Origin: Saccharothrix sp.
GTDB taxonomy: Bacteria; Actinomycetota; Actinomycetes; Mycobacteriales; Pseudonocardiaceae
DNA: 64,000 nt
Assembly (NCBI RefSeq): GCF_031180885.1
Contig: NZ_JAPSLK010000002.1
Coordinates: forward strand, 62,001 to 126,000
Direction: 5' to 3'
Shown: positions 1 to 64,000 of the stretch, one piece after another
How the letters are laid out: the number at the start of each line of letters is the position of its first letter
Numbering within the stretch: position 1 is the first letter of the stretch
Program-made: the position numbers and the translations under genes
The notes under the pieces: generated by a model
What the model saw: the letters and a program-made list of their open reading frames with translations, nothing else
Told to the model about the DNA's origin: nothing
The model's database searches: none

Positions 1-237
1 CCTTGTCCGCCCTCCCCCCAACCACCCAAACCGCCCACACCCCCACATCCACCGCCCTACGCACCGAGTAACCCCATCGCGTGCGGACCGGCCGAACCTG
101 CGCCGGCTTGGCGCGGTCGGCCTAGCGTGGGTCGGCCTGTCACGGGTCGGCCCGGGGTGGTCGGTTTGGCCCGGGTTGGTGCGGCCCAGGCGGCGGCGCA
201 AGCGAGCGCGGCGTGAGGTCGTGAGGCAGTGTGTGGG
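1..237. other. Left-end non-coding stretch
   Basis: I see no gene here. The first 60 bases are strongly C-rich on the + strand and 100-237 is G-rich, with several imperfect copies of a GGGTCGGCC-like word between about 115 and 190. It lies downstream of the LysR gene, which reads leftwards, and probably holds that gene's transcription end. Confidence 0.5.
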
Positions 238-1209
238 TTACATGGCGGGGAGGAGTTCTTGGCCCTGGTTGTGCCACCACGTGTCGAAAGCCTGGCTGCA
301 CCCGAGACGGCCCGCGTAAGCGGTGAGGATTTGGGCGTGGATCTCGTCCACGCGTGCCGCGACCGGGCTGTCCGGCCGGTAGAACAGTCGGAGTTCCTGC
401 CACAGCGGCATGTCCGCCAGCGCCCGGACCGCGATGCTCCCCGGCCGGTCGCGACTGGTCGCCAAGGCCGGACCCACCGCGAGCTTGGCGTGCACCAGCT
501 CCAGCATCGTCGCCAGGCAGCGCGTGCTGTGCGGCTGCCGCAGCACCAAGCCGTGCTCCTGGCACGTCTGACCCAGGTACGCCGACCACCGCGTCGTGCC
601 CGGAGGCTCGTCGACCCACGGGTGGTCCAGGACATCGGCCAACGCCACCGGACCCGGCCGGACCGCAGGGTGGTCGTAAGCCATGGCCACGAAAACCGGT
701 TCGGCCGGGTGAATCAGCACGCTGGCCACACCCGGCGGAGTCGTGCCGGGCAGCGGCGGGCGGTACACCAGGGCCAGGTCCAGTTCACCGATCGCGACCT
801 TCTCCACGCTGATCCGGTCGTCCGTGTCCTCCACCAGGTGCACGTCCGCGCACCACGGCTGCTCCCGCAACCACCGGCTCACCGCCACGTGCAGGAACCC
901 GCAGTACCCGCCCACCCGCAGCGGGTCCGACGGGTTCCCGCGCCGTGACCACTCGGCGACCCGGTCGGCGATCGCGCTCATCCCGCCCAGCACCACCCGT
1001 GCCTCCGCCAGGACGTCCGTGCCGAGCGGGGTCGGCGGGCAGCCGTGCTCGGTGCGGAAGAACAGCGCGCCGCCGAGGCTGTGTTCGATGCGCTTGAGCA
1101 GCCCGGACAGCGCCGGTTGGGACATGCCGAGCCGGCGGGCGCCCCGGGTGAGGCTGCCGGTGTCGTCGATCGCGATCAGCGCACGAAGGTGCCGCACCTC
1201 CAGCTCCAC
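238..1209 (-). CDS. LysR-family transcriptional regulator
   Basis: A one-component DNA-binding regulator of about 323 residues, the usual LysR length. The N-terminal winged helix-turn-helix is seen in the first 60 residues (RHLRALIAI, TGSLTRGARRLGMSQPALS), followed by a periplasmic-binding-protein-like effector domain. The start is placed at the GTG at 1209 because GGGGGAG lies six bases upstream; a GTG at 1224 would add five residues. No divergent partner gene sits directly upstream: the next unit is a protease remnant, so the usual LysR target next door may have been lost. The ligand cannot be inferred. Confidence 0.9.
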   Translation of the reverse strand: MELEVRHLRALIAIDDTGSLTRGARRLGMSQPALSGLLKRIEHSLGGALFFRTEHGCPPTPLGTDVLAEARVVLGGMSAIADRVAEWSRRGNPSDPLRVGGYCGFLHVAVSRWLREQPWCADVHLVEDTDDRISVEKVAIGELDLALVYRPPLPGTTPPGVASVLIHPAEPVFVAMAYDHPAVRPGPVALADVLDHPWVDEPPGTTRWSAYLGQTCQEHGLVLRQPHSTRCLATMLELVHAKLAVGPALATSRDRPGSIAVRALADMPLWQELRLFYRPDSPVAARVDEIHAQILTAYAGRLGCSQAFDTWWHNQGQELLPAM

Positions 1210-1289
1210 GGGCCACTCCCCCACTCACGTAGGCAACCCGGCGGCTCCGCGACCGTACCGCCGTTGCGCACGCGTGAGGAAGACCTGCC

Positions 1290-1715
1290 CTACGGCTTGG
1301 TGGACTCCAGCGTGTACTGCCCCGATCCGCTGTAGGAGCGCAACTGCCAGCGGCAGCGGCCGGACGTGCCCGTGTAGGTGACCTTCTCGGTGGACGTCGG
1401 CCCCGTGCCGGACGCGACCGTGCGCCACGACGAGCCGTTCCACTTCTGGAGGTACAGGTCGAAGTCGGTGTTCGCCGGTCCGGTGAGGCAGGCTTCGTGC
1501 GCGCCGGCCACGGCTTCGTAGTAGCCGGACTTCGGTTCCACCGCGGTGCCCTGGGACGTCAGGCTGCCGGTGGTCGCGGTGCCACATGCGGGTGGCGGTC
1601 CGCCATCGGAGGTGACCAGGGTGACGCCGTACGCGCGCAGGATTTCCGGCACCGGTTGGAAGTAGGTCGTGGCCGCGCCGCCCCGGCAATCGCCGGAACC
1701 CACTCCTGAGCCGTC
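1290..1715 (-). pseudogene. 3' remnant of secreted chymotrypsin-like (S1) protease with C-terminal PPC-like domain
   Basis: Only the tail of a secreted streptogrisin-type serine protease is recognisable. Reading leftwards, the end of the S1 fold is seen (GDCRGGAATTYFQPV, ILRAYGVTL), then a C-terminal beta-rich domain ending VTYTGTSGRCRWQL, YSGSGQYTLES, as in pre-peptidase C-terminal domains. The catalytic His, Asp and GDSGG regions and the signal peptide are absent. Upstream the same frame runs into Arg/Pro-rich non-protein-like translation. Truncation by deletion is the simplest reading; the 5' boundary near 1700 is approximate. Confidence 0.7.
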
Positions 1716-2072
1716 CCCGTGCCCCGGCCCGCAGACCCCCGCCGGCACGCGCCCCCACCCAACGCGCCGGGCTCTTGTGCGGATCGGAACACCCTCCGGC
1801 CCGAACACCCGCCGCCAGCCGAACCATGCCCTACCCCAAACACGCGCCAGCCCACGCCCACCCGCAACTCGCCGGCACCAACGCCTGTGCGGGCGGTGGC
1901 GGGGCGAGAGCGGGTGAGGGGTGGCCGAGTGGTAGGTGGGGCGGGGTGAGGCTGGGCGGGGGTGGTTCGAGGGTGGTGGGGTGGTGATCTTCGACAAGGG
2001 ACCGGTGTCCACTCTGTGGATGGGGGGTTGGTGGGGCGTGTCATGATCTAGGTACCCGGTCTTGGAGGTCTG
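1716..2072. other. Non-coding gap with strand-skew switch
   Basis: No convincing gene. The + strand is C-rich up to about 1885 and then abruptly G-rich up to about 1985, followed by a less extreme 80 bases that must hold the promoter and ribosome site (GGAGG at 2064-2068) of the oxidoreductase at 2073. I do not see a clean -35/-10 pair. Confidence 0.4.
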
Positions 2073-3083
2073 GTGGGGAAGTCGTTGCGGGGCTTGGGGT
2101 TTTTGACCATCGGGTTGTTCGACGGGGACTCGCCGCGGGCGGGGCACGAGTCGACGTTGGAGATCATCGAGCTTGGGGAACGGCTCGGGTTCGACACGGC
2201 CTGGGTGCGGCACCGGCACCTCCAGTACGGGATCTCCTCACCAACGGCAGTCCTCGCCGCCGCCTCGCAGCGCACCCGCCGGATCGGGCTCGGCACCGCC
2301 GTCATCCCCCTCGGCTGGGAGAACCCCCTCCGCCTCGCCGAAGACCTCGCCACCGTCGACCTCCTCTCCGGCGGACGCCTCAACCCCGGCATCAGTGTCG
2401 GCACCCCCATGCGCTTCGACCACGTCAAAGAAGCCCTCTACCCGACCACGGCCGACCACGAGGACTTCACCTACACACGCGCGGAAAGGCTGTTGCGATA
2501 TCTGAGAGGGGAAGTGGTCGCGGAGGGTGGGCGCGAAGGGTTTGAGGTCTATTCCGGGCGAGTGGAGCCGCATTCTGCGGGGCTTGCGGAAAGGGTGTGG
2601 TACGGCGGCGGGAGTTTGCGGTCGGCTCGGTGGGCCGGGCGCGTGGGGGTGAATTTTCTTACCGACAACGTGGTGCGCGCGGAAGAGTCCGAAAACTTCG
2701 GCGAGATTCAGAGGGGGTTGATCAGGGCATTTCGGGAGGAGCACCCGGAGGGGGATGGGGCACGGGTTACGTTGGGGGTGGTGTTGATTCCGACCGATAG
2801 TGCATCGAAGGGGCAGAAGGAGAAGTACGAGGAGTACGCGGCGAAGCGGCTGCCTCGGACCGAGCGGCCGCAAGGGGCTGGGCGGGTGATGTTTGCGCCC
2901 GACGTGGTGGGGACGACTGAGCAAATCGTGGAGCAACTGCACAAGCACCCGGCGTTCCGCGAGGTCGACGAGTTGGCGGCTGCTCTGCCGTTCACCTTTG
3001 AACACGAGGATTACGTGCAGATCCTCACGGATCTCGCCACCGGGCTCGGTCCTGCCCTCGGCTGGTCCCCGAAGACGGGTTAG
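2073..3083 (+). CDS. LLM-class (luciferase-like, F420-type) oxidoreductase
   Basis: About 336 residues with the bacterial luciferase-like TIM-barrel pattern: an early LGFLTIGLF strand, LGERLGFDTAWVRHRH, a TRRIGLGTAVIPL segment and DLLSGGRLNPGISVG, all typical of flavin- or F420-dependent LLM proteins. The GTG start is supported by GGAGG five bases upstream. The family reduces or oxidises small molecules with F420 or FMN; the substrate is unknown. Codon third positions drop in GC after about 2480 relative to the first 400 bases, a visible change of style inside one gene. Confidence 0.88.
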   Translation: MGKSLRGLGFLTIGLFDGDSPRAGHESTLEIIELGERLGFDTAWVRHRHLQYGISSPTAVLAAASQRTRRIGLGTAVIPLGWENPLRLAEDLATVDLLSGGRLNPGISVGTPMRFDHVKEALYPTTADHEDFTYTRAERLLRYLRGEVVAEGGREGFEVYSGRVEPHSAGLAERVWYGGGSLRSARWAGRVGVNFLTDNVVRAEESENFGEIQRGLIRAFREEHPEGDGARVTLGVVLIPTDSASKGQKEKYEEYAAKRLPRTERPQGAGRVMFAPDVVGTTEQIVEQLHKHPAFREVDELAAALPFTFEHEDYVQILTDLATGLGPALGWSPKTG

Positions 3084-3112
3084 GCCCGCCGAAAGCCGGG
3101 GTAGTCGAGGTC

Positions 3113-3424
3113 ATGGGTGATGAACGAATCCGGTCCGAGCAGCAGGAAGACGTGGAGCGCCGCACCACCCGCCCGGACGAGCAGGTGCGCGACGCCATCC
3201 AGGTGACCACGCCCGGCGGCTGCGGCGAACCGGTCGACGACGAACCGGACGAGGTCGCCCAGGACGCGGGCACCGCCTACTCCGGCGGCCCCGAAGAGCA
3301 GGCCCTCCACATCGACGAGCACGAAGAAGGCGGCGGACGGGTCGACCGGCCCACTTCCGGCTACGTCGAAGAGTACGAGGGCGAAGAAGAGTACGAGGAC
3401 GACGAGGGCTTCGCTGGGCGGTGA
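3113..3424 (+). CDS. Small acidic hypothetical protein
   Basis: A 103-residue, strongly acidic, hydrophilic protein with no membrane segment and a C-terminal run rich in Glu, Asp and Tyr (VEEYEGEEEYEDDEGF). It resembles the small acidic DUF-type proteins common in actinomycetes but I cannot assign a family. The ATG follows a GTCGAGG-like ribosome site. It lies 29 bases after the oxidoreductase and could be cotranscribed. Confidence 0.6.
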   Translation: MGDERIRSEQQEDVERRTTRPDEQVRDAIQVTTPGGCGEPVDDEPDEVAQDAGTAYSGGPEEQALHIDEHEEGGGRVDRPTSGYVEEYEGEEEYEDDEGFAGR

Positions 3425-3614
3425 AGGGCGAAGCGCGGTTGGGCTGCGCCCGGCCGTACGTGGGGGACGAACCGAGGCCCCGCTGTGGCTAGACAGCCAT
3501 GACCAGCGCCCGACCATTCGGCGGGGTTCACAGCTCCTTCAAGAAGCTCGACGTGTCGGACCGGACAGCCGCCGTCATGGCCGCGATGGCCCCGGGACTC
3601 CTGCCGTCGTGCGA

Positions 3615-3872
3615 TCAGCGGGGACGGTACCCGTTCTCGACGTCGATGAACGGCTCCGCGGTGCCGGCGCGGAAGTCGCCCCGGTAGATGTCCCCGGCGA
3701 ACAGGTCGCCCGCGTAGAAGGTCGAGCCCCTGCCGGAGGCGATGCCCTCCGCCGACGTGGCGCCGGGCAGCAGCACGATGACCTCCTCCGCCTGCTTGGC
3801 GGAGGCGACCGCCGGGGAGAGGGCCACGAGCAGCGCGGCCACGGCCAGGAGACGTCCGGGAGATGCGCTCAT
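3615..3872 (-). pseudogene. Truncated secreted protein, N-terminal fragment resembling SMP-30/gluconolactonase-like beta-propellers
   Basis: 85 residues: a clear signal peptide (LLAVAALLVALSPAVASA) then VIVLLPGATSAEGIASGRG, STFYAGDLFAGDIYRGDF and an abrupt end at ENGYRPR. The repeated GDLF/GDIYRGD strands look like the first blade of a secreted propeller protein that would normally be about 300 residues. I therefore read it as the surviving 5' end of a truncated gene. A genuine short secreted peptide is the alternative. Confidence 0.55.
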
Positions 3873-3945
3873 CCCGGCAGTGTGCGCCGCCGACCGGACC
3901 GGGAGGGATGGATCTAAAGGCCCGATAGGCCTGAAAACCCAAGGG

Positions 3946-6084
3946 CTAGCAGGCCTCTACGAGCAAGCCCATGGATTGGGCGCGGAGGACGGTGGACAGG
4001 CGGTCGGTGGTCCCCAGTTTGCGGTACACGTTCTGGAGGTGGCGGTGGACTGTCCTGGGTGAGATGTCCATGCGGCGGGCGATGGCCTCTGCGGTCAGGC
4101 CCTGGGCCAGCACGGTGAGCACCTTGTGCTCGCGTTCGGTCAGGCCGTGGTCGGGAACCGCGCCCGCCCAGGTCGTGCCGGCGCGGTCGAACAGGCCCGG
4201 TTCGCAGGCGTCCAGCAGGGTGCGGGCCTGGTCCAGTTCGCGGCGTTCCCGGTCGGGGCGGTCGGCCTGGGCGAACAGGGCGGCGGCGGCGATTCGGGCG
4301 CGGCCGGCCTGCACCGGGTGCTGAGCGCGTTCCAGCAGGTCTGCGGCCTGGGCGGCGGTGGTGGCGGCCTCGGCCGGGTCGGTGTGGCGCAGGGCGGCGG
4401 CCTGGGCGAGGCGGGCGAAGCCGTGTCTCAGGCGGCCGGGGAACTCCTCGGTGAGGGAACGGGCGTACTCGGCCCAGCGGTGGGCGTCGGCGGTGCGGTT
4501 GCGGGCGCTGTCGGCCAGCGCGAGCAGGGTGCACCACTCGACGGTAGCCAGCGGGTCGACCAGGGGCAGGTCGAGGCTGCCGCCCGCGTCGAGGAGGTGC
4601 TCGACGCAGCGGCCCGGGTCGTTGGAGTGCAGCGCGGCCAGGCCCAGGGCGTGGTGCGCGGGGAACTCGGGGCTCGCCGCGACCGCCTGCTCGGCCAGCC
4701 GCAGGCCCTCGGCCGGCTCGCCGCGCCACACCGCGATCCGCGCCAGCCCGGCCAGCGCCGCCGCCTCGGACGCGCCGGTCGTGCGGTGCGTCTCGGCGGC
4801 GTCGCGGTAGCACTCGGCGGCGGCGGTGAGGCGGCCCAGGCGTTCCAGGGCTTCGCCGCGCGCTTGGGCGAGGTCGCCCAGGACGTCGCCGCGGTCGTCG
4901 TCGCGGGCCGCGCGGACCGCCCGGTCGAGGTGGTGCAGGGCGTCGGCGGGGCGTTCCAGCGCGGTCAGGGCGCGGCCCAGCCACAGCAGGGTCTCCGGCG
5001 GGCAGTCGGTCGTGCCGGCCAGCGCGACGGCCTCCTCCAGCAGGTGGGACGTGCGCCGGTCGACGGGTTTGCCCAGGCGCACGGCCAGCGCGGCGACCAG
5101 CAGGGCCGGGTCGTCCAAGCGGCGGGCGGCGCGCACGGCCTGGTCGGCGCGGGTGCGGCCGGCGGCGGGGTCGGCGACCAGGCCGATCTCCAGCAGCAGC
5201 CGGCCGCGCCGGTCGGTGAGGTCGCGCCGTTCGCGTTCCAGCAGGGCGTTGGCGTCGGCGTGCCGGCCCTGGGCGCGGTCGGTGAGGGCGCAGCGCAACG
5301 CGATCTCGGCGCGGTCCGGCGGGCACAGCGCCAGCAGGTCGCGGACGGCGCGGCGGTGTTCGCGGGTGCGTCCGGCGGCGTGGGCGGCGGCGAGGAGTCC
5401 GCGCAGGAGGCGCTGGCGGGTGGTGACGTCGGTGCGGGGCACTTGGCGGAGGGCGGTGTCCAGCCAGTGCGCGGCGACGGCGGGGGCGATCCGGGCGGCC
5501 GAATCGGCGGCGGCCTCCAACTCCTCCCACCGTTCGGGTGCCGGGGTCGCGACCGGCGCAGGTTCGGGGTGGAAGGGGGTTTCGACCAGGAGGGTGTCGG
5601 CGGGGAGGCGGAGGCGGTGGTCGTCGGCGACTGCGACCACGGCGTGGGCCGTTGGTAGGTGGCGGAACAGGTGGTCCAGGAGTTCGAGGGTGGCCGGGTC
5701 GGCCTGGTGGGCCTCGTCCACCGCGATCAGCAGGCCCGACGGCCGGGCGATCGACTCGATCAGCTCGGCGGCGGTGCGGTGGACGCGGTGGCGTTCCACG
5801 GCGTTGAACACGCAGGCGCTGCGGTCCAGGGACGCGTGCAGCACCGCGCCCAGCAGCAGCAACGCGTTCTGGGAGGTCACGGCGTCCACCCCGCGCAAAG
5901 CCCGCCGGAGCGCGCCGAAGGGCACGAACCGGCCCGCCTCGGCGGCGTGCGCGTGGACGACGGCCATCCCGGTCTGCCGGGCGGCGCGGGCCAACTCGTC
6001 CAGCCACGCCGACCGGCCGCCGCCCACGACGCGCACCGCGCGCGGCCCGCCGGGTCTCAGCACGTCCGTGAAAGCTCTGGTCAT
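3946..6084 (-). CDS. LuxR-family (LAL-type) transcriptional regulator with AAA-like and TPR regions
   Basis: A 712-residue regulator. The N-terminal third has an ATPase-like layout with a Walker B-like LLIAVDEAH near residue 118, the middle is alpha-helical and TPR-like, and the C-terminus (GLTEREHKVLTVLAQGLTAE.IARRMDIS.RTVHRHL) is a standard LuxR helix-turn-helix. The expected P-loop is degenerate: VRVVGGGRSAWLDEL lacks the GxGKS/T lysine, so ATP use is doubtful. LAL proteins usually activate nearby metabolic or biosynthetic genes, but no target is evident. Start ATG at 6084. Confidence 0.88.
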   Translation of the reverse strand: MTRAFTDVLRPGGPRAVRVVGGGRSAWLDELARAARQTGMAVVHAHAAEAGRFVPFGALRRALRGVDAVTSQNALLLLGAVLHASLDRSACVFNAVERHRVHRTAAELIESIARPSGLLIAVDEAHQADPATLELLDHLFRHLPTAHAVVAVADDHRLRLPADTLLVETPFHPEPAPVATPAPERWEELEAAADSAARIAPAVAAHWLDTALRQVPRTDVTTRQRLLRGLLAAAHAAGRTREHRRAVRDLLALCPPDRAEIALRCALTDRAQGRHADANALLERERRDLTDRRGRLLLEIGLVADPAAGRTRADQAVRAARRLDDPALLVAALAVRLGKPVDRRTSHLLEEAVALAGTTDCPPETLLWLGRALTALERPADALHHLDRAVRAARDDDRGDVLGDLAQARGEALERLGRLTAAAECYRDAAETHRTTGASEAAALAGLARIAVWRGEPAEGLRLAEQAVAASPEFPAHHALGLAALHSNDPGRCVEHLLDAGGSLDLPLVDPLATVEWCTLLALADSARNRTADAHRWAEYARSLTEEFPGRLRHGFARLAQAAALRHTDPAEAATTAAQAADLLERAQHPVQAGRARIAAAALFAQADRPDRERRELDQARTLLDACEPGLFDRAGTTWAGAVPDHGLTEREHKVLTVLAQGLTAEAIARRMDISPRTVHRHLQNVYRKLGTTDRLSTVLRAQSMGLLVEAC

Positions 6085-6142
6085 GGCACCTCCCGGGGAC
6101 TAGGAGGGGACCGGCCGGCGGCGGATACGCGTACTGCGGAAA

Positions 6143-6622
6143 TCACCCGGAAGGGGGCACGATCCGCAGGTCGACCTGCAACAGGACCGGGGACACCGCG
6201 AACCCCGCCCGCACGTAGCTCGGCACCGCGCGCTCCGTCGAATACACGGTCACCCGCTCCAGCCCCAGGTCGCGTGCCGCCGCCAGCACGTCCCCGACCA
6301 TGCGCCCGGCCACGCCGCGCCCTCGTTCGGCGGGCTTGACGTAGACGCATTGCAGGTCACCGGACGCCCGGTCGAACGAGCGCGGGTGCGGCACCCGCAC
6401 CACGACGCCCAGCCACGCCATCCCCAGCACCTCCCCGTCCCGCACCGCCACGGAACAGCGGTGGGACGCCGTGTTGCGCGCGGCCCAGTCCGCGAACCGG
6501 GGCACGAACTCCTCCAGCGGCACCGGCACCGACCCGTGCACCTCTTCGGTCCAACGCCACCTCAGCCCACCGACGGCACCCAGTTCGTGCGGACGGGCGG
6601 CGCGCACCTCGATGTCGTTCAC
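6143..6622 (-). CDS. GNAT-family N-acetyltransferase
   Basis: About 159 residues with the GNAT core: LQCVYVKPAERGRGVAGRMV is the acetyl-CoA pyrophosphate-binding motif A (RGRGVAG), followed by AARDLGLERVTVYSTERAVPSYVRAGF, motif B. It acetylates an amine on an unknown small molecule or protein. The GTG start at 6622 is chosen because homology-like sequence (VNDIEVRAARP) begins there. The gene is divergent from the MFS gene to its right, so the two may share the roughly 95-base intergenic region. Confidence 0.85.
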   Translation of the reverse strand: MNDIEVRAARPHELGAVGGLRWRWTEEVHGSVPVPLEEFVPRFADWAARNTASHRCSVAVRDGEVLGMAWLGVVVRVPHPRSFDRASGDLQCVYVKPAERGRGVAGRMVGDVLAAARDLGLERVTVYSTERAVPSYVRAGFAVSPVLLQVDLRIVPPSG

Positions 6623-6715
6623 CGGTCCCAGTAAACCGGGTGGGTGTTCGGCAAACCGGCCGGAAATCCGCTCGTGCACCGGGACAATGGCGGGAAACTC
6701 GACCAGGGGGTGGCG

Positions 6716-7951
6716 GTGCGGGACGGGGGGCTGTTGACACCGCTGCGGGAACCGGTGTTCCGGCAGTTGGTGATCGGACGGGGGTGCGCCGAGCTGGCCA
6801 ACGCGATCGCGCCGGTGGCGCTGGCGTTCGCCGTGCTGGACGTGACGGGCAGTCTGGTGCAGTTGGGTGTGGTGGTCGGTGCGCGGTCGGTGGCCGTGGT
6901 GCTGCTGGTGCTGTTCGGCGGGATGCTCGCGGACCGCCTGCCGCGCTCGGTGATCCTCCAGGGCACGGCGCTGATGGCCGCCGGCACGCAGGCCGTGATC
7001 GCGGTGAGCGTGTTGGGCGGGTTCGCGACGCTGCCGCTGTTGGTGGTGCTCAGCATCGCCAACGGCGTCACGTCGGCGATGTCGTTGCCGGCCGCGGCGG
7101 CGCTGACACCGCAGACCGTGCCGGCGGCGGTGTTGACCCAGGCGAACGCGGTGGCGCGGATGTTCGTCAACAGCGGCCGGTTCACCGGGGCCGCGGTCGG
7201 CGGTGTGCTGGTCGGCGTTTTTGGGCCGGGGTGGGCGATGGCGGTCAACTCCGCGGTGTTCCTCGCCGCGGCGCTGGCCTACCGGGCGGTGCGGGTCCCG
7301 GACTCGTCGGGTGCGACCGGGTCGGGCGGGTCGGCGTTCAAGGAACTGGCCGAAGGGTGGCGGGAGTTCACCGAGCGCACCTGGGTGTGGGTGGTGGTGC
7401 TCCAGTTCATGGTGGTGAACGCGGTGCTGGCGGGCGGGCTGTTCGTGCTCGGGCCGGCCGTGGCCGACGGGACCATCGGGCGCACCGCGTGGGGGTTCGT
7501 GATCGCCGCGCAGACCATGGGCGCGTTGGTCGGCGGGGTGCTGATGGCGCACTGGCGACCGCGACGAGCGCTGCTGGCGGGGGTGGCGGTCGTGCTGCTG
7601 GAGGTCATCCCGCTGATCACGCTCGCCAAGGCGCCGCACGTGGTGCCGTTGCTGCTGGCCATGTTCGTGGTCGGGGTGTCGGGCGAGGTGTTCGTGGTGG
7701 CGTGGGACGTGTCGTTGCAGGAGAACATCCCGCCGGACAAGCTCGCCCGGGTCTACTCCTACGACATGCTCGGGTCGTTCATCGCGCTGCCGGTGGGAGA
7801 GGTGATCGCGGGGCCGTTGGGGACGCGGTTCGGGACGGAGACGACGTTGCTGGGCGGGGCGGTGGTGCTGGCGCTGGTCACGTGCTGGTCGTTGTGCAGT
7901 CGGCAGGTGCGGGGGCTGGTGCGGCGGTCGCCGGTGGAGGCGTCGGGCTGA
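6716..7951 (+). CDS. MFS transporter (drug/metabolite efflux type)
   Basis: About 411 residues with some 12 hydrophobic segments and the MFS motif A-like loop GGMLADRLPRSVIL between helices 2 and 3. The C-terminal half holds VGVSGEVFVVAWDVSLQENIPPDKLARVYSYD, typical of actinobacterial permeases related to macrolide or enterobactin exporters. GGGGG five bases before the GTG at 6716 supports that start; a GTG at 6710 is close. It stands alone and no substrate is implied. Confidence 0.85.
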   Translation: MRDGGLLTPLREPVFRQLVIGRGCAELANAIAPVALAFAVLDVTGSLVQLGVVVGARSVAVVLLVLFGGMLADRLPRSVILQGTALMAAGTQAVIAVSVLGGFATLPLLVVLSIANGVTSAMSLPAAAALTPQTVPAAVLTQANAVARMFVNSGRFTGAAVGGVLVGVFGPGWAMAVNSAVFLAAALAYRAVRVPDSSGATGSGGSAFKELAEGWREFTERTWVWVVVLQFMVVNAVLAGGLFVLGPAVADGTIGRTAWGFVIAAQTMGALVGGVLMAHWRPRRALLAGVAVVLLEVIPLITLAKAPHVVPLLLAMFVVGVSGEVFVVAWDVSLQENIPPDKLARVYSYDMLGSFIALPVGEVIAGPLGTRFGTETTLLGGAVVLALVTCWSLCSRQVRGLVRRSPVEASG

Positions 7952-8036
7952 AGGCCAGTTTCGGTGAAGTGGCCCGCGACAACGGCTCCGGGCGCGTGTC
8001 AAGGTCGGCACGTTTCCCAGAGCTTTGGAGTGATTT

Positions 8037-9407
8037 GTGGATCCCGTGCTGGCCGCCGACCTTGCCGCGCTGCCGGATGTGCTCGACACCGCCCGCCGGT
8101 ACGCGAGTGACGTGATGAACGGGCTGGGTGAACGGCCGGTGAGCCCGGCGGTTTCGGCGGACCCGCGTGCGTTGCCGGTTGCCGGCAGGGGTTTCGAGGG
8201 CGCGCTGGCGGAGTTCTCCGAGCGGTGGGCGGATGGGTTCGCGGCCTCGGCCGGGCCGCGTTACCTCGGTTTTGTCACGGGCGGGGCCACGCCGGCGGCG
8301 GTCGCGGGCGACTGGCTGGCGGGGGCGTTCGACCAGAACCCGGCGTCGCGCAGTGGTGCGGAGGCGGCGACCGAGCTGGAGCGCGAGACCGTGCGGTGGC
8401 TGGCCGAGTTGTTCGGTGTGGACGGTCATAGCGGTGCTTTCGTCAGCGGGGCCACGATGTCGAACTTCGTGGGCCTGGCGATCGCGCGGGAGTGGCTGGG
8501 CGAGCAGCGCGGGATTTCGGTGGCGGAGTTGGGAGTCGGGGCGCTGGGGGAGGTGGCGGTGTTGTCGGGTGCGCCGCACTCCAGCGTGTACAAGGCGTTG
8601 TCGATGCTCGGGCTCGGGCGGGACCGCGTGCGGTTGGTGCCGACTTTGCCCGGGCGCGAGGCCGTGGACGTCGAGGCACTGGAAGCGGTGCTGGCGTCGA
8701 GTGGTGGGCCGGTGGCCGTGGTGGCCAACGCGGGCACGGTGAACACCGTCGACTTCGACGACCTGCGCGCGTTGGTGCGGCTGCGCGAGCGCTACCCGTT
8801 CTGGCTGCACGTCGATGCCGCGTTCGGCGGGTTCGCGGCGTTGAGCGACGAGCACGCGCACCTGGTGGACGGGTTGGCGGAGGCCGACTCGGTGTGCGTG
8901 GACCTGCACAAGTGGCTCAACGTGCCCTACGACTCCGCCGTGCAGTTCACCCGCCGCCGCGACCTCCAGGTCCGGGTGTTCCAGAACGCCGCCGCCTACC
9001 TCGGCCTGCCCACCGACGACCCGGACTTCGTGCACCTGACCCCGCAGAACTCGCGTCGGCTGCGCGCTCTCGCCGCGTGGTTCGCGCTCATGGCGTACGG
9101 GCGCGAGGGACACCGGGAGGTCGTGGAGCGCTGCGTGGCGCAGGCTCGGCGGTTGGGCGCGATGCTCGCCGAGACGCCCGGTGTGCGGCTGTTGGCTCCG
9201 GTGCGGCTCAACGTGGTGTGTTTCGCGGTGGAGAGCCGGGAGGTCGGTGAGGTGCTGGACGCGGTGACGGCGTCAGGTGATGCCTTTCTGACGCCGACCG
9301 TCTACAACGGACAGAAGGCGATCCGGGCGGCGTTCAGCAACTGGCGGACGACGTCGGCGGACACCGATCGGGTTCATGCGGCGATCGTCAAGGCGCTCGC
9401 CGGCTAG
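8037..9407 (+). CDS. PLP-dependent group II decarboxylase-like enzyme
   Basis: 456 residues of the fold type I pyridoxal-phosphate family that includes aromatic amino acid, glutamate and diaminobutyrate decarboxylases. Seen: FVSGATMSNFVGLAIARE (phosphate-binding region), HVDAAFGGFA (Asp for the pyridine nitrogen) and VDLHKWLNVPYDS with the Schiff-base lysine. GTG start with GGAG eight bases upstream. It ends in a 4-base CTAG overlap with the convergent oxidoreductase. The substrate is not predictable; amine formation by decarboxylation is the likely reaction. Confidence 0.85.
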   Translation: MDPVLAADLAALPDVLDTARRYASDVMNGLGERPVSPAVSADPRALPVAGRGFEGALAEFSERWADGFAASAGPRYLGFVTGGATPAAVAGDWLAGAFDQNPASRSGAEAATELERETVRWLAELFGVDGHSGAFVSGATMSNFVGLAIAREWLGEQRGISVAELGVGALGEVAVLSGAPHSSVYKALSMLGLGRDRVRLVPTLPGREAVDVEALEAVLASSGGPVAVVANAGTVNTVDFDDLRALVRLRERYPFWLHVDAAFGGFAALSDEHAHLVDGLAEADSVCVDLHKWLNVPYDSAVQFTRRRDLQVRVFQNAAAYLGLPTDDPDFVHLTPQNSRRLRALAAWFALMAYGREGHREVVERCVAQARRLGAMLAETPGVRLLAPVRLNVVCFAVESREVGEVLDAVTASGDAFLTPTVYNGQKAIRAAFSNWRTTSADTDRVHAAIVKALAG

Positions 9408-10264
9408 CGCAGGGCGGGTAGGACTTCGGCCGCAACGGTTTCCAGGATTGCCTCGTCGCCTGCGAACACCCCGGACTCGCGCGGCCAAGGCGCGGCCAGG
9501 TCGGTGAAGCCCAACTCTTCGGCCCGGCCGAGGAAGTCGCGGTAGCACTCGACGCTGGACAGGGAGTACACCGGCGCGGCGTCGGACTGGAGGACTCGGC
9601 GGAACGTCGGGTCGGTCACGGTGTCGTCGAGGCGGGCGGACAGGTCGGCCAGGGACTTCCACCAGTTGTCCAGGGTGTCGTGGCGGGTGCCGGTGGTGAT
9701 CCAGCCCTGGCCGAAGCGGGCGGCCAGGGCGAGGGACTTGGGGCCGTTGGCGGCGACGATGAACGGGATGCGCGGCTGCTGCACGCAACCCGGCAGGGTG
9801 CGGGCGCCGACGGCCCGGTAGTGCTCGCCGGTCCACGTCACGTGGTCCTGGGTCAGCAGGAGGTCCAGCAGTTCCACGAACTCCGCGTAGCGGGCGGACG
9901 GGCTCTTGGTCAGGTTGGTGCCGCCGAAGACCGTGGTGTCGTAGCCGCCCTGGCCGCCCGCGCCGACGCCGAGCGTGAAACGGCCGCCGGACGCGTCGTC
10001 GAGGGCGGTCAGTTCGCGGGCGAACGGCAGCGGGTGGCGGAAGTTGGGGGACGCGACGAGCATCCCCAACTCGATCCGCGAGGTCACCGAGGCGGCGAGG
10101 GCCAGCGTGGGCACCGAGCCGAACCACGGGCCGTCGACCAGGCTGCTCCAGCCGACGTGGTCGAACGTCCAGGCGCTCGCGAAGCCGTACTCCTCGACGG
10201 CCCGCCACCGCGGCGCCGCCTCGGTCCAGCGGTACTCGGGCAAGATCGTGATCCCGGCGCGCAT
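9404..10264 (-). CDS. LLM-class F420-dependent oxidoreductase
   Basis: 286 residues, the usual length for this family, with AVEEYGFASAWTFDHVGW, RIELGMLVASPNFRHPLPFARELTALDDASGGRFTLGVGAGG and a late IVAANGPKSLALAARFGQGW, typical of F420-dependent LLM reductases. It has its own leader: a consensus-like -35 at 10317-10322, a weaker -10 overlapping a perfect 14-bp palindrome, and GGAG seven bases before the ATG. Expression is therefore probably under a dedicated repressor. The substrate is unknown. Confidence 0.9.
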   Translation of the reverse strand: MRAGITILPEYRWTEAAPRWRAVEEYGFASAWTFDHVGWSSLVDGPWFGSVPTLALAASVTSRIELGMLVASPNFRHPLPFARELTALDDASGGRFTLGVGAGGQGGYDTTVFGGTNLTKSPSARYAEFVELLDLLLTQDHVTWTGEHYRAVGARTLPGCVQQPRIPFIVAANGPKSLALAARFGQGWITTGTRHDTLDNWWKSLADLSARLDDTVTDPTFRRVLQSDAAPVYSLSSVECYRDFLGRAEELGFTDLAAPWPRESGVFAGDEAILETVAAEVLPALR

Positions 10265-10287
10265 CCCCCAGCTCCAATCAGTCGACC

Positions 10288-10301
10288 TGTTCGATCGAAC
10301 A
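10288..10301. promoter_or_regulatory. Perfect 14-bp palindrome, candidate operator
   Basis: TGTTCGATCGAACA is its own reverse complement and covers the proposed -10 element of the oxidoreductase promoter, the classic position for a dimeric repressor. A related half (TGTTCGGTTG) begins at 10309. No regulator gene lies next to it, so the cognate protein would be encoded elsewhere. Confidence 0.5.
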
Positions 10302-10322
10302 CATCAAATGTTCGGTTGTCAA
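10294..10322 (-). promoter_or_regulatory. Sigma-70-like promoter of the LLM oxidoreductase
   Basis: On the - strand TTGACA (10322-10317) is followed after exactly 17 bases by TTCGAT (10299-10294), about 30 bases upstream of the ATG at 10264. The -35 is perfect and the -10 matches three of six positions. The -35 lies inside a 13-bp inverted repeat (CGGTTG-T-CAACCG, 10313-10325). Confidence 0.5.
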
Positions 10323-10387
10323 CCGTGCAACCCTCCCCCGGGCCCGACTTGTAGTACGGGGTCCAACGAGTCGAAAGGCCACAGGGT

Positions 10388-10520
10388 GGGGGTTCCCGAG
10401 GGGTTCGAGGTGGCGGCGCTGCTCGGCTGCTCGGTGGGCATGGTCAAGAGCCAGACCAGTCGCGCGCCGGCCAAGTCGCGGCTGGACGAGACGATCACGC
10501 GGGAAGGGGCGGGGCGGTGA
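10388..10520 (+). pseudogene. 3' remnant of SigE-family ECF sigma factor
   Basis: Only the end of region 4 survives: VAALLGCSVGMVKSQTSRAPAKSRL matches the helix-turn-helix of actinobacterial SigE-family ECF factors (usually ...LGCSVGTVKSQTSRALAKLR). The preceding 140 residues of sigma region 2 and the linker are missing, replaced by the regulatory region of the divergent oxidoreductase. The stop overlaps the GTG of the next gene, the normal arrangement for sigma/membrane-partner pairs, so this is a decayed copy of such a pair. Confidence 0.7.
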
Positions 10521-11004
10521 GCGAGACGGAACTGGTGCGGCTCCTGCGGGAGCGCGCCGACATCCCCGACGACGGGCACCGCACGCGTATCGCGGGTGTG
10601 CGGGCGAAGGTGCGCCGGAGCCGGTGGCGGCAGGCCGGCGCGGTGGCGGTGGCGGTGGCGGTAGTGTTCGCGGGCGTGCTCTACGCGCTCCCGCGAGGGC
10701 AGTCCGCCGACCCCGCCGACCCGCCGGCGGATCCGGCGCCGGTCTACCTCGACGGCTGACCGAAGGGCTGGACCTCGACCTCAACTCGCCCGGACGGGTG
10801 CAGGCGTTCGTCAACGACGTGCGGGTCCTGGACACGGTCTTCTGGACGTGGGGACCGAACTCCGCGAGCACGGCACCGGTCTCGGAGTGGCCCAGGCCGC
10901 ACGGGTTGGACCTGGAGCCGGGCGAGCGGGTCACGCTGGTCGTCGTGCCCGAGCGGACCAGCGGGGAGTGGCGGATCACGCGGTCGCCCGGCCCGCCCAG
11001 GTGA
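10517..11004 (+). pseudogene. Frameshifted membrane partner of SigE-type sigma factor
   Basis: The first 80 codons (SETELVRLLRERADIPDDGHRTRI, then a hydrophobic segment AVAVAVAVVFAGVLYAL) end at a stop at 10757-10759. An adjacent frame then continues sensibly from about 10757 (EGLDLDLNSPGRVQAFVNDVRVLD, FWTWGP, PGERVTLVVVPER) to a stop at 11004. Joined, they form a single-pass membrane protein with an extracytoplasmic beta-rich domain, as found next to SigE-family factors. One base indel near 10755 separates the halves. With the truncated sigma gene upstream, loss of function is likely. Confidence 0.6.
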
Positions 11005-11404
11005 GGGGCGCGCGCACCACCAGGACGCCGTCGAGCAGCCACGCCTCGATGCGGTCCACGTCGACCTCGGCGGGGATGGTGGCGCAGAAGTAGAAGCCGG
11101 CCGCGACGCCGTCCGGCACAGGCGGGCGGCGGGCCGTGATGCCGACGCGGGAGCGCAGCACCGGCACGCCGTCCGCCCGCACGTCGTGGTCGTGCACCTC
11201 GACCACCACGTCCGGGACGGGCAGCACGGTGGCGATCAGGTAGGCGTCGCGGGTGACGACGACGTCCACCGCGTGCGGGTTGGCGTCGTCGGTGGTGACG
11301 TCCCAGTCCCGGCCCAGCGTGCGGCCGATGGTGTTCCACCAGAGGTCCATCTCGCGCAGCGGCCCCGGGTCCGGTCGACCCCGGTGGACCGTCAGCCACT
11401 CCAC
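10976..11404 (-). CDS. Hsp20/alpha-crystallin-like small protein
   Basis: About 142 residues. The central part reads as an alpha-crystallin-type beta sandwich: AVDVVVTRDAYLIATVLPVPDVVVEVHDHDVRADG followed by FYFCATIPAEVDVDRIEAWLLDGVLVVRAP. The last segment matches the conserved A-x-x-x-n-G-v-L-x-v-x-x-P pattern of Hsp20 proteins. Family members hold unfolded proteins in an ATP-independent way. The GTG at 11404 is preferred for the GGAAGG eight bases upstream. Its 3' end overlaps the end of the broken membrane gene on the other strand. Confidence 0.65.
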   Translation of the reverse strand: MEWLTVHRGRPDPGPLREMDLWWNTIGRTLGRDWDVTTDDANPHAVDVVVTRDAYLIATVLPVPDVVVEVHDHDVRADGVPVLRSRVGITARRPPVPDGVAAGFYFCATIPAEVDVDRIEAWLLDGVLVVRAPLTWAGRATA

Positions 11405-11489
11405 GACCGTCACCTTCCGGTGTTCGGGCACGTCGAACGGGGTGTACCCGCTCCGCGCGGGCACACTCTCGTTCGAACGGGTGAAGTTG

Positions 11490-11630
11490 TTACTCCGAGT
11501 CGGGGGCTCCGGAGGGTGACTGCTCCTCGACCGCGGGCAGGGGCGCGGTCTCGGCGGCGGCTTCGGCGTCCTCCACGAGTTCCGGCCCACCCCACTGCCC
11601 TTCGGCGGTGCCGAGTCTGTGCTTGCCCAT
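11490..11630 (-). CDS. Small hypothetical protein (46 aa)
   Basis: A short reading frame starting MGKHRLGTAEGQWGG and ending in an acidic Pro/Ser-rich tail. It has a strong ribosome site (AGGGGAG, seven bases before the ATG), which is the main reason to keep it. It has no Cys, no hydrophobic segment and no family I recognise. It lies upstream of, and in the same direction as, the Hsp20-like gene. It could be a small stress-linked peptide or a chance frame with a good Shine-Dalgarno. Confidence 0.4.
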   Translation of the reverse strand: MGKHRLGTAEGQWGGPELVEDAEAAAETAPLPAVEEQSPSGAPDSE

Positions 11631-11734
11631 CGTCGTACTCCCCTCACAGGTTCCGGGGACACGTACCCGGACGGTGGACGGTTCACACTTCGGTGTTGGG
11701 TGGATCACGCCGCGAATGCGAAGATCTTCCGCCT

Positions 11735-12994
11735 ATGACCCCGCTCACCACCCGGGTCCGCGCCGGCTACGCGACGGGCTCCCTGGTCACCGGCGCGTTC
11801 GGCACCGTGCCCGGCCTGCTCCTGCTGCCCTACCTGACCGACCGGCTGGCCGTGCCCGCCGCCGTCGCCGGGCTGCTGGTGCTCGCGCCCAAGGCGTGGG
11901 ACGTGCTGTTCAACCCGGTCGCGGGGCGGATCAGCGACCGGGCGGGTGTGCGGCGGCCGTTCCTGCTGCGCGGCGGGATCGCGGTGGCGGTGCTGTTCGC
12001 GCTGCTGTTCGCCGGGCCGTTCACCGGGGCGGCGGGCGCGGTGTACGTGGCCGTGGTGTTCCTGCTGTGCGCGACGGCGTACGCGTTCTTCCAGGTGCCG
12101 TACGTGGCGATGGCGGCCGAGATCACCGAGGACTACGACGAGCGCACCCGGCTGATGGCGTGGCGGATCACGTTCCTGGCGCTCGCGATCCTGGTCAGCG
12201 GGGCGGGCGCGCCGGCGGTGCGGGACCTGACCGGCGGGTACGCGCCGATGGGCGTGGCGGTCGGGGCGTTGATCCTGGTCGGGACCGTGGTGACGGTGTT
12301 GGGCACGCGGGACGTGGCGCGACACGTGCCGGCCGCGGCGGGGTTGCGCGAGCTGGTCGGGGCGGTGCGGGAGTCGCGGGCGTTCCGGCTGCTGCTGGCG
12401 GTGTTCGTGGTGCAGGCGGTCGGGCTGGGCACGATGTTGGCGGGCGTGGACTACTTCGCCCGGCTGGTGCTGGGCGACCAGTCGTTGCAGACCTTGCTGT
12501 TCGTCGGGTTCGTGGGGCCGGCGCTGGTGGTGATGCCGTTGTGGCAACGGGTCGGGCGGCGGCGCGGCAAGCGGTTCGGGCTGGTGGTGGCGTCGCTGCT
12601 GTTCGCCGCCGCGGTGGTCGGGCTGACCGCGTCCCGGGCGCTGCCGGTGGCCGCCGTGCTCGCGCTGATGGCGGTGATCGGGGTCGGGTACGCGGGGATG
12701 CAGGTGTTCCCGCTGGCCATGCTGCCGGACGTGATCACCGCGCAGGAGCGGCGCAGCGGGAGCACCCGCGCCGGGCTGTTCTCGGGCGTGTGGACGGCCG
12801 GCGAGACCCTCGGCCTGGCGCTGGGACCCGGGGTGTACGGGCTGGTGCTGGGGCTGGGCGGGTACGTGGCCGGCACCGGTGACGCCGTGCAGCCCGACAG
12901 CGCCGTGACCGCCGCCCTGCTCGGGTTCACCGCCCTGCCCGCCCTGCTGGTCGTGCTCGCCCTGCCGCTGCTGCCCCGTGAGGAGACCGGATGA
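11735..12994 (+). CDS. MFS sugar transporter of the glycoside-pentoside-hexuronide (GPH) type
   Basis: 419 residues, 12 predicted helices. LVLAPKAWDVLFNPVAGRISDRAG (the Asp-containing helix-2/loop region of MelB-like carriers) and FFQVPYVAMAAEITEDYDERTRLMAWR are diagnostic for GPH cation symporters. The last four bases overlap the ATG of the PLP enzyme that follows, so the two are translationally coupled. That suggests uptake or export of a substrate of that enzyme. An amino-acid or sugar-phosphate-like ligand is possible; the specificity is not readable. Confidence 0.85.
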   Translation: MTPLTTRVRAGYATGSLVTGAFGTVPGLLLLPYLTDRLAVPAAVAGLLVLAPKAWDVLFNPVAGRISDRAGVRRPFLLRGGIAVAVLFALLFAGPFTGAAGAVYVAVVFLLCATAYAFFQVPYVAMAAEITEDYDERTRLMAWRITFLALAILVSGAGAPAVRDLTGGYAPMGVAVGALILVGTVVTVLGTRDVARHVPAAAGLRELVGAVRESRAFRLLLAVFVVQAVGLGTMLAGVDYFARLVLGDQSLQTLLFVGFVGPALVVMPLWQRVGRRRGKRFGLVVASLLFAAAVVGLTASRALPVAAVLALMAVIGVGYAGMQVFPLAMLPDVITAQERRSGSTRAGLFSGVWTAGETLGLALGPGVYGLVLGLGGYVAGTGDAVQPDSAVTAALLGFTALPALLVVLALPLLPREETG

Positions 12995-14385
12995 CCTCCG
13001 CCGACGACGTCCTGGCCGAACTGGCCGCGCTGCGCGCCGGTGACCTGCCCACGCACGGCGGCCGAACCCTGGCCTACGTCTACGACAGCGCCGTGCCGGG
13101 GCTGGACGACCTCGCGGCGCGGGCGCACGCGTTGGCGTCCTCGGTCAACGGGCTGGACCCGACGGCATTCCCGAGCTTGTTGCGGCTGGAGAACGATGTG
13201 GTCGCCACGGCGGCGCGGCTGTTGGGCGGGACTTCGGAGACGGTCGGGACGGTGACCTCCGGTGGCACCGAGTCCTGCCTGCTGGCGGTGTTGGCGGCGC
13301 GGGACGCCAGGTCCGTGGAGTCGCCGTCGATCGTGTTGCCGGAGACCGCGCACGCCGCGTTCCACAAGGCCGCGCACTACTTCGGCGTGCGGGTGGTGGC
13401 GGTGCCGGTGGACCCGAAGACCTTCCGCGCCGACCCGGCCGCGGTGATCGCCGCGATCGACGACACCACCGTGCTGGTCGTGGTGAGCGCGCCCTCGTAC
13501 GCACATGGCGTGGTGGACCCGGTGCCGCCGATCGCCGCCGCGTGCCTGGAGCGGGGCGTGCGGTGCCACGTGGACGCGTGCATCGGCGGGTGGGTCCTGC
13601 CGTTCGCGCCGGACGCGCCGCCGTTCGACTTCTCCGTGCCGGGCGTCACCAGCATCTCCGTGGACCTGCACAAGTACGCCTACTGCCCCAAGGGCACGTC
13701 CGTGCTGCTGCACGCCAACGCCGACCTGCGCCGCCCCCAGTACTTCGCCGGCGCGGCCTGGCCGGGCTACACGATGCTGAACTCCACCACCCAGTCCACC
13801 CGCTCCGGCGGCCCGGTGGCCGCCGCGTGGGCGGTGCTGCGGCACATCGGCGACGACGGGTACCGGACGCTGGCGCTCACCGCGCTGGAGTCGACCCGGG
13901 TGATCCGGGAGGGGATCGAGTCGATCGACGGCCTGCGGGTGCTGGGCGAGCCGGACTCGACGCTGGTGGCGTTCGCCTCCGAGGACGTGGACGTGTTCGT
14001 GGTGGCCGACGAGATGCGGGCGCGGAACTGGTACGTGCAGCCGCAGTTCGCGCACCGGTCGTCGCCGGCGAACCTGCACCTGACCGTGACGGCGGCCAAC
14101 GCGGGCGCGGAGGCGGGGTTCCTGGCCGACCTGCGGGCGTCGGTGGACGCGGCGCGCGCGGCGGAACCGGTGGACGTGCCGGCCGAGGTGGTGGCGTTCG
14201 TCGAGGCGCTGGACCCGGACGCGTTGACACCGCAGGAGTTCGCCGGTCTGCTCGCGGCGGCCGGACTGGGTGGCGGGGCGGTGCTGCCCGAGCGGATGGC
14301 GACCGTCAACACCCTGCTGGCCGCCGCGCGGCCCCCGTTGCGGGAGCGGCTGCTGGTGGAGTTCCTCGGCATGCTGTACTCATAG
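12991..14385 (+). CDS. PLP-dependent lyase/decarboxylase, sphingosine-1-phosphate-lyase-like
   Basis: 464 residues. TSGGTESCLLAVLAARD, HVDACIGGWVLPF and SVDLHKYAYCPKGTSVLL (Schiff-base Lys) are typical of the S1P-lyase/glutamate-decarboxylase branch of PLP enzymes. YFAGAAWPGYTMLNSTTQSTRSGGPVAAAW is also characteristic of the lyase subgroup. The first 100 residues carry the N-terminal arm of that family. It is coupled to the upstream permease by an ATGA overlap. Cleavage of a phosphorylated amino-alcohol or decarboxylation of an amino acid are both possible. Confidence 0.85.
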   Translation: MTSADDVLAELAALRAGDLPTHGGRTLAYVYDSAVPGLDDLAARAHALASSVNGLDPTAFPSLLRLENDVVATAARLLGGTSETVGTVTSGGTESCLLAVLAARDARSVESPSIVLPETAHAAFHKAAHYFGVRVVAVPVDPKTFRADPAAVIAAIDDTTVLVVVSAPSYAHGVVDPVPPIAAACLERGVRCHVDACIGGWVLPFAPDAPPFDFSVPGVTSISVDLHKYAYCPKGTSVLLHANADLRRPQYFAGAAWPGYTMLNSTTQSTRSGGPVAAAWAVLRHIGDDGYRTLALTALESTRVIREGIESIDGLRVLGEPDSTLVAFASEDVDVFVVADEMRARNWYVQPQFAHRSSPANLHLTVTAANAGAEAGFLADLRASVDAARAAEPVDVPAEVVAFVEALDPDALTPQEFAGLLAAAGLGGGAVLPERMATVNTLLAAARPPLRERLLVEFLGMLYS

Positions 14386-14550
14386 GGCACAGCTCCGCCC
14401 GCGCCGGGAATAATGCCGGGCTACGGGGTCAATCATAGCAATCGTCACAAGTGCGAATTCTTCGGGGTCCACCTGCGGTTCCGCGCTCCCATTGGCGGCG
14501 AATCCGTGGCACCATCCGAACACAACACCGAATGCCTTGGGGGAGGCGTC

Positions 14551-16161
14551 ATGTCCGTTGTCCGGACGATTGCCGACGAGTTGCACGAGACCCTCGCGCA
14601 CCGCTATCCCACCTCCGCCGCGCTGTGCGGGACCGCCGGCCAGGAAGACCGCCTCCCGGACTTCGGGGAGGACGCCGACGCGGAGTTCGACCGGACCCTC
14701 GCGGGCTTGGGCGCGCGGGCGCGGGCGGTGGACCCGCGGGGCCTGACGACGACCGACCGCATCACCCGCGAAGTGGTGCTCCAGCAGGTCGGGGCCGAGC
14801 GGGACCGGGTCGCGTGCCGGTGGGTGGAGTTCGGCGTGGGCGACGCGGTGAGCACCCCGGCGGCCGGCGTGCTGCTGGCCCTGGCCACCATGCCCGTGCG
14901 GACCCGCCGCGAGCGCGCGGAGCACCTGCGCCGGATCCGGCAATTGCCCGAATTCCTGCGCACCCTCTCGGAACGGCACCGTATCGGAATAGCGGCGGGC
15001 CGCACCCCGGTCGCCCGACTCGTCCGGGCCGCGGTCGCGCATTTGGACAACCAACTCGCGAACATCGACGAGATCTGCCGCGGCCAGGGCCGGGAAATCG
15101 CGACCACGGCCATTCTGCGCTACCGGGACATGCTGCTGGCCGAGGTGCTGCCGCACGGCCGCGACGACGACCACGCGGGCGTGTGCCGGCTGCCCGGCGG
15201 CGAGGCGGCCTACGAGACGGCCGTGCGCGCCCACACCACCACCGAACTGTCCGCGCAGCGGCTGCACCGGGTGGGGCTGGACGTGCTGGCCGGGCTCGCC
15301 GAGGAGTTCGCCGAACTGGGGTGGCGGGTGTTCCGCACCCGGCACCTGCCGGACGTGTTCGCCCGGCTGCGCGACGACCCGCACCTGCGCTGGCACGACG
15401 GCGCGGAGATGCTGGCCGCCGCGCGGGAGGCGGTGCGGCGGGCGGAAGTCGCGGCGCCCCAGTGGTTCCACCGGGTGCCGGCGCGGTCGTGCGCGGTCGC
15501 GGCCTACCCGAAGTCGGGGTCGCCGACCACTCCCCACGCGTACCTGACGGGGTCGCTGGACGGGTCGCGGCCGGGCACGTACTACGTCAACACCAAGCGG
15601 CCCGGCGAGCAGATGCGCTACAAGGCCGAGGTGACCGCGTTCCACGAGGGCGTGCCCGGCCACCACCTGGAGGTGTCGCTGCGGCAGGAACGCGCGGACC
15701 TGCCGGTGCTGCGGCGCACCGCGCCGATGAACGCGTTCGCCGACGGGTGGGCGCTGTACGCGGAGCGGCTGGCCGACGAGATGGGCCTGTACTCCGACGA
15801 CCTGTCCCGGCTGGGGATGCTGGCGCTGGACTCGCTGCGCGCGGCCCGGCTGGTGGTGGACACCGGCCTGCACGCCAACGGGTGGACGCGGCGCGGCGCG
15901 GTGGCGTTCCTGCGCGACCACACGCCGATGGGGCACGCGGCGATCGAGGCGGAGGTGGACCGGTACCTGGCCGACCCCGGGCAGGCGCTGGCGTACCTGG
16001 TGGGGCGGTTGGAGATCCAGCGGTTGCGGGTGCAGGCGGAGCGGGCGCTGGGCGGGCGGTTCGACCTGCGCGACTTCCACGAGGTCGTGCTGTCGGAGGG
16101 GCGGGTGCCGCTGGGGCTGCTGTCGGAGTTGGTGACCGCGTGGACGCGGACCGCGGCGTGA
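14551..16161 (+). CDS. DUF885 family putative zinc metalloprotein
   Basis: 536 residues, the normal DUF885 length. The signature FHEGVPGHHLEVSL (HExxPGHH), a zinc-binding peptidase-like motif, lies near residue 368, followed by FADGWALYAERLADEMG and LGMLALDSLRAARLVVDTGLH. Some members behave as peptidases or hydrolases; most are uncharacterised. The ATG is supported by GGGGGAGG immediately upstream. The 160-base leader (14386-14550) is AT-richer than its surroundings and probably contains its promoter. No operon partner. Confidence 0.88.
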   Translation: MSVVRTIADELHETLAHRYPTSAALCGTAGQEDRLPDFGEDADAEFDRTLAGLGARARAVDPRGLTTTDRITREVVLQQVGAERDRVACRWVEFGVGDAVSTPAAGVLLALATMPVRTRRERAEHLRRIRQLPEFLRTLSERHRIGIAAGRTPVARLVRAAVAHLDNQLANIDEICRGQGREIATTAILRYRDMLLAEVLPHGRDDDHAGVCRLPGGEAAYETAVRAHTTTELSAQRLHRVGLDVLAGLAEEFAELGWRVFRTRHLPDVFARLRDDPHLRWHDGAEMLAAAREAVRRAEVAAPQWFHRVPARSCAVAAYPKSGSPTTPHAYLTGSLDGSRPGTYYVNTKRPGEQMRYKAEVTAFHEGVPGHHLEVSLRQERADLPVLRRTAPMNAFADGWALYAERLADEMGLYSDDLSRLGMLALDSLRAARLVVDTGLHANGWTRRGAVAFLRDHTPMGHAAIEAEVDRYLADPGQALAYLVGRLEIQRLRVQAERALGGRFDLRDFHEVVLSEGRVPLGLLSELVTAWTRTAA

Positions 16162-16247
16162 CCGGGGACACGCCGCGGCTGAACGTTGGCTGAGGGCGGT
16201 CGCAATCGGCTTGCCGTTCATTGCGGGCGGTTGCGACGCTTCGGCGC

Positions 16248-16811
16248 GTGGACTGGCGGGTGTTGTTGATCGGCGGGGCGTCGGGGAGCGGCAAGAGCGC
16301 GTTGTCGTACCCGACCGCTCGGACGCGGGGTGCGGCGCTGGTGGAGGTGGACGACCTGGTCGTGGCGACCCAGGCGGTCACCACGGCCGCCGCACAGCCC
16401 GCCCTGCACCACTGGCGCACGCACTCCGACGCCGGGCTGTCGGCGGACGAGGTGGTCGAGGCGCAGGTGGCGCTGGCCCGCGCGCTGGAGCCCGCGCTGG
16501 CGGCGGTGATCGAGAACCACCTGGACACCGACCTGCCGCTGGTGCTGGAGGGCGACTACCTGCTGCCGGAGTTCTGCGCGAAGTGGGGACCCGAGGTGCG
16601 GTCGGTCCTGGTGCACGAGCCGGAGGCGGCGCAGTTGGAGCGCAACTACCTGATCCGCGAGCCGTCGTCGGGCACCCAGCGCAAGCGCGCTCAGGACAGC
16701 GCGCACTACGCGGCGTGGCTGGCGGCCGAGGCGGGGCGCCACGACGTGCCGCTGCTCACGGCCCGGCCGTGGTCCACGGCTTTGGAGCGGCTGGCCGACG
16801 CCCTGCGGTGA
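16248..16811 (+). CDS. P-loop nucleoside/small-molecule kinase-like protein
   Basis: 187 residues beginning directly with a Walker A loop (LLIGGASGSGKSAL) and with a later LVLEGDYLLPEFC that fits the Walker B/acceptor region of uridine-kinase and 2-phosphoglycerate-kinase-like proteins. A lid-like ERNYLIREP..GTQRKRAQ segment follows. GTG start at 16248 so that the P-loop sits at the N-terminus as usual. Its substrate is unknown. Its stop codon is the first element of a tandem repeat. Confidence 0.75.
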   Translation: MDWRVLLIGGASGSGKSALSYPTARTRGAALVEVDDLVVATQAVTTAAAQPALHHWRTHSDAGLSADEVVEAQVALARALEPALAAVIENHLDTDLPLVLEGDYLLPEFCAKWGPEVRSVLVHEPEAAQLERNYLIREPSSGTQRKRAQDSAHYAAWLAAEAGRHDVPLLTARPWSTALERLADALR

Positions 16812-16904
16812 TCCGGACTGCGGCGATCCGGCTGCGGCGATCCGGGCTGCGGCGATCCGGGCTGCGGCGATCCGGCTGCGGTGATCCGGGCTGCGGTGAT
16901 CCGG
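16808..16904 (+). repeat. Tandem 14-15 bp repeat, about 6.5 units
   Basis: Units of the form GCGGTGATCCGGGCT / GCGGCGATCCGGCT follow each other from the end of the kinase gene almost to the TetR operator. Five internal units differ only by a G insertion or a C/T change. The repeat contains the kinase stop codon and fills nearly all of the intergenic space before the TetR gene. Confidence 0.9.
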
Positions 16905-16906
16905 AA

Positions 16907-16929
16907 CAGACCGCTGGTCCGGTAGTCTG
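16907..16929. promoter_or_regulatory. Candidate TetR operator upstream of its own gene
   Basis: CAGAC and GTCTG form 5-bp inverted arms around a centre that itself contains GACC-N3-GGTC (16909-16919). The site ends seven bases before the GTG of the TetR gene. A 17-base stretch here (16909-16925) matches 14 of 17 bases at 17619-17635, upstream of the next gene, which is the strongest evidence that both are binding sites. Confidence 0.6.
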
Positions 16930-16935
16930 GCCGGC

Positions 16936-17601
16936 GTGGAGTTCCGGCGGGCCCGGCGGCCCGAGCAGGTCGCGGCGCGACGGGTGTCCATCCTGGACAC
17001 CGCCGAGGCGATGCTGGCCGAGGCGTCCCTGACCGACATCAGCCTGCGCGAGCTGAGCTGCCGGGTGGGGCTCGCCAAGTCGAACGTGCTGCGGTACTTC
17101 GACAGCCGCGAGGCGGTGTTCCTCGGTGTCCTCGACCGGCGGTGGGCGGCGTGGCTGGACGACGCCGAAGCCGCCGTGCGGTCCGTGGACGCCGAACCCG
17201 TCCCCTACGGGCGGGCGATCGCGATCGGCACCGCGCTGGCCGACTCGCTGCGCCGGCACCCGTTGCTGTGCGAACTGGTGGCGTCCATGGCGGGCGTGCT
17301 GGAGCGCAACATCGGCCTCGACACCGCGCGCGAGGTCAAGGCGCGGGTCACCGACCACACCGCCCGCCTGGCCGACCTGGTCCGCACCGAACTGCCCCAG
17401 CTCGACGAGCCCTCGGCGACCCGGTTCGCCCGGTCGGTCCTGGTCGTCGTCGCCGGGCTGTGGCCGCACGCCCACCCCACCGACGAGGTCGCGCGGGCCG
17501 CCGCCGAGCTGGGTCTGCCGCCGGCCGCCGAGGTGTTCGCCACCGACCTGCGCGAGGCCCTGGTCGACCAGCTCATCGGCCTGGTCGTCCGGTCGAGCTG
17601 A
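16936..17601 (+). CDS. TetR-family transcriptional regulator
   Basis: 221 residues. The N-terminal helix-turn-helix is clear (ILDTAEAMLAEASLTDISLRELSCRVGLAKSNVLRYFDSREAVFLGV), with the FDSREA variant of the common F-x-(S/N)-K-E motif, and an all-helical ligand domain follows. A 17-base near-repeat occurs both just upstream of this gene and just upstream of the metallophosphoesterase. The simple model is autorepression plus repression of that downstream enzyme. The inducer is unknown. Confidence 0.9.
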   Translation: MEFRRARRPEQVAARRVSILDTAEAMLAEASLTDISLRELSCRVGLAKSNVLRYFDSREAVFLGVLDRRWAAWLDDAEAAVRSVDAEPVPYGRAIAIGTALADSLRRHPLLCELVASMAGVLERNIGLDTAREVKARVTDHTARLADLVRTELPQLDEPSATRFARSVLVVVAGLWPHAHPTDEVARAAAELGLPPAAEVFATDLREALVDQLIGLVVRSS

Positions 17602-17618
17602 CCGGGTACTCTGGAAGA

Positions 17619-17635
17619 GACCACCGGTCCGTTAG
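17619..17635. promoter_or_regulatory. Second candidate TetR operator, upstream of metallophosphoesterase
   Basis: GACCACCGGTCCGTTAG contains GACC-N3-GGTC and differs from the site at 16909-16925 at only three positions. It lies between the TetR stop and the phosphoesterase start. Confidence 0.55.
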
Positions 17636-17647
17636 AAGATCCGGTCC

Positions 17648-18835
17648 ATGAGTAGACGGGAAACGCCCATGGCCACCACGGAAGCCCCGCCCCGGCCGTC
17701 CGCCCGCCGCCGGATCGTGTTCAGCGCGGTGCTGGGCGTGATCAGCACGCTGCTGTTCTGGGTGCCGTGGACGGGTCTGCTCGCGCCCGGCGCGCAGTGG
17801 CCGGTGGCGGTGACGGTGGTCGGCACGGCCGTGGTCGTCGGGGCGTGGGTGGCGTTCCCGCTGCTGTTGATCCGCTCGTTCACCCGGCACTCGGACCGGG
17901 CCGCGCGGATCGCCATGCCGCTGCTGGGCATCGCGTGGATCGCGTTCGCGTGGACGCTGGTGACCCACGTGCTGCGGCTCGCGCTGGCGGTGGCGGGCGT
18001 GGAGAACCCGTTCCGGGCGCGGTTCGTCGCCGTGCTGCTGGTGGTGCTGATCGTGGGGCTGAGCCTGTACGGGTATCGGCAGGCGATGCGCGTGCCGCGG
18101 GTGCGGCGGCAGGACGTCGTGCTGCCGCGGCTGGACCCGGCGTTCGACGGCCTCACCATCGCGGTGCTCGCCGACACCCACTACGGGCCGATCGACCGCA
18201 CTGAGTGGTCGCGGCGGACCGTCGAGCGGGTCAACGAGTTGGGCGCGGACGTCGTCGTGCACGTCGGCGACATCGCGGACGGCACGGTCGAACAGCGCCG
18301 CGCGCAGTCCACTCCCCTCGGTGAAGTCCAAGCGCCGCAACGGTTCTACGTCTCCGGCAACCACGAGTACCTGAGCAACGCGCAGGCGTGGATGGAGCAC
18401 ATGGCCGAGCTGGGCTGGACGTCCCTGCACAACCAGCACCGCGTGCTCGACCGCGACGGCGCCCGGCTGGTGTTCGCGGGCATCGACGACATCACCGCCG
18501 CGCACTCCGGCGAACAGGGCCACGGCGCGGACCTGGCGGCGGCGCTCGCGGGCGTCGAGCCGACCGATCCCGTGGTGTTGCTGGCGCACCAGCCCAGCGA
18601 GATCGGCAAGGCGGTGGCGGCGGGCGTGGACCTCCAGTTGTCCGGGCACACCCACGGCGGGCAGATCTGGCCGTTCCACCTGCTGGTGCGGCTCCAGCAG
18701 CCCGTCCTGCAGGGCCTGTCCGACCACGGCGAGCGCACCCGGCTGTACACCAGCCGCGGCGCCGGCTTCTGGGGGCCGCCGTTCCGGCTCTTCGCGCCCT
18801 CGGAGATCTCGCTGCTGACCCTGCGGGCGGCCTGA
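17648..18835 (+). CDS. Membrane-anchored calcineurin-like metallophosphoesterase
   Basis: About 395 residues. Four hydrophobic segments occupy residues 20-140, followed by a complete metallophosphoesterase domain: LADTHYG, GDIADG, SGNHEY, LAHQP and SGHTHGGQIWP give the Asp, His and Asn ligands of a two-metal centre. Homologues (YkuE/YaeI-like) act on lipid- or nucleotide-linked phosphates at the membrane. An internal ATG at 17669 with GGGAA upstream is an alternative start. The TetR-type site just upstream suggests control by the neighbouring repressor. Confidence 0.9.
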   Translation: MSRRETPMATTEAPPRPSARRRIVFSAVLGVISTLLFWVPWTGLLAPGAQWPVAVTVVGTAVVVGAWVAFPLLLIRSFTRHSDRAARIAMPLLGIAWIAFAWTLVTHVLRLALAVAGVENPFRARFVAVLLVVLIVGLSLYGYRQAMRVPRVRRQDVVLPRLDPAFDGLTIAVLADTHYGPIDRTEWSRRTVERVNELGADVVVHVGDIADGTVEQRRAQSTPLGEVQAPQRFYVSGNHEYLSNAQAWMEHMAELGWTSLHNQHRVLDRDGARLVFAGIDDITAAHSGEQGHGADLAAALAGVEPTDPVVLLAHQPSEIGKAVAAGVDLQLSGHTHGGQIWPFHLLVRLQQPVLQGLSDHGERTRLYTSRGAGFWGPPFRLFAPSEISLLTLRAA

Positions 18836-18946
18836 GGCCGTTCGGCACGGTCTCCTCCCCCGGGTGAGCGAGCAGCAATTGTTCGGATGTCGCAACAACG
18901 ACTGTTTCCGTGACCGCGCGACCACGGGCGGCGACGATCGATAGCG

Positions 18947-18956
18947 TATTTAAATA
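18947..18956. promoter_or_regulatory. AT-rich palindrome in the NRPS cluster leader
   Basis: TATTTAAATA is a perfect palindrome and a striking AT island in this GC-rich sequence, 123 bases before the MbtH start. The whole gap 18836-19078 has no gene and must hold the promoter of the NRPS unit. The island could be a -10-like region or a regulator site; I see no clear -35. Confidence 0.35.
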
Positions 18957-19078
18957 GCCGCCCAGCCGGTCGTTGAATGAGCGGTTCGACCGTTCAGTGG
19001 ATTTCACGGGAGTCTGCCCGCCACGTAGCGTTGACTGACCGGCGACCGCCCGCCGGCGAAGGGCAGGAGAACACCGTC

Positions 19079-19291
19079 ATGGGCATCGAGAACGCGGATG
19101 GCCGCGAATTCCTGGTCGTGGTGAACAACGAGGAGCAGTACTCGGTCTGGTTCGCCGACCGCGACCTCCCGCTCGGCTGGCGCGCCGAGGGCAAGACCGG
19201 TACCAGGCAAGAGTGCCTCGACCACATCGCCGAGGTGTGGACCGACATGCGTCCGCGCAGCGTCCGGGAGCACCTCGCCGCGAACGGCTGA
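19079..19291 (+). CDS. MbtH-like protein
   Basis: 70 residues, full length for the family. The defining pattern is present: FLVVVNNEEQYSVWFADRDLPLGW followed by CLDHIAEVWTDMRP, with the three invariant Trp residues. MbtH-like proteins bind NRPS adenylation domains and are needed for their folding or activity. AGGAG lies nine bases before the ATG. It is the first gene of the NRPS unit and probably serves one or more of the four adenylation domains downstream. Confidence 0.95.
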   Translation: MGIENADGREFLVVVNNEEQYSVWFADRDLPLGWRAEGKTGTRQECLDHIAEVWTDMRPRSVREHLAANG

Positions 19292-19409
19292 CGGCCGGCC
19301 GCAGCGGCTCCACCGGTTGGTTCCACACCTTTTTCGCGAGTGGCTGAATGCTGCTCGCGAATAGCCGATGAATCGGCACGCCCGAATGCGCCACTATTGG
19401 GAGGCTTTG

Positions 19410-22400
19410 GTGTACCCGGATCCGGCTGTCCGGACCACGCCCGCGCTGCCGTTGCAGCGGGGAATGATCGCCGCCGGTCTGCGCGACCCGGCCGCGGGCA
19501 CGGACGTGATCCAGTGCGTGCAGCGGTTCGCCGCGCCGTTCGACGCGGAGGCGTACCTCGCGGCGTGGCGCAGGGCGGTCGAACGGCACCCGATCCTGCG
19601 GACGCGGTTCCGCTGGCGCGCCGACGGGGAGGCCGAGCAATGGGCCGGCCCCGCGTCCGACGTGCCCGTGGTGGCCGACGACTCGGTCAGCGATGTCTCG
19701 GCGTTCCTGGCCGCGGACCGGCGTGCGGGGGTCGACCCGGTGGCGGGGCCGCCGTTGCGGGTGCGGGCGTTGCCGGGTGGGGTCGTGGTGGCGACGTTCC
19801 ACCACGCGATCCTCGACGGCCGGTCGCTCGCGATCCTGCTCTCCGAGATCGACGACGACTACGCCTCCGGCGGCACGGCGGTCTTCCCGGACCGGCCCGA
19901 GTTCGCCGAGTACGCCCGCTGGTACGCCGAGCGCACCGCGCCCGAGCACCCCCTGGCCGTCCGGGACCGCGAGTTCTGGGCGCGGGAGCTGGCCGGGATG
20001 CCCGAGCCGGGGCTGCTCCCGTTGGAGCACAACGGTTCCGCGACACCGGTGATGGGCGTCGCGACCGCCGACCTGTCCGACGCGGAGACCGCCGCCGTGC
20101 GCAACCTGGCCGCCGTCGCAGGCGTCACGGTGAACACGGTCGTGCTCGCGGCGTGGGGTCTGGTGCTGGCCACGCACGCCCGCAGCAGCGAGGCCGTGTT
20201 CGGGGTGACCCGGGCGGCGCGGCACGGTTCCGTGGCCGGCGCGGAGGACATGGTCGGGCTGCTGCTGGCCACCGTGCCGCTGCGGCTGCCGGTCGACCTC
20301 GACGCGCCGGTGGCGCAGTGGCTGCGGACCGTGCGGGAGCGGTCGGTCGGCGCGCGGGACCACCAGCTCGCGCCGCTGCCGGACATCCAGCGCGCCGCCG
20401 GGCACGACCAGCTCATGCGCAGCCTGGTGCTGTTCGAGCACCGCGAGATCAACACCGTGTTGTCCGCGCGGCCCACCGCGCCCGCCGGGCGGACGGTGCG
20501 CATCCTGCGCAGCCCCGGTTACGCGATGACGTTGTACGCGTTCGCCGAGCCGCACCTGAGCCTGCAACTGATCCACGACGTCACCCGGTTCCCCGACTGG
20601 GCGCCGGAGGCGCTGCTCGGGCAGTTCCGGGAGCTGCTGGCCGGGATGGCCGAGGCGCCGGAGCGCCCGGTGCGCGAGCTGACCGAGCCGCGTGGCGCGG
20701 ACCTGGTGCGGCTGCTGGAGAAGTGGAACGACACGGCCGTGGACTACCCGGCGGACGCGACCGTTCCGGCGCTGTTCGCCGAGCAGGTGCGGCTGCGGCC
20801 GGACGCCGACGCCGTCCACTCCCCCGAGGGCTGGCTGTCCTACGCCGAGCTGGACCGGCGGTCGAACCGGTTGGCGCACACCCTGCTGGCGCGGGGGGCG
20901 AAGGCTGACGAGCCGGTGGGCTTGGCGTTGCCGCGCGGGGCGGACCTGGTGACCGCGATGCTCGCCGTGGTGAAGACGGGCGCGGCCTACCTGCCGCTGG
21001 ACCCGGCCAACCCGGCGGCGCGGGACGCGGTGGCGTTGCGCGAGTCCGGGACGCGGCTGGTGGTGACCGATCGGGAACGTCCGTTGCCGGAAGGTGTTTC
21101 GGCGGTCCTGGTGTCCTCAGTGGACGGTCCGGACACGCCGGTGCCGGCTCGGGCGCACGCGTTGAGCGTGGCGTACGTGAACTACACGTCCGGTTCGACC
21201 GGGCGGCCCAAGGGTGTGGCGGTGCCGCACCGGGGGGTCGTGCGGCTGGTGACGCGGCCGACGTTCGCGGAGTTCGGGCCGGGGCAGACGTTCCTGCACC
21301 TGTCGGCGACGGCGTTCGACCTGACCACGCTGGAGGTATGGGGCGCGCTGCTGACCGGCGGCCGGGTCGTCGCCGCGCCCGAGGGGCCGCCGGACCCGGC
21401 GGTGCTGGGTGCGCTGGTGCGCGAGCACGGGGTGAGCGTGCTGTGGCTGACCGCCGGGCTGTTCCACCAGTTGGTGGCGCACGCGCCCGAGGTGCTGGAG
21501 CCGGTGGCGCAGTTGCTGGCCGGTGGTGACGTCCTGGCGCCGGACGCGGTGCGGGCGGCGCTGGTCGCGCGGGGCGGCAAGCCGGTGGTCAACGGGTACG
21601 GGCCGACCGAGAACACCACGTTCACGTCGTGTTTCGTGGTCACCGATCCTCGGCAGGTCGGGGCGTCGGTGCCGATCGGGACGCCGGTTCAGCGCAGCAC
21701 GGTGTACGTGTTGGACGAGCGGATGCGGCCGGTGCCGGTGGGCGTGCCGGGTGAGTTGTACACCGGGGGCGCGGGGTTGGCGCGGGGTTACTGGGCGAAC
21801 CCGGCGCTGACGGCGGAGAAGTTCGTGCCGGACCCGTTCGGCGCGCCGGGCGGGCGGCTGTACCGGACGGGCGACCTGGCGCGGTGGCGGCCGGACGGGG
21901 TGCTGGAGTTCCTCGGGCGGGCGGACCAGCAGGTGAAGGTGCGCGGGTTCCTGGTGGAGCCGGCGGAGGTGGAAAGCGTTCTCCGGGAGTGCGCCGGGGT
22001 CGCTGAGGCTCTGGTCCTGCCGGCCGGCGAGGGTGAGGCCCGGCACTTGGTGGCTTATGTGACCGGTGCGGTGGACGTCCCCGCCATGCGCCGCCACGTC
22101 GAGGACCGCCTGCCTGCGTACCTGTGTCCCGCGCAGTACGTCGTGCTGCCCGAACTCCCCCTGAACCGCAGCGGGAAGGTCGACCGAGCGGCCCTCCGTG
22201 CGCTCCGAACCTCAGGCCAGCGCTCCGGCACCCCGCCTGCCGCCGGCACTCAGCAGCGCCTGGCGGGGTTGTGGGGGGCGCTGTTGGGTGCCGATGAGGT
22301 GTGCGCGGAGGACGACTTCTTCGCTGTTGGCGGCAACTCCCTGCTCGCGGTGAGGCTGGCTTTCCGCATCCGCGAGGAGTTCGGCGTGGACGTCCCCGTG

Positions 22401-25400
22401 GCCGAACTCCACCGGGCGAGGACTCTTGCCGCGTGCGCGGCGGTGGTCGACGGCACCCGCAACGCGCGAACTCTCACCACCATCACCCGCCGCGACCGCT
22501 CCACCTACCGCGTCCCCGCCCCGCGCACACCCGAGAATGTCGGTGGTCCGCGGGACAATGAGCCCCAGGGGCGCTCGGAGCAGGATTGTCGTACCCCCGT
22601 GGGACAATGGAACCGGGGGCCGGAGGCCACGCCCAAGCAAGAGGTGGCACCCGAGCAGAGGATGGCGCCCGAGCAGAGGGTGGCGCCCGAGCAAGAGGTG
22701 GCACCCAGCCAACACGCGGCACCCACTCAACTGGCGGTGCCCGCTCAACAGTCGGCGCCGGCCTCGCCCCGGCAAGCGCCCAACCAACACGCCCCGCTGG
22801 CGCCCACGCAGGTGCCCGCCCAAAAGGCACCGCCCACCGAGCCCGCGCCGGCGCCCACACAAACGCCGGCCCAACCCGCCGCGTCAACCGCACCCGCGCA
22901 AGCCGCCCAAGCCGCCGCGCCGACCGCACCGACCGCACCGACCGCACCGACCGCACCGACCGCACCGACCGCACCGACCGCACCGACCGCACCGACCGCA
23001 CCCAACCAGCACGCCGCGCCGACCACACCCACCCAGGCACCCAACCAGCACGCCGCGCCGACCGCACCCACCCAAGCGCCTGCCCGGCCCACCACACCGA
23101 GCCGGCTCAGCGCGCCCGCCGATCATCTCGTCGTCCCCAGCGGCACCGGCGAGTGGGCCGTCTGGCGGTGGGTTGAGTTGCGGGGTACGGGGTTCGGCAT
23201 CGAGCCCCTGTTGGCCGTCGCCTCACCGGAAGCCGCACGAGCCGCCGACGCGGTGATCGCGGCCGAGGACGTCGTCGGGGAAGCCCGATGGGCGGCGTTC
23301 AAGGTGTTGCGGGTGGTGGAGGACGCTGCCGAAGGGGAGGAAAGGACCAGGCTCAGGCGAGTCGGAAGGCTGGTGCGCAAGGGGCGGTTCGCGGAGGCTC
23401 GGGCCGCGTTGGACGGGGCGGCTGAAGTCGATGCGGCGTTGGCTGAGGCCGCGCAGGCCGCCGCACGCCACGAAGTGGCGTTGCAACGGTTCAGGGAGGA
23501 GTTCGAGGCAGGGCGGGCGCGGACCGCTGAGGTGCTGCACGAGATCAGCGGGGACGCGAAGTTCCGGGAAGCGGTTGCCTGGCAGAACCCCCGCGCCCTC
23601 CAGACCGCCGTCGACGCCCTCCACAAGTCCCGCGACAAGACCCGCAACGTCGACTACCGCCGCTGGGAACACACCGTCGTCAGCTACCTCCAACGGTACT
23701 GCGCGAAGAACGACACCATCGGCTTCTTCGGCCCCGTCGGCTGGGCCTACGTCCGTGACGACGCCCGGGAAACGCTTTCCGCCCGCCCCGGACCGAACCT
23801 GGTCGACCGCCGCACGGTCTACCTCGAGAACTGGGCCGTCCACGAACTCGCCGAAGCCCTCACCACCGACGCCGTCCGCCCGTGGGCCGTCCCCCGCCGA
23901 ATGCCGTTCCTCGACATCGACCACGACACCCTCCACGTGCCACTGGCCGACCCCATCACCCTGCCGCCACTGGACGCCGCCGTGCTCGCCGCGTGCGACG
24001 GCCGCCGCCGGGCCGTGGACATCGTCGAACACCTCAAGGCAGACAAGCGCACCGTCCTGGACACGCTCGAACGGCTGAGGCAAGCCAAGCGGATCGCGTG
24101 GACGCTGGAAGTTCCGCCGTCCGCACTGGTCCCGGAACTGGCCCTGCGCAAGCAGATCGAGCGCATCGACGACGAAGAAGTGCGCCACCGAACGAGTGAA
24201 AAGCTCGCAAGCATCGAGCAAGCCCGGGACGCGATCAAGAACGCCACGAACGACCCGGACCGGCTCGTCGCAGCGATCGGCGACCTCCAGGAGAGGTTCA
24301 CCGCCATCACCGGCGCGGAGGCGGTGCGTCGGCCGGGCCTGTTCTACGCGGGCCGCACGCTGGTGCACGAGGAATGTCGAAGGGATCTGGAGGTCACGCT
24401 CTCCCCCGCCCTCCTCGACACCCTGTGGCCGGCCCTCGAACTCGTCCTCGAAGCCGCCCGGTGGTTCACGTACGCGGGCGCGGCCCTCTACACCCGCGCA
24501 CTCCGCGAGGTCTTCCAGCACAACGCCCGCGGCCGGAAGGAAGTCCGGCTCGCCGACTTCTGGTTGTGGGCCAACGACACCATCTTCCGGATGGACGACC
24601 GGCTCCTGGACCGCCTGGTCACCGCACTCCAGAACCGGTGGGCCACCGCCCTCGGCGACACGAAGACCCACTACGACCCCGACGAAGTCCGGGAAGCAGT
24701 GCTGAAAACGTTTTCCGCACCCCGACCCGGGTGGCGCGGCGCGGTGCAGCACAGCCCGGACGTGCTGCTCGCCGCGAAGGACGCGGACGCCGTCCGACAA
24801 GGCGACTTCCACTGGGTGCTCGGCGAGGTCCACCCCGGCGTCAACACCATGCGGTCGGCGCTGTTCGTCTCCCAGCACCCCGACCCGGAGCAACTGCGCC
24901 AGGCGATGGCGCACGACATGGCCAGCCCGCGCGTGGTCCTCACCACGACCCGCGAGCAGGGCGGCACACCGCAACGCCTCGCCGACGCCCTCGTGCTCCC
25001 GCACGACCTGCGGATCGTGTTCGGGCACGACTCGTGCGGCCCGGACGTGGACGGCGCGGTGCCCGTCGGGGCGTGCTCGGTGGTCGACGTGGACGGCCGG
25101 CTGCGGGTGCGCAGCCGGGACGGCCGGGTCGACCTCAGCCTCGTCGAGCTGTTGAACGAGCAGATCATGGCGCAGCTCGTGCAGAAGTTCCGGCTGCTGC
25201 CCACGGGCGCGCACACCCCGCGGGTGACCCTCGACCGCCTGGTGGTGGCGCGGGAGAGCTGGCGGTTGCCGGCCGCCGCGACCAGGTTCGCGTTCGCCCC
25301 GGACGAGCCGAGCCGGTTCCTGGGCGCGCAGGCGTGGCGGCGGGAGCACGGCATCCCCCGGTTCGTGTTCGTCAAGAGCCCGGTGGAGCACAAGCCGTTC

Positions 25401-25616
25401 TACGCGGACCTGGAGAGCGGTCCGTCGGTGGAGCTGTTCGCGCACGCGGTGCGCGCTTTGGAGCGGGAGAAGCCGGACGCGCCCATGGCGGTCGGCGAGA
25501 TGTTGCCGGGGCCGGACGCGTTGTGGCTGACCGACGCCGAGGGCAACCGGCACACCGCGGAGTTCCGGCTGGTCGCCGTCGACCGCCGGGGTTGGCACCA
25601 GGGAGGAACGCGGTGA
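19410..25616 (+). CDS. NRPS C-A-PCP module fused to a LanB-type lantibiotic dehydratase domain
   Basis: About 2068 residues, start chosen at the GTG with GGGAGG five bases upstream (an ATG at 19368 is possible). Order: condensation domain (HHAILDG at 131-137), adenylation domain (TSGSTGRPKG near 593, GYGPTEN near 727, YRTGDL), carrier protein (GGNSL, phosphopantetheine Ser977), a Pro/Ala/Gln/Thr linker of about 200 residues, then from about 1240 a complete lantibiotic dehydratase N-terminal (glutamylation-type) region with KNDTIGFFGPVGW at 1433 and a closing VGEMLPGPDALWLTDAEG. The SpaB_C elimination domain is absent. My reading of the adenylation pocket is DLLWLGGTF(K), aliphatic/Val-like rather than Ser or Thr. 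LanB domains use aminoacyl-tRNA; here the target may be the carrier-bound residue. It overlaps the next NRPS gene by four bases. Confidence 0.9.
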   Translation: MYPDPAVRTTPALPLQRGMIAAGLRDPAAGTDVIQCVQRFAAPFDAEAYLAAWRRAVERHPILRTRFRWRADGEAEQWAGPASDVPVVADDSVSDVSAFLAADRRAGVDPVAGPPLRVRALPGGVVVATFHHAILDGRSLAILLSEIDDDYASGGTAVFPDRPEFAEYARWYAERTAPEHPLAVRDREFWARELAGMPEPGLLPLEHNGSATPVMGVATADLSDAETAAVRNLAAVAGVTVNTVVLAAWGLVLATHARSSEAVFGVTRAARHGSVAGAEDMVGLLLATVPLRLPVDLDAPVAQWLRTVRERSVGARDHQLAPLPDIQRAAGHDQLMRSLVLFEHREINTVLSARPTAPAGRTVRILRSPGYAMTLYAFAEPHLSLQLIHDVTRFPDWAPEALLGQFRELLAGMAEAPERPVRELTEPRGADLVRLLEKWNDTAVDYPADATVPALFAEQVRLRPDADAVHSPEGWLSYAELDRRSNRLAHTLLARGAKADEPVGLALPRGADLVTAMLAVVKTGAAYLPLDPANPAARDAVALRESGTRLVVTDRERPLPEGVSAVLVSSVDGPDTPVPARAHALSVAYVNYTSGSTGRPKGVAVPHRGVVRLVTRPTFAEFGPGQTFLHLSATAFDLTTLEVWGALLTGGRVVAAPEGPPDPAVLGALVREHGVSVLWLTAGLFHQLVAHAPEVLEPVAQLLAGGDVLAPDAVRAALVARGGKPVVNGYGPTENTTFTSCFVVTDPRQVGASVPIGTPVQRSTVYVLDERMRPVPVGVPGELYTGGAGLARGYWANPALTAEKFVPDPFGAPGGRLYRTGDLARWRPDGVLEFLGRADQQVKVRGFLVEPAEVESVLRECAGVAEALVLPAGEGEARHLVAYVTGAVDVPAMRRHVEDRLPAYLCPAQYVVLPELPLNRSGKVDRAALRALRTSGQRSGTPPAAGTQQRLAGLWGALLGADEVCAEDDFFAVGGNSLLAVRLAFRIREEFGVDVPVAELHRARTLAACAAVVDGTRNARTLTTITRRDRSTYRVPAPRTPENVGGPRDNEPQGRSEQDCRTPVGQWNRGPEATPKQEVAPEQRMAPEQRVAPEQEVAPSQHAAPTQLAVPAQQSAPASPRQAPNQHAPLAPTQVPAQKAPPTEPAPAPTQTPAQPAASTAPAQAAQAAAPTAPTAPTAPTAPTAPTAPTAPTAPTAPNQHAAPTTPTQAPNQHAAPTAPTQAPARPTTPSRLSAPADHLVVPSGTGEWAVWRWVELRGTGFGIEPLLAVASPEAARAADAVIAAEDVVGEARWAAFKVLRVVEDAAEGEERTRLRRVGRLVRKGRFAEARAALDGAAEVDAALAEAAQAAARHEVALQRFREEFEAGRARTAEVLHEISGDAKFREAVAWQNPRALQTAVDALHKSRDKTRNVDYRRWEHTVVSYLQRYCAKNDTIGFFGPVGWAYVRDDARETLSARPGPNLVDRRTVYLENWAVHELAEALTTDAVRPWAVPRRMPFLDIDHDTLHVPLADPITLPPLDAAVLAACDGRRRAVDIVEHLKADKRTVLDTLERLRQAKRIAWTLEVPPSALVPELALRKQIERIDDEEVRHRTSEKLASIEQARDAIKNATNDPDRLVAAIGDLQERFTAITGAEAVRRPGLFYAGRTLVHEECRRDLEVTLSPALLDTLWPALELVLEAARWFTYAGAALYTRALREVFQHNARGRKEVRLADFWLWANDTIFRMDDRLLDRLVTALQNRWATALGDTKTHYDPDEVREAVLKTFSAPRPGWRGAVQHSPDVLLAAKDADAVRQGDFHWVLGEVHPGVNTMRSALFVSQHPDPEQLRQAMAHDMASPRVVLTTTREQGGTPQRLADALVLPHDLRIVFGHDSCGPDVDGAVPVGACSVVDVDGRLRVRSRDGRVDLSLVELLNEQIMAQLVQKFRLLPTGAHTPRVTLDRLVVARESWRLPAAATRFAFAPDEPSRFLGAQAWRREHGIPRFVFVKSPVEHKPFYADLESGPSVELFAHAVRALEREKPDAPMAVGEMLPGPDALWLTDAEGNRHTAEFRLVAVDRRGWHQGGTR
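22913..23000 (+). repeat. 9-bp tandem repeat encoding (Ala-Pro-Thr)n
   Basis: About nine near-perfect copies of ACCGCACCG encode an Ala-Pro-Thr array in the linker between carrier protein and LanB domain. Such stretches are prone to slippage, so copy number may vary between strains or be mis-assembled. Confidence 0.9.
23001..23078 (+). repeat. Two 39-bp tandem copies in the NRPS1 linker
   Basis: Units 23001-23039 and 23040-23078 differ at only three or four positions and encode an APNQHAAPT-type 13-residue repeat. Upstream (about 22620-22720) a looser APEQ(R/E)VAP repeat occurs. All keep frame, as expected for a flexible spacer under selection for length rather than sequence. Confidence 0.85.
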
Positions 25617-28600
25617 GCACGGTGACCCCCGAACTGTTCCGGTTCCCCGCCTCGTCGGGGCAACGCCGGCTGTGGCTGCTGGACCAGCTCATGCCGGCCA
25701 GCCCGGTCTACAACATCGGCTGGCGCGTGGCGCTCGACGGGCCGCTGGACGTCAACGCGCTGCACAACGCGCTCAACGCGGTCGTCGCCCGGCACGAGGC
25801 GCTGCGGACCCGGTTCGCCGACGAGGACGGTGTCCCCGTGCAGGTCGTGTCCGAGTCGCAGGCCGTGCCGCTGTCAAGGCTCGAAACCGACGACGTGGAC
25901 GCCACGGTGAAAAGCCTGGTGCGCGAGCCGTTCGACCTGCACACCGGGCCGTTGCTGCGCGCGACCCTGGTCAACCGCGAAGTCCTGGTCCTGGTGCTGC
26001 ACCACAGCATCGCCGACGGCTGGTCGTGCGCGGTGCTGTTCGACGAGCTGGCGCGCTGCTACGCCGGGGACACCGACCTGCCCGAGCTGCCCGTCCAGTA
26101 CCCGGACTACGCGCTGTGGCAACAGGAACAGGTCGACGCCGGCGCGTTCGCCGACGACGCCCGGTACTGGTCGGAAGCCCTGCGCGGCGCGCCGACCGTC
26201 CTCCCGCTGCCCGGCGACCGCCCCCGCCCGGACACCCCCACCGGGCGGGGCGCGGAGCTCCGCCGGGAGCTGACCGTGGCCGACGGCTCGTTCGCGCACC
26301 TGCTCGCGCTGTTCCAGTGCGTGCTGCACCGGGTCACCGGCCAGAGCGACCTCCTCGTCGCCACCCCGGTCGCCGCGCGCACCCGACCGGAGACCGAGGG
26401 CCTGGTCGGGTTCGTCGCCAACACCCTGCCGCTGCGGGCCACCTTCGAGCCGGACACGACCCTGCGTGACGTCGTGCGGGCCGCCGAGGCGGCGACCGTG
26501 GCCGCGCTGGAGCACCAGGACCTGCCGTTCGAGCAGGTCGTGGACCTGGTCGCGCCCGAACGGACCCTGGCCCACGCGCCCCTGGTGCAGGTGATGTTCG
26601 CGGTCGAACCCCTGCCGCCGGCCCGGAAAGCGGGTGAGCTGACCCTGCGCCCGGAGCCGGTGTCCAACGGTGGCGCGAAGTTCGACCTCTCGCTGACCGT
26701 GGAGCGCGACGGGGACACCTGGTTCGGCCGCTGGCAGTACGACGCCGAACTGTTCGACGAACCCACCATCGCCGCACTGCACAACGCTTTCGCCGCCCTC
26801 ACCGGCGGCACCGACCCCACAACCAAAGTCACCGAACTCCCTCTCACCACCACTCCGACCCCGCAAACCCCTTTCAAGCCAACGGAAACCGCACTCGACC
26901 TCATCACCCGAGCCCTCGCCGCCCACCCGGACGCGATGGTCGAAACCCTGACCCACCGGGAACTCGACCGCGCCGCCAACCGCCTCGCCCACGCCCTGAA
27001 GGCGGCGGGCGCGCGACCGGACGACCCGGTGGCGCTGTGCCTCGACCGCGGCGAACCCACGATCACCGGCATCCTCGCGGCGTGGAAGGTCGGCGCGGGC
27101 TATCTGCCGCTCGACCCGTCGTGGCCCGTCGAACGCCTGACCACCATGGCGTTGGACGCGGGGATCACGGTGCTGGTCACCGACTCGCCCGAGAAGGCCC
27201 TTGACGGGCCGTGGACCACGGTCGACCTGCATTCCGACGGACCCGACACCCCGCCGGACGCCGTACCGCCGATCCCGGAGAGCCTGGCCTACATCATCTA
27301 CACCTCCGGCTCCACCGGTAAGCCCAAGGGCGTCCGCGTCACGCAAGGCGGGTTGGCCGCGCTCGTCCGGACCATGGACCGGCTGCTGGACCTGTCCCCC
27401 GACGACCGCTTGGCCTCCATCAGCACGCCGGCGTTCGACGTCTCCACCGTGGAGATGCTGGTGCCTCTCATCAGAGGCGCCCGGTTCACCGCCGTGCCCG
27501 CCGCCGACGTGGCGGACGGGGCGCTGCTGCGGCGGCGGATCGCGGAATCCGGGGCCACGGTCGTGCAGGGCGGCCCGGCGAGTTGGCGGATGGTCGTTGC
27601 GGCGGGTGGTGTGCCCGACCACGTCCGGCTGCGGGTCACCGGCGGCGAAGTGCTCACCCGGGACCTCGCGGACGACCTCCAGTCCGGCGGGGCGACCCTC
27701 ATCGACGGCTACGGACCCACCGAGACCACGGTCTACTCGACGGCCGGCGTGGTGCCGCACGGCCCCGCGCCGGTCCGGCTCGGGCCGGCGGTCGACGGGA
27801 CGACCCTGCACGTGCTGGACCCTTTGCTGCGCCCGGTACTCCCCGGTGTGATCGGCGAGTTGTACATCGGTGGCGCGGGGGTCGCCCGCGGCTACCACGG
27901 CCTGCCGGCATTGACCGCCGACAAGTTCGTGCCCGACCCCTTCGGCGGAGACCGGCTTTACGCCACGGGCGACCTGGTCCGGCCGCGTGCTGACGGCTCG
28001 CTGGAGTTCCTGGGCCGTGCCGACCGTCAGGTCAAGATCCGCGGGTTCCGGATCGAGCCCGGCGAGGTCGAGGCCGTGCTGCGGGCGCACCCGGACGTGG
28101 CCGACGCGGTGGTCACCACGTGGTCGGCGGGCGCGGCGGACGTCCGGCTGGTCGCCCACGTCGTCCTGCACCGGCCGGTCGACGACCTGCGCCCGCACCT
28201 GGGAAAACGATTGCCCGAGTACATGGTCCCGGCCGCCATCGTGGAACTGGCCGCGTTGCCGCGCACCGGCACCGGCAAGATCGACCGGGTTGCGCTGCCC
28301 GAACCGTCGTGGACCGGCGCGGCCACCGAGCACGTGCCGCCGCGCGACGACACCGAGGCCCGGATCGCCCGGATCTGGCAGGACGTGCTGAGCATCCCGG
28401 GCAGCGTCGGCGTGCACGACAACTTCTTCGCGCTGGGCGGCCACTCCCTGACCGCCACCCAGATGCTGGCCCGGGTCCGCACGACCTTGGGCGCGGACCT
28501 GCCGCTGGCGGCCCTGTTCGCCGCGCCCACCATCGCGGGTCTGCGGTCGGCGCTGGACACCGCGAGCGCCGGCACCCGCGGCCCGGTGCCGCTGCTCGAC

Positions 28601-28669
28601 CAGCTCGACGACCTGTCCGACGAGGAGATCGACCGGTTGCTGGGGACGTTGAGCGAGGACGAGCTGTGA
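25613..28669 (+). CDS. NRPS module C-A-PCP
   Basis: 1018 residues; GTG start overlapping the previous stop (GTGA). The condensation domain carries a canonical HHSIADG at about 130. The adenylation domain has YTSGSTGKPKG, GYGPTETT, YATGDL and GTGKIDR. The carrier protein has GGHSL with Ser945. My pocket reading is DVVQVGGVY(K), which I cannot match to a known substrate; it shares the Q at the fourth position with the Gly-type module downstream. There is no epimerase or methyltransferase domain. It is the second module if colinear. Confidence 0.92.
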   Translation: MSTVTPELFRFPASSGQRRLWLLDQLMPASPVYNIGWRVALDGPLDVNALHNALNAVVARHEALRTRFADEDGVPVQVVSESQAVPLSRLETDDVDATVKSLVREPFDLHTGPLLRATLVNREVLVLVLHHSIADGWSCAVLFDELARCYAGDTDLPELPVQYPDYALWQQEQVDAGAFADDARYWSEALRGAPTVLPLPGDRPRPDTPTGRGAELRRELTVADGSFAHLLALFQCVLHRVTGQSDLLVATPVAARTRPETEGLVGFVANTLPLRATFEPDTTLRDVVRAAEAATVAALEHQDLPFEQVVDLVAPERTLAHAPLVQVMFAVEPLPPARKAGELTLRPEPVSNGGAKFDLSLTVERDGDTWFGRWQYDAELFDEPTIAALHNAFAALTGGTDPTTKVTELPLTTTPTPQTPFKPTETALDLITRALAAHPDAMVETLTHRELDRAANRLAHALKAAGARPDDPVALCLDRGEPTITGILAAWKVGAGYLPLDPSWPVERLTTMALDAGITVLVTDSPEKALDGPWTTVDLHSDGPDTPPDAVPPIPESLAYIIYTSGSTGKPKGVRVTQGGLAALVRTMDRLLDLSPDDRLASISTPAFDVSTVEMLVPLIRGARFTAVPAADVADGALLRRRIAESGATVVQGGPASWRMVVAAGGVPDHVRLRVTGGEVLTRDLADDLQSGGATLIDGYGPTETTVYSTAGVVPHGPAPVRLGPAVDGTTLHVLDPLLRPVLPGVIGELYIGGAGVARGYHGLPALTADKFVPDPFGGDRLYATGDLVRPRADGSLEFLGRADRQVKIRGFRIEPGEVEAVLRAHPDVADAVVTTWSAGAADVRLVAHVVLHRPVDDLRPHLGKRLPEYMVPAAIVELAALPRTGTGKIDRVALPEPSWTGAATEHVPPRDDTEARIARIWQDVLSIPGSVGVHDNFFALGGHSLTATQMLARVRTTLGADLPLAALFAAPTIAGLRSALDTASAGTRGPVPLLDQLDDLSDEEIDRLLGTLSEDEL

Positions 28670-30123
28670 GCCGCGCGGTGGTGGTGGGCGCGGGCCTGGC
28701 GGGCTCGCTGGTGTCGGTCTACCTGGCGCGGCGCGGGTTCGCGGTGCGGGTGCTGGAACGGCGGGAGGATCCGCGCACGCCCGGTGCGCGCGAGGCCGGG
28801 CGGTCGATCAACCTCGGCCTCTCCCAGCGCGGGATCGTGGCCCTGAAGGAGATCGGGATCCTCGACACGTTGAAGCCGCTGACCGTGCCGATGCGCGGTC
28901 GGGTGGTGCACGCGCCCGACGGGGCGTTGCGGTTCCAGCCCTACGGGACCGAAGAGGACCAGATCCTGCACTCCATCCTGCGCCACGACCTCAACGTGGC
29001 GTTGATCGACGAGGCCGAGAAGCAGGGCGTCGAGTTCTTCTGGGGCCACAAGGTCGTCGCCGTGGACCGCGAGAAGCCTTCCGTGGCAACGGAAACCGCC
29101 GAGTTCGACGCGGACCTGGTGGTGGGCGCGGACGGCGCGTTCTCCGCCGTGCGCACCCACCTCGGGAAGGGCCGCCGGATGACCCTGCACCAGGAGTACC
29201 TGGAGTGGGGTTACAAGGAGCTGCTGATCCCGGTCGGCGACGACGGCCGGCCGCGCACCGAGCTGCGGGCGCTGCACGTGTGGCCGGGGGACGACGGGCT
29301 GATCGTGGCCCACCCCAACGCGGACGGCTCGCTCACCGCCACGGTGTTCCTGCCGTTCGAAGGGGCGCAGGGCTTCGCCGGGCTGGACACGGCCGCGCGG
29401 GTGCGGGAGTTCTTCGCCCGCCGCTTCCCCGACACCCTGACCCTGATCCCGGACGTGGTGGAGCAGTTCCTGGCCCACCCGCCCGCGAGCCTGGTCACCA
29501 TCCGCACCGAGCCCTGGCACCTGGCCACCGGGTCCGGCCGCGGGGTGGTGCTGCTGGGCGACGCCGCGCACGCGGTGTACCCGTTCTTCGGCCAGGGCAT
29601 GAACGCCGCGTTCGAGGACTGCTCGGTCCTGGACCGCTGCCTGGCCGCCCACCCGCACGACCTCCCGAAGGCGTTGGCGGCCTTCGAGAACGCGCGCCGG
29701 CCGCACACCGACGTGCTGGCGGAGCTGTCCAAGCGCAACTTCGTGGAGCTGCGCGCCAAGCTGCGCTCGCCGCTGTTCCTGGCCCGCAAGAAGGCGGACC
29801 TGGTGCTGCACCGCCTGTTCCCGCGCTCCTGGGTGCCGCTCTACACCCTGATCGCGCACACGACCACGCCCTACGGCGAAGCCCTGGCCCGTGCCCAGCG
29901 CCAGGACCGCCTGTTGGCCCTTGTCACCGCGCTCACCGGCGCGGGCATGGTCGGACTCGCACTGCGTTGGATTGCGTCGCCTCCGGCGCCGCGGCGAGGC
30001 CGCCTGGAAGTCGGCTCGTCGCGCCGCCTGTCCCGCCGATCGAAGGGCGTGATCGTCGGGAAAGGCGACACGACAAGCCGACGCGGCCTCGCAGGAGTCC
30101 GCCGCAAGAGGCAGGTGAGATGA
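28666..30123 (+). CDS. Kynurenine 3-monooxygenase-type FAD hydroxylase
   Basis: 485 residues. GAGLAGSLVSVYLARRGF (FAD dinucleotide fold), EAGRSINLGLSQRG (the kynurenine monooxygenase signature), GADGAFSAVR and GDAAHAVYPFFGQGMNAAFEDC identify a class A flavoprotein that hydroxylates L-kynurenine at C3. The C-terminus carries hydrophobic stretches, then an unusual basic tail of about 45 residues. It sits inside the NRPS unit (GTGA and ATGA overlaps both sides). In pyrrolobenzodiazepine and actinomycin pathways this step makes 3-hydroxykynurenine for a peptide building block. No kynureninase or tryptophan dioxygenase is present in the window. Confidence 0.9.
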   Translation: MSRAVVVGAGLAGSLVSVYLARRGFAVRVLERREDPRTPGAREAGRSINLGLSQRGIVALKEIGILDTLKPLTVPMRGRVVHAPDGALRFQPYGTEEDQILHSILRHDLNVALIDEAEKQGVEFFWGHKVVAVDREKPSVATETAEFDADLVVGADGAFSAVRTHLGKGRRMTLHQEYLEWGYKELLIPVGDDGRPRTELRALHVWPGDDGLIVAHPNADGSLTATVFLPFEGAQGFAGLDTAARVREFFARRFPDTLTLIPDVVEQFLAHPPASLVTIRTEPWHLATGSGRGVVLLGDAAHAVYPFFGQGMNAAFEDCSVLDRCLAAHPHDLPKALAAFENARRPHTDVLAELSKRNFVELRAKLRSPLFLARKKADLVLHRLFPRSWVPLYTLIAHTTTPYGEALARAQRQDRLLALVTALTGAGMVGLALRWIASPPAPRRGRLEVGSSRRLSRRSKGVIVGKGDTTSRRGLAGVRRKRQVR

Positions 30124-30803
30124 TGCTGATCCACCCGAGCCGGCCGGCCCATCCCTTGGTCGAGCCGTCGGACTTCGCCGCCCCCGCACTCCCCGAGCAG
30201 GTCGCCGCCCACGAGGTCGCGCTGCGGACGGTGTTCGAATGGGCGGGTGACTACCTGTGCGCGCCGCACCCGGAGCTGGGCCGGCGCGGCGACGTGTGCC
30301 CGTTCACCGACACGTCCCTGCAGAAGGGCCTGTTCTTCCTGTCCGTGCACCCGGGCCGCCCGACCGAGCCCGCCGAACTCGCCGAACTGCTGCTGCACTA
30401 CCGCGACTGGTTCGCCGAGCTGGAACCGAGGTCCGGGCCGGGCGCGCAGTTCAAGACGATCCTGGTGCTGTTCCCGGAGCTGCGCGATCCCGCCGACTGG
30501 TCCATCGTGGACCGGACCCAGGAACTGCTCAAACCCGAGTACACCGCCAACGGCCTGATGGTCGGCGAGTTCCACCCCGGCCCGCCGGACAAGGCCGGCC
30601 TGTGGAACCCGCTGTTCCGGCCGCTGAGCAGCCCCGTGCCGATGCTGGCCATCCGGCACATGGTGCCCACCGACTTCCCGTTCCTGCGGGACGACGACGT
30701 GACCCTCACCGCGTACCTGGAGCGTTTCGGCGACCGGGTCCCCACGCACCTGCGCGGCGACGTCCGCGCCGCCGCCGACCGACTCGCCACGTCCGGGAGC
30801 TGA
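30120..30803 (+). CDS. Unrecognised NRPS-cluster protein (possibly DUF6875-like)
   Basis: 227 residues, soluble, start ATGATG overlapping the monooxygenase stop. Conserved-looking blocks include GDVCPFTDTSLQKGLFFLSV, FKTILVLFPEL, IVDRTQELLKPEYTANGLMVGEFHPG and AIRHMVPTDFPFL. I recall similar proteins annotated as a domain of unknown function beside NRPS genes but cannot verify this. The strict coupling between monooxygenase and NRPS3 implies a role in making or handling the modified residue. It has no cofactor motif I recognise. Confidence 0.75.
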   Translation: MMLIHPSRPAHPLVEPSDFAAPALPEQVAAHEVALRTVFEWAGDYLCAPHPELGRRGDVCPFTDTSLQKGLFFLSVHPGRPTEPAELAELLLHYRDWFAELEPRSGPGAQFKTILVLFPELRDPADWSIVDRTQELLKPEYTANGLMVGEFHPGPPDKAGLWNPLFRPLSSPVPMLAIRHMVPTDFPFLRDDDVTLTAYLERFGDRVPTHLRGDVRAAADRLATSGS

Positions 30804-30805
30804 CC

Positions 30806-34008
<3,203 letters not shown>

Positions 34009-34012
<4 letters not shown>

Positions 34013-35313
34013 AGCGGTTCGCCGTGGTCTGGGCCGGTCAGCTGGTCAGCGTGATCGGCTCGGCGCTGACCGCGTTCGTGCTGGGCGTGTGGGTGTACCT
34101 GGGCACCGGCTCGGTGACCCAGTTCGTGCTGATCCAGTTCTGCGCGGTGGTGCCGGGCATCCTGCTCGCGCCCTACGCGGGCGCGGTGGCCGACCGGTAC
34201 GACCGGCGCAAGATCATGCTGGCCGCCGACACCGGCGCGGGCGTGGTGACCGCGTTGCTGCTGGTCTCGGTGAGCACGGATTCCCTCGCGGTGTGGCAGG
34301 TCTACGTGGCGTCGGCGCTGACCGCGACGCTGAACTCGTTCCACCTCATCGCCTACCAGGCCCTGGTGCCCGCGCTCGTGCCGGCCGAGCACCTGGGTCG
34401 GGTCAACGGCCTGATGCAGCTCACCCAGGGCGTGCAGATCGCCGCGCCGCTGGTCGCGGGTGCGCTGCTCGGCCTGGTCGGACTGCGCGGCGTGCTGGTC
34501 ATCGACGTGGTGTCGATGGTCTTCGCGGTCGCCGCGCTGCTGCTGGCCCGGCTCCCCGCGGGCGCGAGCGGGAGCCGGGGCAGCGGTGCCCAGGGGTTGG
34601 GGGCGGGCCTGCGGTGGCTGCGCGGCGCGCCCGGCCTGTTCGTGCTGTGCGCGGTGTTCGGGGTGTGGAACTTCCTGTTCGCCGTGGCGGGTGGGCTGGT
34701 GCAGCCGCTGATCCTGTCGTTCTCCTCGCCGGCCACGCTGGGCTTGCTGATGGCGGCGGGCGGCAGTGGGCTGTTCGTCGGCGGGCTGGTGATGGGCGCG
34801 TGGGGCGGGCCGAAGCGGCGGGTGCTGGGCATCTACGCCGGGCTGGGGCTGGGCGGGGTGTTCCTCGTCCTGCACAGCCTCGCGCCCTCGCCGTGGCTGA
34901 TCGCGGTGGCCGCGCCCGCGTTCCTGTTCACGTTGCCGCTGATGAACACGTGCTGCGTGACGTTGTTGCAGACCAAGGTGGACAAGGACGTGCTGGGCCG
35001 GGTGCTCGGCGTGGTGCGGGCGCTGTCCACGGCCGCGATGCCGGTGGCCTACCTGGTGATCGGTCCGCTGTCCGACGGCGTGGCCGAGCCGCTGATGGCG
35101 CCCGACGGGGCGCTGGCGTCCTCGCTGGGTGCGCTGATCGGCACCGGTGAGGGCCGCGGCATCGCCCTGATCTTCCTCGTGGTCGGCGTGCTGATGCTGG
35201 CGCTGACCGCGTTCGCGTGGTCGCGGCCCCGGCTGCGGACCGTGGACGACCTGCCCGACGCGGCCACCGCCACCCCAGAAGAGCAGCCGGACCCGGAGAG
35301 GACGCACTCGTGA
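34009..35313 (+). CDS. MFS exporter of the NRPS cluster
   Basis: 434 residues with about 12 helices; GTG start overlapping NRPS3 by four bases. Loop 2-3 reads GAVADRYDRRKIMLAAD, a good MFS motif A, and RVNGLMQLTQGVQIAAPLVAG follows in helix 5. The position between two NRPS genes, coupled at both ends, points to export of or self-resistance to the peptide product. Confidence 0.9.
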
Positions 35314-38300
35314 CCGAACTGTCCGACCACCGCGAGCGGCTGCTGGAGCGCCTGCTCGCCCAGCGCGGCCTGGGGGGCCGCCAGAGCGTGCCGCGCCGGC
35401 CGGAGGGCGCGGTCGTCCCGCTGACCGGCAACCAGCGCGGCCTGTGGCTGACCGGTCGGCTCGGGCTGGACTCGGGCGCGTACGCCATGTTCTTCGCGGT
35501 GCGGGTGGCCGGTGAGGTCGACCCAGAGCGGTTGCGGCGGGCTGTGGACGTGGTCGTGGCCCGGCACGAGGCCCTGCGCACCCGGATCGTGGACGACGAG
35601 GGCACGCCCGCGCAGCAGGTGCTGCCGTCGCTGTCGGTGCCGGTGGTGGTGACCGACCTCGACGGGTCGCTGGAAGACCTGGTGGTGTCCGAAGTGGACA
35701 CCCCGTTCGACCTGGAGGAAGGGCCGCTGGTGCGGGTCCGGTTGATCCGGGTCGGCCCCGGGTCGTCGGCCGTGGTCGTGACCGCGCACCACATCGTGTG
35801 CGACGACGTGTCGCTGGGCGTGGTGGCGCAGGAGATCGGCAACGCCTACGCGGGCGTCGCGCTGGCGCCGGTCGGGGCGCAGTTCCCGGACTACGCGCAC
35901 TGGCAGTCCGGGCGGCTCGCGGACGGCGAGCGGCAGCGCCAGCTCGACCACTGGGCGGACCGCCTCGCCGGCGCGCCCGACGTGCTGGACCTGGCGGCGG
36001 ACCGGCCGCGCACCCCGAACCGGACCGTCGCCGGCGGCAGCCACCGGTTCGTCGTGCCCGCCGCGCTGGCCGGTCGGTTGGCCGAGCTGACCCGGGCGCA
36101 CGGGTGCACCACGTTCGCCGGGCTGCTGGCGGCGTTCTCCCTGGTGCTGTCCCGCCGGTCCGGCGCCGACGACCTCGTGATCGGCTCGCCGACCACGCAC
36201 CGGCCGTTCCCCGAGCTGGAGCGGTCGGTGGGCATGTTCGTCACCACGACCGCGCTGCGCATGGACCTGTCCGGCGACCCGACCGTGGCCGAGCTGCTCA
36301 AGCGGGCCAAGGCCGTCGCGATCGACGCGCTGGACCACGCCGAGGTCAGCTTCGACGAGGTGGCCGCGCGGGTCGCGCCCCGCCGGGACCTCGCGCACCA
36401 CCCGTTGTTCCAGGTCATGCTGGTGCTCAACCGGGGCAGTGGCGCCGGGCGCTGGGGCGGGCTGCCCGCCGAGCCGCTGACCGCGGACCGGGGCACGAGC
36501 CGGTTCGACCTGACCCTGCACGTGCGGGAGACCGACGGGGACTGGCCCGCGAACCTCGACTACAGCACGGACCTGTTCGAGCCGGACACGGTGGCCCGGT
36601 TCGCCGAGCAACTGCTGACGGTGCTGGAGTCGTGGACCGCCGAGAGCCGGCTGTCGACCGTCGAGTGGACCACGGAGTCGGACCGGGTCGCCGCGGAACT
36701 GCTCAACGCCCAGCCCGCGCCGGACAGCCCCGACGTGCTGGCCGGGATCGCCGAGCAGGTCCACGCCCATCCGGACACCACGGCCGTGCTGGAGGTCGGC
36801 GGCTCGTCGCTGACCTTCGCGCAGCTGGACCGGCGGGCGAACAAGGTCGCGCACGTCCTGGCGGACCTCGGGGTCGGGCCGGAGGTGCCGGTGGGGCTCG
36901 CGCTCAAGGCCGGGGCGGACGCGTTCGTGGCGCTGCTGGCGATCCTCAAGGCCGGTGGCGCGTACGTGCCGCTCGACCCGGCGCACCCGCCCGCCCGGCT
37001 CGCCGGCCTGCTCGCGGACTGCGGCGCGCCCGTGGTGATCACCGCGCCGGGCACGCGGGACCGGTTCGGCGAGTTCCACGGGGCCCTGTTGGACACCGCG
37101 GACGAGGCGTTCACCGGCGAGGCCGCGGCGGCGCCGGTCTTCGACGCGCACCCCGGTCGGCTGGCGTACGTGATCTACACGTCCGGGTCGACGGGAGTGC
37201 CCAAGGGCGTGCAGGTCCAGCACGACACGCTGGCCAACCTCGCGCGGGCGTTCGTCGAGCTGCACGACTTCGGGCCGGGGCAACGCATCCTGATGGTGCC
37301 GCCGTTGAGCTTCGACGCCTCGGTGGGTGACGTGTTCCCGGCGTGGTGCGCGGGCGCGGCGGTGGCCGTGCACCCCGAGCCCGCCGCGATCGGCGGCCCG
37401 GACCTGCTGCGACTGTGCGCCGAGCACGGGCTGACCGCCGTGGACGCCCCGGCCGCGCTGTGGAAGCGGTGGGTGGCCGACCTGGCGGGCGTGACCGACA
37501 CCGCGAGCCCGTTGCGGGTCATGATGATCGGTGGCGAGGCCGTGCCGCCGGCGACGGTCGCCGAGTGGGCGGCCGCCACCGGGGTGTCGCTGGTCAACCA
37601 CTACGGGCCGACCGAGACCACGGTGTGCGCGACCGCGTACCGGACGCTGGACGCCGCCGAGGTCGACCCCCGTTCGGCCACGCTGCCCATCGGCCGGCCG
37701 TTGACCGGTGTCCGCGCGTACGTGCTGGACGCCGACCTGCGCCCGGTCGCCGTGGGTGTCCCCGGACAGCTCTACATCGGCGGCCGTGCCCCCGCCCGGG
37801 GTTACCGGGGCGACCCGGCGCGCACGGCCTCGGCGTACCTGCCGGACCCGTCCGTGCCGGGCGGACGGGTGTACGCGACCGGCGACCTGGCGCGGCTGCT
37901 GCCCGACGGGACGCTGGAGTTCCTGGGCCGGGTGGACGACCAGGTCAAGCTGCGCGGGCACCGGATCGAGCCGGGCGAGGTGCGGGCGGCGCTGCTCAAG
38001 CACCCGAAGCTGGTCGAGGCGGCCGTGGCGGTCCGGTCGGACACCCTGGTGGCGTACGTGGTGCCGCGCGCCGGCGAGACCGCGCCGGAACTGGACGAGC
38101 TGCGGGCGTTCTGCGCCGAACACCTGCCCGAGGCCATGCTGCCCGGCGCCCGGGTGGTGCTGGACGAACTCCCGTTGACCGCGCACGGCAAGGTGGACGG
38201 GCGGAAGCTGCCCGAGCCGGTGGTGGACGCCAAGCCGTACGAGCCCCCGCGCACGGCCGTCGAGCGGGTGCTGGCGGAGATCTGGTCGGAGGTGCTCAAC

Positions 38301-39671
38301 GCGCCCCTGGTCGGCCGGCACGACTCGTTCTTCGGCCTGGGCGGGCATTCGCTGATCGCGGCGGCCGTGCTGGCGAAGGTCCGGTCGCTGCTGGGTGTGA
38401 CCGTGCCCCTGCGCGCCCTGTTCGCCACCGCCGACCTGGCCGAGTTGGCCGAGGTGGTGGAGAGCGCGGCGGCGTCCGACCACACCTTCGCCAAGCGCTA
38501 CCAGTCGGGCCTGCCCACCGTCGAGCAGATGTGGGTGGACGCCACACCACCCGACGACGTGGTCCCCGCCGGTGTCACCGTGTCCGGACCGCCCCAACGG
38601 GTCCTGCTCACCGGCGCGACCGGCTTCCTGGGCGCGCACCTGCTGGCCGAGCTGCTGGCCCGGACCGATGCCGAAGTCCACTGCCTGGTCCGCGCGGAGA
38701 CTCCGGCGGTCGCGTCCGCCCGCGTCCGCGCCAACCTCCGGCGAGCACACCTCGACGTGCCGGAGGACGCGCTGGCCCGGGTCCTCCCGGTGGTCGGTGA
38801 CATGTCGAAACCCATGCTCGGCCTGACGAACCACGAGTTCGACGCGCTGGCCGAGAGCATGGACGCCGTCTACCACAACGGCGCGGTGATGAACTTCGTG
38901 CTGACCTACCAGTGGATGATGCCGCCGCACGTCGGCAGCACGGTCGACGTCCTGCGCCTGGCGACCCGCTACCGCACCAAGCCGTTGCACCTGATGTCCA
39001 CGCTGGGCGTGTTCCTGGGCGCTTCCTACGACCAGCAGGTGGTCAAGGAGACCGACCGACCGGAGGACCCGGCCGGGCTGGACACCGGCTACCACACCAC
39101 CAAGTGGGTCGCCGACATGATGGGCGTGCTGGCGCGCGACCGCGGGGTCCCGGTGTCGATCCACCGCATCGCCGCCATCGTCGGCGACGTCCGGACCGGC
39201 ACCGCGAAGACCGAGTCGTACCTGAGCCGCCAGATCGCCACCTGCGCCCACACCGGTGCCGTGCCCCGCACCGAGGACGTCATCGACATGCTGCCGGTGG
39301 ACCGCCTGGCCGCCGCCATCGCCGGCATCTCGCTGCGCCCCGAGCACGCCGGCAAGGACTTCCACTACTACCGGGCCGACGGTTTCCGCTACGCCGACCT
39401 GGGCGACGTCCTCAACGCCAAGGGCTACCCCACCGAGGTCCTGGACTACCAGGCGTGGCGGGCGCTCATGCTGGACAGCCCGGACAGCGCGTTCGGCCCG
39501 CTGGCGTTCGGCCTGACCACCACCCGCCGCGCCCACCCCGTGTTCGACTGCTCGGCCACGTGGGCGGCGGCGGCCGAGTGCGGCGTGGAGTTCCCCCCGG
39601 CCGACGCCGAGATGATCGGCCGCCACATCGACTTCCTGGCCACCGCTGGCGTCCTGCCGGAAAGGTCCTGA
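35310..39671 (+). CDS. Terminal NRPS module C-A-PCP with thioester reductase
   Basis: 1453 residues, GTG overlapping the exporter stop. The condensation motif is HHIVCDD (Gly replaced by Asp). The adenylation domain has YTSGSTGVPKG, HYGPTETT and YATGDL; my pocket reading is DAGDMGHVC(K), whose acidic fourth residue recalls Arg/Lys-type codes. The carrier has GGHSL with Ser1014. From about 1095 an extended short-chain-dehydrogenase domain follows: LLTGATGFLGAHLL binds NADPH, and Tyr1261-Lys1265 (YHTTK) is catalytic. Such reductase domains release the chain as an aldehyde or alcohol instead of an acid. With no thioesterase in the cluster this should be the exit module. Confidence 0.93.
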   Translation: MTELSDHRERLLERLLAQRGLGGRQSVPRRPEGAVVPLTGNQRGLWLTGRLGLDSGAYAMFFAVRVAGEVDPERLRRAVDVVVARHEALRTRIVDDEGTPAQQVLPSLSVPVVVTDLDGSLEDLVVSEVDTPFDLEEGPLVRVRLIRVGPGSSAVVVTAHHIVCDDVSLGVVAQEIGNAYAGVALAPVGAQFPDYAHWQSGRLADGERQRQLDHWADRLAGAPDVLDLAADRPRTPNRTVAGGSHRFVVPAALAGRLAELTRAHGCTTFAGLLAAFSLVLSRRSGADDLVIGSPTTHRPFPELERSVGMFVTTTALRMDLSGDPTVAELLKRAKAVAIDALDHAEVSFDEVAARVAPRRDLAHHPLFQVMLVLNRGSGAGRWGGLPAEPLTADRGTSRFDLTLHVRETDGDWPANLDYSTDLFEPDTVARFAEQLLTVLESWTAESRLSTVEWTTESDRVAAELLNAQPAPDSPDVLAGIAEQVHAHPDTTAVLEVGGSSLTFAQLDRRANKVAHVLADLGVGPEVPVGLALKAGADAFVALLAILKAGGAYVPLDPAHPPARLAGLLADCGAPVVITAPGTRDRFGEFHGALLDTADEAFTGEAAAAPVFDAHPGRLAYVIYTSGSTGVPKGVQVQHDTLANLARAFVELHDFGPGQRILMVPPLSFDASVGDVFPAWCAGAAVAVHPEPAAIGGPDLLRLCAEHGLTAVDAPAALWKRWVADLAGVTDTASPLRVMMIGGEAVPPATVAEWAAATGVSLVNHYGPTETTVCATAYRTLDAAEVDPRSATLPIGRPLTGVRAYVLDADLRPVAVGVPGQLYIGGRAPARGYRGDPARTASAYLPDPSVPGGRVYATGDLARLLPDGTLEFLGRVDDQVKLRGHRIEPGEVRAALLKHPKLVEAAVAVRSDTLVAYVVPRAGETAPELDELRAFCAEHLPEAMLPGARVVLDELPLTAHGKVDGRKLPEPVVDAKPYEPPRTAVERVLAEIWSEVLNAPLVGRHDSFFGLGGHSLIAAAVLAKVRSLLGVTVPLRALFATADLAELAEVVESAAASDHTFAKRYQSGLPTVEQMWVDATPPDDVVPAGVTVSGPPQRVLLTGATGFLGAHLLAELLARTDAEVHCLVRAETPAVASARVRANLRRAHLDVPEDALARVLPVVGDMSKPMLGLTNHEFDALAESMDAVYHNGAVMNFVLTYQWMMPPHVGSTVDVLRLATRYRTKPLHLMSTLGVFLGASYDQQVVKETDRPEDPAGLDTGYHTTKWVADMMGVLARDRGVPVSIHRIAAIVGDVRTGTAKTESYLSRQIATCAHTGAVPRTEDVIDMLPVDRLAAAIAGISLRPEHAGKDFHYYRADGFRYADLGDVLNAKGYPTEVLDYQAWRALMLDSPDSAFGPLAFGLTTTRRAHPVFDCSATWAAAAECGVEFPPADAEMIGRHIDFLATAGVLPERS

Positions 39672-39672
39672 C

Positions 39673-40674
39673 ATGCCACTGCACCTGGAACCCGGCGAGG
39701 GTCCACCGTCCTTTGTGGACCTGATTTCCACCGCCGCCTACCGCTCCATGGCCGCCGCCCTGCGCCTGGGGGTCTTCGCCGCCCTGTCCCCGAAACCCCT
39801 GACCTCAGCGGACCTGGCTCGGACCTTGGGCACCGACCCGCGCGGCACCGCCCTGCTCTGCGAGGCCCTGGTGGCCTTCGGCTACCTGGAACAGGCCGAC
39901 GACACCTACAGCAACACCGCGCCCACCCAGAAGTGGCTGTCCGGCAACGGCTACAGCGAGGTCGACCGCTTCTGGGCCACGGTCCTGTTCGACTCCTGGG
40001 ACGGCCTCGAAGACTCCATCCGCACCGGCAAACCCGCCTTGGACTTCTACGGCTGGCTCTCCGACCGCCCGGAAACCCTCCACCGCTTCCAGACCATGCT
40101 GTCCAGCCACGCCGACAGCATCGCCCCGGAGGTGTCGACTCACGTCCCGGTCGGCAGCACTCTGCTGGACCTGGGCGGCGGCCACGCCAAGTACGCGATC
40201 CGCCTGTGCACGGCGAACCCAACCCTCCACGCCACCGTGATAGACCTCCCCGAGGCGTTGGCGGTAGGCGAGGAGGCGGTCGCCAAGTCCGACCTGACCG
40301 ACCGGATCACCCTCCGCCCCGGCGACTACGACTCCTTGGACCTGGGCACCGACTTCGACACGGTTCTGCTGTTCAACGTGGTCCACGGCCGCCCCGCGCC
40401 CGCCAACCAGGACCTCCTGACCCGGGTGGCCGCCGCCCTGCGCCCAGGCGGGTCGGTGGTGCTGCTGGAGCACGACGAACACAGCGAGGACCGAGCCGGC
40501 GACGCCTTCGCCCGCGTCTTCAGCCTCAACCTGTTCCACGGCCAGGGCGGTCAGGTCTACCCAACGGCCGAGATCGAGTCATGGCTGACCACCGCCGGCC
40601 TGACAACCATCACCACCCACCCGCTGCGCACGTCCCCAGGCCAGTCCTTGATCATCGCCACCAAACCTGCTTAG
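39673..40674 (+). CDS. SAM-dependent methyltransferase (family 2, hydroxyindole-O-methyltransferase-like)
   Basis: 333 residues. An N-terminal dimerisation/winged-helix part (AAALRLGVFAALSPKPLTSADLARTLGTD) is followed by the Rossmann domain: LLDLGGGHAKYAI (SAM loop), VIDLPEAL, ITLRPGDYDS, and ALRPGGSVVLLEH. Enzymes of this fold O-methylate phenols, and related ones C-methylate 3-hydroxykynurenine or 3-hydroxyanthranilate in sibiromycin and anthramycin pathways. Given the monooxygenase in the same unit, methylation of a hydroxykynurenine-type unit is a reasonable inference. It ends in a 4-base overlap with the convergent flavoenzyme. Confidence 0.9.
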   Translation: MPLHLEPGEGPPSFVDLISTAAYRSMAAALRLGVFAALSPKPLTSADLARTLGTDPRGTALLCEALVAFGYLEQADDTYSNTAPTQKWLSGNGYSEVDRFWATVLFDSWDGLEDSIRTGKPALDFYGWLSDRPETLHRFQTMLSSHADSIAPEVSTHVPVGSTLLDLGGGHAKYAIRLCTANPTLHATVIDLPEALAVGEEAVAKSDLTDRITLRPGDYDSLDLGTDFDTVLLFNVVHGRPAPANQDLLTRVAAALRPGGSVVLLEHDEHSEDRAGDAFARVFSLNLFHGQGGQVYPTAEIESWLTTAGLTTITTHPLRTSPGQSLIIATKPA

Positions 40675-41990
40675 AGCGGGATCGACTGCGGGAAGTTGAA
40701 GACGTTGGTGGGGTCGTACCGGCGCTTCAACGCCCGCAACCGCCCCACGTGTCCACCGTAGTAAGCAGTCAGCCAGTCGCGCAGATCCGGATCGGGGAAG
40801 TTGGGGTAGACACCGCCCGTGCCCCACGGGTGGAGGATGCCCCAACTCCGGTCGAGCCACGCCAACACCTCCTTCGACCGCCTGGCCGCGCCACCCGGCC
40901 CCACCAGAACCGTGTGCTTGACCAGGTAAGTCGGCGTGCGGTGGACAAAGGCGGTGTCGGTCGTGCGCGCATAGGCCCCACCCCACGGCGTGAAGGCGAC
41001 CTCCCGCAACTCGCCCATCGCCCTGCCCGCCGTCAGGTGGTCCAGCAGATCGGCGATGGCCCGATCAGGAAGCGGCTCGGCGAAGAACTCCGTCTTAGCC
41101 GTAGACATCCCCGGCCGTTCCGACATCAGCGGAATGCTGGCCGGGTCCTCAGCCACCGCCGAGTACGGAGTGGCGTGCAACAACCCGGCCTCCGCCGCCG
41201 AAACCGTTACGACCTCTTCGAAAGCCGGGTCGACGGGACACTCCGGAACGCTTGGAGCAGCGCCGATCAACAACACGGTCGGCTCCTCCTCGGGGTATTG
41301 CGGGCACATCAACACCAGCTCCGCCGACACCGCGTCCTCCGCGAACGGCGCCCACTCCTGCCACCACCGCACCAAATCCGCCGCCCGCCCGAACGGCCAC
41401 TCCAACCGGAAGTGCACCCGCTCCCGAGCCGCAAAAGTCCGGAAAGTCGCCCTCGTCACCACCCCGAAGTTCCCACCACCCGCACCCCGCAGCGCCCACA
41501 ACAAGTCCGGCTCGTCATCGGTGTGCACGACCTCCCCATCCGCCAGCACGACCTCCGCCGACAGCAACGCATCACACGTCAACCCGTGCAGCCGCCCATG
41601 ACTCCCGAACCCACCCCCGAGAGCCGCACCCACCAATCCCACCGATGGACACGACCCCGACGGCACCAACCGCCCATCCAACCGAGCGGCCACATCCCCC
41701 ACCCGCACCCCGCCACCAACCGTCACCGAAGCACCATCAGCCACCACACCGGCATTGACACCCAGATCGATCAACAGCCCGGAAGTGCTGCTGTGACAAG
41801 CATTGCTGTGCCCACCACCCCGGATCGCGAACGGCCACCCCTCCGCCCGCGCCAACCGCAACGCCTCCACGACCGCGTCCGCGTCCGCGCAGAACGCCAC
41901 CGCCCGGGGCAACACCTCCACCGGACGCCCGATGAACTGGCTCCGGCACAACGCGTACCGCTCGTCCCCCGGCCCCACCAGATCAAGCAT
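40671..41990 (-). CDS. BBE-like FAD-linked oxidase of the lanthipeptide operon
   Basis: 439 residues of the berberine-bridge-enzyme/VAO fold. AIRGGGHS (His61) and GSCPSVGLVG (Cys114) give both attachment residues for bicovalent 8alpha-His/6-S-Cys FAD. ALGGGFGSHGRLHGLTCDALLSAEVVLADG and the C-terminal YDPTNVFNFPQSI complete the family pattern. No export signal. It is the last gene of the LanA-LanM-ABC unit, overlapping the transporter by eight bases, so it probably oxidises the lanthipeptide. Because it is convergent to the NRPS unit, action on that product cannot be excluded. Confidence 0.9.
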   Translation of the reverse strand: MLDLVGPGDERYALCRSQFIGRPVEVLPRAVAFCADADAVVEALRLARAEGWPFAIRGGGHSNACHSSTSGLLIDLGVNAGVVADGASVTVGGGVRVGDVAARLDGRLVPSGSCPSVGLVGAALGGGFGSHGRLHGLTCDALLSAEVVLADGEVVHTDDEPDLLWALRGAGGGNFGVVTRATFRTFAARERVHFRLEWPFGRAADLVRWWQEWAPFAEDAVSAELVLMCPQYPEEEPTVLLIGAAPSVPECPVDPAFEEVVTVSAAEAGLLHATPYSAVAEDPASIPLMSERPGMSTAKTEFFAEPLPDRAIADLLDHLTAGRAMGELREVAFTPWGGAYARTTDTAFVHRTPTYLVKHTVLVGPGGAARRSKEVLAWLDRSWGILHPWGTGGVYPNFPDPDLRDWLTAYYGGHVGRLRALKRRYDPTNVFNFPQSIPL

Positions 41991-43842
41991 CGGCGTACAT
42001 CCGGCTCTGCAACTCGTACAAGTCCGCGTACCGCCCACCCAACGCCAGCAACTCCCCGTGCGTGCCCTGCTCCACCAGCTTCCCCTCGTGCAGCAACAAG
42101 ATCCGGTCCGCGTGCCGCACACTCGCCAGCCGGTGCGTGATGAGCACGACGGTCCGGTCCTCCGCCAACGCCCGCAACGACTCGTACACCGCGAACTCCG
42201 CCTTGGCGTCCAAGGGCGCGGTGGGCTCGTCCCAGATCAGCAAGGGCGCGTCCCGGAACAACCCCCGCGCCACCGCCAACCGCTGCCACTGCCCGCCGGA
42301 CAACTCGACCCCGCCCCGGAACTGCTTGGACAGCAACGTCTCCCACCCCGAAGGCAAGCCGTCCACCACCACGTCCGCACCCGCCTGCCCCGCCGCCTGC
42401 TTCAACGCCACCCCGTCCGGATCGGGCCGCGAATGCCGACCCACCCGGACGTTCACCCGCGCGGTGTGCGGCCACCGCACCGGGTCCTGCAACACCATCA
42501 TCACCTGCGAAGCCACGCTGGCGCGGTCCACCGACGCGATGTCCTGCGCGCCCCACAGCACCGAACCGGACGTCGGCGTGTACAGCCCGGCGATCAACTT
42601 GGCCAACGTGGTCTTGCCGGACCCGTTCTCCCCCACCAGTGCCACCGTCTCACCGGGCTCGATCGTCAACGTCACCCCGTCGATCGCCGGGCGAGCACTG
42701 CCGGGATAGGTGAAAACGACCCCGTCCAAACTCACCCGACTCGGGTCCAACTCGACCGCAGGACCCGCCGGCGGACGTTGCGCCGACGCCAGGAAGTCCT
42801 GGTAGTCGGCGATGTACATGCCCTGCTCCACCAACTGGTTCGCGGCCAGCACCAACCGGTTCAACGCGGTCGTCGCCACCCGGATCGCGATCACCGCCGT
42901 GCCGGCCACCGCCAGCGCCACCCACTCGTAACGCACCAGCAGCCCCAACACGACGTACGTCACCGCCAGCCCCAACCCGGCCAGCGCCCGACCGACCCCG
43001 CGCACCCGGGCCTGCGCGGTCGCCAGCCGGACGTCCTCGTCGCGCAAGGGGTCCGCGGCCACCCGGTACTCGTCCAGCACGAACGGCTCCGCCTGGTACG
43101 CCCGGATCTCCGCGGCCGGCTCCCGTTCCGTGGCCAGGTCGGACACCATCTGCACCCGCCGGTCCAGCACCACCGTCCGCCCGACGCTCGCGTACGCCAG
43201 CCGCGCGGCCCGCTGCACCGCCCACCCGTCCGGCAGCACCGCCAGCAGCAGCACGGGCAACAGCACGGGGTGCAACAAAGCCAAGCTGCCCGCCGCCGCG
43301 GCGATCCCGATCAACGACCCGGCCAGCTCGACCAGGTTGTCCGCGGCCCGTTCCAGGAAGAACAACCCCCGGTCCCGCGCTCGGTGCATCCGGTCGTAGA
43401 AGCGGGCGTCGTCGAAGGCTGCCAGGTCCGCGCCCAGGCTCGCCGCGTACAGGCGTTCCTCGGCCAGCCGCCGCACCGATGGCGTGATCCGGGCGTGGGC
43501 GAGCGCGACACCCACGTCCATCGCGCCGCGCAACCCGAACGCCCCGCCCACCAGCAGGAGGTCCGGCAGCGCGGCGACCACCCGCTCGGTCGTCGGCCCG
43601 CCCGCCAGCAACTCGGTCAGCACCCCGGTGGTCGCGAACAGCCCGAACGCCGCCGCGAGCCCCGACACCACCTGCATCACCGCGACCGCCACCGCCGCCC
43701 CGGGCGCGGCCTGCCAGATCGTCTTGAGCACCGGCCACGTGGCCGCCGGGACATCACGCAGGCTGCGCCGGGTGGCAGACGAGTCGTCGAGCTGCCAGTG
43801 CGGGGTGACCAGGTTGCCGTCGCGCGGATCGGGCTCGGTCAT
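41983..43842 (-). CDS. ABC transporter, fused permease-ATPase, lanthipeptide export type
   Basis: 619 residues: a cytoplasmic N-terminal stretch of about 40 residues, a six-helix permease region, then an ATPase domain with ALVGENGSGKTTLAK (Walker A), VELSGGQWQRLAVARGL (signature) and LLIWDEPTAPLD (Walker B). Unlike typical LanT proteins it has no N-terminal C39 peptidase domain, so it cannot cleave the leader itself. The ATG overlaps the LanM stop by four bases, tying its job to the lanthipeptide. Confidence 0.92.
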   Translation of the reverse strand: MTEPDPRDGNLVTPHWQLDDSSATRRSLRDVPAATWPVLKTIWQAAPGAAVAVAVMQVVSGLAAAFGLFATTGVLTELLAGGPTTERVVAALPDLLLVGGAFGLRGAMDVGVALAHARITPSVRRLAEERLYAASLGADLAAFDDARFYDRMHRARDRGLFFLERAADNLVELAGSLIGIAAAAGSLALLHPVLLPVLLLAVLPDGWAVQRAARLAYASVGRTVVLDRRVQMVSDLATEREPAAEIRAYQAEPFVLDEYRVAADPLRDEDVRLATAQARVRGVGRALAGLGLAVTYVVLGLLVRYEWVALAVAGTAVIAIRVATTALNRLVLAANQLVEQGMYIADYQDFLASAQRPPAGPAVELDPSRVSLDGVVFTYPGSARPAIDGVTLTIEPGETVALVGENGSGKTTLAKLIAGLYTPTSGSVLWGAQDIASVDRASVASQVMMVLQDPVRWPHTARVNVRVGRHSRPDPDGVALKQAAGQAGADVVVDGLPSGWETLLSKQFRGGVELSGGQWQRLAVARGLFRDAPLLIWDEPTAPLDAKAEFAVYESLRALAEDRTVVLITHRLASVRHADRILLLHEGKLVEQGTHGELLALGGRYADLYELQSRMYADA

Positions 43843-46676
43843 GGCGCCTCGCCCAGCAGCAGCACGGACGGCAGGTCGCACTCCGGGTGCATCCGCAGCA
43901 ACTGGTACGCCACCCCGCCCGAGCCGGACATGACGCTCGGCGAGTACACCTCGCGCGCCAGGCCCGTGGTCACTCCGTTGGTCTCCAGGCTGCCCAGCAC
44001 GGTCGCGTCCAGCGTCGCCCGGTCGAGCCCGTCGGGTGCGGCACCGGCGGCCAGCGCGGTGGTGAGCAGTTCCCAGACCCCGGTGTCGCCGTGGCACAGG
44101 GTGTGCGTCCACCCCAGGCCGTCCCGCCACGCCGAGAACGCCGCCCGCCGCAGCACGTCCCGCTCCCCCAACGCGGGCACGTCCGCCGCTGCCAGCCCCA
44201 CGCCGATCGCGCCGTGGCACCATGCCGCCGCGATGGTGTCCGGCTCACGCGGGTCCATCCACGCTTGTCTTTCCGTGCTGTACCAGGTCTCTTCGAACGC
44301 CGCCGCACCCTCGACCAACGGCGTGAACCGCTTCTCCCCGGTAGCGGCCACGAGTTTCGCCAAGGCCCAGCCGATCCCCGTTGCCCCGTGGGCGAACCCG
44401 CCGATGCCACCCGGCCAGTTCGGCGCGGGCCATCGCACCACACCGTCCCCACGCACGGCGTCTTCGGCCAGCTTGTCCCCGGCGCGCAACGCCAAGTCGG
44501 TCCACCGCGTGTCGCCGGTCCGCGCGGCCAGCATCAGCAACGGGACGATCGCGCCGGCCGTGCCGACCACCAGATCGGGCCCCTCGCCGGCGTCCAGCGA
44601 CGCGGGCAGCTGACGGGCCAGGAACAGGGCGTCCTCGACGCAGTCCAAGCCCAGCCGGTCCAGCGTCAGCCAGCACCAGATCTGGGAGCCCAGGCCGATG
44701 TACCCGCCCGCCGGGTCGGGCCGCCGACGCGTGTGCTCGGCCTGCGCCGCCCACCACACCTGGGTCAACCGCGCGGTGCGCACGGTGCCCTCCAACAGCT
44801 CCGCCACACCCTCGACGGCGTCCGCGCGACCGGCCTCGACCTCCCGCCGGTACGCCGCCAGCAGCACCCCGACACCCAACGTCCCGCCGTACAGGTCGGG
44901 TGTCAACGGCGTGGTCTGCCAACCCGACCGGTCCAGGATCGGCGCGAACCACGTGGCCGTGCCGTCACTCCCCCGCACCGCCTCCGCCGCCAGCTCGCCC
45001 ATCAAGCGCGCCGCCAGCCGACGCCGCCGACCGTCCGCATCGGACTGTTCCGGCTCGCCGGCTGACATGCGGCCCAGGTCCGGTTCCGCGCCCTGGTTCA
45101 GGTACGCGCTCACCAGGGCGGCGTGCGTGACCCGGCGTTCCAGCGCGAAGTCCGCCGTTCGCCAGTTGTGCAGCGCCAACGCCACCTGGTCCACCCTCGG
45201 CCCGCACACGAGCCCGCCCGGCGTGTGCAGCCAACCCTCGGCGGGGGTGGTGGTGAACACCGGGATGTCCCCCACCAGCAGTTCCGCGACCTCCGCCGCG
45301 TGCACGTCCGGGTCGCCCGGTCCGCGCGTGTTGATCGAGTGCCGCGCCAGCAGCGCGCGCGCCTTGCGCTCGGCGGCCTCCTGGTCGTGCAGACCGGCCG
45401 GGTGCCACAGCATCCGCGCCAGTTCGGTGTAGGACTCGGTGTCGCGCACGATCACCCGCACCACGCAGTCGGCGAACGTCTCCAGCAGCGGTGCCAGCCG
45501 GTCCTCGTCGTCCAGGGCGGTGATCCGGGCGGCCATCTCGTCGAACCCGGCGACCACGCGCGGCCAGTGCCGGGCCAGGCGGGGCTGCGGGCTGGGCAGG
45601 TTGCGGGTCGGCGGCGGCTGGGACGGCACGATCGCCACCCGCGCGGCGTCCGTGCCAGCGCCGACCAGGTCGGGCAGGCCGATGTCGGGCTGCTCGCCGG
45701 GCAGGCCGCCCATCGCCGACCCGTCCACGCCGCGCCAGCCCAGGCCCGCGCCCCGGCCGGGCAGCAGGCCGGTGCGCAGCACGGTCCCGTTGAGCTGTTC
45801 GGCGACCAGGTCGGTGGCCTCGCCCGCGCCGGTCGGCGGGTGCGGCGGCCGGGGCGTGAAGACGCTCTCGCAGTCCACCACGACCGGCACCGGGCCGCAG
45901 GCGATGATGTTCTCCGCGTGCAGGTCCGTGCCCGCGACCAGGCGCATGACGGCCAGCCAGTGCCCCAGGTTGCGGTAGAACAGGTCCAGCTCGGCGTCGG
46001 TCTCGCAGTAGCGGTGGGCCACGTGCTCGGCCCAGCCGTACTCCTCCAGCACCAACGCCTTCGGCACGCGGATCGGGTGCTCGTCGCCGGCGGTCAGCAC
46101 GGCCAGCAGCTCCGCGAGTCGGTCGTCGACCTGCATCGGCCGGGGCTTGTAGACGACGGTGCCGCCGGTGCAGTGCACGAGGGTCACGGTGTGGCCGCGG
46201 TGGTGGCTGTCGCCCGCGCCGAACTCCACCTTGAGCAACTCGCCCGCGTCCGTCCCCAGAAGCGCGGCCAGGCGGGGGCGGTCGACGGCGAACCGCCGGG
46301 CCAGGGTGTGGATCGCGTCGATGCGGTTGTCGACGGTGGTGTGCAGGCGGGTGACCAGGTGCGGGTAGTGGCGGGTCAGGTCGTGCCAGAACTCCGGCCG
46401 CGCGGCGGCGGCCAGGAACTCCGACCAGCGGCCCGCCGGGTCGGGCGCGTGCAGCCGGCCGGTGACGCGGGCGGCGTTCAGCTCCAGCACGAGCACGCGG
46501 ATCACCTTGCGCCGCACCACGTCCAGCAGCACTTCGCGGGTCGCGGCGAGCAGGGCACCCGCTTCGGCGGCGCCGAGGTCGGCGACCTCGGCCAGGCAGC
46601 GGGCCAGCCGGTCCAGCGCGGGACCGATCAGCCAATCCAGGGTCCGGTCGAGTTCGCCGACCTCGTCACCAGTCAT
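43839..46676 (-). CDS. Class II lanthipeptide synthetase (LanM)
   Basis: 945 residues. The N-terminal DUF4135 dehydratase half shows the kinase-like residues VVYKPRPMQVDD, GTDLHAENII (about 250-258) and VVDCESV, which phosphorylate and eliminate Ser/Thr. The C-terminal LanC-like half contains the zinc ligands WCHGAIG (Cys820) and CHGDTG (Cys861, His862) that activate Cys for thioether formation. Length is at the short end for LanM. It starts six bases after the precursor-peptide stop, with no strong ribosome site of its own, suggesting coupled translation. Substrate: the 63-residue precursor immediately upstream. Confidence 0.95.
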   Translation of the reverse strand: MTGDEVGELDRTLDWLIGPALDRLARCLAEVADLGAAEAGALLAATREVLLDVVRRKVIRVLVLELNAARVTGRLHAPDPAGRWSEFLAAAARPEFWHDLTRHYPHLVTRLHTTVDNRIDAIHTLARRFAVDRPRLAALLGTDAGELLKVEFGAGDSHHRGHTVTLVHCTGGTVVYKPRPMQVDDRLAELLAVLTAGDEHPIRVPKALVLEEYGWAEHVAHRYCETDAELDLFYRNLGHWLAVMRLVAGTDLHAENIIACGPVPVVVDCESVFTPRPPHPPTGAGEATDLVAEQLNGTVLRTGLLPGRGAGLGWRGVDGSAMGGLPGEQPDIGLPDLVGAGTDAARVAIVPSQPPPTRNLPSPQPRLARHWPRVVAGFDEMAARITALDDEDRLAPLLETFADCVVRVIVRDTESYTELARMLWHPAGLHDQEAAERKARALLARHSINTRGPGDPDVHAAEVAELLVGDIPVFTTTPAEGWLHTPGGLVCGPRVDQVALALHNWRTADFALERRVTHAALVSAYLNQGAEPDLGRMSAGEPEQSDADGRRRRLAARLMGELAAEAVRGSDGTATWFAPILDRSGWQTTPLTPDLYGGTLGVGVLLAAYRREVEAGRADAVEGVAELLEGTVRTARLTQVWWAAQAEHTRRRPDPAGGYIGLGSQIWCWLTLDRLGLDCVEDALFLARQLPASLDAGEGPDLVVGTAGAIVPLLMLAARTGDTRWTDLALRAGDKLAEDAVRGDGVVRWPAPNWPGGIGGFAHGATGIGWALAKLVAATGEKRFTPLVEGAAAFEETWYSTERQAWMDPREPDTIAAAWCHGAIGVGLAAADVPALGERDVLRRAAFSAWRDGLGWTHTLCHGDTGVWELLTTALAAGAAPDGLDRATLDATVLGSLETNGVTTGLAREVYSPSVMSGSGGVAYQLLRMHPECDLPSVLLLGEAP

Positions 46677-46682
46677 GTCCGG

Positions 46683-46874
46683 TCAGCAGCAGTACACCGG
46701 ACGGGACGCCGTGCACGACGAGCAGCGGCTGCCGGGCGGGTTGCACGCCACGATGTCGCCCTCCGCGAACTCACCGTTGGCGAACAGCGGGCCGGCCGGG
46801 TTGTCGACCTCGTCCAGCCCCGCGCGCCAGCGGGCCACCAGTTCCTCGGCGCTTTCGAGCAGTGCGGTGGTCAT
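46683..46874 (-). CDS. Lanthipeptide precursor peptide (LanA)
   Basis: 63 residues with a textbook ribosome site (GGAAGGAG, about six bases before the ATG). The leader is acidic and helical (LLESAEELVARWRAGLDEV, then NPAGPLFANGEFAEGDIVA). The putative core CNPPGSRCSSCTASRPVYCC has five Cys and five Ser/Thr and ends in a Cys-Cys pair. No GG or GA cleavage site is seen near the core, so the cut site is uncertain. Adjacent LanM, exporter and oxidase genes give strong context. The pattern does not match a lanthipeptide I know. Confidence 0.9.
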   Translation of the reverse strand: MTTALLESAEELVARWRAGLDEVDNPAGPLFANGEFAEGDIVACNPPGSRCSSCTASRPVYCC

Positions 46875-46958
46875 CCGAACTCCTTCCGTGGACAGGAGCG
46901 GCGAGTGTAGAAATGGGATGTACACGGGAGCGCACACGCGGCAGCGGTCCCCCGTCGC

Positions 46959-46999
46959 TCAGTCGTGCCCGCCGGGTTCAGTCGTGCGTTCAGTCGTGC
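46959..46999. promoter_or_regulatory. Three direct repeats between SARP and lanA
   Basis: TCAGTCGTGC occurs at 46959-46968, 46978-46987 and 46990-46999, spaced 19 and 12 bases. The third copy contains the SARP stop codon. The group lies about 85-125 bases upstream of the precursor start, where a SARP would be expected to bind directly repeated heptamer-like elements. It could equally be a duplicated 3' end of the SARP gene. Confidence 0.5.
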
Positions 47000-47739
47000 C
47001 CGCCGCGCCGGACCTCTTCGTAGAGCGACGTCGTGGCGGCACTGGGCTCGACGCCGAGTTCCGCGTCCAGCACCTGGACCAACCTCCGGTACACCGCAAG
47101 GGCTTCGCTGCGCCGACCGGACGCGGCCAGCGCCGCCACCAGGAGCCGCCACAGCCGTTCCCGCAACGGGTGCTCGACGACCAGCCCGGCCAGCGCGGCC
47201 ACCAGTTCACCGTGGCACCCCAACGCCAGCCGGACCTCGGCGAGGTCTTCGACGGCGCTGACCCGTTGCTCCTCCAGCACGGTCACGTCCGGCCGAACCA
47301 CGTCCGGAATCGGTACACCCGCCATCACCGGACCCCGCCACAGCGCCACCGCGCGCTCCAGCGAGTGCGCGGCGGCGGCGTCCTCGCCGTGCGCGTGCAG
47401 CTCGCGGCCCTCCCGCACCAGCCGCTGGAACCGCGTGACGTCAACGGCATCCGGCGCGGCGGCGAGCACGTACCCGTCGCGGGAGGTGACGATGCACGGG
47501 CCGCCGGGCGCGAGGTTCGCCAGGGTGCGGCGCAGTTCCGCCAGGTGCGAGCGCACGTTCGCGGCGGCCGACGGCGGCGGTTTCTCCGGCCACAGCGCGT
47601 CGATCAGCCATTCCGGCGGCAACGCCCGGTTGGCCCGCACCGCCAGCACACCCAGCAGCACCCGCACCATCCGCCGCGCCGGGTGCCGCGTGACACCAAG
47701 GCCCCGCACCGCGGGCCGCCCCAACACCAGGACCGCCAT
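46990..47739 (-). CDS. Small SARP-family transcriptional activator
   Basis: 249 residues: an OmpR-type DNA-binding domain (ALPPEWLIDALWPEKPPPSAAANVRSHLAELRRTL, SRDGYVLA) followed by a bacterial transcriptional activation (BTAD) domain (ERLWRLLVAALAASGRRSEALAVYRRLVQVLDAELGVEPS). Short SARPs are typical pathway-specific activators of antibiotic clusters. The ATG at 47739 has GAGGAG five bases upstream. It lies directly upstream of the precursor gene in the same direction, with direct repeats between, so activation of the lanthipeptide operon is the obvious role. Control of the NRPS unit is possible. Confidence 0.92.
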   Translation of the reverse strand: MAVLVLGRPAVRGLGVTRHPARRMVRVLLGVLAVRANRALPPEWLIDALWPEKPPPSAAANVRSHLAELRRTLANLAPGGPCIVTSRDGYVLAAAPDAVDVTRFQRLVREGRELHAHGEDAAAAHSLERAVALWRGPVMAGVPIPDVVRPDVTVLEEQRVSAVEDLAEVRLALGCHGELVAALAGLVVEHPLRERLWRLLVAALAASGRRSEALAVYRRLVQVLDAELGVEPSAATTSLYEEVRRGGHD

Positions 47740-47949
47740 CGCCACTCCTCAGACCGCTCGGGTCCCACCAGGATTGGCGACGATCCGGCGTTGGCGGGCA
47801 ACGCCGTGACCCGGAGCCCGTCGAGACTGCGGATGCGCGAAGTGCCAACGGTTTCCGGGCACCCGACCGGCCCATCGGGTGTGGCCGTCCGGCTCAGCTC
47901 AGGGGCGATTGCCGTTGTGGGGCAATGGAAACGCGGTGTGCCCGACCGG

Positions 47950-48474
47950 TCACGCAGTGGTGTCGACACCGACCCGGTCGACCAGCAGCCGGCCCGGCCA
48001 CTCGCCGACCATGAAGGTCTCGACGGGCTGGAAACCGTTGCGCTTGTAGTACTCCACGAGCCGGCCGTCACCGCCCGCGTAGCAGTCGACCCGGACGAGG
48101 TCGACGCCCTGCGCGCGGGCCTGGGCGCGGGCGTGGTCGAGCAGCGCGCTGCCGACGCCCTTGCCGGTGTGCTTGCGGGAGGTCACCAGCAGCCTGATGT
48201 ACAGCTCCGGCTCCTCGACCCGCGGCACGTACTCCATGGGCCGCTCGGAGTGGGTCAGCGCGCCCGCCGGCTCGCCGTCGACCTCGGCGATCCACACGGT
48301 CTCGTCGCGCAGCTTCTCGGTGATCTTCCGCACCCGGTCCGGGTTGGTCGACCACGGCTCGGTGCCCCACTGCCCCGTGCGGCCCTCCGAACCCAGCCAC
48401 TCCACCGCGCCGTCCAGCATCGCCATCACCGACGGCAGGTCGTCCAAGCCACCCCGACGGATCTCCACGCCCAT
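47950..48474 (-). CDS. GNAT-family N-acetyltransferase
   Basis: 174 residues. The acetyl-CoA site reads LYIRLLVTSRKHTGKGVGSALLDHARAQA, and the C-terminal half DLVRVDCYAGGDGRLVEYYKRNGF is typical of the YhbS/RimI-like group. The start MGVEIRRGG fits the usual first beta strand. It stands upstream of the SARP with a 210-base gap, so it is probably a separate unit. It could be a resistance or tailoring enzyme but nothing shows this. Confidence 0.88.
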   Translation of the reverse strand: MGVEIRRGGLDDLPSVMAMLDGAVEWLGSEGRTGQWGTEPWSTNPDRVRKITEKLRDETVWIAEVDGEPAGALTHSERPMEYVPRVEEPELYIRLLVTSRKHTGKGVGSALLDHARAQARAQGVDLVRVDCYAGGDGRLVEYYKRNGFQPVETFMVGEWPGRLLVDRVGVDTTA

Positions 48475-48490
48475 CCCCCAGTCGATCAGT

Positions 48491-49451
48491 TCACCCGGTT
48501 GGTCCAGTTGCGACTCTACGCCCCGCGAGAGCCAGCACCACCAACGCCACCGCGCCGAACACGACGTTGCCCAGGAGGTCGTGCGCTCCCCCGGATTCGG
48601 GCTGGGTCGGGAACGCCGACCACACGTAGGTCAGGGTGGCCCCGGCGGCGAGGGCGAACCGGTGCCGGCCGTCCCACCCGCGCGACCCCGACCACCGCGT
48701 CACCAGCACCACACCCGCCACGACCACGACGCACCGCACGACGACCCGACCCACTCGTACCACTCGGCCGTCACCAACACCGCCGGCCCCCGGTACGCGC
48801 TGGTCCCCAGAAGCGCGATCGCCCCGACCAGCCACGGCTTCGGTGCATCTTCGTCCACTGTGGATGGATGCCAGGCCCTGAGCCGGTAAGCACCGAACAG
48901 CAGGGCGACGATCACGGCGGACACCCCACCGATCTGCCACGGTGAAGCCACGAAGTGCTCGACGGAGTAGTTGCCCCAGAACACCAACACCGCGCCCAAC
49001 CGAACAGCACCGCGACCACCGCCAAGCCCACCCGGCCCAGCCACGGCCTGCGGTCCGGCACGAACGCCTCCACGATCGCGATGGGCACGCAGATGCTCCA
49101 CACGGTGTGCAGGGCGAGCACGGCCTGGGTCAGTTCGACGCTCATCCCCAGCGCGGGCACGTACGACGGACCGTGCAGCAGGTCCTGGCCGGCGTAGGAG
49201 TCGTTCCACAGCAACTGGTCCACCGGCCCCTCCTCGACCAGCGCGTACGCCGCGGCGAGCAGCACGACCGACGCCCAGCCGCCACCCCAGCGGCGGGCGG
49301 TCTCGCGGACCAGGATCGCGCCGAACCCGTACATCGGCGCGAGCACCAACCCCAGGCCGAGTTCGCCCAGCGTGAGGTTGCCCAGCAGGAACTCCCCCAC
49401 GAACGGCGCCAGCACGAACAGCCCCACCACCGGGGCGAACCTCGGGGCCAT
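48491..49451 (-). pseudogene. Broken integral membrane protein gene (two frameshifts)
   Basis: From the ATG at 49451 the frame gives a polytopic membrane protein (APRFAPVVGLFVLAPFVGEFL, LAPMYGFGAILVRETARRW, ALHTVWSICVPIAIVEAF). Near 48990 the sense moves to another frame (LGAVLVFWGNYSVEHF, GVSAVIVALLFGAYRLRAW). Near 48740 it moves again (VVVAGVVLVTRWSG, NVVFGAVALVVLALAGRRV), ending at 48491. Joined, this is a roughly 320-residue protein with about eight membrane segments. It is divergent from a TetR gene with a palindrome between, so it is probably the regulated efflux/permease-like partner. Either it is decayed or the assembly has two indels. Confidence 0.65.
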
Positions 49452-49500
49452 CACGTCCCCCAATTGCCAATACGGTCGCACCGCCAATGGTGGCCCATTG

Positions 49501-49518
49501 TCAATACGACCGTATTGA
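49501..49518. promoter_or_regulatory. TetR-type operator palindrome
   Basis: TCAATACG-AC-CGTATTGA is an 18-bp site with perfect 8-base arms, 13 bases before the TetR start and on the divergent promoter side of the membrane gene. A related half-site (CCAATACGGTCG) occurs at 49477-49488, so two dimers could bind. Confidence 0.7.
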
Positions 49519-49530
49519 TATGCTGTCGGC

Positions 49531-50106
49531 GTGGCCCGCAAGATCGACCCCGACCAGCGCGAACAGCACAAAGCCGCCATCGCCGAGGCGGTGTGGCGGC
49601 TGGTGGCGCGGTCCGGGTTGGAGGCGGTGAGCCTGCGGGAGGTGGCCGGCGAGGCAGGCGTGTCCGTGGGGCGGGTGCAACACTACTTCGGCACAAAGGA
49701 CGCCCTGCTGCTCTACGGGCTGCGGCTGGCCCAGCAGCGGATGGAGGGCCGCATCAGGCGGCGGATCGCCGGGCTGGTGGCACCGGGAGCGGAGGACGTG
49801 CTGCGCGCGACGCTCGCCGAACTGCTGGGCGACGACCCGGACACGCGCCAGGCCGTGCGGGTCTGGACGGCGTTCCTCGGGCGGGCGCTGGACGACCGGG
49901 CGATCGCGGAGGCGCTGTTCGCCGACGACGTGGAGCTGCGTGCGTTCACGACGGAGGTGGTCGGTTCGCCCCTGGACGCGCACGGCCTGTGGGCACTGGC
50001 CAACGGCCTGGCCGCCGAGGTCGCGTGCGGGCAGACCACGGCGGCGGACGCGCGGGCGGTCGTGGACCACCACCTGGATCGCCTGCTCGGTTCTCCTGAT
50101 CGCTGA
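49531..50106 (+). CDS. TetR-family transcriptional regulator
   Basis: 191 residues, GTG start. Helix-turn-helix: AIAEAVWRLVARSGLEAVSLREVAGEAGVSVGRVQHYFGTKDALL, with a C-terminal helical ligand domain of the BetI/AcrR-like class. It is divergent from the broken membrane protein gene, and the 80-base intergenic region contains a near-perfect palindrome and a second half-site. This is the usual layout for self-repression plus repression of a transporter. Confidence 0.92.
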   Translation: MARKIDPDQREQHKAAIAEAVWRLVARSGLEAVSLREVAGEAGVSVGRVQHYFGTKDALLLYGLRLAQQRMEGRIRRRIAGLVAPGAEDVLRATLAELLGDDPDTRQAVRVWTAFLGRALDDRAIAEALFADDVELRAFTTEVVGSPLDAHGLWALANGLAAEVACGQTTAADARAVVDHHLDRLLGSPDR

Positions 50107-50180
50107 CCGAGAAATCGCGGTATTGCGGCCAGCGCGGTCGGGTAAAGTCCGCGTCAAGACCTTGGACGGGGGGAACGCCC

Positions 50181-50949
50181 ATGGCCGACAACACCTTCAC
50201 ACCGCCGGGAACAGCGGACTTCTTCCCACCCGCGATCTTCGGGTGGGTCACCAAACCGATGGTCCTGATCGCGCTCTCGGTGGTGATCATCGCGGCTTTC
50301 TTCCTGGCCGCGACCCGAAAGCTCACGTTGGTGCCCAGCAGGTTCCAGTTCGCCGCGGAATCGATCTACGACCTGGGGCGCAACACGATCGCGCGGGAGC
50401 GCATAGGCGCGAAGAACTTCCAGCCGTACGTGCCGTTCATCCTCACGCTGTTCTGCTTCGTGCTGGTGAACAACATCTTCGGCATCATCCCGCTGGTGCA
50501 GTTCCCGACCATGGCGCACGTGGGCTTCCCGGTCGCGCTGGCCTTCCTGGTGGTGTACCCGGTGTACCACTACGTGGGGATCAAGCGGCACGGGCTGCGT
50601 GGGTACCTGCGCAACCAGTTCATCGTGCCGGGAGTGCCCAAACCGGTGCTGTGGGGGTTGCTGATAACCGACCGAGGTGATCCTGAAGTTCTTCTTCGAC
50701 CCGTTGACGTTGGCGATCCGGGTCTTCGCGGCGATGTTCGCGGGGCACCTGCTGGTGATGGTGTTCGTGCTGGGCGGCGAGTTCCTCCTGCTGCACGCGG
50801 GGGCGTGGCTGAAGCCGGTGTCGGTGATCAGTTTCGTGCTGGCCATCGGGATCACACTGCTGGAAGCGTTCATCCAGGTGTTGCAGGCGTACATCTTCGC
50901 AACACTGAGCGCGCACTACATCAGCCGATCCCTTGCCGCCGAGCACTAG
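50181..50949 (+). pseudogene. atpB: Orphan F0F1 ATP synthase subunit a gene with frameshift
   Basis: The first 160 residues (FPPAIFGWVTKPMVLIALSVVIIAAF, FQFAAESIYDLGRNTIARERIGAKNFQPYVPFILTLFCFVLVNNIFG) are an ATP synthase a subunit. After about 50665 the sense jumps one frame to LKFFFDPLTLAIRVFAAMFAGHLLVMVF, which contains the essential stator Arg, and ends ATLSAHYISRSLAAEH. Removing a single A in CTGATAACCG near 50665 restores one continuous protein of about 255 residues. No other atp gene is near, so this is an extra copy outside an operon. Its 3' end overlaps ribA by 29 bases. Confidence 0.8.
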
Positions 50950-51592
50950 CAGACGCGTCCACAGTGGACTTCAGGGCGGGTCCGTCGACTTGAGGCAGGT
51001 CGTGGCCCAAGCGGTTGCGTTTGGCCAGCAGGTAGTTGACGTTGTGGGTGTTGGGCGAGATGAGGAGGGGGACGCGGGCGGTCACCCGGATGCCGTTTTG
51101 TTCCAATGCGGCGATCTTGTCCGGGTTGTTGGACATCAGGCGCACCGACTGGACCCTGAGGTGGCGCAGCACCAAGGCGGCCGGCGTGTAGTCGCGGACG
51201 TCCACCGGTAGGCCGAGGGTGGTCGCGGAGTCGAGGGTGTCGAGGCCCTGTTCGTCCTGGAGCACGTGGGTTCGGACCTTTTCGACCAGGCCGATCCCCC
51301 GTCCCTCGTGACCCCGCAGGTACACCAGGATGCCGTTGCCCTCGCGGACGATGGCGTCCAGGGCCGCGTCGAGCTGTTCGCCGCACTCGCAGCGCATGGC
51401 CCCGAAGATGTCACCGGTCATGCACTCGGAGTGGACGCGGACGAGGACGTGTTCCCGCATCCTGGTCTTGCCGTGGACCAGGGCCATGTGCTCGTGGCCG
51501 TCGGCGCGGAACGCCACCGCGCGGAAGGTCCCCCGGCGCGTCACCAGGTCGGACTCGGCGACGTCCTCGTCGCGGAACGCTTGCTCGTACAT
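50921..51592 (-). CDS. ribA: GTP cyclohydrolase II homologue with altered product-switch residue
   Basis: 223 residues. Zinc ligands are intact (HSECMTGDIFG.MRCEC: Cys57, Cys68, Cys70), as are LRGHEGRGIGL and the catalytic Asp131/Arg133 (VDVRDY). It opens the imidazole ring of GTP. The residue equivalent to E. coli Tyr105 (in KIRAY) is His109 here (KVRTH). In Streptomyces coelicolor SCO6655 a Met at that position was shown to give the formamidopyrimidine instead of the diaminopyrimidine, so the product here may also be non-canonical. No riboflavin operon is nearby. It is divergent from the PTPS-like gene with a strong hairpin between. Confidence 0.92.
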   Translation of the reverse strand: MYEQAFRDEDVAESDLVTRRGTFRAVAFRADGHEHMALVHGKTRMREHVLVRVHSECMTGDIFGAMRCECGEQLDAALDAIVREGNGILVYLRGHEGRGIGLVEKVRTHVLQDEQGLDTLDSATTLGLPVDVRDYTPAALVLRHLRVQSVRLMSNNPDKIAALEQNGIRVTARVPLLISPNTHNVNYLLAKRNRLGHDLPQVDGPALKSTVDASASARRQGIG

Positions 51593-51614
51593 CCGGTCCC
51601 TTCGTCACCCGACT

Positions 51615-51643
51615 CCGCCCGAGCGGTCATTACGCTCGGGCGG
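51615..51643. promoter_or_regulatory. Strong inverted repeat between divergent ribA and PTPS-like genes
   Basis: Perfect 11-base arms CCGCCCGAGCG and CGCTCGGGCGG separated by seven bases, midway in the 77-base divergent gap. It may be a shared operator or a 5'-leader hairpin. With so little room, the promoters must overlap it. Confidence 0.6.
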
Positions 51644-51669
51644 TGGTTGCACCGTAACTCGCTCACCCG

Positions 51670-52080
51670 GTGGAGGTCACCCTGTACAGCATCACCGTCC
51701 GCGACCACGTGATGGTCGCCCACAGCTTCCGCGGCGAGGTGTTCGGCCCGGCGCAACGCCTGCACGGAGCAACGTTCGTGGTCGACGCGAGGTTCAAACG
51801 AGACGATCTCGATTCGGACAACATCGTCGTCGACATCGGACTGGCCACCCGCGAACTGGGTGCGGTGCTGGCCGCGTTGAACTACCGGAACCTCGACGAG
51901 GTGCCCGAGTTCGCCGGGATCAACACCTCGACCGAGTTCCTCGCCCGGCACATCGCCGACCGGCTCGCCGACCGCGTCCACGAAGGCGCGCTGGGGCCGG
52001 GAGCGCTCGGCCTGAGCGGCATCGAGGTCACGTTGCACGAGTCGCACGTGGCCTGGGCGAGCTACGAGCGGGCGCTGTGA
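51670..52080 (+). CDS. 6-pyruvoyl-tetrahydropterin synthase-like protein, degenerate active site
   Basis: 136 residues of the PTPS/QueD (T-fold) family: [73 protein letters not shown] and a C-terminal [13 protein letters not shown] with the Glu that holds the pterin. In the usual C-x3-HGH zinc/catalytic segment the Cys is replaced by Ala28 and the last His by Ala34 (HGA). Normal pyruvoyl- or carboxy-tetrahydropterin synthesis is therefore doubtful; a related GTP-derived substrate is more likely. GTG start; the stop overlaps the glycosyltransferase start. Confidence 0.88.
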
Positions 52081-53090
52081 CCGATTGGTTCGTGCTGCCC
52101 GCCGGTGTGGCCGACCCCGCCGCGCCCAGCGGCGGCAACGGCTACGACCGGCGGGTGTCGGCGGGCCTGGGCACGAGGGACCTCCTCGTGCCCGGCGCCT
52201 GGCCGCGGCCGTCGGAGGCGTCGCGGCGGGAGTTGGACCGGGCGTTGGCGGGTGTGCCGGACGGCGAGGTGGTGCTGCTCGACGGGCTGGTGGCGTGCGG
52301 GGTGCCCGAGGTCGTTCTGCGGCATGTCGGGCGGTTGCGGCTCGTGGTGTTGGTGCACTTGCCGTTGGCCGAGGAGACGGGGCTGTCGCCTGAGGTGGCG
52401 GCTCGGTTGGACGAGGCCGAAGGTCGGTGTTCGCGGGCGGTGGCGGCGGTGATCGCCACCAGTGCTCGTGCGGGTGCGCGGCTGGTCGAGCGGCATGGGT
52501 TGGCGCGTGTGCACGTGGTGCCGCCGGGGGTTGATCCGGCGCCGGTGGCGCGGGGAACCGACGGGGTGTCGAGGTTGCTCTGCGTGGCGTCGGTGACGCC
52601 GCGTAAGGGGCATGACGTGCTGGTCAAGGCGTTGGTGGGGGTTGCTGATCATCCGTGGACGTGTGCGGTGGTGGGGCCTGCGCCTGATCCGGGGCATTGG
52701 GGGTTCGTGCAGGAGTTGGCCGAGCCCTGTGCCGAGCGGTTCGAGTGGGCTGGGCCGCTGGTGGGACGTGCGTTGGACGACCAGTACGACGCTGCGGACT
52801 TGTTCGTGCTGGCCTCGCGGGCCGAGACGTACGGGATGGTGGTGACGGAGGCGCTGGCTCGGGGTGTGCCGGTGATCGCTAGCGAGGTGCCTGACGCGTT
52901 GGGGGCGGGTGGGCTGCTGTTGCCAAGCGGTGACGTGGCCGCGTGGTCGGGAGCTTTGCGCCGGTGGTTCGAGGACGCTGAGCTGCGGACCGGGCTGCGT
53001 GCGGCGGCGTTGGCGAGACGGGCGGAGTTGTCCACATGGGACGAAACGGTCAAGGGCGTAGGGGTGGTGCTGGCTAGTCTGCGCGCATGA
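52077..53090 (+). CDS. GT4-family glycosyltransferase
   Basis: 337 residues, GT-B fold. The C-terminal donor domain shows [66 protein letters not shown] with the E-x7-E motif of retaining GT4 enzymes. The N-terminal acceptor domain is short. It transfers a sugar from a nucleotide donor to a lipid or small molecule. GTGA overlap with the PTPS-like gene and ATGA overlap with the next gene place it in one operon with them. Confidence 0.9.
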
Positions 53091-54793
53091 GCGGATTCGC
53101 GCCGGAATGGCTGGCACTGCGGGAAGGGGCCGACGCGCGGGCGCGGTCGAGCGAGCTGGCCGACCGGGTTCGGGGCCTGGTGAACCGGAACCCGGCCGTC
53201 GTCCGTGACCTGGGGTGTGGCACGGGATCGATGGGGCGGTGGCTCTCCGCGCGGCTGGGTGTCAGTCAGCACTGGGTGCTGCACGACCGCGACCCGCGGC
53301 TGCTGGAACTGGCAGAGGCGTCCATGAGCGGGGCGTCCATGAGCGGGGTGACGGTCGAGACGCGGTTGGGCGACCTGACCTCGTTGCGCGCGGCGGACCT
53401 GGCGGGTGCGTCGCTGGTCACGGCGTCGGCGCTGCTGGACCTGCTCACCCGCGACCAGGTGAACTCCTTGGTCGCCGCCTGCGTAGAAGCCGGTGTGCCC
53501 GCGCTGTTCACGCTGTCGGTGGTGGGTCGGGTCGAGCTGGACCCGGCCGAGCCGCTCGACGTGCGCTTCCAGGACGCCTTCAACGACCACCAGCGGCGGA
53601 ACGGGCTGCTGGGGCCGGACGCGGCGAAGGTGGCGGTGGCGGCCTTCGAGGGGCTGGGGGCGTCGGTGGAGACGCGGCCGAGTCCGTGGCGGCTGGAGCC
53701 GGGGGCGTTGTGCCGGGAGTGGTTGCGCGGGTGGGTGGAGGCGGCGTGCGAGCAGGAACCCGGGTTGCGCGGCGAGGCGGTCGGGTACCTGCGGCGGCGG
53801 GAGGCGGTTCGGGCCGTGGTGCACCACGTGGACCTGCTGGCGGTGCCGGGGGTGACCCCGAGTGGCGGGGTGAGCGCGGGCAGCGGCGGCGGGGTGAGCC
53901 CGGGGCGACCGCGTGCCGGGGCCGTGAAGGCGGTGGTGCGGGTTGGGGTGGCGGTCGTCGTTTTGGGGGCGCTCGGGCTGAAGGTCGGGGCCGGGGCGTT
54001 CCTCGACGGGATCAGGGCTGTCGAGTGGTGGGCGGTGGGGGCGGCGCTGGTGATCGGGGCCGTGACCACGGTGTTCAGCGCGCTGCGGTGGTGTGAGGTG
54101 GTGCGCGGGATGGGGTTGGCGATCGGGGTGCGTGGCGCGGTCGTAGACTACTACCAGGGGTTGTTCCTCAACGCCGTGCTGCCCGCCGGGGTGCTCGGGG
54201 ACGTCCACCGGGCGGTCCGGCACGGGCGCGGGGTCGGGGACGTCAAGCGGGGTGTGCGGGCCGTCGTGGTGGAGCGGTTCGCCGGGCAGGTCGTGCTGGT
54301 GGTCTTGGCGGTGGTCGCGCTGGTGGTGTGGCCGGTGCCGGGGGTGCCGGGGCGGGACGTGTTGATCGCGGGCCTCGGCGTGGGGGTGCTCGGGTTCGCG
54401 TTGTCGCGGCGGGCTCGGGAGGTGTTGTCGGGGCGGGTCTTGTTGTTCTCGGCGGCCACCACGGCGGGGCACGTCGGGTTGTTCGTGGTGGCGGCGCGGA
54501 CGGCCGGGGTGGCCGCGCCGCTCGGGGACCTGGTGCCGTTGGCGCTGCTCGCGCTGGTGGTGATGGCCATCCCGGTGAACGTCGGCGGGTTCGGACCGCG
54601 GGAGGCGTTCCTGGCGGTGGCGTTCGGGGCCACCGGGCTGGGCGCGGCGCTCGGCGTGACCACGGCCGTGGTCTACGGGGTGTTGGCGTTCGCGGCGAGC
54701 CTGCCGGGCGCGTTCACCCTGCTACAGCGTCGCGAGGTGCCGGGCGAACCCGCCGACCAGCGCCGCGAGCAGGTCCCGGCCCTTGTCGGCTGA
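53087..54793 (+). CDS. Fusion: SAM methyltransferase + LPG-synthase-TM/flippase-like membrane domain
   Basis: 568 residues. Residues 1-255 are a class I methyltransferase (VRDLGCGTGSMGRWLSARLG, a tandem SGASMSG duplication near 80, DLTSLRAADLAG). A Gly/Ser-rich linker (GGVSAGSGGGVSPG) follows, then from about 285 an eight-helix UPF0104/lysylphosphatidylglycerol-synthase-TM-type domain (YYQGLFLNAVLPAGVLGDVHRAVRHGR, VVERFAGQVVLVVLAVVAL, NVGGFGPREAFLAVAF). That domain resembles AglD-like proteins linked to lipid-sugar handling. Its last 72 bases overlap the convergent creatininase-like gene. Confidence 0.88.
   Translation: MSGFAPEWLALREGADARARSSELADRVRGLVNRNPAVVRDLGCGTGSMGRWLSARLGVSQHWVLHDRDPRLLELAEASMSGASMSGVTVETRLGDLTSLRAADLAGASLVTASALLDLLTRDQVNSLVAACVEAGVPALFTLSVVGRVELDPAEPLDVRFQDAFNDHQRRNGLLGPDAAKVAVAAFEGLGASVETRPSPWRLEPGALCREWLRGWVEAACEQEPGLRGEAVGYLRRREAVRAVVHHVDLLAVPGVTPSGGVSAGSGGGVSPGRPRAGAVKAVVRVGVAVVVLGALGLKVGAGAFLDGIRAVEWWAVGAALVIGAVTTVFSALRWCEVVRGMGLAIGVRGAVVDYYQGLFLNAVLPAGVLGDVHRAVRHGRGVGDVKRGVRAVVVERFAGQVVLVVLAVVALVVWPVPGVPGRDVLIAGLGVGVLGFALSRRAREVLSGRVLLFSAATTAGHVGLFVVAARTAGVAAPLGDLVPLALLALVVMAIPVNVGGFGPREAFLAVAFGATGLGAALGVTTAVVYGVLAFAASLPGAFTLLQRREVPGEPADQRREQVPALVG
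53318..53347 (+). repeat. 15-bp tandem duplication in the methyltransferase domain
   Basis: GCGTCCATGAGCGGG occurs twice without gap, giving a duplicated ASMSG in the protein. It keeps the frame and lies in a surface loop after motif II. Confidence 0.85.
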
Positions 54794-55396
54794 CGCGCGG
54801 GACGGCCGGCCGACCACGCCCGACGCGGTGTACGGGGCCAGGCCGGTGGTCAGCAGGTGCCGGCGGTCGTCGGCCACGTGATCGCTCGTCTCGTAGCCGG
54901 GGCGCACGACCTCGGGGTGGGCGTGCAGGAGGATCGACGTCTCGATCTCGCCGGCGTGCATGTCGGTGTTCGACGGGGTCTCGATGCCGGCCGCCGCGCG
55001 GGCGTCCGCCCAGTCCGCCGAGGTCGGGTACAGGGCCATCCGCGGCGACTCCTGCACCACGTTGGACAGCACGTAGTTGCCGCCGTGCGCGTTCACGACC
55101 ACCAGCGGGAGACCGCGCAGGGACTCCGCGATGTCCGTGACGACCGCGTGCAGGGTGCGGGCCGAGATGCTGACCGTGCCGGGCCACGCGGCGTGCTCGT
55201 GGGAGCAGGAGATCGTGATCGGCGGCAGGAGTCGGACCGGGTGGGCGTCGGCGATCGCGTTCGCGATGGTGCACGCGATGATCGTGTCGGTGGCCAGCGG
55301 CAGGTGCGGGCCGTGCTGCTCGAAGCTGCCCACCGGGAGCACCGCGACCGCCGCGCCGCGCGCCCGCACGTCCTCGGTCGTCGCCAGGGTGATCAT
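54722..55396 (-). CDS. Creatininase-family amidohydrolase
   Basis: 224 residues. AVLPVGSFEQHGPHLPLATDTIIA carries the family metal ligands (Glu, His, Asp). VVVNAHGGNYVL and SNTDMHAGEIETSILL supply the remaining His and Glu. Relatives hydrolyse creatinine, formamides (ArfB-type deformylase in deazaflavin/riboflavin synthesis) or peptides (MftE). In a locus with a GTP cyclohydrolase II that may leave a formyl group, a deformylase role is attractive but inferred. ATG overlaps the dehydrogenase stop by four bases. Confidence 0.92.
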   Translation of the reverse strand: MITLATTEDVRARGAAVAVLPVGSFEQHGPHLPLATDTIIACTIANAIADAHPVRLLPPITISCSHEHAAWPGTVSISARTLHAVVTDIAESLRGLPLVVVNAHGGNYVLSNVVQESPRMALYPTSADWADARAAAGIETPSNTDMHAGEIETSILLHAHPEVVRPGYETSDHVADDRRHLLTTGLAPYTASGVVGRPSRASADKGRDLLAALVGGFARHLATL

Positions 55397-56352
55397 GCCC
55401 CGGCACCGTACCGAACGCGGTGGCACAGCGCGGGCAGGCGGGTGAGCACGTCCGGCAGCTCCTCGAACGGGCTCTCGCCGCTGATCAGCGCGTCGAACCG
55501 GGGGTCGGCGAGCAGGTCGAGGGCCAGGGCCATGCGTTCGCCGTGCGTGCGGTCCGACCGGGCGACGGTGCCGACCTGGCTGCCCCGCACGGTCAGCCGC
55601 CACGAGTGGAAGTGCTCCCCCAGCGGCACGGCGACCCGCCGCGACCCGTACCAGCTCAGCTCCACGACCGTGCCGCCGGGCGCGAGCAGTCCGAGCGCGG
55701 TTTCCAGACCTGCCTCGGACGCGCTGGCGTGCACGACCAGGTCCAGGTCTGGGCGGGCGTCGGCGGGTTGCGTGAACTCGACGCCCAGGGCGTCGGCGAC
55801 GGACGCGCGGGACGGGTCGGTGTCCACCAATTGGAGACGGATGCCCGGGAAGTCGGCCAGCAGGGCGGCGACCGCGCAGCCGACCATGCCGCCGCCGACC
55901 ACCGCGACCCGGTCGCCGACCATCGGACGGGCGTCCCAGAGGGCGTTCACGGCGGTCTCGACGGTGCCCGCGAGCACCGCGCGCTCCGGTGGCACGGTCG
56001 GCGGCACCGGGGTCACGGCGGACGCGGGGACCACGTAGTGCGTCTGGTGCGGGTAGAGGCAGAACACCGGCTTGTCCAGCAGGTCCGGCGGGCCTTGTTC
56101 GACCACGCCGACGTTGAGGTACCCGTACTTGACCGGCCACGGGAACTCGCCCTCCTGGAACGGGGCGCGCATCACGTCGTGCTGGTTCGCGGGCACCCCG
56201 CCGTGCAGGACGAGCGATTCGGTGCCCCGGCTGACCCCGCTGAACAGCGTCCGGACCAGGACGTCCTCGGGTCCGGGGTCGGGGATCCGGACGGGGCGGA
56301 TCTCGCTCTTGCCCGGTCCGGTGAACCAAACCGCCCTCGCGGAGCGTGTCAT
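55393..56352 (-). CDS. Zinc-type medium-chain alcohol dehydrogenase-like protein
   Basis: 319 residues, shorter than the typical 340-350. The Rossmann loop is clear (VGDRVAVVGGGMVGCAVAALLADFP) and TLFSGVSRGTESLVLHGGVP and YGYLNVGVVEQG belong to the MDR superfamily. The usual catalytic-zinc Cys and the four-Cys structural lobe are not visible (LVRTLFSGVSRGTES replaces the Cys-containing segment), as in the non-canonical branch found near sugar and lipid pathways. Divergent by 33 bases from the CDP-alcohol transferase and coupled to the creatininase-like gene. Confidence 0.88.
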   Translation of the reverse strand: MTRSARAVWFTGPGKSEIRPVRIPDPGPEDVLVRTLFSGVSRGTESLVLHGGVPANQHDVMRAPFQEGEFPWPVKYGYLNVGVVEQGPPDLLDKPVFCLYPHQTHYVVPASAVTPVPPTVPPERAVLAGTVETAVNALWDARPMVGDRVAVVGGGMVGCAVAALLADFPGIRLQLVDTDPSRASVADALGVEFTQPADARPDLDLVVHASASEAGLETALGLLAPGGTVVELSWYGSRRVAVPLGEHFHSWRLTVRGSQVGTVARSDRTHGERMALALDLLADPRFDALISGESPFEELPDVLTRLPALCHRVRYGAGA

Positions 56353-56385
56353 CCAGCAACCTCCGAAAAACGACCGAGGGGCACG

Positions 56386-57156
56386 ATGAGCACACTTCAG
56401 CACACCGCCGCGCCGGCCGTCCCGGAACAGGCCGCGTGGGCGGGCGCCCAGGTCCTGCTGCTCGCCGGACTCGACGGCGTGATCGGACTGGGTCCGCTGG
56501 GCTGGCTCGCGGGCCTGGCGTACGGGCTGGCCACGTGGGTGCTGCTGGGTGCGGCGATGGCGAAGGCCGGGGTCCGCGCGCCCGGACCCGCCGACCGGGT
56601 GACGCTGGCCCGCGGCCTGCTGGTGGGCGGCGTGACCGCGCTGGTCGTCGACCGGGCCGTGGGGGTCGGGTTCGCGTCGGCCGTGGGGGTCGGGGGTGCG
56701 ACGGCTGTGGTGGTCGGGCTGGCGGCGGTCGCGTTGGCGTTGGACTTCGTGGACGGGCGGGTGGCGCGCCGGACGGGGACGTCGTCGCCGCTGGGGGCCC
56801 GGTTCGACATGGAGGTCGACGCGTTCCTGATCTTCGTGCTCAGCGTGCACGCCGCGCTGGTGTTCGGCCCGTGGGCGCTGGCGATCGGCGTCATGCGGTA
56901 CGTGTTCGTGGCGGCGTCGTGGGTGGCGCCGTGGTTGCGCGGGGAGCTGCCGCCGAGCTTCGCGCGCAAGACCGTGGCGGCGATGCAGGGCGTTCTGCTG
57001 GTGCTGGCCGTCGCGGTGCCTTCCGCCGGCGCGCTGGTGGCGTTGGCGCTGGCCGCCCTGGTGTGGTCGTTCGGCCGCGACGTGCGGTGGCTGTGGCGGA
57101 ACAGGGTTCGCGCGGTCGTGGGGACCGCGCCGATGAAGGGATGCACCCGTGTCTGA
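56386..57156 (+). CDS. CDP-alcohol phosphatidyltransferase
   Basis: 256 residues, about six hydrophobic helices. The diagnostic motif D-x2-D-G-x2-A-R-x8-G-x3-D-x3-D is complete (DFVDGRVARR, then G.RFDMEVD). It transfers a phosphoalcohol from a CDP-linked donor to an alcohol acceptor in the membrane, e.g. to make a phospholipid head group. Next to a glycosyltransferase, a flippase-like fusion and a sulfatase-like phosphotransferase, it suggests a dedicated lipid. Overlaps the DoxX-like gene by eight bases. Confidence 0.93.
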   Translation: MSTLQHTAAPAVPEQAAWAGAQVLLLAGLDGVIGLGPLGWLAGLAYGLATWVLLGAAMAKAGVRAPGPADRVTLARGLLVGGVTALVVDRAVGVGFASAVGVGGATAVVVGLAAVALALDFVDGRVARRTGTSSPLGARFDMEVDAFLIFVLSVHAALVFGPWALAIGVMRYVFVAASWVAPWLRGELPPSFARKTVAAMQGVLLVLAVAVPSAGALVALALAALVWSFGRDVRWLWRNRVRAVVGTAPMKGCTRV

Positions 57157-57547
57157 CCAGACCGCGTCGGTTCCGGTGAAGGTGGGCAACATCGTCGTGT
57201 GGGCGCTCCAGCTCGCGCTGGCCGCCTACTTCCTCTACAGCGGGTGGCTGCTGTTCGGGGACGACTTCGTGAAGAAGTTCGACGAGATCGGCTTCGGGCA
57301 GTGGCTGCGCTACCTGACCGGAACGCTGGAGATCGCCGGCGCGCTGGGGCTGCTGATCCCCCGGTTGTGCGGGTTGGCGGCCCTGGGGCTGTTCGGGGTG
57401 ATGGTCGGGGCGGTGTCGACGGAACTGTTCCTGTTGGACAACGGGGACGCCCAACTGCCCGCGCTGCTGGGCGTTGTGGCGCTGGTGGTCGCGGTGTCGC
57501 GGCGGGACACCGTCAAGGCCGTCGTCGCTCAGGTCTTCGGGAAGTAG
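57149..57547 (+). CDS. DoxX-like small membrane protein
   Basis: 132 residues, four hydrophobic helices: IVVWALQLALAAYFLYSGWLLFG, YLTGTLEIAGALGLLIP, GLAALGLFGVMVGAVSTELFL and LPALLGVVALVVAVSRRD. The pattern fits DoxX/DUF4870-like quinone-linked or redox-associated membrane proteins; the function is unknown. GTG start inside the end of the CDP-alcohol transferase gene. It ends convergently in the reductase gene with 19 bases shared. Confidence 0.8.
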   Translation: MSDQTASVPVKVGNIVVWALQLALAAYFLYSGWLLFGDDFVKKFDEIGFGQWLRYLTGTLEIAGALGLLIPRLCGLAALGLFGVMVGAVSTELFLLDNGDAQLPALLGVVALVVAVSRRDTVKAVVAQVFGK

Positions 57548-58200
57548 TGCAGGACCGCGACATCACCGAGCCGGGACACGTCCGCCAGGTGGAAGCGCCG
57601 CGCGGGACCACCTGGGAACTGCGCCGGGTGCAGGAACCGGGGCGCGTCGGCCCGGCCGATCAGCATGGGCGCGACCGCCACGCGGATCTCGTCGGCCAGG
57701 CCCGCTTCGAGGAAGGCGGTGTGGATGCGCCCACCGCCTTCCACCATCAGCCGCTCGACGCCGCGTCCGGCCAGGTCGTCGAGGAGTCGGGCGAAGTCGA
57801 CGCGGTGGCCGAGGCTGACGACGGTCGCGAGGTCGCCGAGGTTGGCCTGAGCGGTTTCGCGGCCGTGGTCGGTGGTGTAGACGAGTTTGTCGCCGCCGTG
57901 GTGCCAGAAGAGGAAGTTCGGATCGAGGTCGCCGGATCGGGTGACGGTGACTTTGCGCGGGTACTCGGGTTTGCCGCTGTGCACGCGGTCGGCGCGGCGG
58001 GTGGCGCTGTTGACCAGGAGGCGGGGGTTGTCGCGGCGCAGGGTTTCCGCGCCGACCAGGATGGCGTCGGATTCGGCGCGGAGGCGGTCGACGTGGTCGA
58101 AGTCCTCGGCGTTGGACAGGGGGAAGCGGTCCGCGCCGCCGTCGTCGATGTAGCCGTCGAGGCTGACCGCGACGCTGAGCAGGACGTGGGGGCGGGTCAC
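57529..58200 (-). CDS. RibD C-terminal (dihydrofolate-reductase-like) reductase
   Basis: About 223 residues: HVLLSVAVSLDGYIDD, FDHVDRLRAESDAILVGAETLRRDNPRLLV, and ERLMVEGGGRIHTAFLEAGLADEIRVAVAPMLIG are typical of the RibD C-terminal reductase, which reduces the ribosyl side chain of the GTP-cyclohydrolase II product with NADPH. The deaminase domain of a full RibD is absent. With the RibA and PTPS homologues in the same locus it implies a dedicated pyrimidine branch. GTG at 58200 chosen; 58209 is possible. Confidence 0.9.
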   Translation of the reverse strand: MTRPHVLLSVAVSLDGYIDDGGADRFPLSNAEDFDHVDRLRAESDAILVGAETLRRDNPRLLVNSATRRADRVHSGKPEYPRKVTVTRSGDLDPNFLFWHHGGDKLVYTTDHGRETAQANLGDLATVVSLGHRVDFARLLDDLAGRGVERLMVEGGGRIHTAFLEAGLADEIRVAVAPMLIGRADAPRFLHPAQFPGGPARRFHLADVSRLGDVAVLHYFPKT

Positions 58201-58263
58201 GGGGTTCACCGTAGAACAGGGGCGGGTCTGAACCGGGTGTGGCGGGGGTGCGTTGTCCCGGGG

Positions 58264-59877
58264 GTGGACGAGTTCGTGGTGGACCGGCGGGTGGGGTGGC
58301 GCTCGCGGGTGCTGAGCGCGCTGGCCGGGTTGCTGGTGTTGTTCGCGCTGGTGGCGCCCGGTGATCTGGACCAGTTCCGGGTGGCGGCGTTCGCGCGGGT
58401 GCCGGTCGAGGGGCTGCTCGGGGTGATGCTCGTGCTGGTCGTGCCGGGTCGGCTGCGGTGGGTGGTGGCAGGCGTCGGCGGGGTCGTGCTCGGGTGCGTC
58501 GCGGTGGTGAAGGTGCTGGACATCGGGTTCGACCTGGTGTTGTACCGGCCGTTCGACCTGGTCCTGGACTGGCCGATGTTCGAGCCCGCGGTGGACTTCG
58601 TGTCGGTGACGGCCGGGCCGGTGGCGGCGGGTGCGGTGGTGGTCGGGGCGGTCGCCGCGGCGGTGGGGGTGGTCGGGGTGACGGTGCTCGCGGTGCTGCG
58701 GTTGAGCCGGATCGCGGTGCGGCGCAGGGTCGTGGCGACCCGGGGCGTGGCGGCGTTGGCGGTCGTGTGGATCACTTTGGCGGTGCCGGGGGTGCCGGTG
58801 GCGTCGGAGAGCGCGGCGTCCTTCGTGTACGAGCACGCGCGGCAGGTGCGGGCGGGGTTGCACGACCGTGAGGCGTTCGCGGGTTCGGCCTCTGTGGACG
58901 CTTTCCGGGACGTGCCCGGTGAGCGGTTGCTGACTTCGTTGCGGGGCAAGGACGTCCTGGTTGTCTTTGTGGAGAGTTATGGGCGGGTCGCGCTGGACGA
59001 CCAGGGTGTGGTGCGGGTGTTGGAGGACGGGACGCGGCGGTTGGGCGCGGCGGGGTTCGGGACGCGGAGCGGGTTCCTGACCTCGTCCACGGCGGGTGGC
59101 GGGAGTTGGCTGGCGCACGCGACCCTGCTGTCCGGGCTGTGGATCGACAACCAGCAGCGCTATCGGACGTTGGTGAGCAGCGACCGGCTGACGTTGAACG
59201 GGGCGTTCCGGCGGGCTGGGTGGCGGACGGTCGGGGTCATGCCGGGCATCACGCGGGCGTGGCCGGAGGGGGCGTTCTTCGGGTACGACTGCGTGTACCC
59301 GGCGGACCGGCTCGGGTACCGGGGGCCGCGGTTCGGGTACGCGACGACGCCGGACCAGTTCACCCTGGAGGCTTTCCAGCGGTTGGAGGGCGGGCGGGAT
59401 CGGATCGAGGGCGGGCGGGATCGGCCGGTGATGGCGACGATCCCGTTGGTGACGTCGCACGCGCCGTGGTCGCCGTTGCCGCGGATGGTGCCTTGGGAGT
59501 CGTTGGGTGACGGGTCGGTCTTCGGGTCGATGGCGTCGGGCGAGGTGGCGTCGGAGGCGATCTTCAGCCGGGACCCGCGGCAGGTGCGGGCGGACTACGG
59601 GCAGTCGGTGGAGTACTCGGTGGAGGCGCTGGTGTCGTACGTCGAGGAGTACGGGGACGACGACCTGGTGTTGCTGTTCCTGGGTGACCACCAGCCGGCT
59701 CAGGTGGTGACCGGGGGTTCGGGGTCGCGGGACGTGCCGGTGTCGGTGGTGGCGCGGGATGCGGCGGTGGTGGACAAGGCCGCCGGGTGGGGGTGGACGG
59801 AAGGGTTGCGGCCTGGGGACGGGGCTTCGGTGTCCCCTATGAACTCGTTCCGCGACCTGTTCCTGGGGTCGTTCTAG
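58264..59877 (+). CDS. Membrane sulfatase/phosphoglycerol-transferase-like protein
   Basis: About 537 residues: three to five N-terminal hydrophobic helices (LSALAGLLVLFALV, VEGLLGVMLVLVV, AAGAVVVGAVAAAVGVVGVTVLAVL), then an extracytoplasmic alkaline-phosphatase-fold domain. VLVVFVESYGR, FLTSSTAGGGSWLAHATLLSGLW (nucleophile Thr region), TSHAPWSPLP and DLVLLFLGDHQPAQ are typical of sulfatase/LtaS-like enzymes that transfer or remove phosphoglycerol or sulfate groups. GTG start is the first in a sensible position. Divergent from the RibD-like gene. Fits a lipid or wall modification step. Confidence 0.87.
   Translation: MDEFVVDRRVGWRSRVLSALAGLLVLFALVAPGDLDQFRVAAFARVPVEGLLGVMLVLVVPGRLRWVVAGVGGVVLGCVAVVKVLDIGFDLVLYRPFDLVLDWPMFEPAVDFVSVTAGPVAAGAVVVGAVAAAVGVVGVTVLAVLRLSRIAVRRRVVATRGVAALAVVWITLAVPGVPVASESAASFVYEHARQVRAGLHDREAFAGSASVDAFRDVPGERLLTSLRGKDVLVVFVESYGRVALDDQGVVRVLEDGTRRLGAAGFGTRSGFLTSSTAGGGSWLAHATLLSGLWIDNQQRYRTLVSSDRLTLNGAFRRAGWRTVGVMPGITRAWPEGAFFGYDCVYPADRLGYRGPRFGYATTPDQFTLEAFQRLEGGRDRIEGGRDRPVMATIPLVTSHAPWSPLPRMVPWESLGDGSVFGSMASGEVASEAIFSRDPRQVRADYGQSVEYSVEALVSYVEEYGDDDLVLLFLGDHQPAQVVTGGSGSRDVPVSVVARDAAVVDKAAGWGWTEGLRPGDGASVSPMNSFRDLFLGSF
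59386..59424 (+). repeat. 21-bp tandem duplication in the sulfatase-like gene
   Basis: GAGGGCGGGCGGGATCGG recurs after three bases, giving EGGRDRIEGGRDR in the protein. In frame and probably in a surface loop. Confidence 0.85.
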
Positions 59878-60839
59878 GCGGGATTGCCCCTGGGGCGGAG
59901 GCGGCCCGTGGGGAGGGGTGGGGCGGGGAGGCGGTCGCCCGGGTAGCCGGTCACCTTGCCGAAGCGGGGGGATTCGGCTTGCCACTCGGCGCGGAAAGCC
60001 TCGATCTCCTCGTGGGTCCGGCCTACGAAGTTCCACCACATGACGATTTCCTCGCCGAACGGGGTGCCGCCCAGCAGGACCGCCCTCGCCGGGGTGTCGC
60101 CCGGGTTGGTCACGTGGAGGGTGGTGGGGCCGGTGGCGGTGTAGGCGAGTTCGCCGGGGGTGAGGTGGGTGCCGTTGAGGGTGGCGGTGCCCTGGTCGAG
60201 CAGGAGGCCGTGTTCGTGTTCGGGGTTCACGGCGAGGGTCAGGTCCGCGTGAGGGGCTAGGACCAGTTCTGCGCCCAGGAGAGGAGAGTAGGTCTCCACG
60301 GGGGAGGTCTCGCCGCAGAGGGTTCCCAGGAAGACTCGCACGGTGGCGCCGTCGATGGTGATCGGGGCCGGGGCGTGGTGTTGGAAGTTCCTCGGGGCGT
60401 GCCGGTGCGCGTCCGGGAGGGCGATCCAGAGCTGGACGCCGTGGAGGATCGTGGTGTTGCTCGTCGAGACCTCGGAGTGGCAGATGCCGGCGCCACCGGT
60501 CATGAGGTTCAGCTCGCCGGGGCGGACCATGGCGTGCACGCCCAGGCTGTCGCGGTGTTCGATCTCGCCGGTGAACAGCCAGCTCGCGGTCTGCAAGCCG
60601 GTGTGCGGGTGCGGGGCCACGTCCATGCCGCCGGTTTCGGAGACGTCGTCGGGGCCGTAGTGGTCGGCGAAGCACCAGGCGCCGATCATGGTCCGCTCGC
60701 GTTGGGGCAGCGTGCGGCGGACGGACATCGCGCGCGGGCCGCCCAGCGGGACGTCGCGGGGCTTCAGCACCTCCACCGGGCGGTGGGCGGTGGTGGCGCC
60801 GCAGACCAGTTCGACCGGTGTCGCCTCGACGTTGCTCAT
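59874..60839 (-). CDS. Pirin-family protein
   Basis: 321 residues of the bicupin pirin family. RERTMIGAWCFADHYGPDDV, DVAPHPHTGLQTASWLFTGEIEHRDSLG (metal-binding His residues), LMTGGAGICHSEVS and a C-terminal cupin ending IVMWWNFVGRTHEEI are all classic. Some pirins have quercetinase activity or act as regulators. Single-gene unit, ending in a CTAG overlap with the sulfatase gene. Confidence 0.93.
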   Translation of the reverse strand: MSNVEATPVELVCGATTAHRPVEVLKPRDVPLGGPRAMSVRRTLPQRERTMIGAWCFADHYGPDDVSETGGMDVAPHPHTGLQTASWLFTGEIEHRDSLGVHAMVRPGELNLMTGGAGICHSEVSTSNTTILHGVQLWIALPDAHRHAPRNFQHHAPAPITIDGATVRVFLGTLCGETSPVETYSPLLGAELVLAPHADLTLAVNPEHEHGLLLDQGTATLNGTHLTPGELAYTATGPTTLHVTNPGDTPARAVLLGGTPFGEEIVMWWNFVGRTHEEIEAFRAEWQAESPRFGKVTGYPGDRLPAPPLPTGRLRPRGNPA

Positions 60840-60999
60840 GACCGGACCTCGCGCACGATGACCATCCAGCCATCGTAGAGAAACCCCGCACCGCAGGACC
60901 CCCAGTGCGCGCGGTGCGGGGTCACTCCTGGGTGTTGATGCGGCAACGAGGCGCCGTGATGCGTTGGCGGCGGGGTGATCTCCGGGCAGGCTGTGGGGC

Positions 61000-63561
61000 A
61001 TGTCGTCGCACTCCGCGGTCGAGGAGGCGCGGGAGGCGATGCGGCTCGCCGACGCCAACCCCGCTCGGTCGGTGCCCGCCGCGCAGCGCGCCCTGCGGCG
61101 GGCCGAGCGGGAGCGGGACGTCGAGGCGGTGGCGGTCGCCGAGCAGGCGTGGGGGCACGCGCTCATGCAGACCGGGGCGGTGGACGACGCCATCCGGCAC
61201 CTGCGGCGGTCGGTGCGCTACGGCGAGCGGGCCGGGCGGCCGGAGATCGTCGGGCAGAGCCGGATGAAGATGGCGTTCGTGCTGGCCCAGCGCGGGTCCA
61301 CGCGGTCGGCGTTGCGGGAGATCGACGCGGCGATCTCGGTGCTGACCGGGCAGGCGGGCGCGAAGGCGCGGGCGCAGCGGGGCGCGATCCTCTACCACAT
61401 CGGGCGGCTGGACGAGGCGTTCGCCGACTACCAGGCCGCCGTCCCGGCGCTGCGGCGGGCCGGGGACCGGCTGGGCGTGCAGCGGACCATCGTCAACCGG
61501 GGGTTGCTGCAGGCCGAGCGGCGCGACTTCGAGGCGGCGCGGCGGGACCTGGCCGAGGCCGACGCCATCGCCCGGGACCTGGCGGTCGGGATCATCACCG
61601 GCAACATCGGGTACGTGGCGGGGCTGCGCGGCGACGTGCCGGCGGCGCTCGCCGCCTTCGAGGAGGCCGAGCGGATCATCGACCGCCAGGGCGGGCAGGT
61701 CGCGGCCGTGCTCCAGGACCGGGCCGCGCTGCTGCTGTCGGTCGGGCTGATGACCGAGGCGCGGCACGCCGCCGAACGGGCCGTCGAGGCGTTCCGCCGG
61801 TACGGGCGCAAGCTCAAGGTGCCGGAGATGCAGTTGCTGCTGGCCCAGGTCGCGCTGTCCGAACGGACTGGCCGACCGCCGCCGCGCACGCCCGGACCGC
61901 GTTGCGCGCATTCGGTGGTCAGGGGCGGGCGCGGTGGGTCGCGTTGTCGCGCGTGTCTGCTCCAAGCGACGTTGGGGGCGGGCGCGCCGGATCGGGTGGC
62001 GGCGGGTGAGGTCGACGCGACGGTCGCCGTGCTGGCCGCGTCCGGCCGTCCGTTGGCGGCGGTGCAGGCCCGGTTGGACGCGGCGCGGCTCGCGGAGCTG
62101 CGCGGACGACCCGAGGCGGCGGCCCGGTACCTGGCGGAAGCGGCACGGGTCCGGCGGCGCGGTCCGGCGACGTTGCGGGCTCGTGGCTGGTACGCGGAAG
62201 CGTTGGCCCGCCGGAGTGCTGGAGATGTTGTGGGGGCGCTTCGGGCGGCTCGCAACGGTCTGCGGGTGTTGGACGAGCACCACGCCGCGCCGGCCGCCAG
62301 CGACCTGCGCGCCTACTCGGCCGCGCACCGGGCGGACCTGGTGGACGTGGGTCTGCGGATCGCGCTGACCGGACGTCCGGCGGGCGTGTTCGAGTGGGCC
62401 GAGCGCGGGCGGGCCAGTCGGTTCCTGGTGCGCCCGGTCCGGCCGCCGGACGATCCGCGGCTGGCCGCCCTGCTCCCCCGGCTGCGCGCCACGACCGCCG
62501 AGTTGGAGCGGGCGCGCGCTGAGGGTCGGCAGACCGGTGGGCTGGTGCGCCGCCAGGTCGAGCTGGAACGCCGCATCCGTGACCGGAGCCGGTTGTTGCG
62601 GGTCGAACGGTCCGACCGGGTTCCCGCTCCGGTGCGGGTGCGGGAGCTGTCGGCGGCGCTGGGTGACCGCCTGCTGGTGGAGTACGTGCAGGTGGACGAC
62701 CGGCTGCTGGCGCTGTCCCTGGTGGACGGCCGGCTGCGCCGGCACGACCTGGCCTCCGCCGCCGAGGTCGCGGGCCTGCTGGAACGGGTGCCGTTCGCGC
62801 TGCGCCGGCTGGCCGGTGGCACGTCCGCGCGAGCCTCGGCGCTGCTGCGGGACGTGGCGGCGCGGTTGGACGCACTGCTGCTGCCGTTCCCGGCCGGCCG
62901 GCCGCTGGTGGTCGTGCCGACCGGGGTCCTGCACAGCCTGCCGTGGTCGGTCCTGCCGTCGTGCGCCGGCCGCCCGGTGGCGGTGTCGCCGTCGGCGGCG
63001 CTGTGGCACCGGGCCGCGACCCGGCCGCCGTCCGCGCGCGAGGTCGTGGTGGCGGGCGGTCCGGGGTTGCCCGGCGCGCGGGAGGAGGCCGAGGCCGTCG
63101 CCGCGATCCACGGCCGGGCCGCGCTGGTGGACGGCGAGGCGACCGTCGAGGCGGTGCCGGCGGCCCTGGAGACCGCCGGCACCGCGCACCTCGCCGCGCA
63201 CGGCGTGCTGGCCCCGGACAACCCGCTGTTCTCCGCGCTGCTGCTGCACGACGGCCGGCTCAACGTCCACGACGTGCAGCGGCTCAAGCGGGTGCCGGAC
63301 ACCGTCGTGCTCGCCGCGTGCGACGTGGGGCGGTCGGTCGTGGTGTTTGGGGACGAGTTGCTGGGCTTGAGCGCCACGTTCATCGAACGCGGCACGGCCC
63401 GGGTGATCGCCTCCGTGGTGCCGATCCCGGACACCGAGACCAAGCCGTTGATGACCGCAGTGCACCGGCACCTGGCCGCGGGCGCGTCGCCGGCTCAGGC
63501 GTTGGCGGAGGCCCACCTGGAGGTCGGCCCGTCCGGCTTCGTGTGCATCGGCGCGGGGTGA
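61000..63561 (+). CDS. TPR-CHAT domain protein (caspase-like protease fold), with compensated frameshifts
   Basis: 853 residues. The N-terminal half is a run of TPR-like helices (AVDDAIRHLRRSVRYGERAG, EARRDLAEADAIARDL-type units). The C-terminal 300 residues are a CHAT domain with the His734 (TAHLAAHG) and Cys774 (VVLAACDVG) dyad, plus LPWSVLPSCAGRPVAVSPSAALW. Between about 61868 and 61960 the encoded sequence is Arg/Pro/Cys-rich and not TPR-like. A neighbouring frame there reads DWPTAAAHARTALRAFGG, WVALSRV, which continues the helix pattern, so a one-base loss and a later one-base gain seem to cancel. CHAT proteins are often effectors or regulatory proteases. Confidence 0.85.
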   Translation: MSSHSAVEEAREAMRLADANPARSVPAAQRALRRAERERDVEAVAVAEQAWGHALMQTGAVDDAIRHLRRSVRYGERAGRPEIVGQSRMKMAFVLAQRGSTRSALREIDAAISVLTGQAGAKARAQRGAILYHIGRLDEAFADYQAAVPALRRAGDRLGVQRTIVNRGLLQAERRDFEAARRDLAEADAIARDLAVGIITGNIGYVAGLRGDVPAALAAFEEAERIIDRQGGQVAAVLQDRAALLLSVGLMTEARHAAERAVEAFRRYGRKLKVPEMQLLLAQVALSERTGRPPPRTPGPRCAHSVVRGGRGGSRCRACLLQATLGAGAPDRVAAGEVDATVAVLAASGRPLAAVQARLDAARLAELRGRPEAAARYLAEAARVRRRGPATLRARGWYAEALARRSAGDVVGALRAARNGLRVLDEHHAAPAASDLRAYSAAHRADLVDVGLRIALTGRPAGVFEWAERGRASRFLVRPVRPPDDPRLAALLPRLRATTAELERARAEGRQTGGLVRRQVELERRIRDRSRLLRVERSDRVPAPVRVRELSAALGDRLLVEYVQVDDRLLALSLVDGRLRRHDLASAAEVAGLLERVPFALRRLAGGTSARASALLRDVAARLDALLLPFPAGRPLVVVPTGVLHSLPWSVLPSCAGRPVAVSPSAALWHRAATRPPSAREVVVAGGPGLPGAREEAEAVAAIHGRAALVDGEATVEAVPAALETAGTAHLAAHGVLAPDNPLFSALLLHDGRLNVHDVQRLKRVPDTVVLAACDVGRSVVVFGDELLGLSATFIERGTARVIASVVPIPDTETKPLMTAVHRHLAAGASPAQALAEAHLEVGPSGFVCIGAG

Positions 63562-63564
63562 CGG

Positions 63565-63972
63565 CTACTTCTGGTTGATCCGCAGCATGTTGCCCGCCGG
63601 GTCGCGGAACGCGCAGTCGCGCACGCCGTAGGGCTGGTCCATCGGCTCCTGGAGCACCTCGCCGCCGGCCGCGCGGACCCGCTCGAAAGTCGCGTCGACG
63701 TCGGAGGTCGTGAAGATCACCCCGCGCAGCAGGCCCTTCGCCAGCAGTTCGGCGGCGGCGTCCCGGTCGGCGGCCGTGGCGTCGGGTGTGGCGACCGCCG
63801 GTTCGAGCACGATGTCCAGGTCAGGCTGGTCGGGCGAGCCGACCGAGACCCACCGCATCCCCTCGTAGGAGACGTCGTTGCGCACCTCCAGGCCGAGGGC
63901 GTCCCGGTAGAAGGCGAGCGCCTTGTCGTGGTCGTCGACCGCGATGAAACAGGTGGAAACCTTGATGTCCAT
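63565..63972 (-). CDS. VOC-superfamily (glyoxalase/extradiol dioxygenase-like) protein
   Basis: 135 residues: CFIAVDDHDKALAFYRDALGLEVRNDV, then VIFTTSDVDATFERVRAAGGEVLQEP and DCAFRDPAGNMLRINQK, the paired beta-alpha-beta-beta-beta modules of small VOC proteins (PhnB/bleomycin-resistance-like). Start at the ATG at 63972. Convergent with the CHAT gene, three bases apart. No specific substrate can be stated. Confidence 0.9.
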   Translation of the reverse strand: MDIKVSTCFIAVDDHDKALAFYRDALGLEVRNDVSYEGMRWVSVGSPDQPDLDIVLEPAVATPDATAADRDAAAELLAKGLLRGVIFTTSDVDATFERVRAAGGEVLQEPMDQPYGVRDCAFRDPAGNMLRINQK

Positions 63973-64000
63973 GCCGGCCAACCTACGACCGGGGACCCGG

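Follow-up and report, generated by a model that had tools for sequence, protein, structure and literature searches.

An NRPS module of Saccharothrix is fused to a LanB-related domain with PEARL-type active-site residues

Analysis of a 64,000-nucleotide window (the whole stretch of DNA analysed, to which all positions refer) from the soil bacterium Saccharothrix sp. identified a single gene in which an NRPS module is joined to a C-terminal domain related to the lantibiotic dehydratases (LanB). The fusion is conserved, its C-terminal domain carries PEARL-type residues, and no elimination partner is encoded nearby. We consider it probable that this domain is not a dehydratase but a PEARL-type ligase, an amide-forming enzyme dependent on ATP and aminoacyl-tRNA, which is tethered to the carrier T1 and would extend a free carboxylate of the module 1 intermediate.

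The gene and its neighbours are listed in Table 1; they form a conserved four-module NRPS cluster with a reductase at its end. The fusion frame has no internal stop, and its ATG lies 42 bases 5' of the GTG at 19410. Pfam places Condensation at residues 23–439, AMP-binding at 470–809, AMP-binding_C at 867–937 and PP-binding at 963–1025, so the C-A-T module is complete. Lant_dehydr_N (PF04738) matches two stretches, the best being residues 1396–1854 (E 6.4e-22; score 77.9 bits, cut-off 28). The motifs KNDTIGFFG and EMLPGPDALWL begin at residues 1447 and 2044, respectively. The initial annotation, which proposed an uninterrupted NRPS-LanB frame of this kind, is confirmed on this point, and tRNA-dependent chemistry beside a carrier is, as it suggested, a natural reading of an architecture held on one polypeptide. 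It also described a full-length LanB N-terminal region: the N-terminal, glutamylation-like part is present, but “full-length” is imprecise, as the Pfam search found no PF14028 in the fusion protein.

Table 1. Features of the fusion gene and the surrounding NRPS cluster.
Feature	Position in window	Strand	Basis
MbtH-like protein, 70 aa	19079..19291	+	PF03621, E 2.1e-20
NRPS-PEARL fusion gene, C-A-T-linker-PEARL-like domain, 2082 aa	19368..25616	+	ORF calling and Pfam
C1 condensation domain, motif FHHAILDGRS	19434..20684	+	Pfam and motif
A1 adenylation domain, AMP-binding and C-terminal part; nine-letter code DLLWLGGTF	20775..22178	+	Pfam and code
T1 carrier domain, core DDFFAVGGNSLL	22254..22442	+	Pfam
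Linker, Ala/Pro/Thr/Gln-rich	22455..23120	+	Sequence inspection
PEARL-like (LanB glutamylation-related) domain	23121..25613	+	Candidate ATP-site residues
NRPS module 2, C-A-T	25613..28669	+	Domain search
FAD monooxygenase	28666..30123	+	Top NCBIfam model VioC, under its cut-off
DUF6875 protein (domain limits)	30225..30755	+	Domain search
NRPS module 3, C-A-T	30806..34012	+	Domain search
Open frame with MFS transporter; true start probably further in	33664..35313	+	Domain search
Open frame, NRPS module 4, C-A-T-R, terminal reductase-type domain (NAD_binding_4)	35217..39671	+	Domain search
O-methyltransferase	39673..40674	+	Domain search

A survey of genomes for the same architecture found the domain in 17 of 25 Saccharothrix genomes, our own included, the 16 others at 69–85% identity. 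A stop-free fusion frame of 1889–2142 amino acids is present in 16 of the 17. In the remaining genome (G010) the interruption falls between A and T rather than in the linker, with the carrier and the LanB-like domain still in one frame. The 16 open frames, from relatives rather than reads, give no sign of a linker break at 22600–23100, and an assembly artefact was rejected because of them. Six further Saccharothrix genomes hold only relatives at 31–39% identity, and two have no domain match at E 1e-20. Beyond the genus, the fusion occurs in three other named genera and two MAGs, which rules out a strain-specific event, and core cluster genes are found in Actinophytocola, Salinispora and Micromonospora. 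Gene order is kept in all 16 other fused Saccharothrix regions and, for the cluster genes present in the sequence at hand, in the three other genera; an MbtH-like gene lies upstream of the fusion in 14 of 17 fused loci.

A tree of 96 related domains groups the 18 fused ones in a single clade; the other 78 lie in frames that were not scored as fusions, which is the commoner form. Long stop-to-stop frames of weaker relatives, such as those of 1396 aa (G239), 1654 aa (G063) and 1975 and 1811 aa (G512), are likewise left out of the fusion count. The linker, which here is expanded by tandem repeats of 9, 18 and 39 bases and has an RRDR motif near its start, varies among the fused proteins and is 24–55 residues long in 16 of the 18. 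Both the predominance of frames not counted as fused and the variable linker would suit a PEARL-type ligase that works in trans, on an intermediate further along the pathway or already released, with fusion serving stoichiometry or recruitment only; for SnaE, a PEARL-like enzyme of another NRPS cluster, it was left undecided whether carrier-bound or free molecules are the substrate (PMC11212132). We think this unlikely, though it deserves weight: the fused members are attached to the carrier of a module whose A code is aliphatic in all 16 readable cases among the 18, and an R-R/Q-D/E/S-R motif follows T in 18 of 18 (identified by eye).

A1, the adenylation domain of the module fused to the PEARL-like domain, looks Val/Leu-like; its nine-letter code reads as Val-like. 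A residue of this type would offer no hydroxyl for dehydration. Among the codes of the cluster's four A domains there is no resemblance to those for Ser or Thr, as far as such codes predict specificity; A2 and A4 could be assigned to no residue. In the 17 fused genomes, no PF14028 elimination domain was found near the fusion gene or in the NRPS cluster. It occurs on the same contig in nine of them, the nearest at 234.8 kb (G012), and on other contigs only in seven, where contig ends limit the distance; one fused genome (G008) has no PF14028 anywhere. Adjacent lanthipeptide genes were rejected as a partner, being of LanM type and lying next to the NRPS cluster in only one of six relatives checked.

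The candidate ATP-site residues of the domain are D547, E569, H571, R711, F750, K758, E814 and R816 (numbered from 23121). Across all 96 related domains R21, R192, R412, D547, E569, H571, R711, F750, E814 and R816 are invariant and Y189 is present in 95, the constancy of Y189 and R192 being partly by construction since both lie within a search pattern used to collect the domains; position 758 is K or R, and Y409 is Y in 65. The domain has dN/dS of about 0.24, against 0.17–0.18 for C-A-T (two species pairs). This purifying selection and the invariant active site leave hardly any credence for a degenerate domain with a structural rather than catalytic role, for which the partial Pfam match is the one point in favour.

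Six true LanBs from Saccharothrix provide a comparison, in which five of the six are similar to each other and the PEARL/LanB alignment is distant. All six keep the tRNA-site residues Y189 and R192. D547 is replaced by H in five; E569 by P in five and S in one; H571 by R in five and T in one; R711 by P in six; and R816 by A or V in six. E814 is non-discriminating, being E in all six, and R711 and F750, together with K758, are kept in two of three other PF04738 proteins of the genome analysed here. The residues that separate the 96 PEARL-like domains from these LanBs are D547, E569, H571 and R816. A phmmer search of the domain against solved structures gave a best E of 0.97, and an NCBIfam search assigned it to no family. 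The sole convincing solved relative is 6ec7, a lantibiotic dehydratase domain protein (E 1.9e-8) which we take to be TbtB; in its alignment R711 and F750 are also kept.

The domain thus resembles the class I LanBs (NisB, MibB, TbtB) in PF04738 homology and in the tRNA-site Tyr and Arg, and differs from them at D547, E569, H571 and R816, in having no PF14028 partner and in its predicted substrate, which has no hydroxyl. The dehydratase label of the initial annotation would imply true LanB chemistry, in which Glu-tRNA glutamylates a carrier-bound hydroxyl residue and elimination gives a dehydro residue. The PF04738 match above cut-off and the shared tRNA site fit it; the PEARL-type residues, the lack of a nearby elimination domain and the four A codes make it very unlikely. 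On these three grounds dehydration on the carrier was rejected, and neither the dehydratase identity nor the use of Glu-tRNA could be upheld.

The PEARL-type ligase that we favour can be set beside known systems. Published ATP-site and tRNA-site residues of BhaBCTrp include R34, Y205, R208, Y426, R429, D558, E575, H577, R715, F755, K763, E813 and R815; those of our domain match these in order and in smoothly drifting spacing, and agree in order and roughly in spacing with TglB and AmmB as well, on published residue numbers rather than a direct alignment. The PEARLs TglB, BhaBC and AmmB, as described, extend ribosomal scaffold peptides, whereas the substrate here is probably nonribosomal (PMC11962472, PMC12945691, PMC12550832). 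An NRPS setting is shared by SnaE. This enzyme, described as PEARL-like, is encoded in the NRPS-PKS cluster for threopeptin (sna) in Stackebrandtia nassauensis and is proposed to form an amide on a small nonribosomal substrate from aminoacyl-tRNA (PMC11212132). By its description it is likewise annotated as a lantibiotic dehydratase, encoded with an NRPS and of PEARL type, but it is a separate gene acting after ureido chain reversal by Curea (PMC11212132). Our domain, by contrast, is part of a C-A-T protein, the cluster has no Curea, and release is predicted to be reductive. The initial annotation's mention of LanB-like enzymes linked to dehydro-residues in a nonribosomal peptide corresponds to real literature, which as far as described concerns amide-forming PEARL-like enzymes and not dehydration (PMC11212132). 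In Micromonospora wenchangensis (L085), A-T-Curea-A-T is joined to a domain of the same clade, for which PF04738 falls short of E 0.001 and a profile built in this analysis gives 762 bits; judged by its domains, this is the logic of SnaA and SnaE on one chain. Livipeptin biosynthesis in Streptomyces lividans 66 similarly combines a tRNA-utilising enzyme with an NRPS ending in a reductase domain; as described, that enzyme belongs with the leucyl/phenylalanyl transferases, is separately encoded and is not LanB-related, and its NRPS has no C domain, unlike the C-A-T here (PMC10548850). A publication of 2024 already refers to fusions with thiolation domains; the type of fusion is therefore already known, and the present form is a variant.

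In the mechanism that we propose, A1 would load an aliphatic (Val-like) residue on T1, and C1 would add a cap in which one carboxylate stays free. By analogy with PEARLs and SnaE, the PEARL domain would phosphorylate this carboxylate with ATP, the amine of an aminoacyl-tRNA would attack, and the tRNA would then be hydrolysed off. Module 2 would take the chain over, and the module 4 reductase would release an aldehyde or alcohol. With C1 working forward and the PEARL domain ligating, a single module would extend the chain in both directions. Action in cis on T1 would follow only from the tethering. Among the points against our preferred explanation, reductive release leaves no C-terminal acid as a PEARL substrate, and the signature EHHxxHDG of ureido-forming C domains, as used in the SnaE pathway, is missing from C1 and indeed from all four C domains (FHHAILDG, LHHSIADG, LHHITSDA and AHHIVCDD); C1 as a ureido former was rejected on this ground.

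Alternatively, the PEARL domain might make an acyl-aminoacyl-tRNA whose ester feeds C1 directly, tRNA replacing a carrier protein as donor. In fused loci with upstream DNA there is no extra C, A or T match upstream of the fused gene (except in L085, which has its own A-T before C), and a C1-type domain also adjoins stand-alone PEARLs in L064, L086 and L089. Known PEARLs, however, are described as hydrolysing the tRNA off, and C1-like domains (33–37% identity) occur in long open frames (1567–6914 aa) of six genomes of the class that lie outside the 12 with a PEARL-like match in a parallel search, few candidates being scored per genome in both. With that limit, the six genomes also weaken the idea that C1-type domains are exclusive to PEARLs. 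We regard the tRNA-donor route as highly improbable.

Extending the favoured ligase mechanism, we tentatively suggest, at less than even confidence, that this is a bidirectional NRPS module, growing forward by condensation and backward by a ligase fed in cis by aminoacyl-tRNA, without ureido chain reversal. C1 would install a non-ureido carboxylate cap, and the cluster's product would represent nonribosomal peptide aldehydes of a new, tRNA-derived class.

For this PEARL-like family the label “lantibiotic dehydratase” is misleading. Among the 78 loci of a single genome-contig scan, outside which SnaE, TglB and BhaB fall, the ureido signature is found in two, and in about 55 a C domain can be recognised within flanks extending up to 10 kb; searching for PEARL-NRPS clusters by the ureido signature alone would therefore probably overlook many of them. 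If our proposal is correct, one enzyme would combine activation of amino acids as aminoacyl-tRNA, as in ribosomal synthesis, with activation as thioesters. The fusion would then make it testable which intermediate the ligase meets, carrier-bound or free, a point left undecided for SnaE (PMC11212132).

Pfam places C, A and T domains and a PF04738 match inside one stop-free frame of 2082 aa, and the fusion of an NRPS module to a PEARL (peptide aminoacyl-tRNA ligase)-like domain is well supported. The linker, which is rich in Ala, Pro, Thr and Gln, has been expanded by tandem repeats in the window's fused protein; on a common measure across 18 fused proteins, its length is 24–55 aa in 16, 116 aa in L075 (a MAG locus) and 216 aa in the window's own. 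A short motif following the carrier, R-R/Q-D/E/S-R, was recognised by eye in all 18.

Features in the window and in locus L085
Feature	Position	Strand	Content
Fused gene	19368-25616	+	C1-A1-T1, linker, PEARL-like domain
Linker	residues 1030-1251 of fused protein		
PEARL-like domain	23121-25613	+	
DUF6875 gene	30225-30755		cluster member
LanM-type cluster	40671-46874	-	berberine-type FAD oxidase, ABC ATPase, DUF4135 + LANC_like synthetase
Candidate precursor	start 46874	-	63 aa, Cys-rich tail at end
L085 (Micromonospora wenchangensis)	L085:4763-12136		A-T-Curea-A-T-PEARL, single frame

The residues given for the PEARL BhaBCTrp in PMC11962472 (R34, Y205, R208, R429, D558, E575, R715, F755, E813 and R815) have in-order counterparts in R21, Y189, R192, R412, D547, E569, R711, F750, E814 and R816 of the domain, as do Y426, H577 and K763, from PMC12945691, in Y409, H571 and K758. 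Ten of these are invariant in all 96 related domains, the constancy of Y189 and R192 being partly by construction, since both lie inside a search pattern of the contig scan described below. Six LanBs of the genus, selected among PF14028 matches in frames >1000 aa (both Pfam domains were confirmed in one, L133), keep Y189 and R192 and share E814 with the PEARL-like domains; D547, E569, H571, R711, F750 and R816 are each replaced in five or six of them. Among the three other PF04738 proteins of the window's genome, R711, F750 and K758 are kept in two, as they are in the aligned solved chain 6ec7, R816 is matched in one, and D547, E569 and H571 in none. Discrimination therefore rests on D547, E569, H571 and R816. 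The region that the initial annotation assigned to a LanB dehydratase is, on this sequence comparison, well supported as a PEARL. Its middle part also gave weak profile matches to PqqC/D chains (E 0.069 and 0.18), which we take to look as if the peptide-binding fold of LanBs were retained.

PF14028, the elimination domain of LanBs, was found in 24 of 25 genus genomes. Nine of the 17 fused-gene genomes carry it on the same contig, the nearest 234.8 kb away, seven carry it on other contigs only, and none was found in the remaining one (G008).

The domain itself is present in 17 of the 25 genus genomes including the window's own, with 69–85% identity in the 16 others; six hold relatives at 31–39% identity only, and two gave no match. 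The frame bearing it is 1889–2142 aa long in 16 of the 17 holders. The order of module 2, monooxygenase, module 3, MFS and start of module 4 is kept in all 16 other regions, reductase and methyltransferase are present in all six extended regions, and an MbtH gene lies 5′ of the fused gene in 14 of 17 loci, being absent only from three cut by contig ends. The LanM-type cluster adjoins the NRPS cluster in one of six relatives examined.

Our contig scan retained the best 78 of 326 relatives as loci, a set thereby biased toward near relatives. Fused forms occur in eight Saccharothrix loci, Actinophytocola gossypii (L068), Salinispora pacifica CNR114 (L062), five loci of three Micromonospora genomes (L063, L071, L074, L076, L085) and two MAGs (L075, L083). 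The 5′ side is lost at contig ends in L063, L074 and L083, and the frame is broken in L060; Pfam confirmed C, A, T and PF04738 in L068, L062 and L076. L062, L063 and L068 have the monooxygenase, DUF6875 and modules 2 and 3 in common. The DUF6875 gene is kept across four genera. The 18 fused domains form one clade (support 0.995; FastTree, 96 domains, midpoint-rooted), consistent with a single fusion event within this sample.

Wider searches scored the first two to four candidates per genome, so that their counts are lower bounds: at least 52 of 297 family genomes, taken from a larger group, match the domain at E 1e-60 or better, and at least 12 of 394 class genomes hold a related domain at E 1e-50. 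Among the matches listed, identity of at least 59% is confined to 17 Saccharothrix genomes and to G447, whose frame is 1888 aa long, in the family, and a frame >1888 aa to the window's own genome in the class.

The A codes of modules 1–4 are DLLWLGGTF, DVVQVGGVY, DILQIGVVW and DAGDMGHVC, of which we take the first to be Val-like and the third Gly-like. A1, whose nearest solved A domain is linear gramicidin synthase A, has a Val- or Leu-like code in 16 of the 18 fused loci (it is cut in L074 and L083), so that T1 is expected to be without a hydroxyl or side-chain acid. C1, with PvdL as nearest solved relative, groups with C domains adjoining stand-alone PEARLs in L064, L086 and L089; among the matches listed in a search likewise scoring two to four candidates per genome, similar domains also lie in long open frames where the genome gave no PEARL-like match. 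The ureido signature EHHxxHDG is absent from all four C domains of the window's cluster and occurs in two of the 78 loci (L082, L085), about 55 of which hold a recognisable C domain in flanks of up to 10 kb, a figure made up of 49 counted loci and six that the count had left out. Both the substrate of the PEARL domain and a step in cis are matters that we infer.

L085 joins A-T-Curea-A-T to a domain of the fused clade, which corresponds to the SnaA and SnaE pair of the threopeptin pathway in a single chain; Pfam did not report PF04738 there. Just 5′ lie genes for an amino-acid kinase and for a semialdehyde dehydrogenase, which would fit a dedicated supply of a special amino acid to the PEARL-NRPS protein. 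A second recurrent arrangement clusters two PEARL-like genes with an adenylation gene in 11 loci of Streptomyces, Crossiella and Saccharothrix (L106, L107, L111, L113, L118, L119, L123, L126, L127, L128, L132), eight of them with C-domain genes too. In Pseudomonas (L122, L129, L130) a PEARL-like gene lies immediately 3′ of an NRPS gene.

According to PMC10548850, livipeptin pairs a different tRNA enzyme with an NRPS without a C domain. No publication on this cluster or a characterised fused enzyme was found among titles and abstract openings, a coverage mostly outside subscription journals. The fused NRPS-PEARL is a conserved variant within a kind defined recently.
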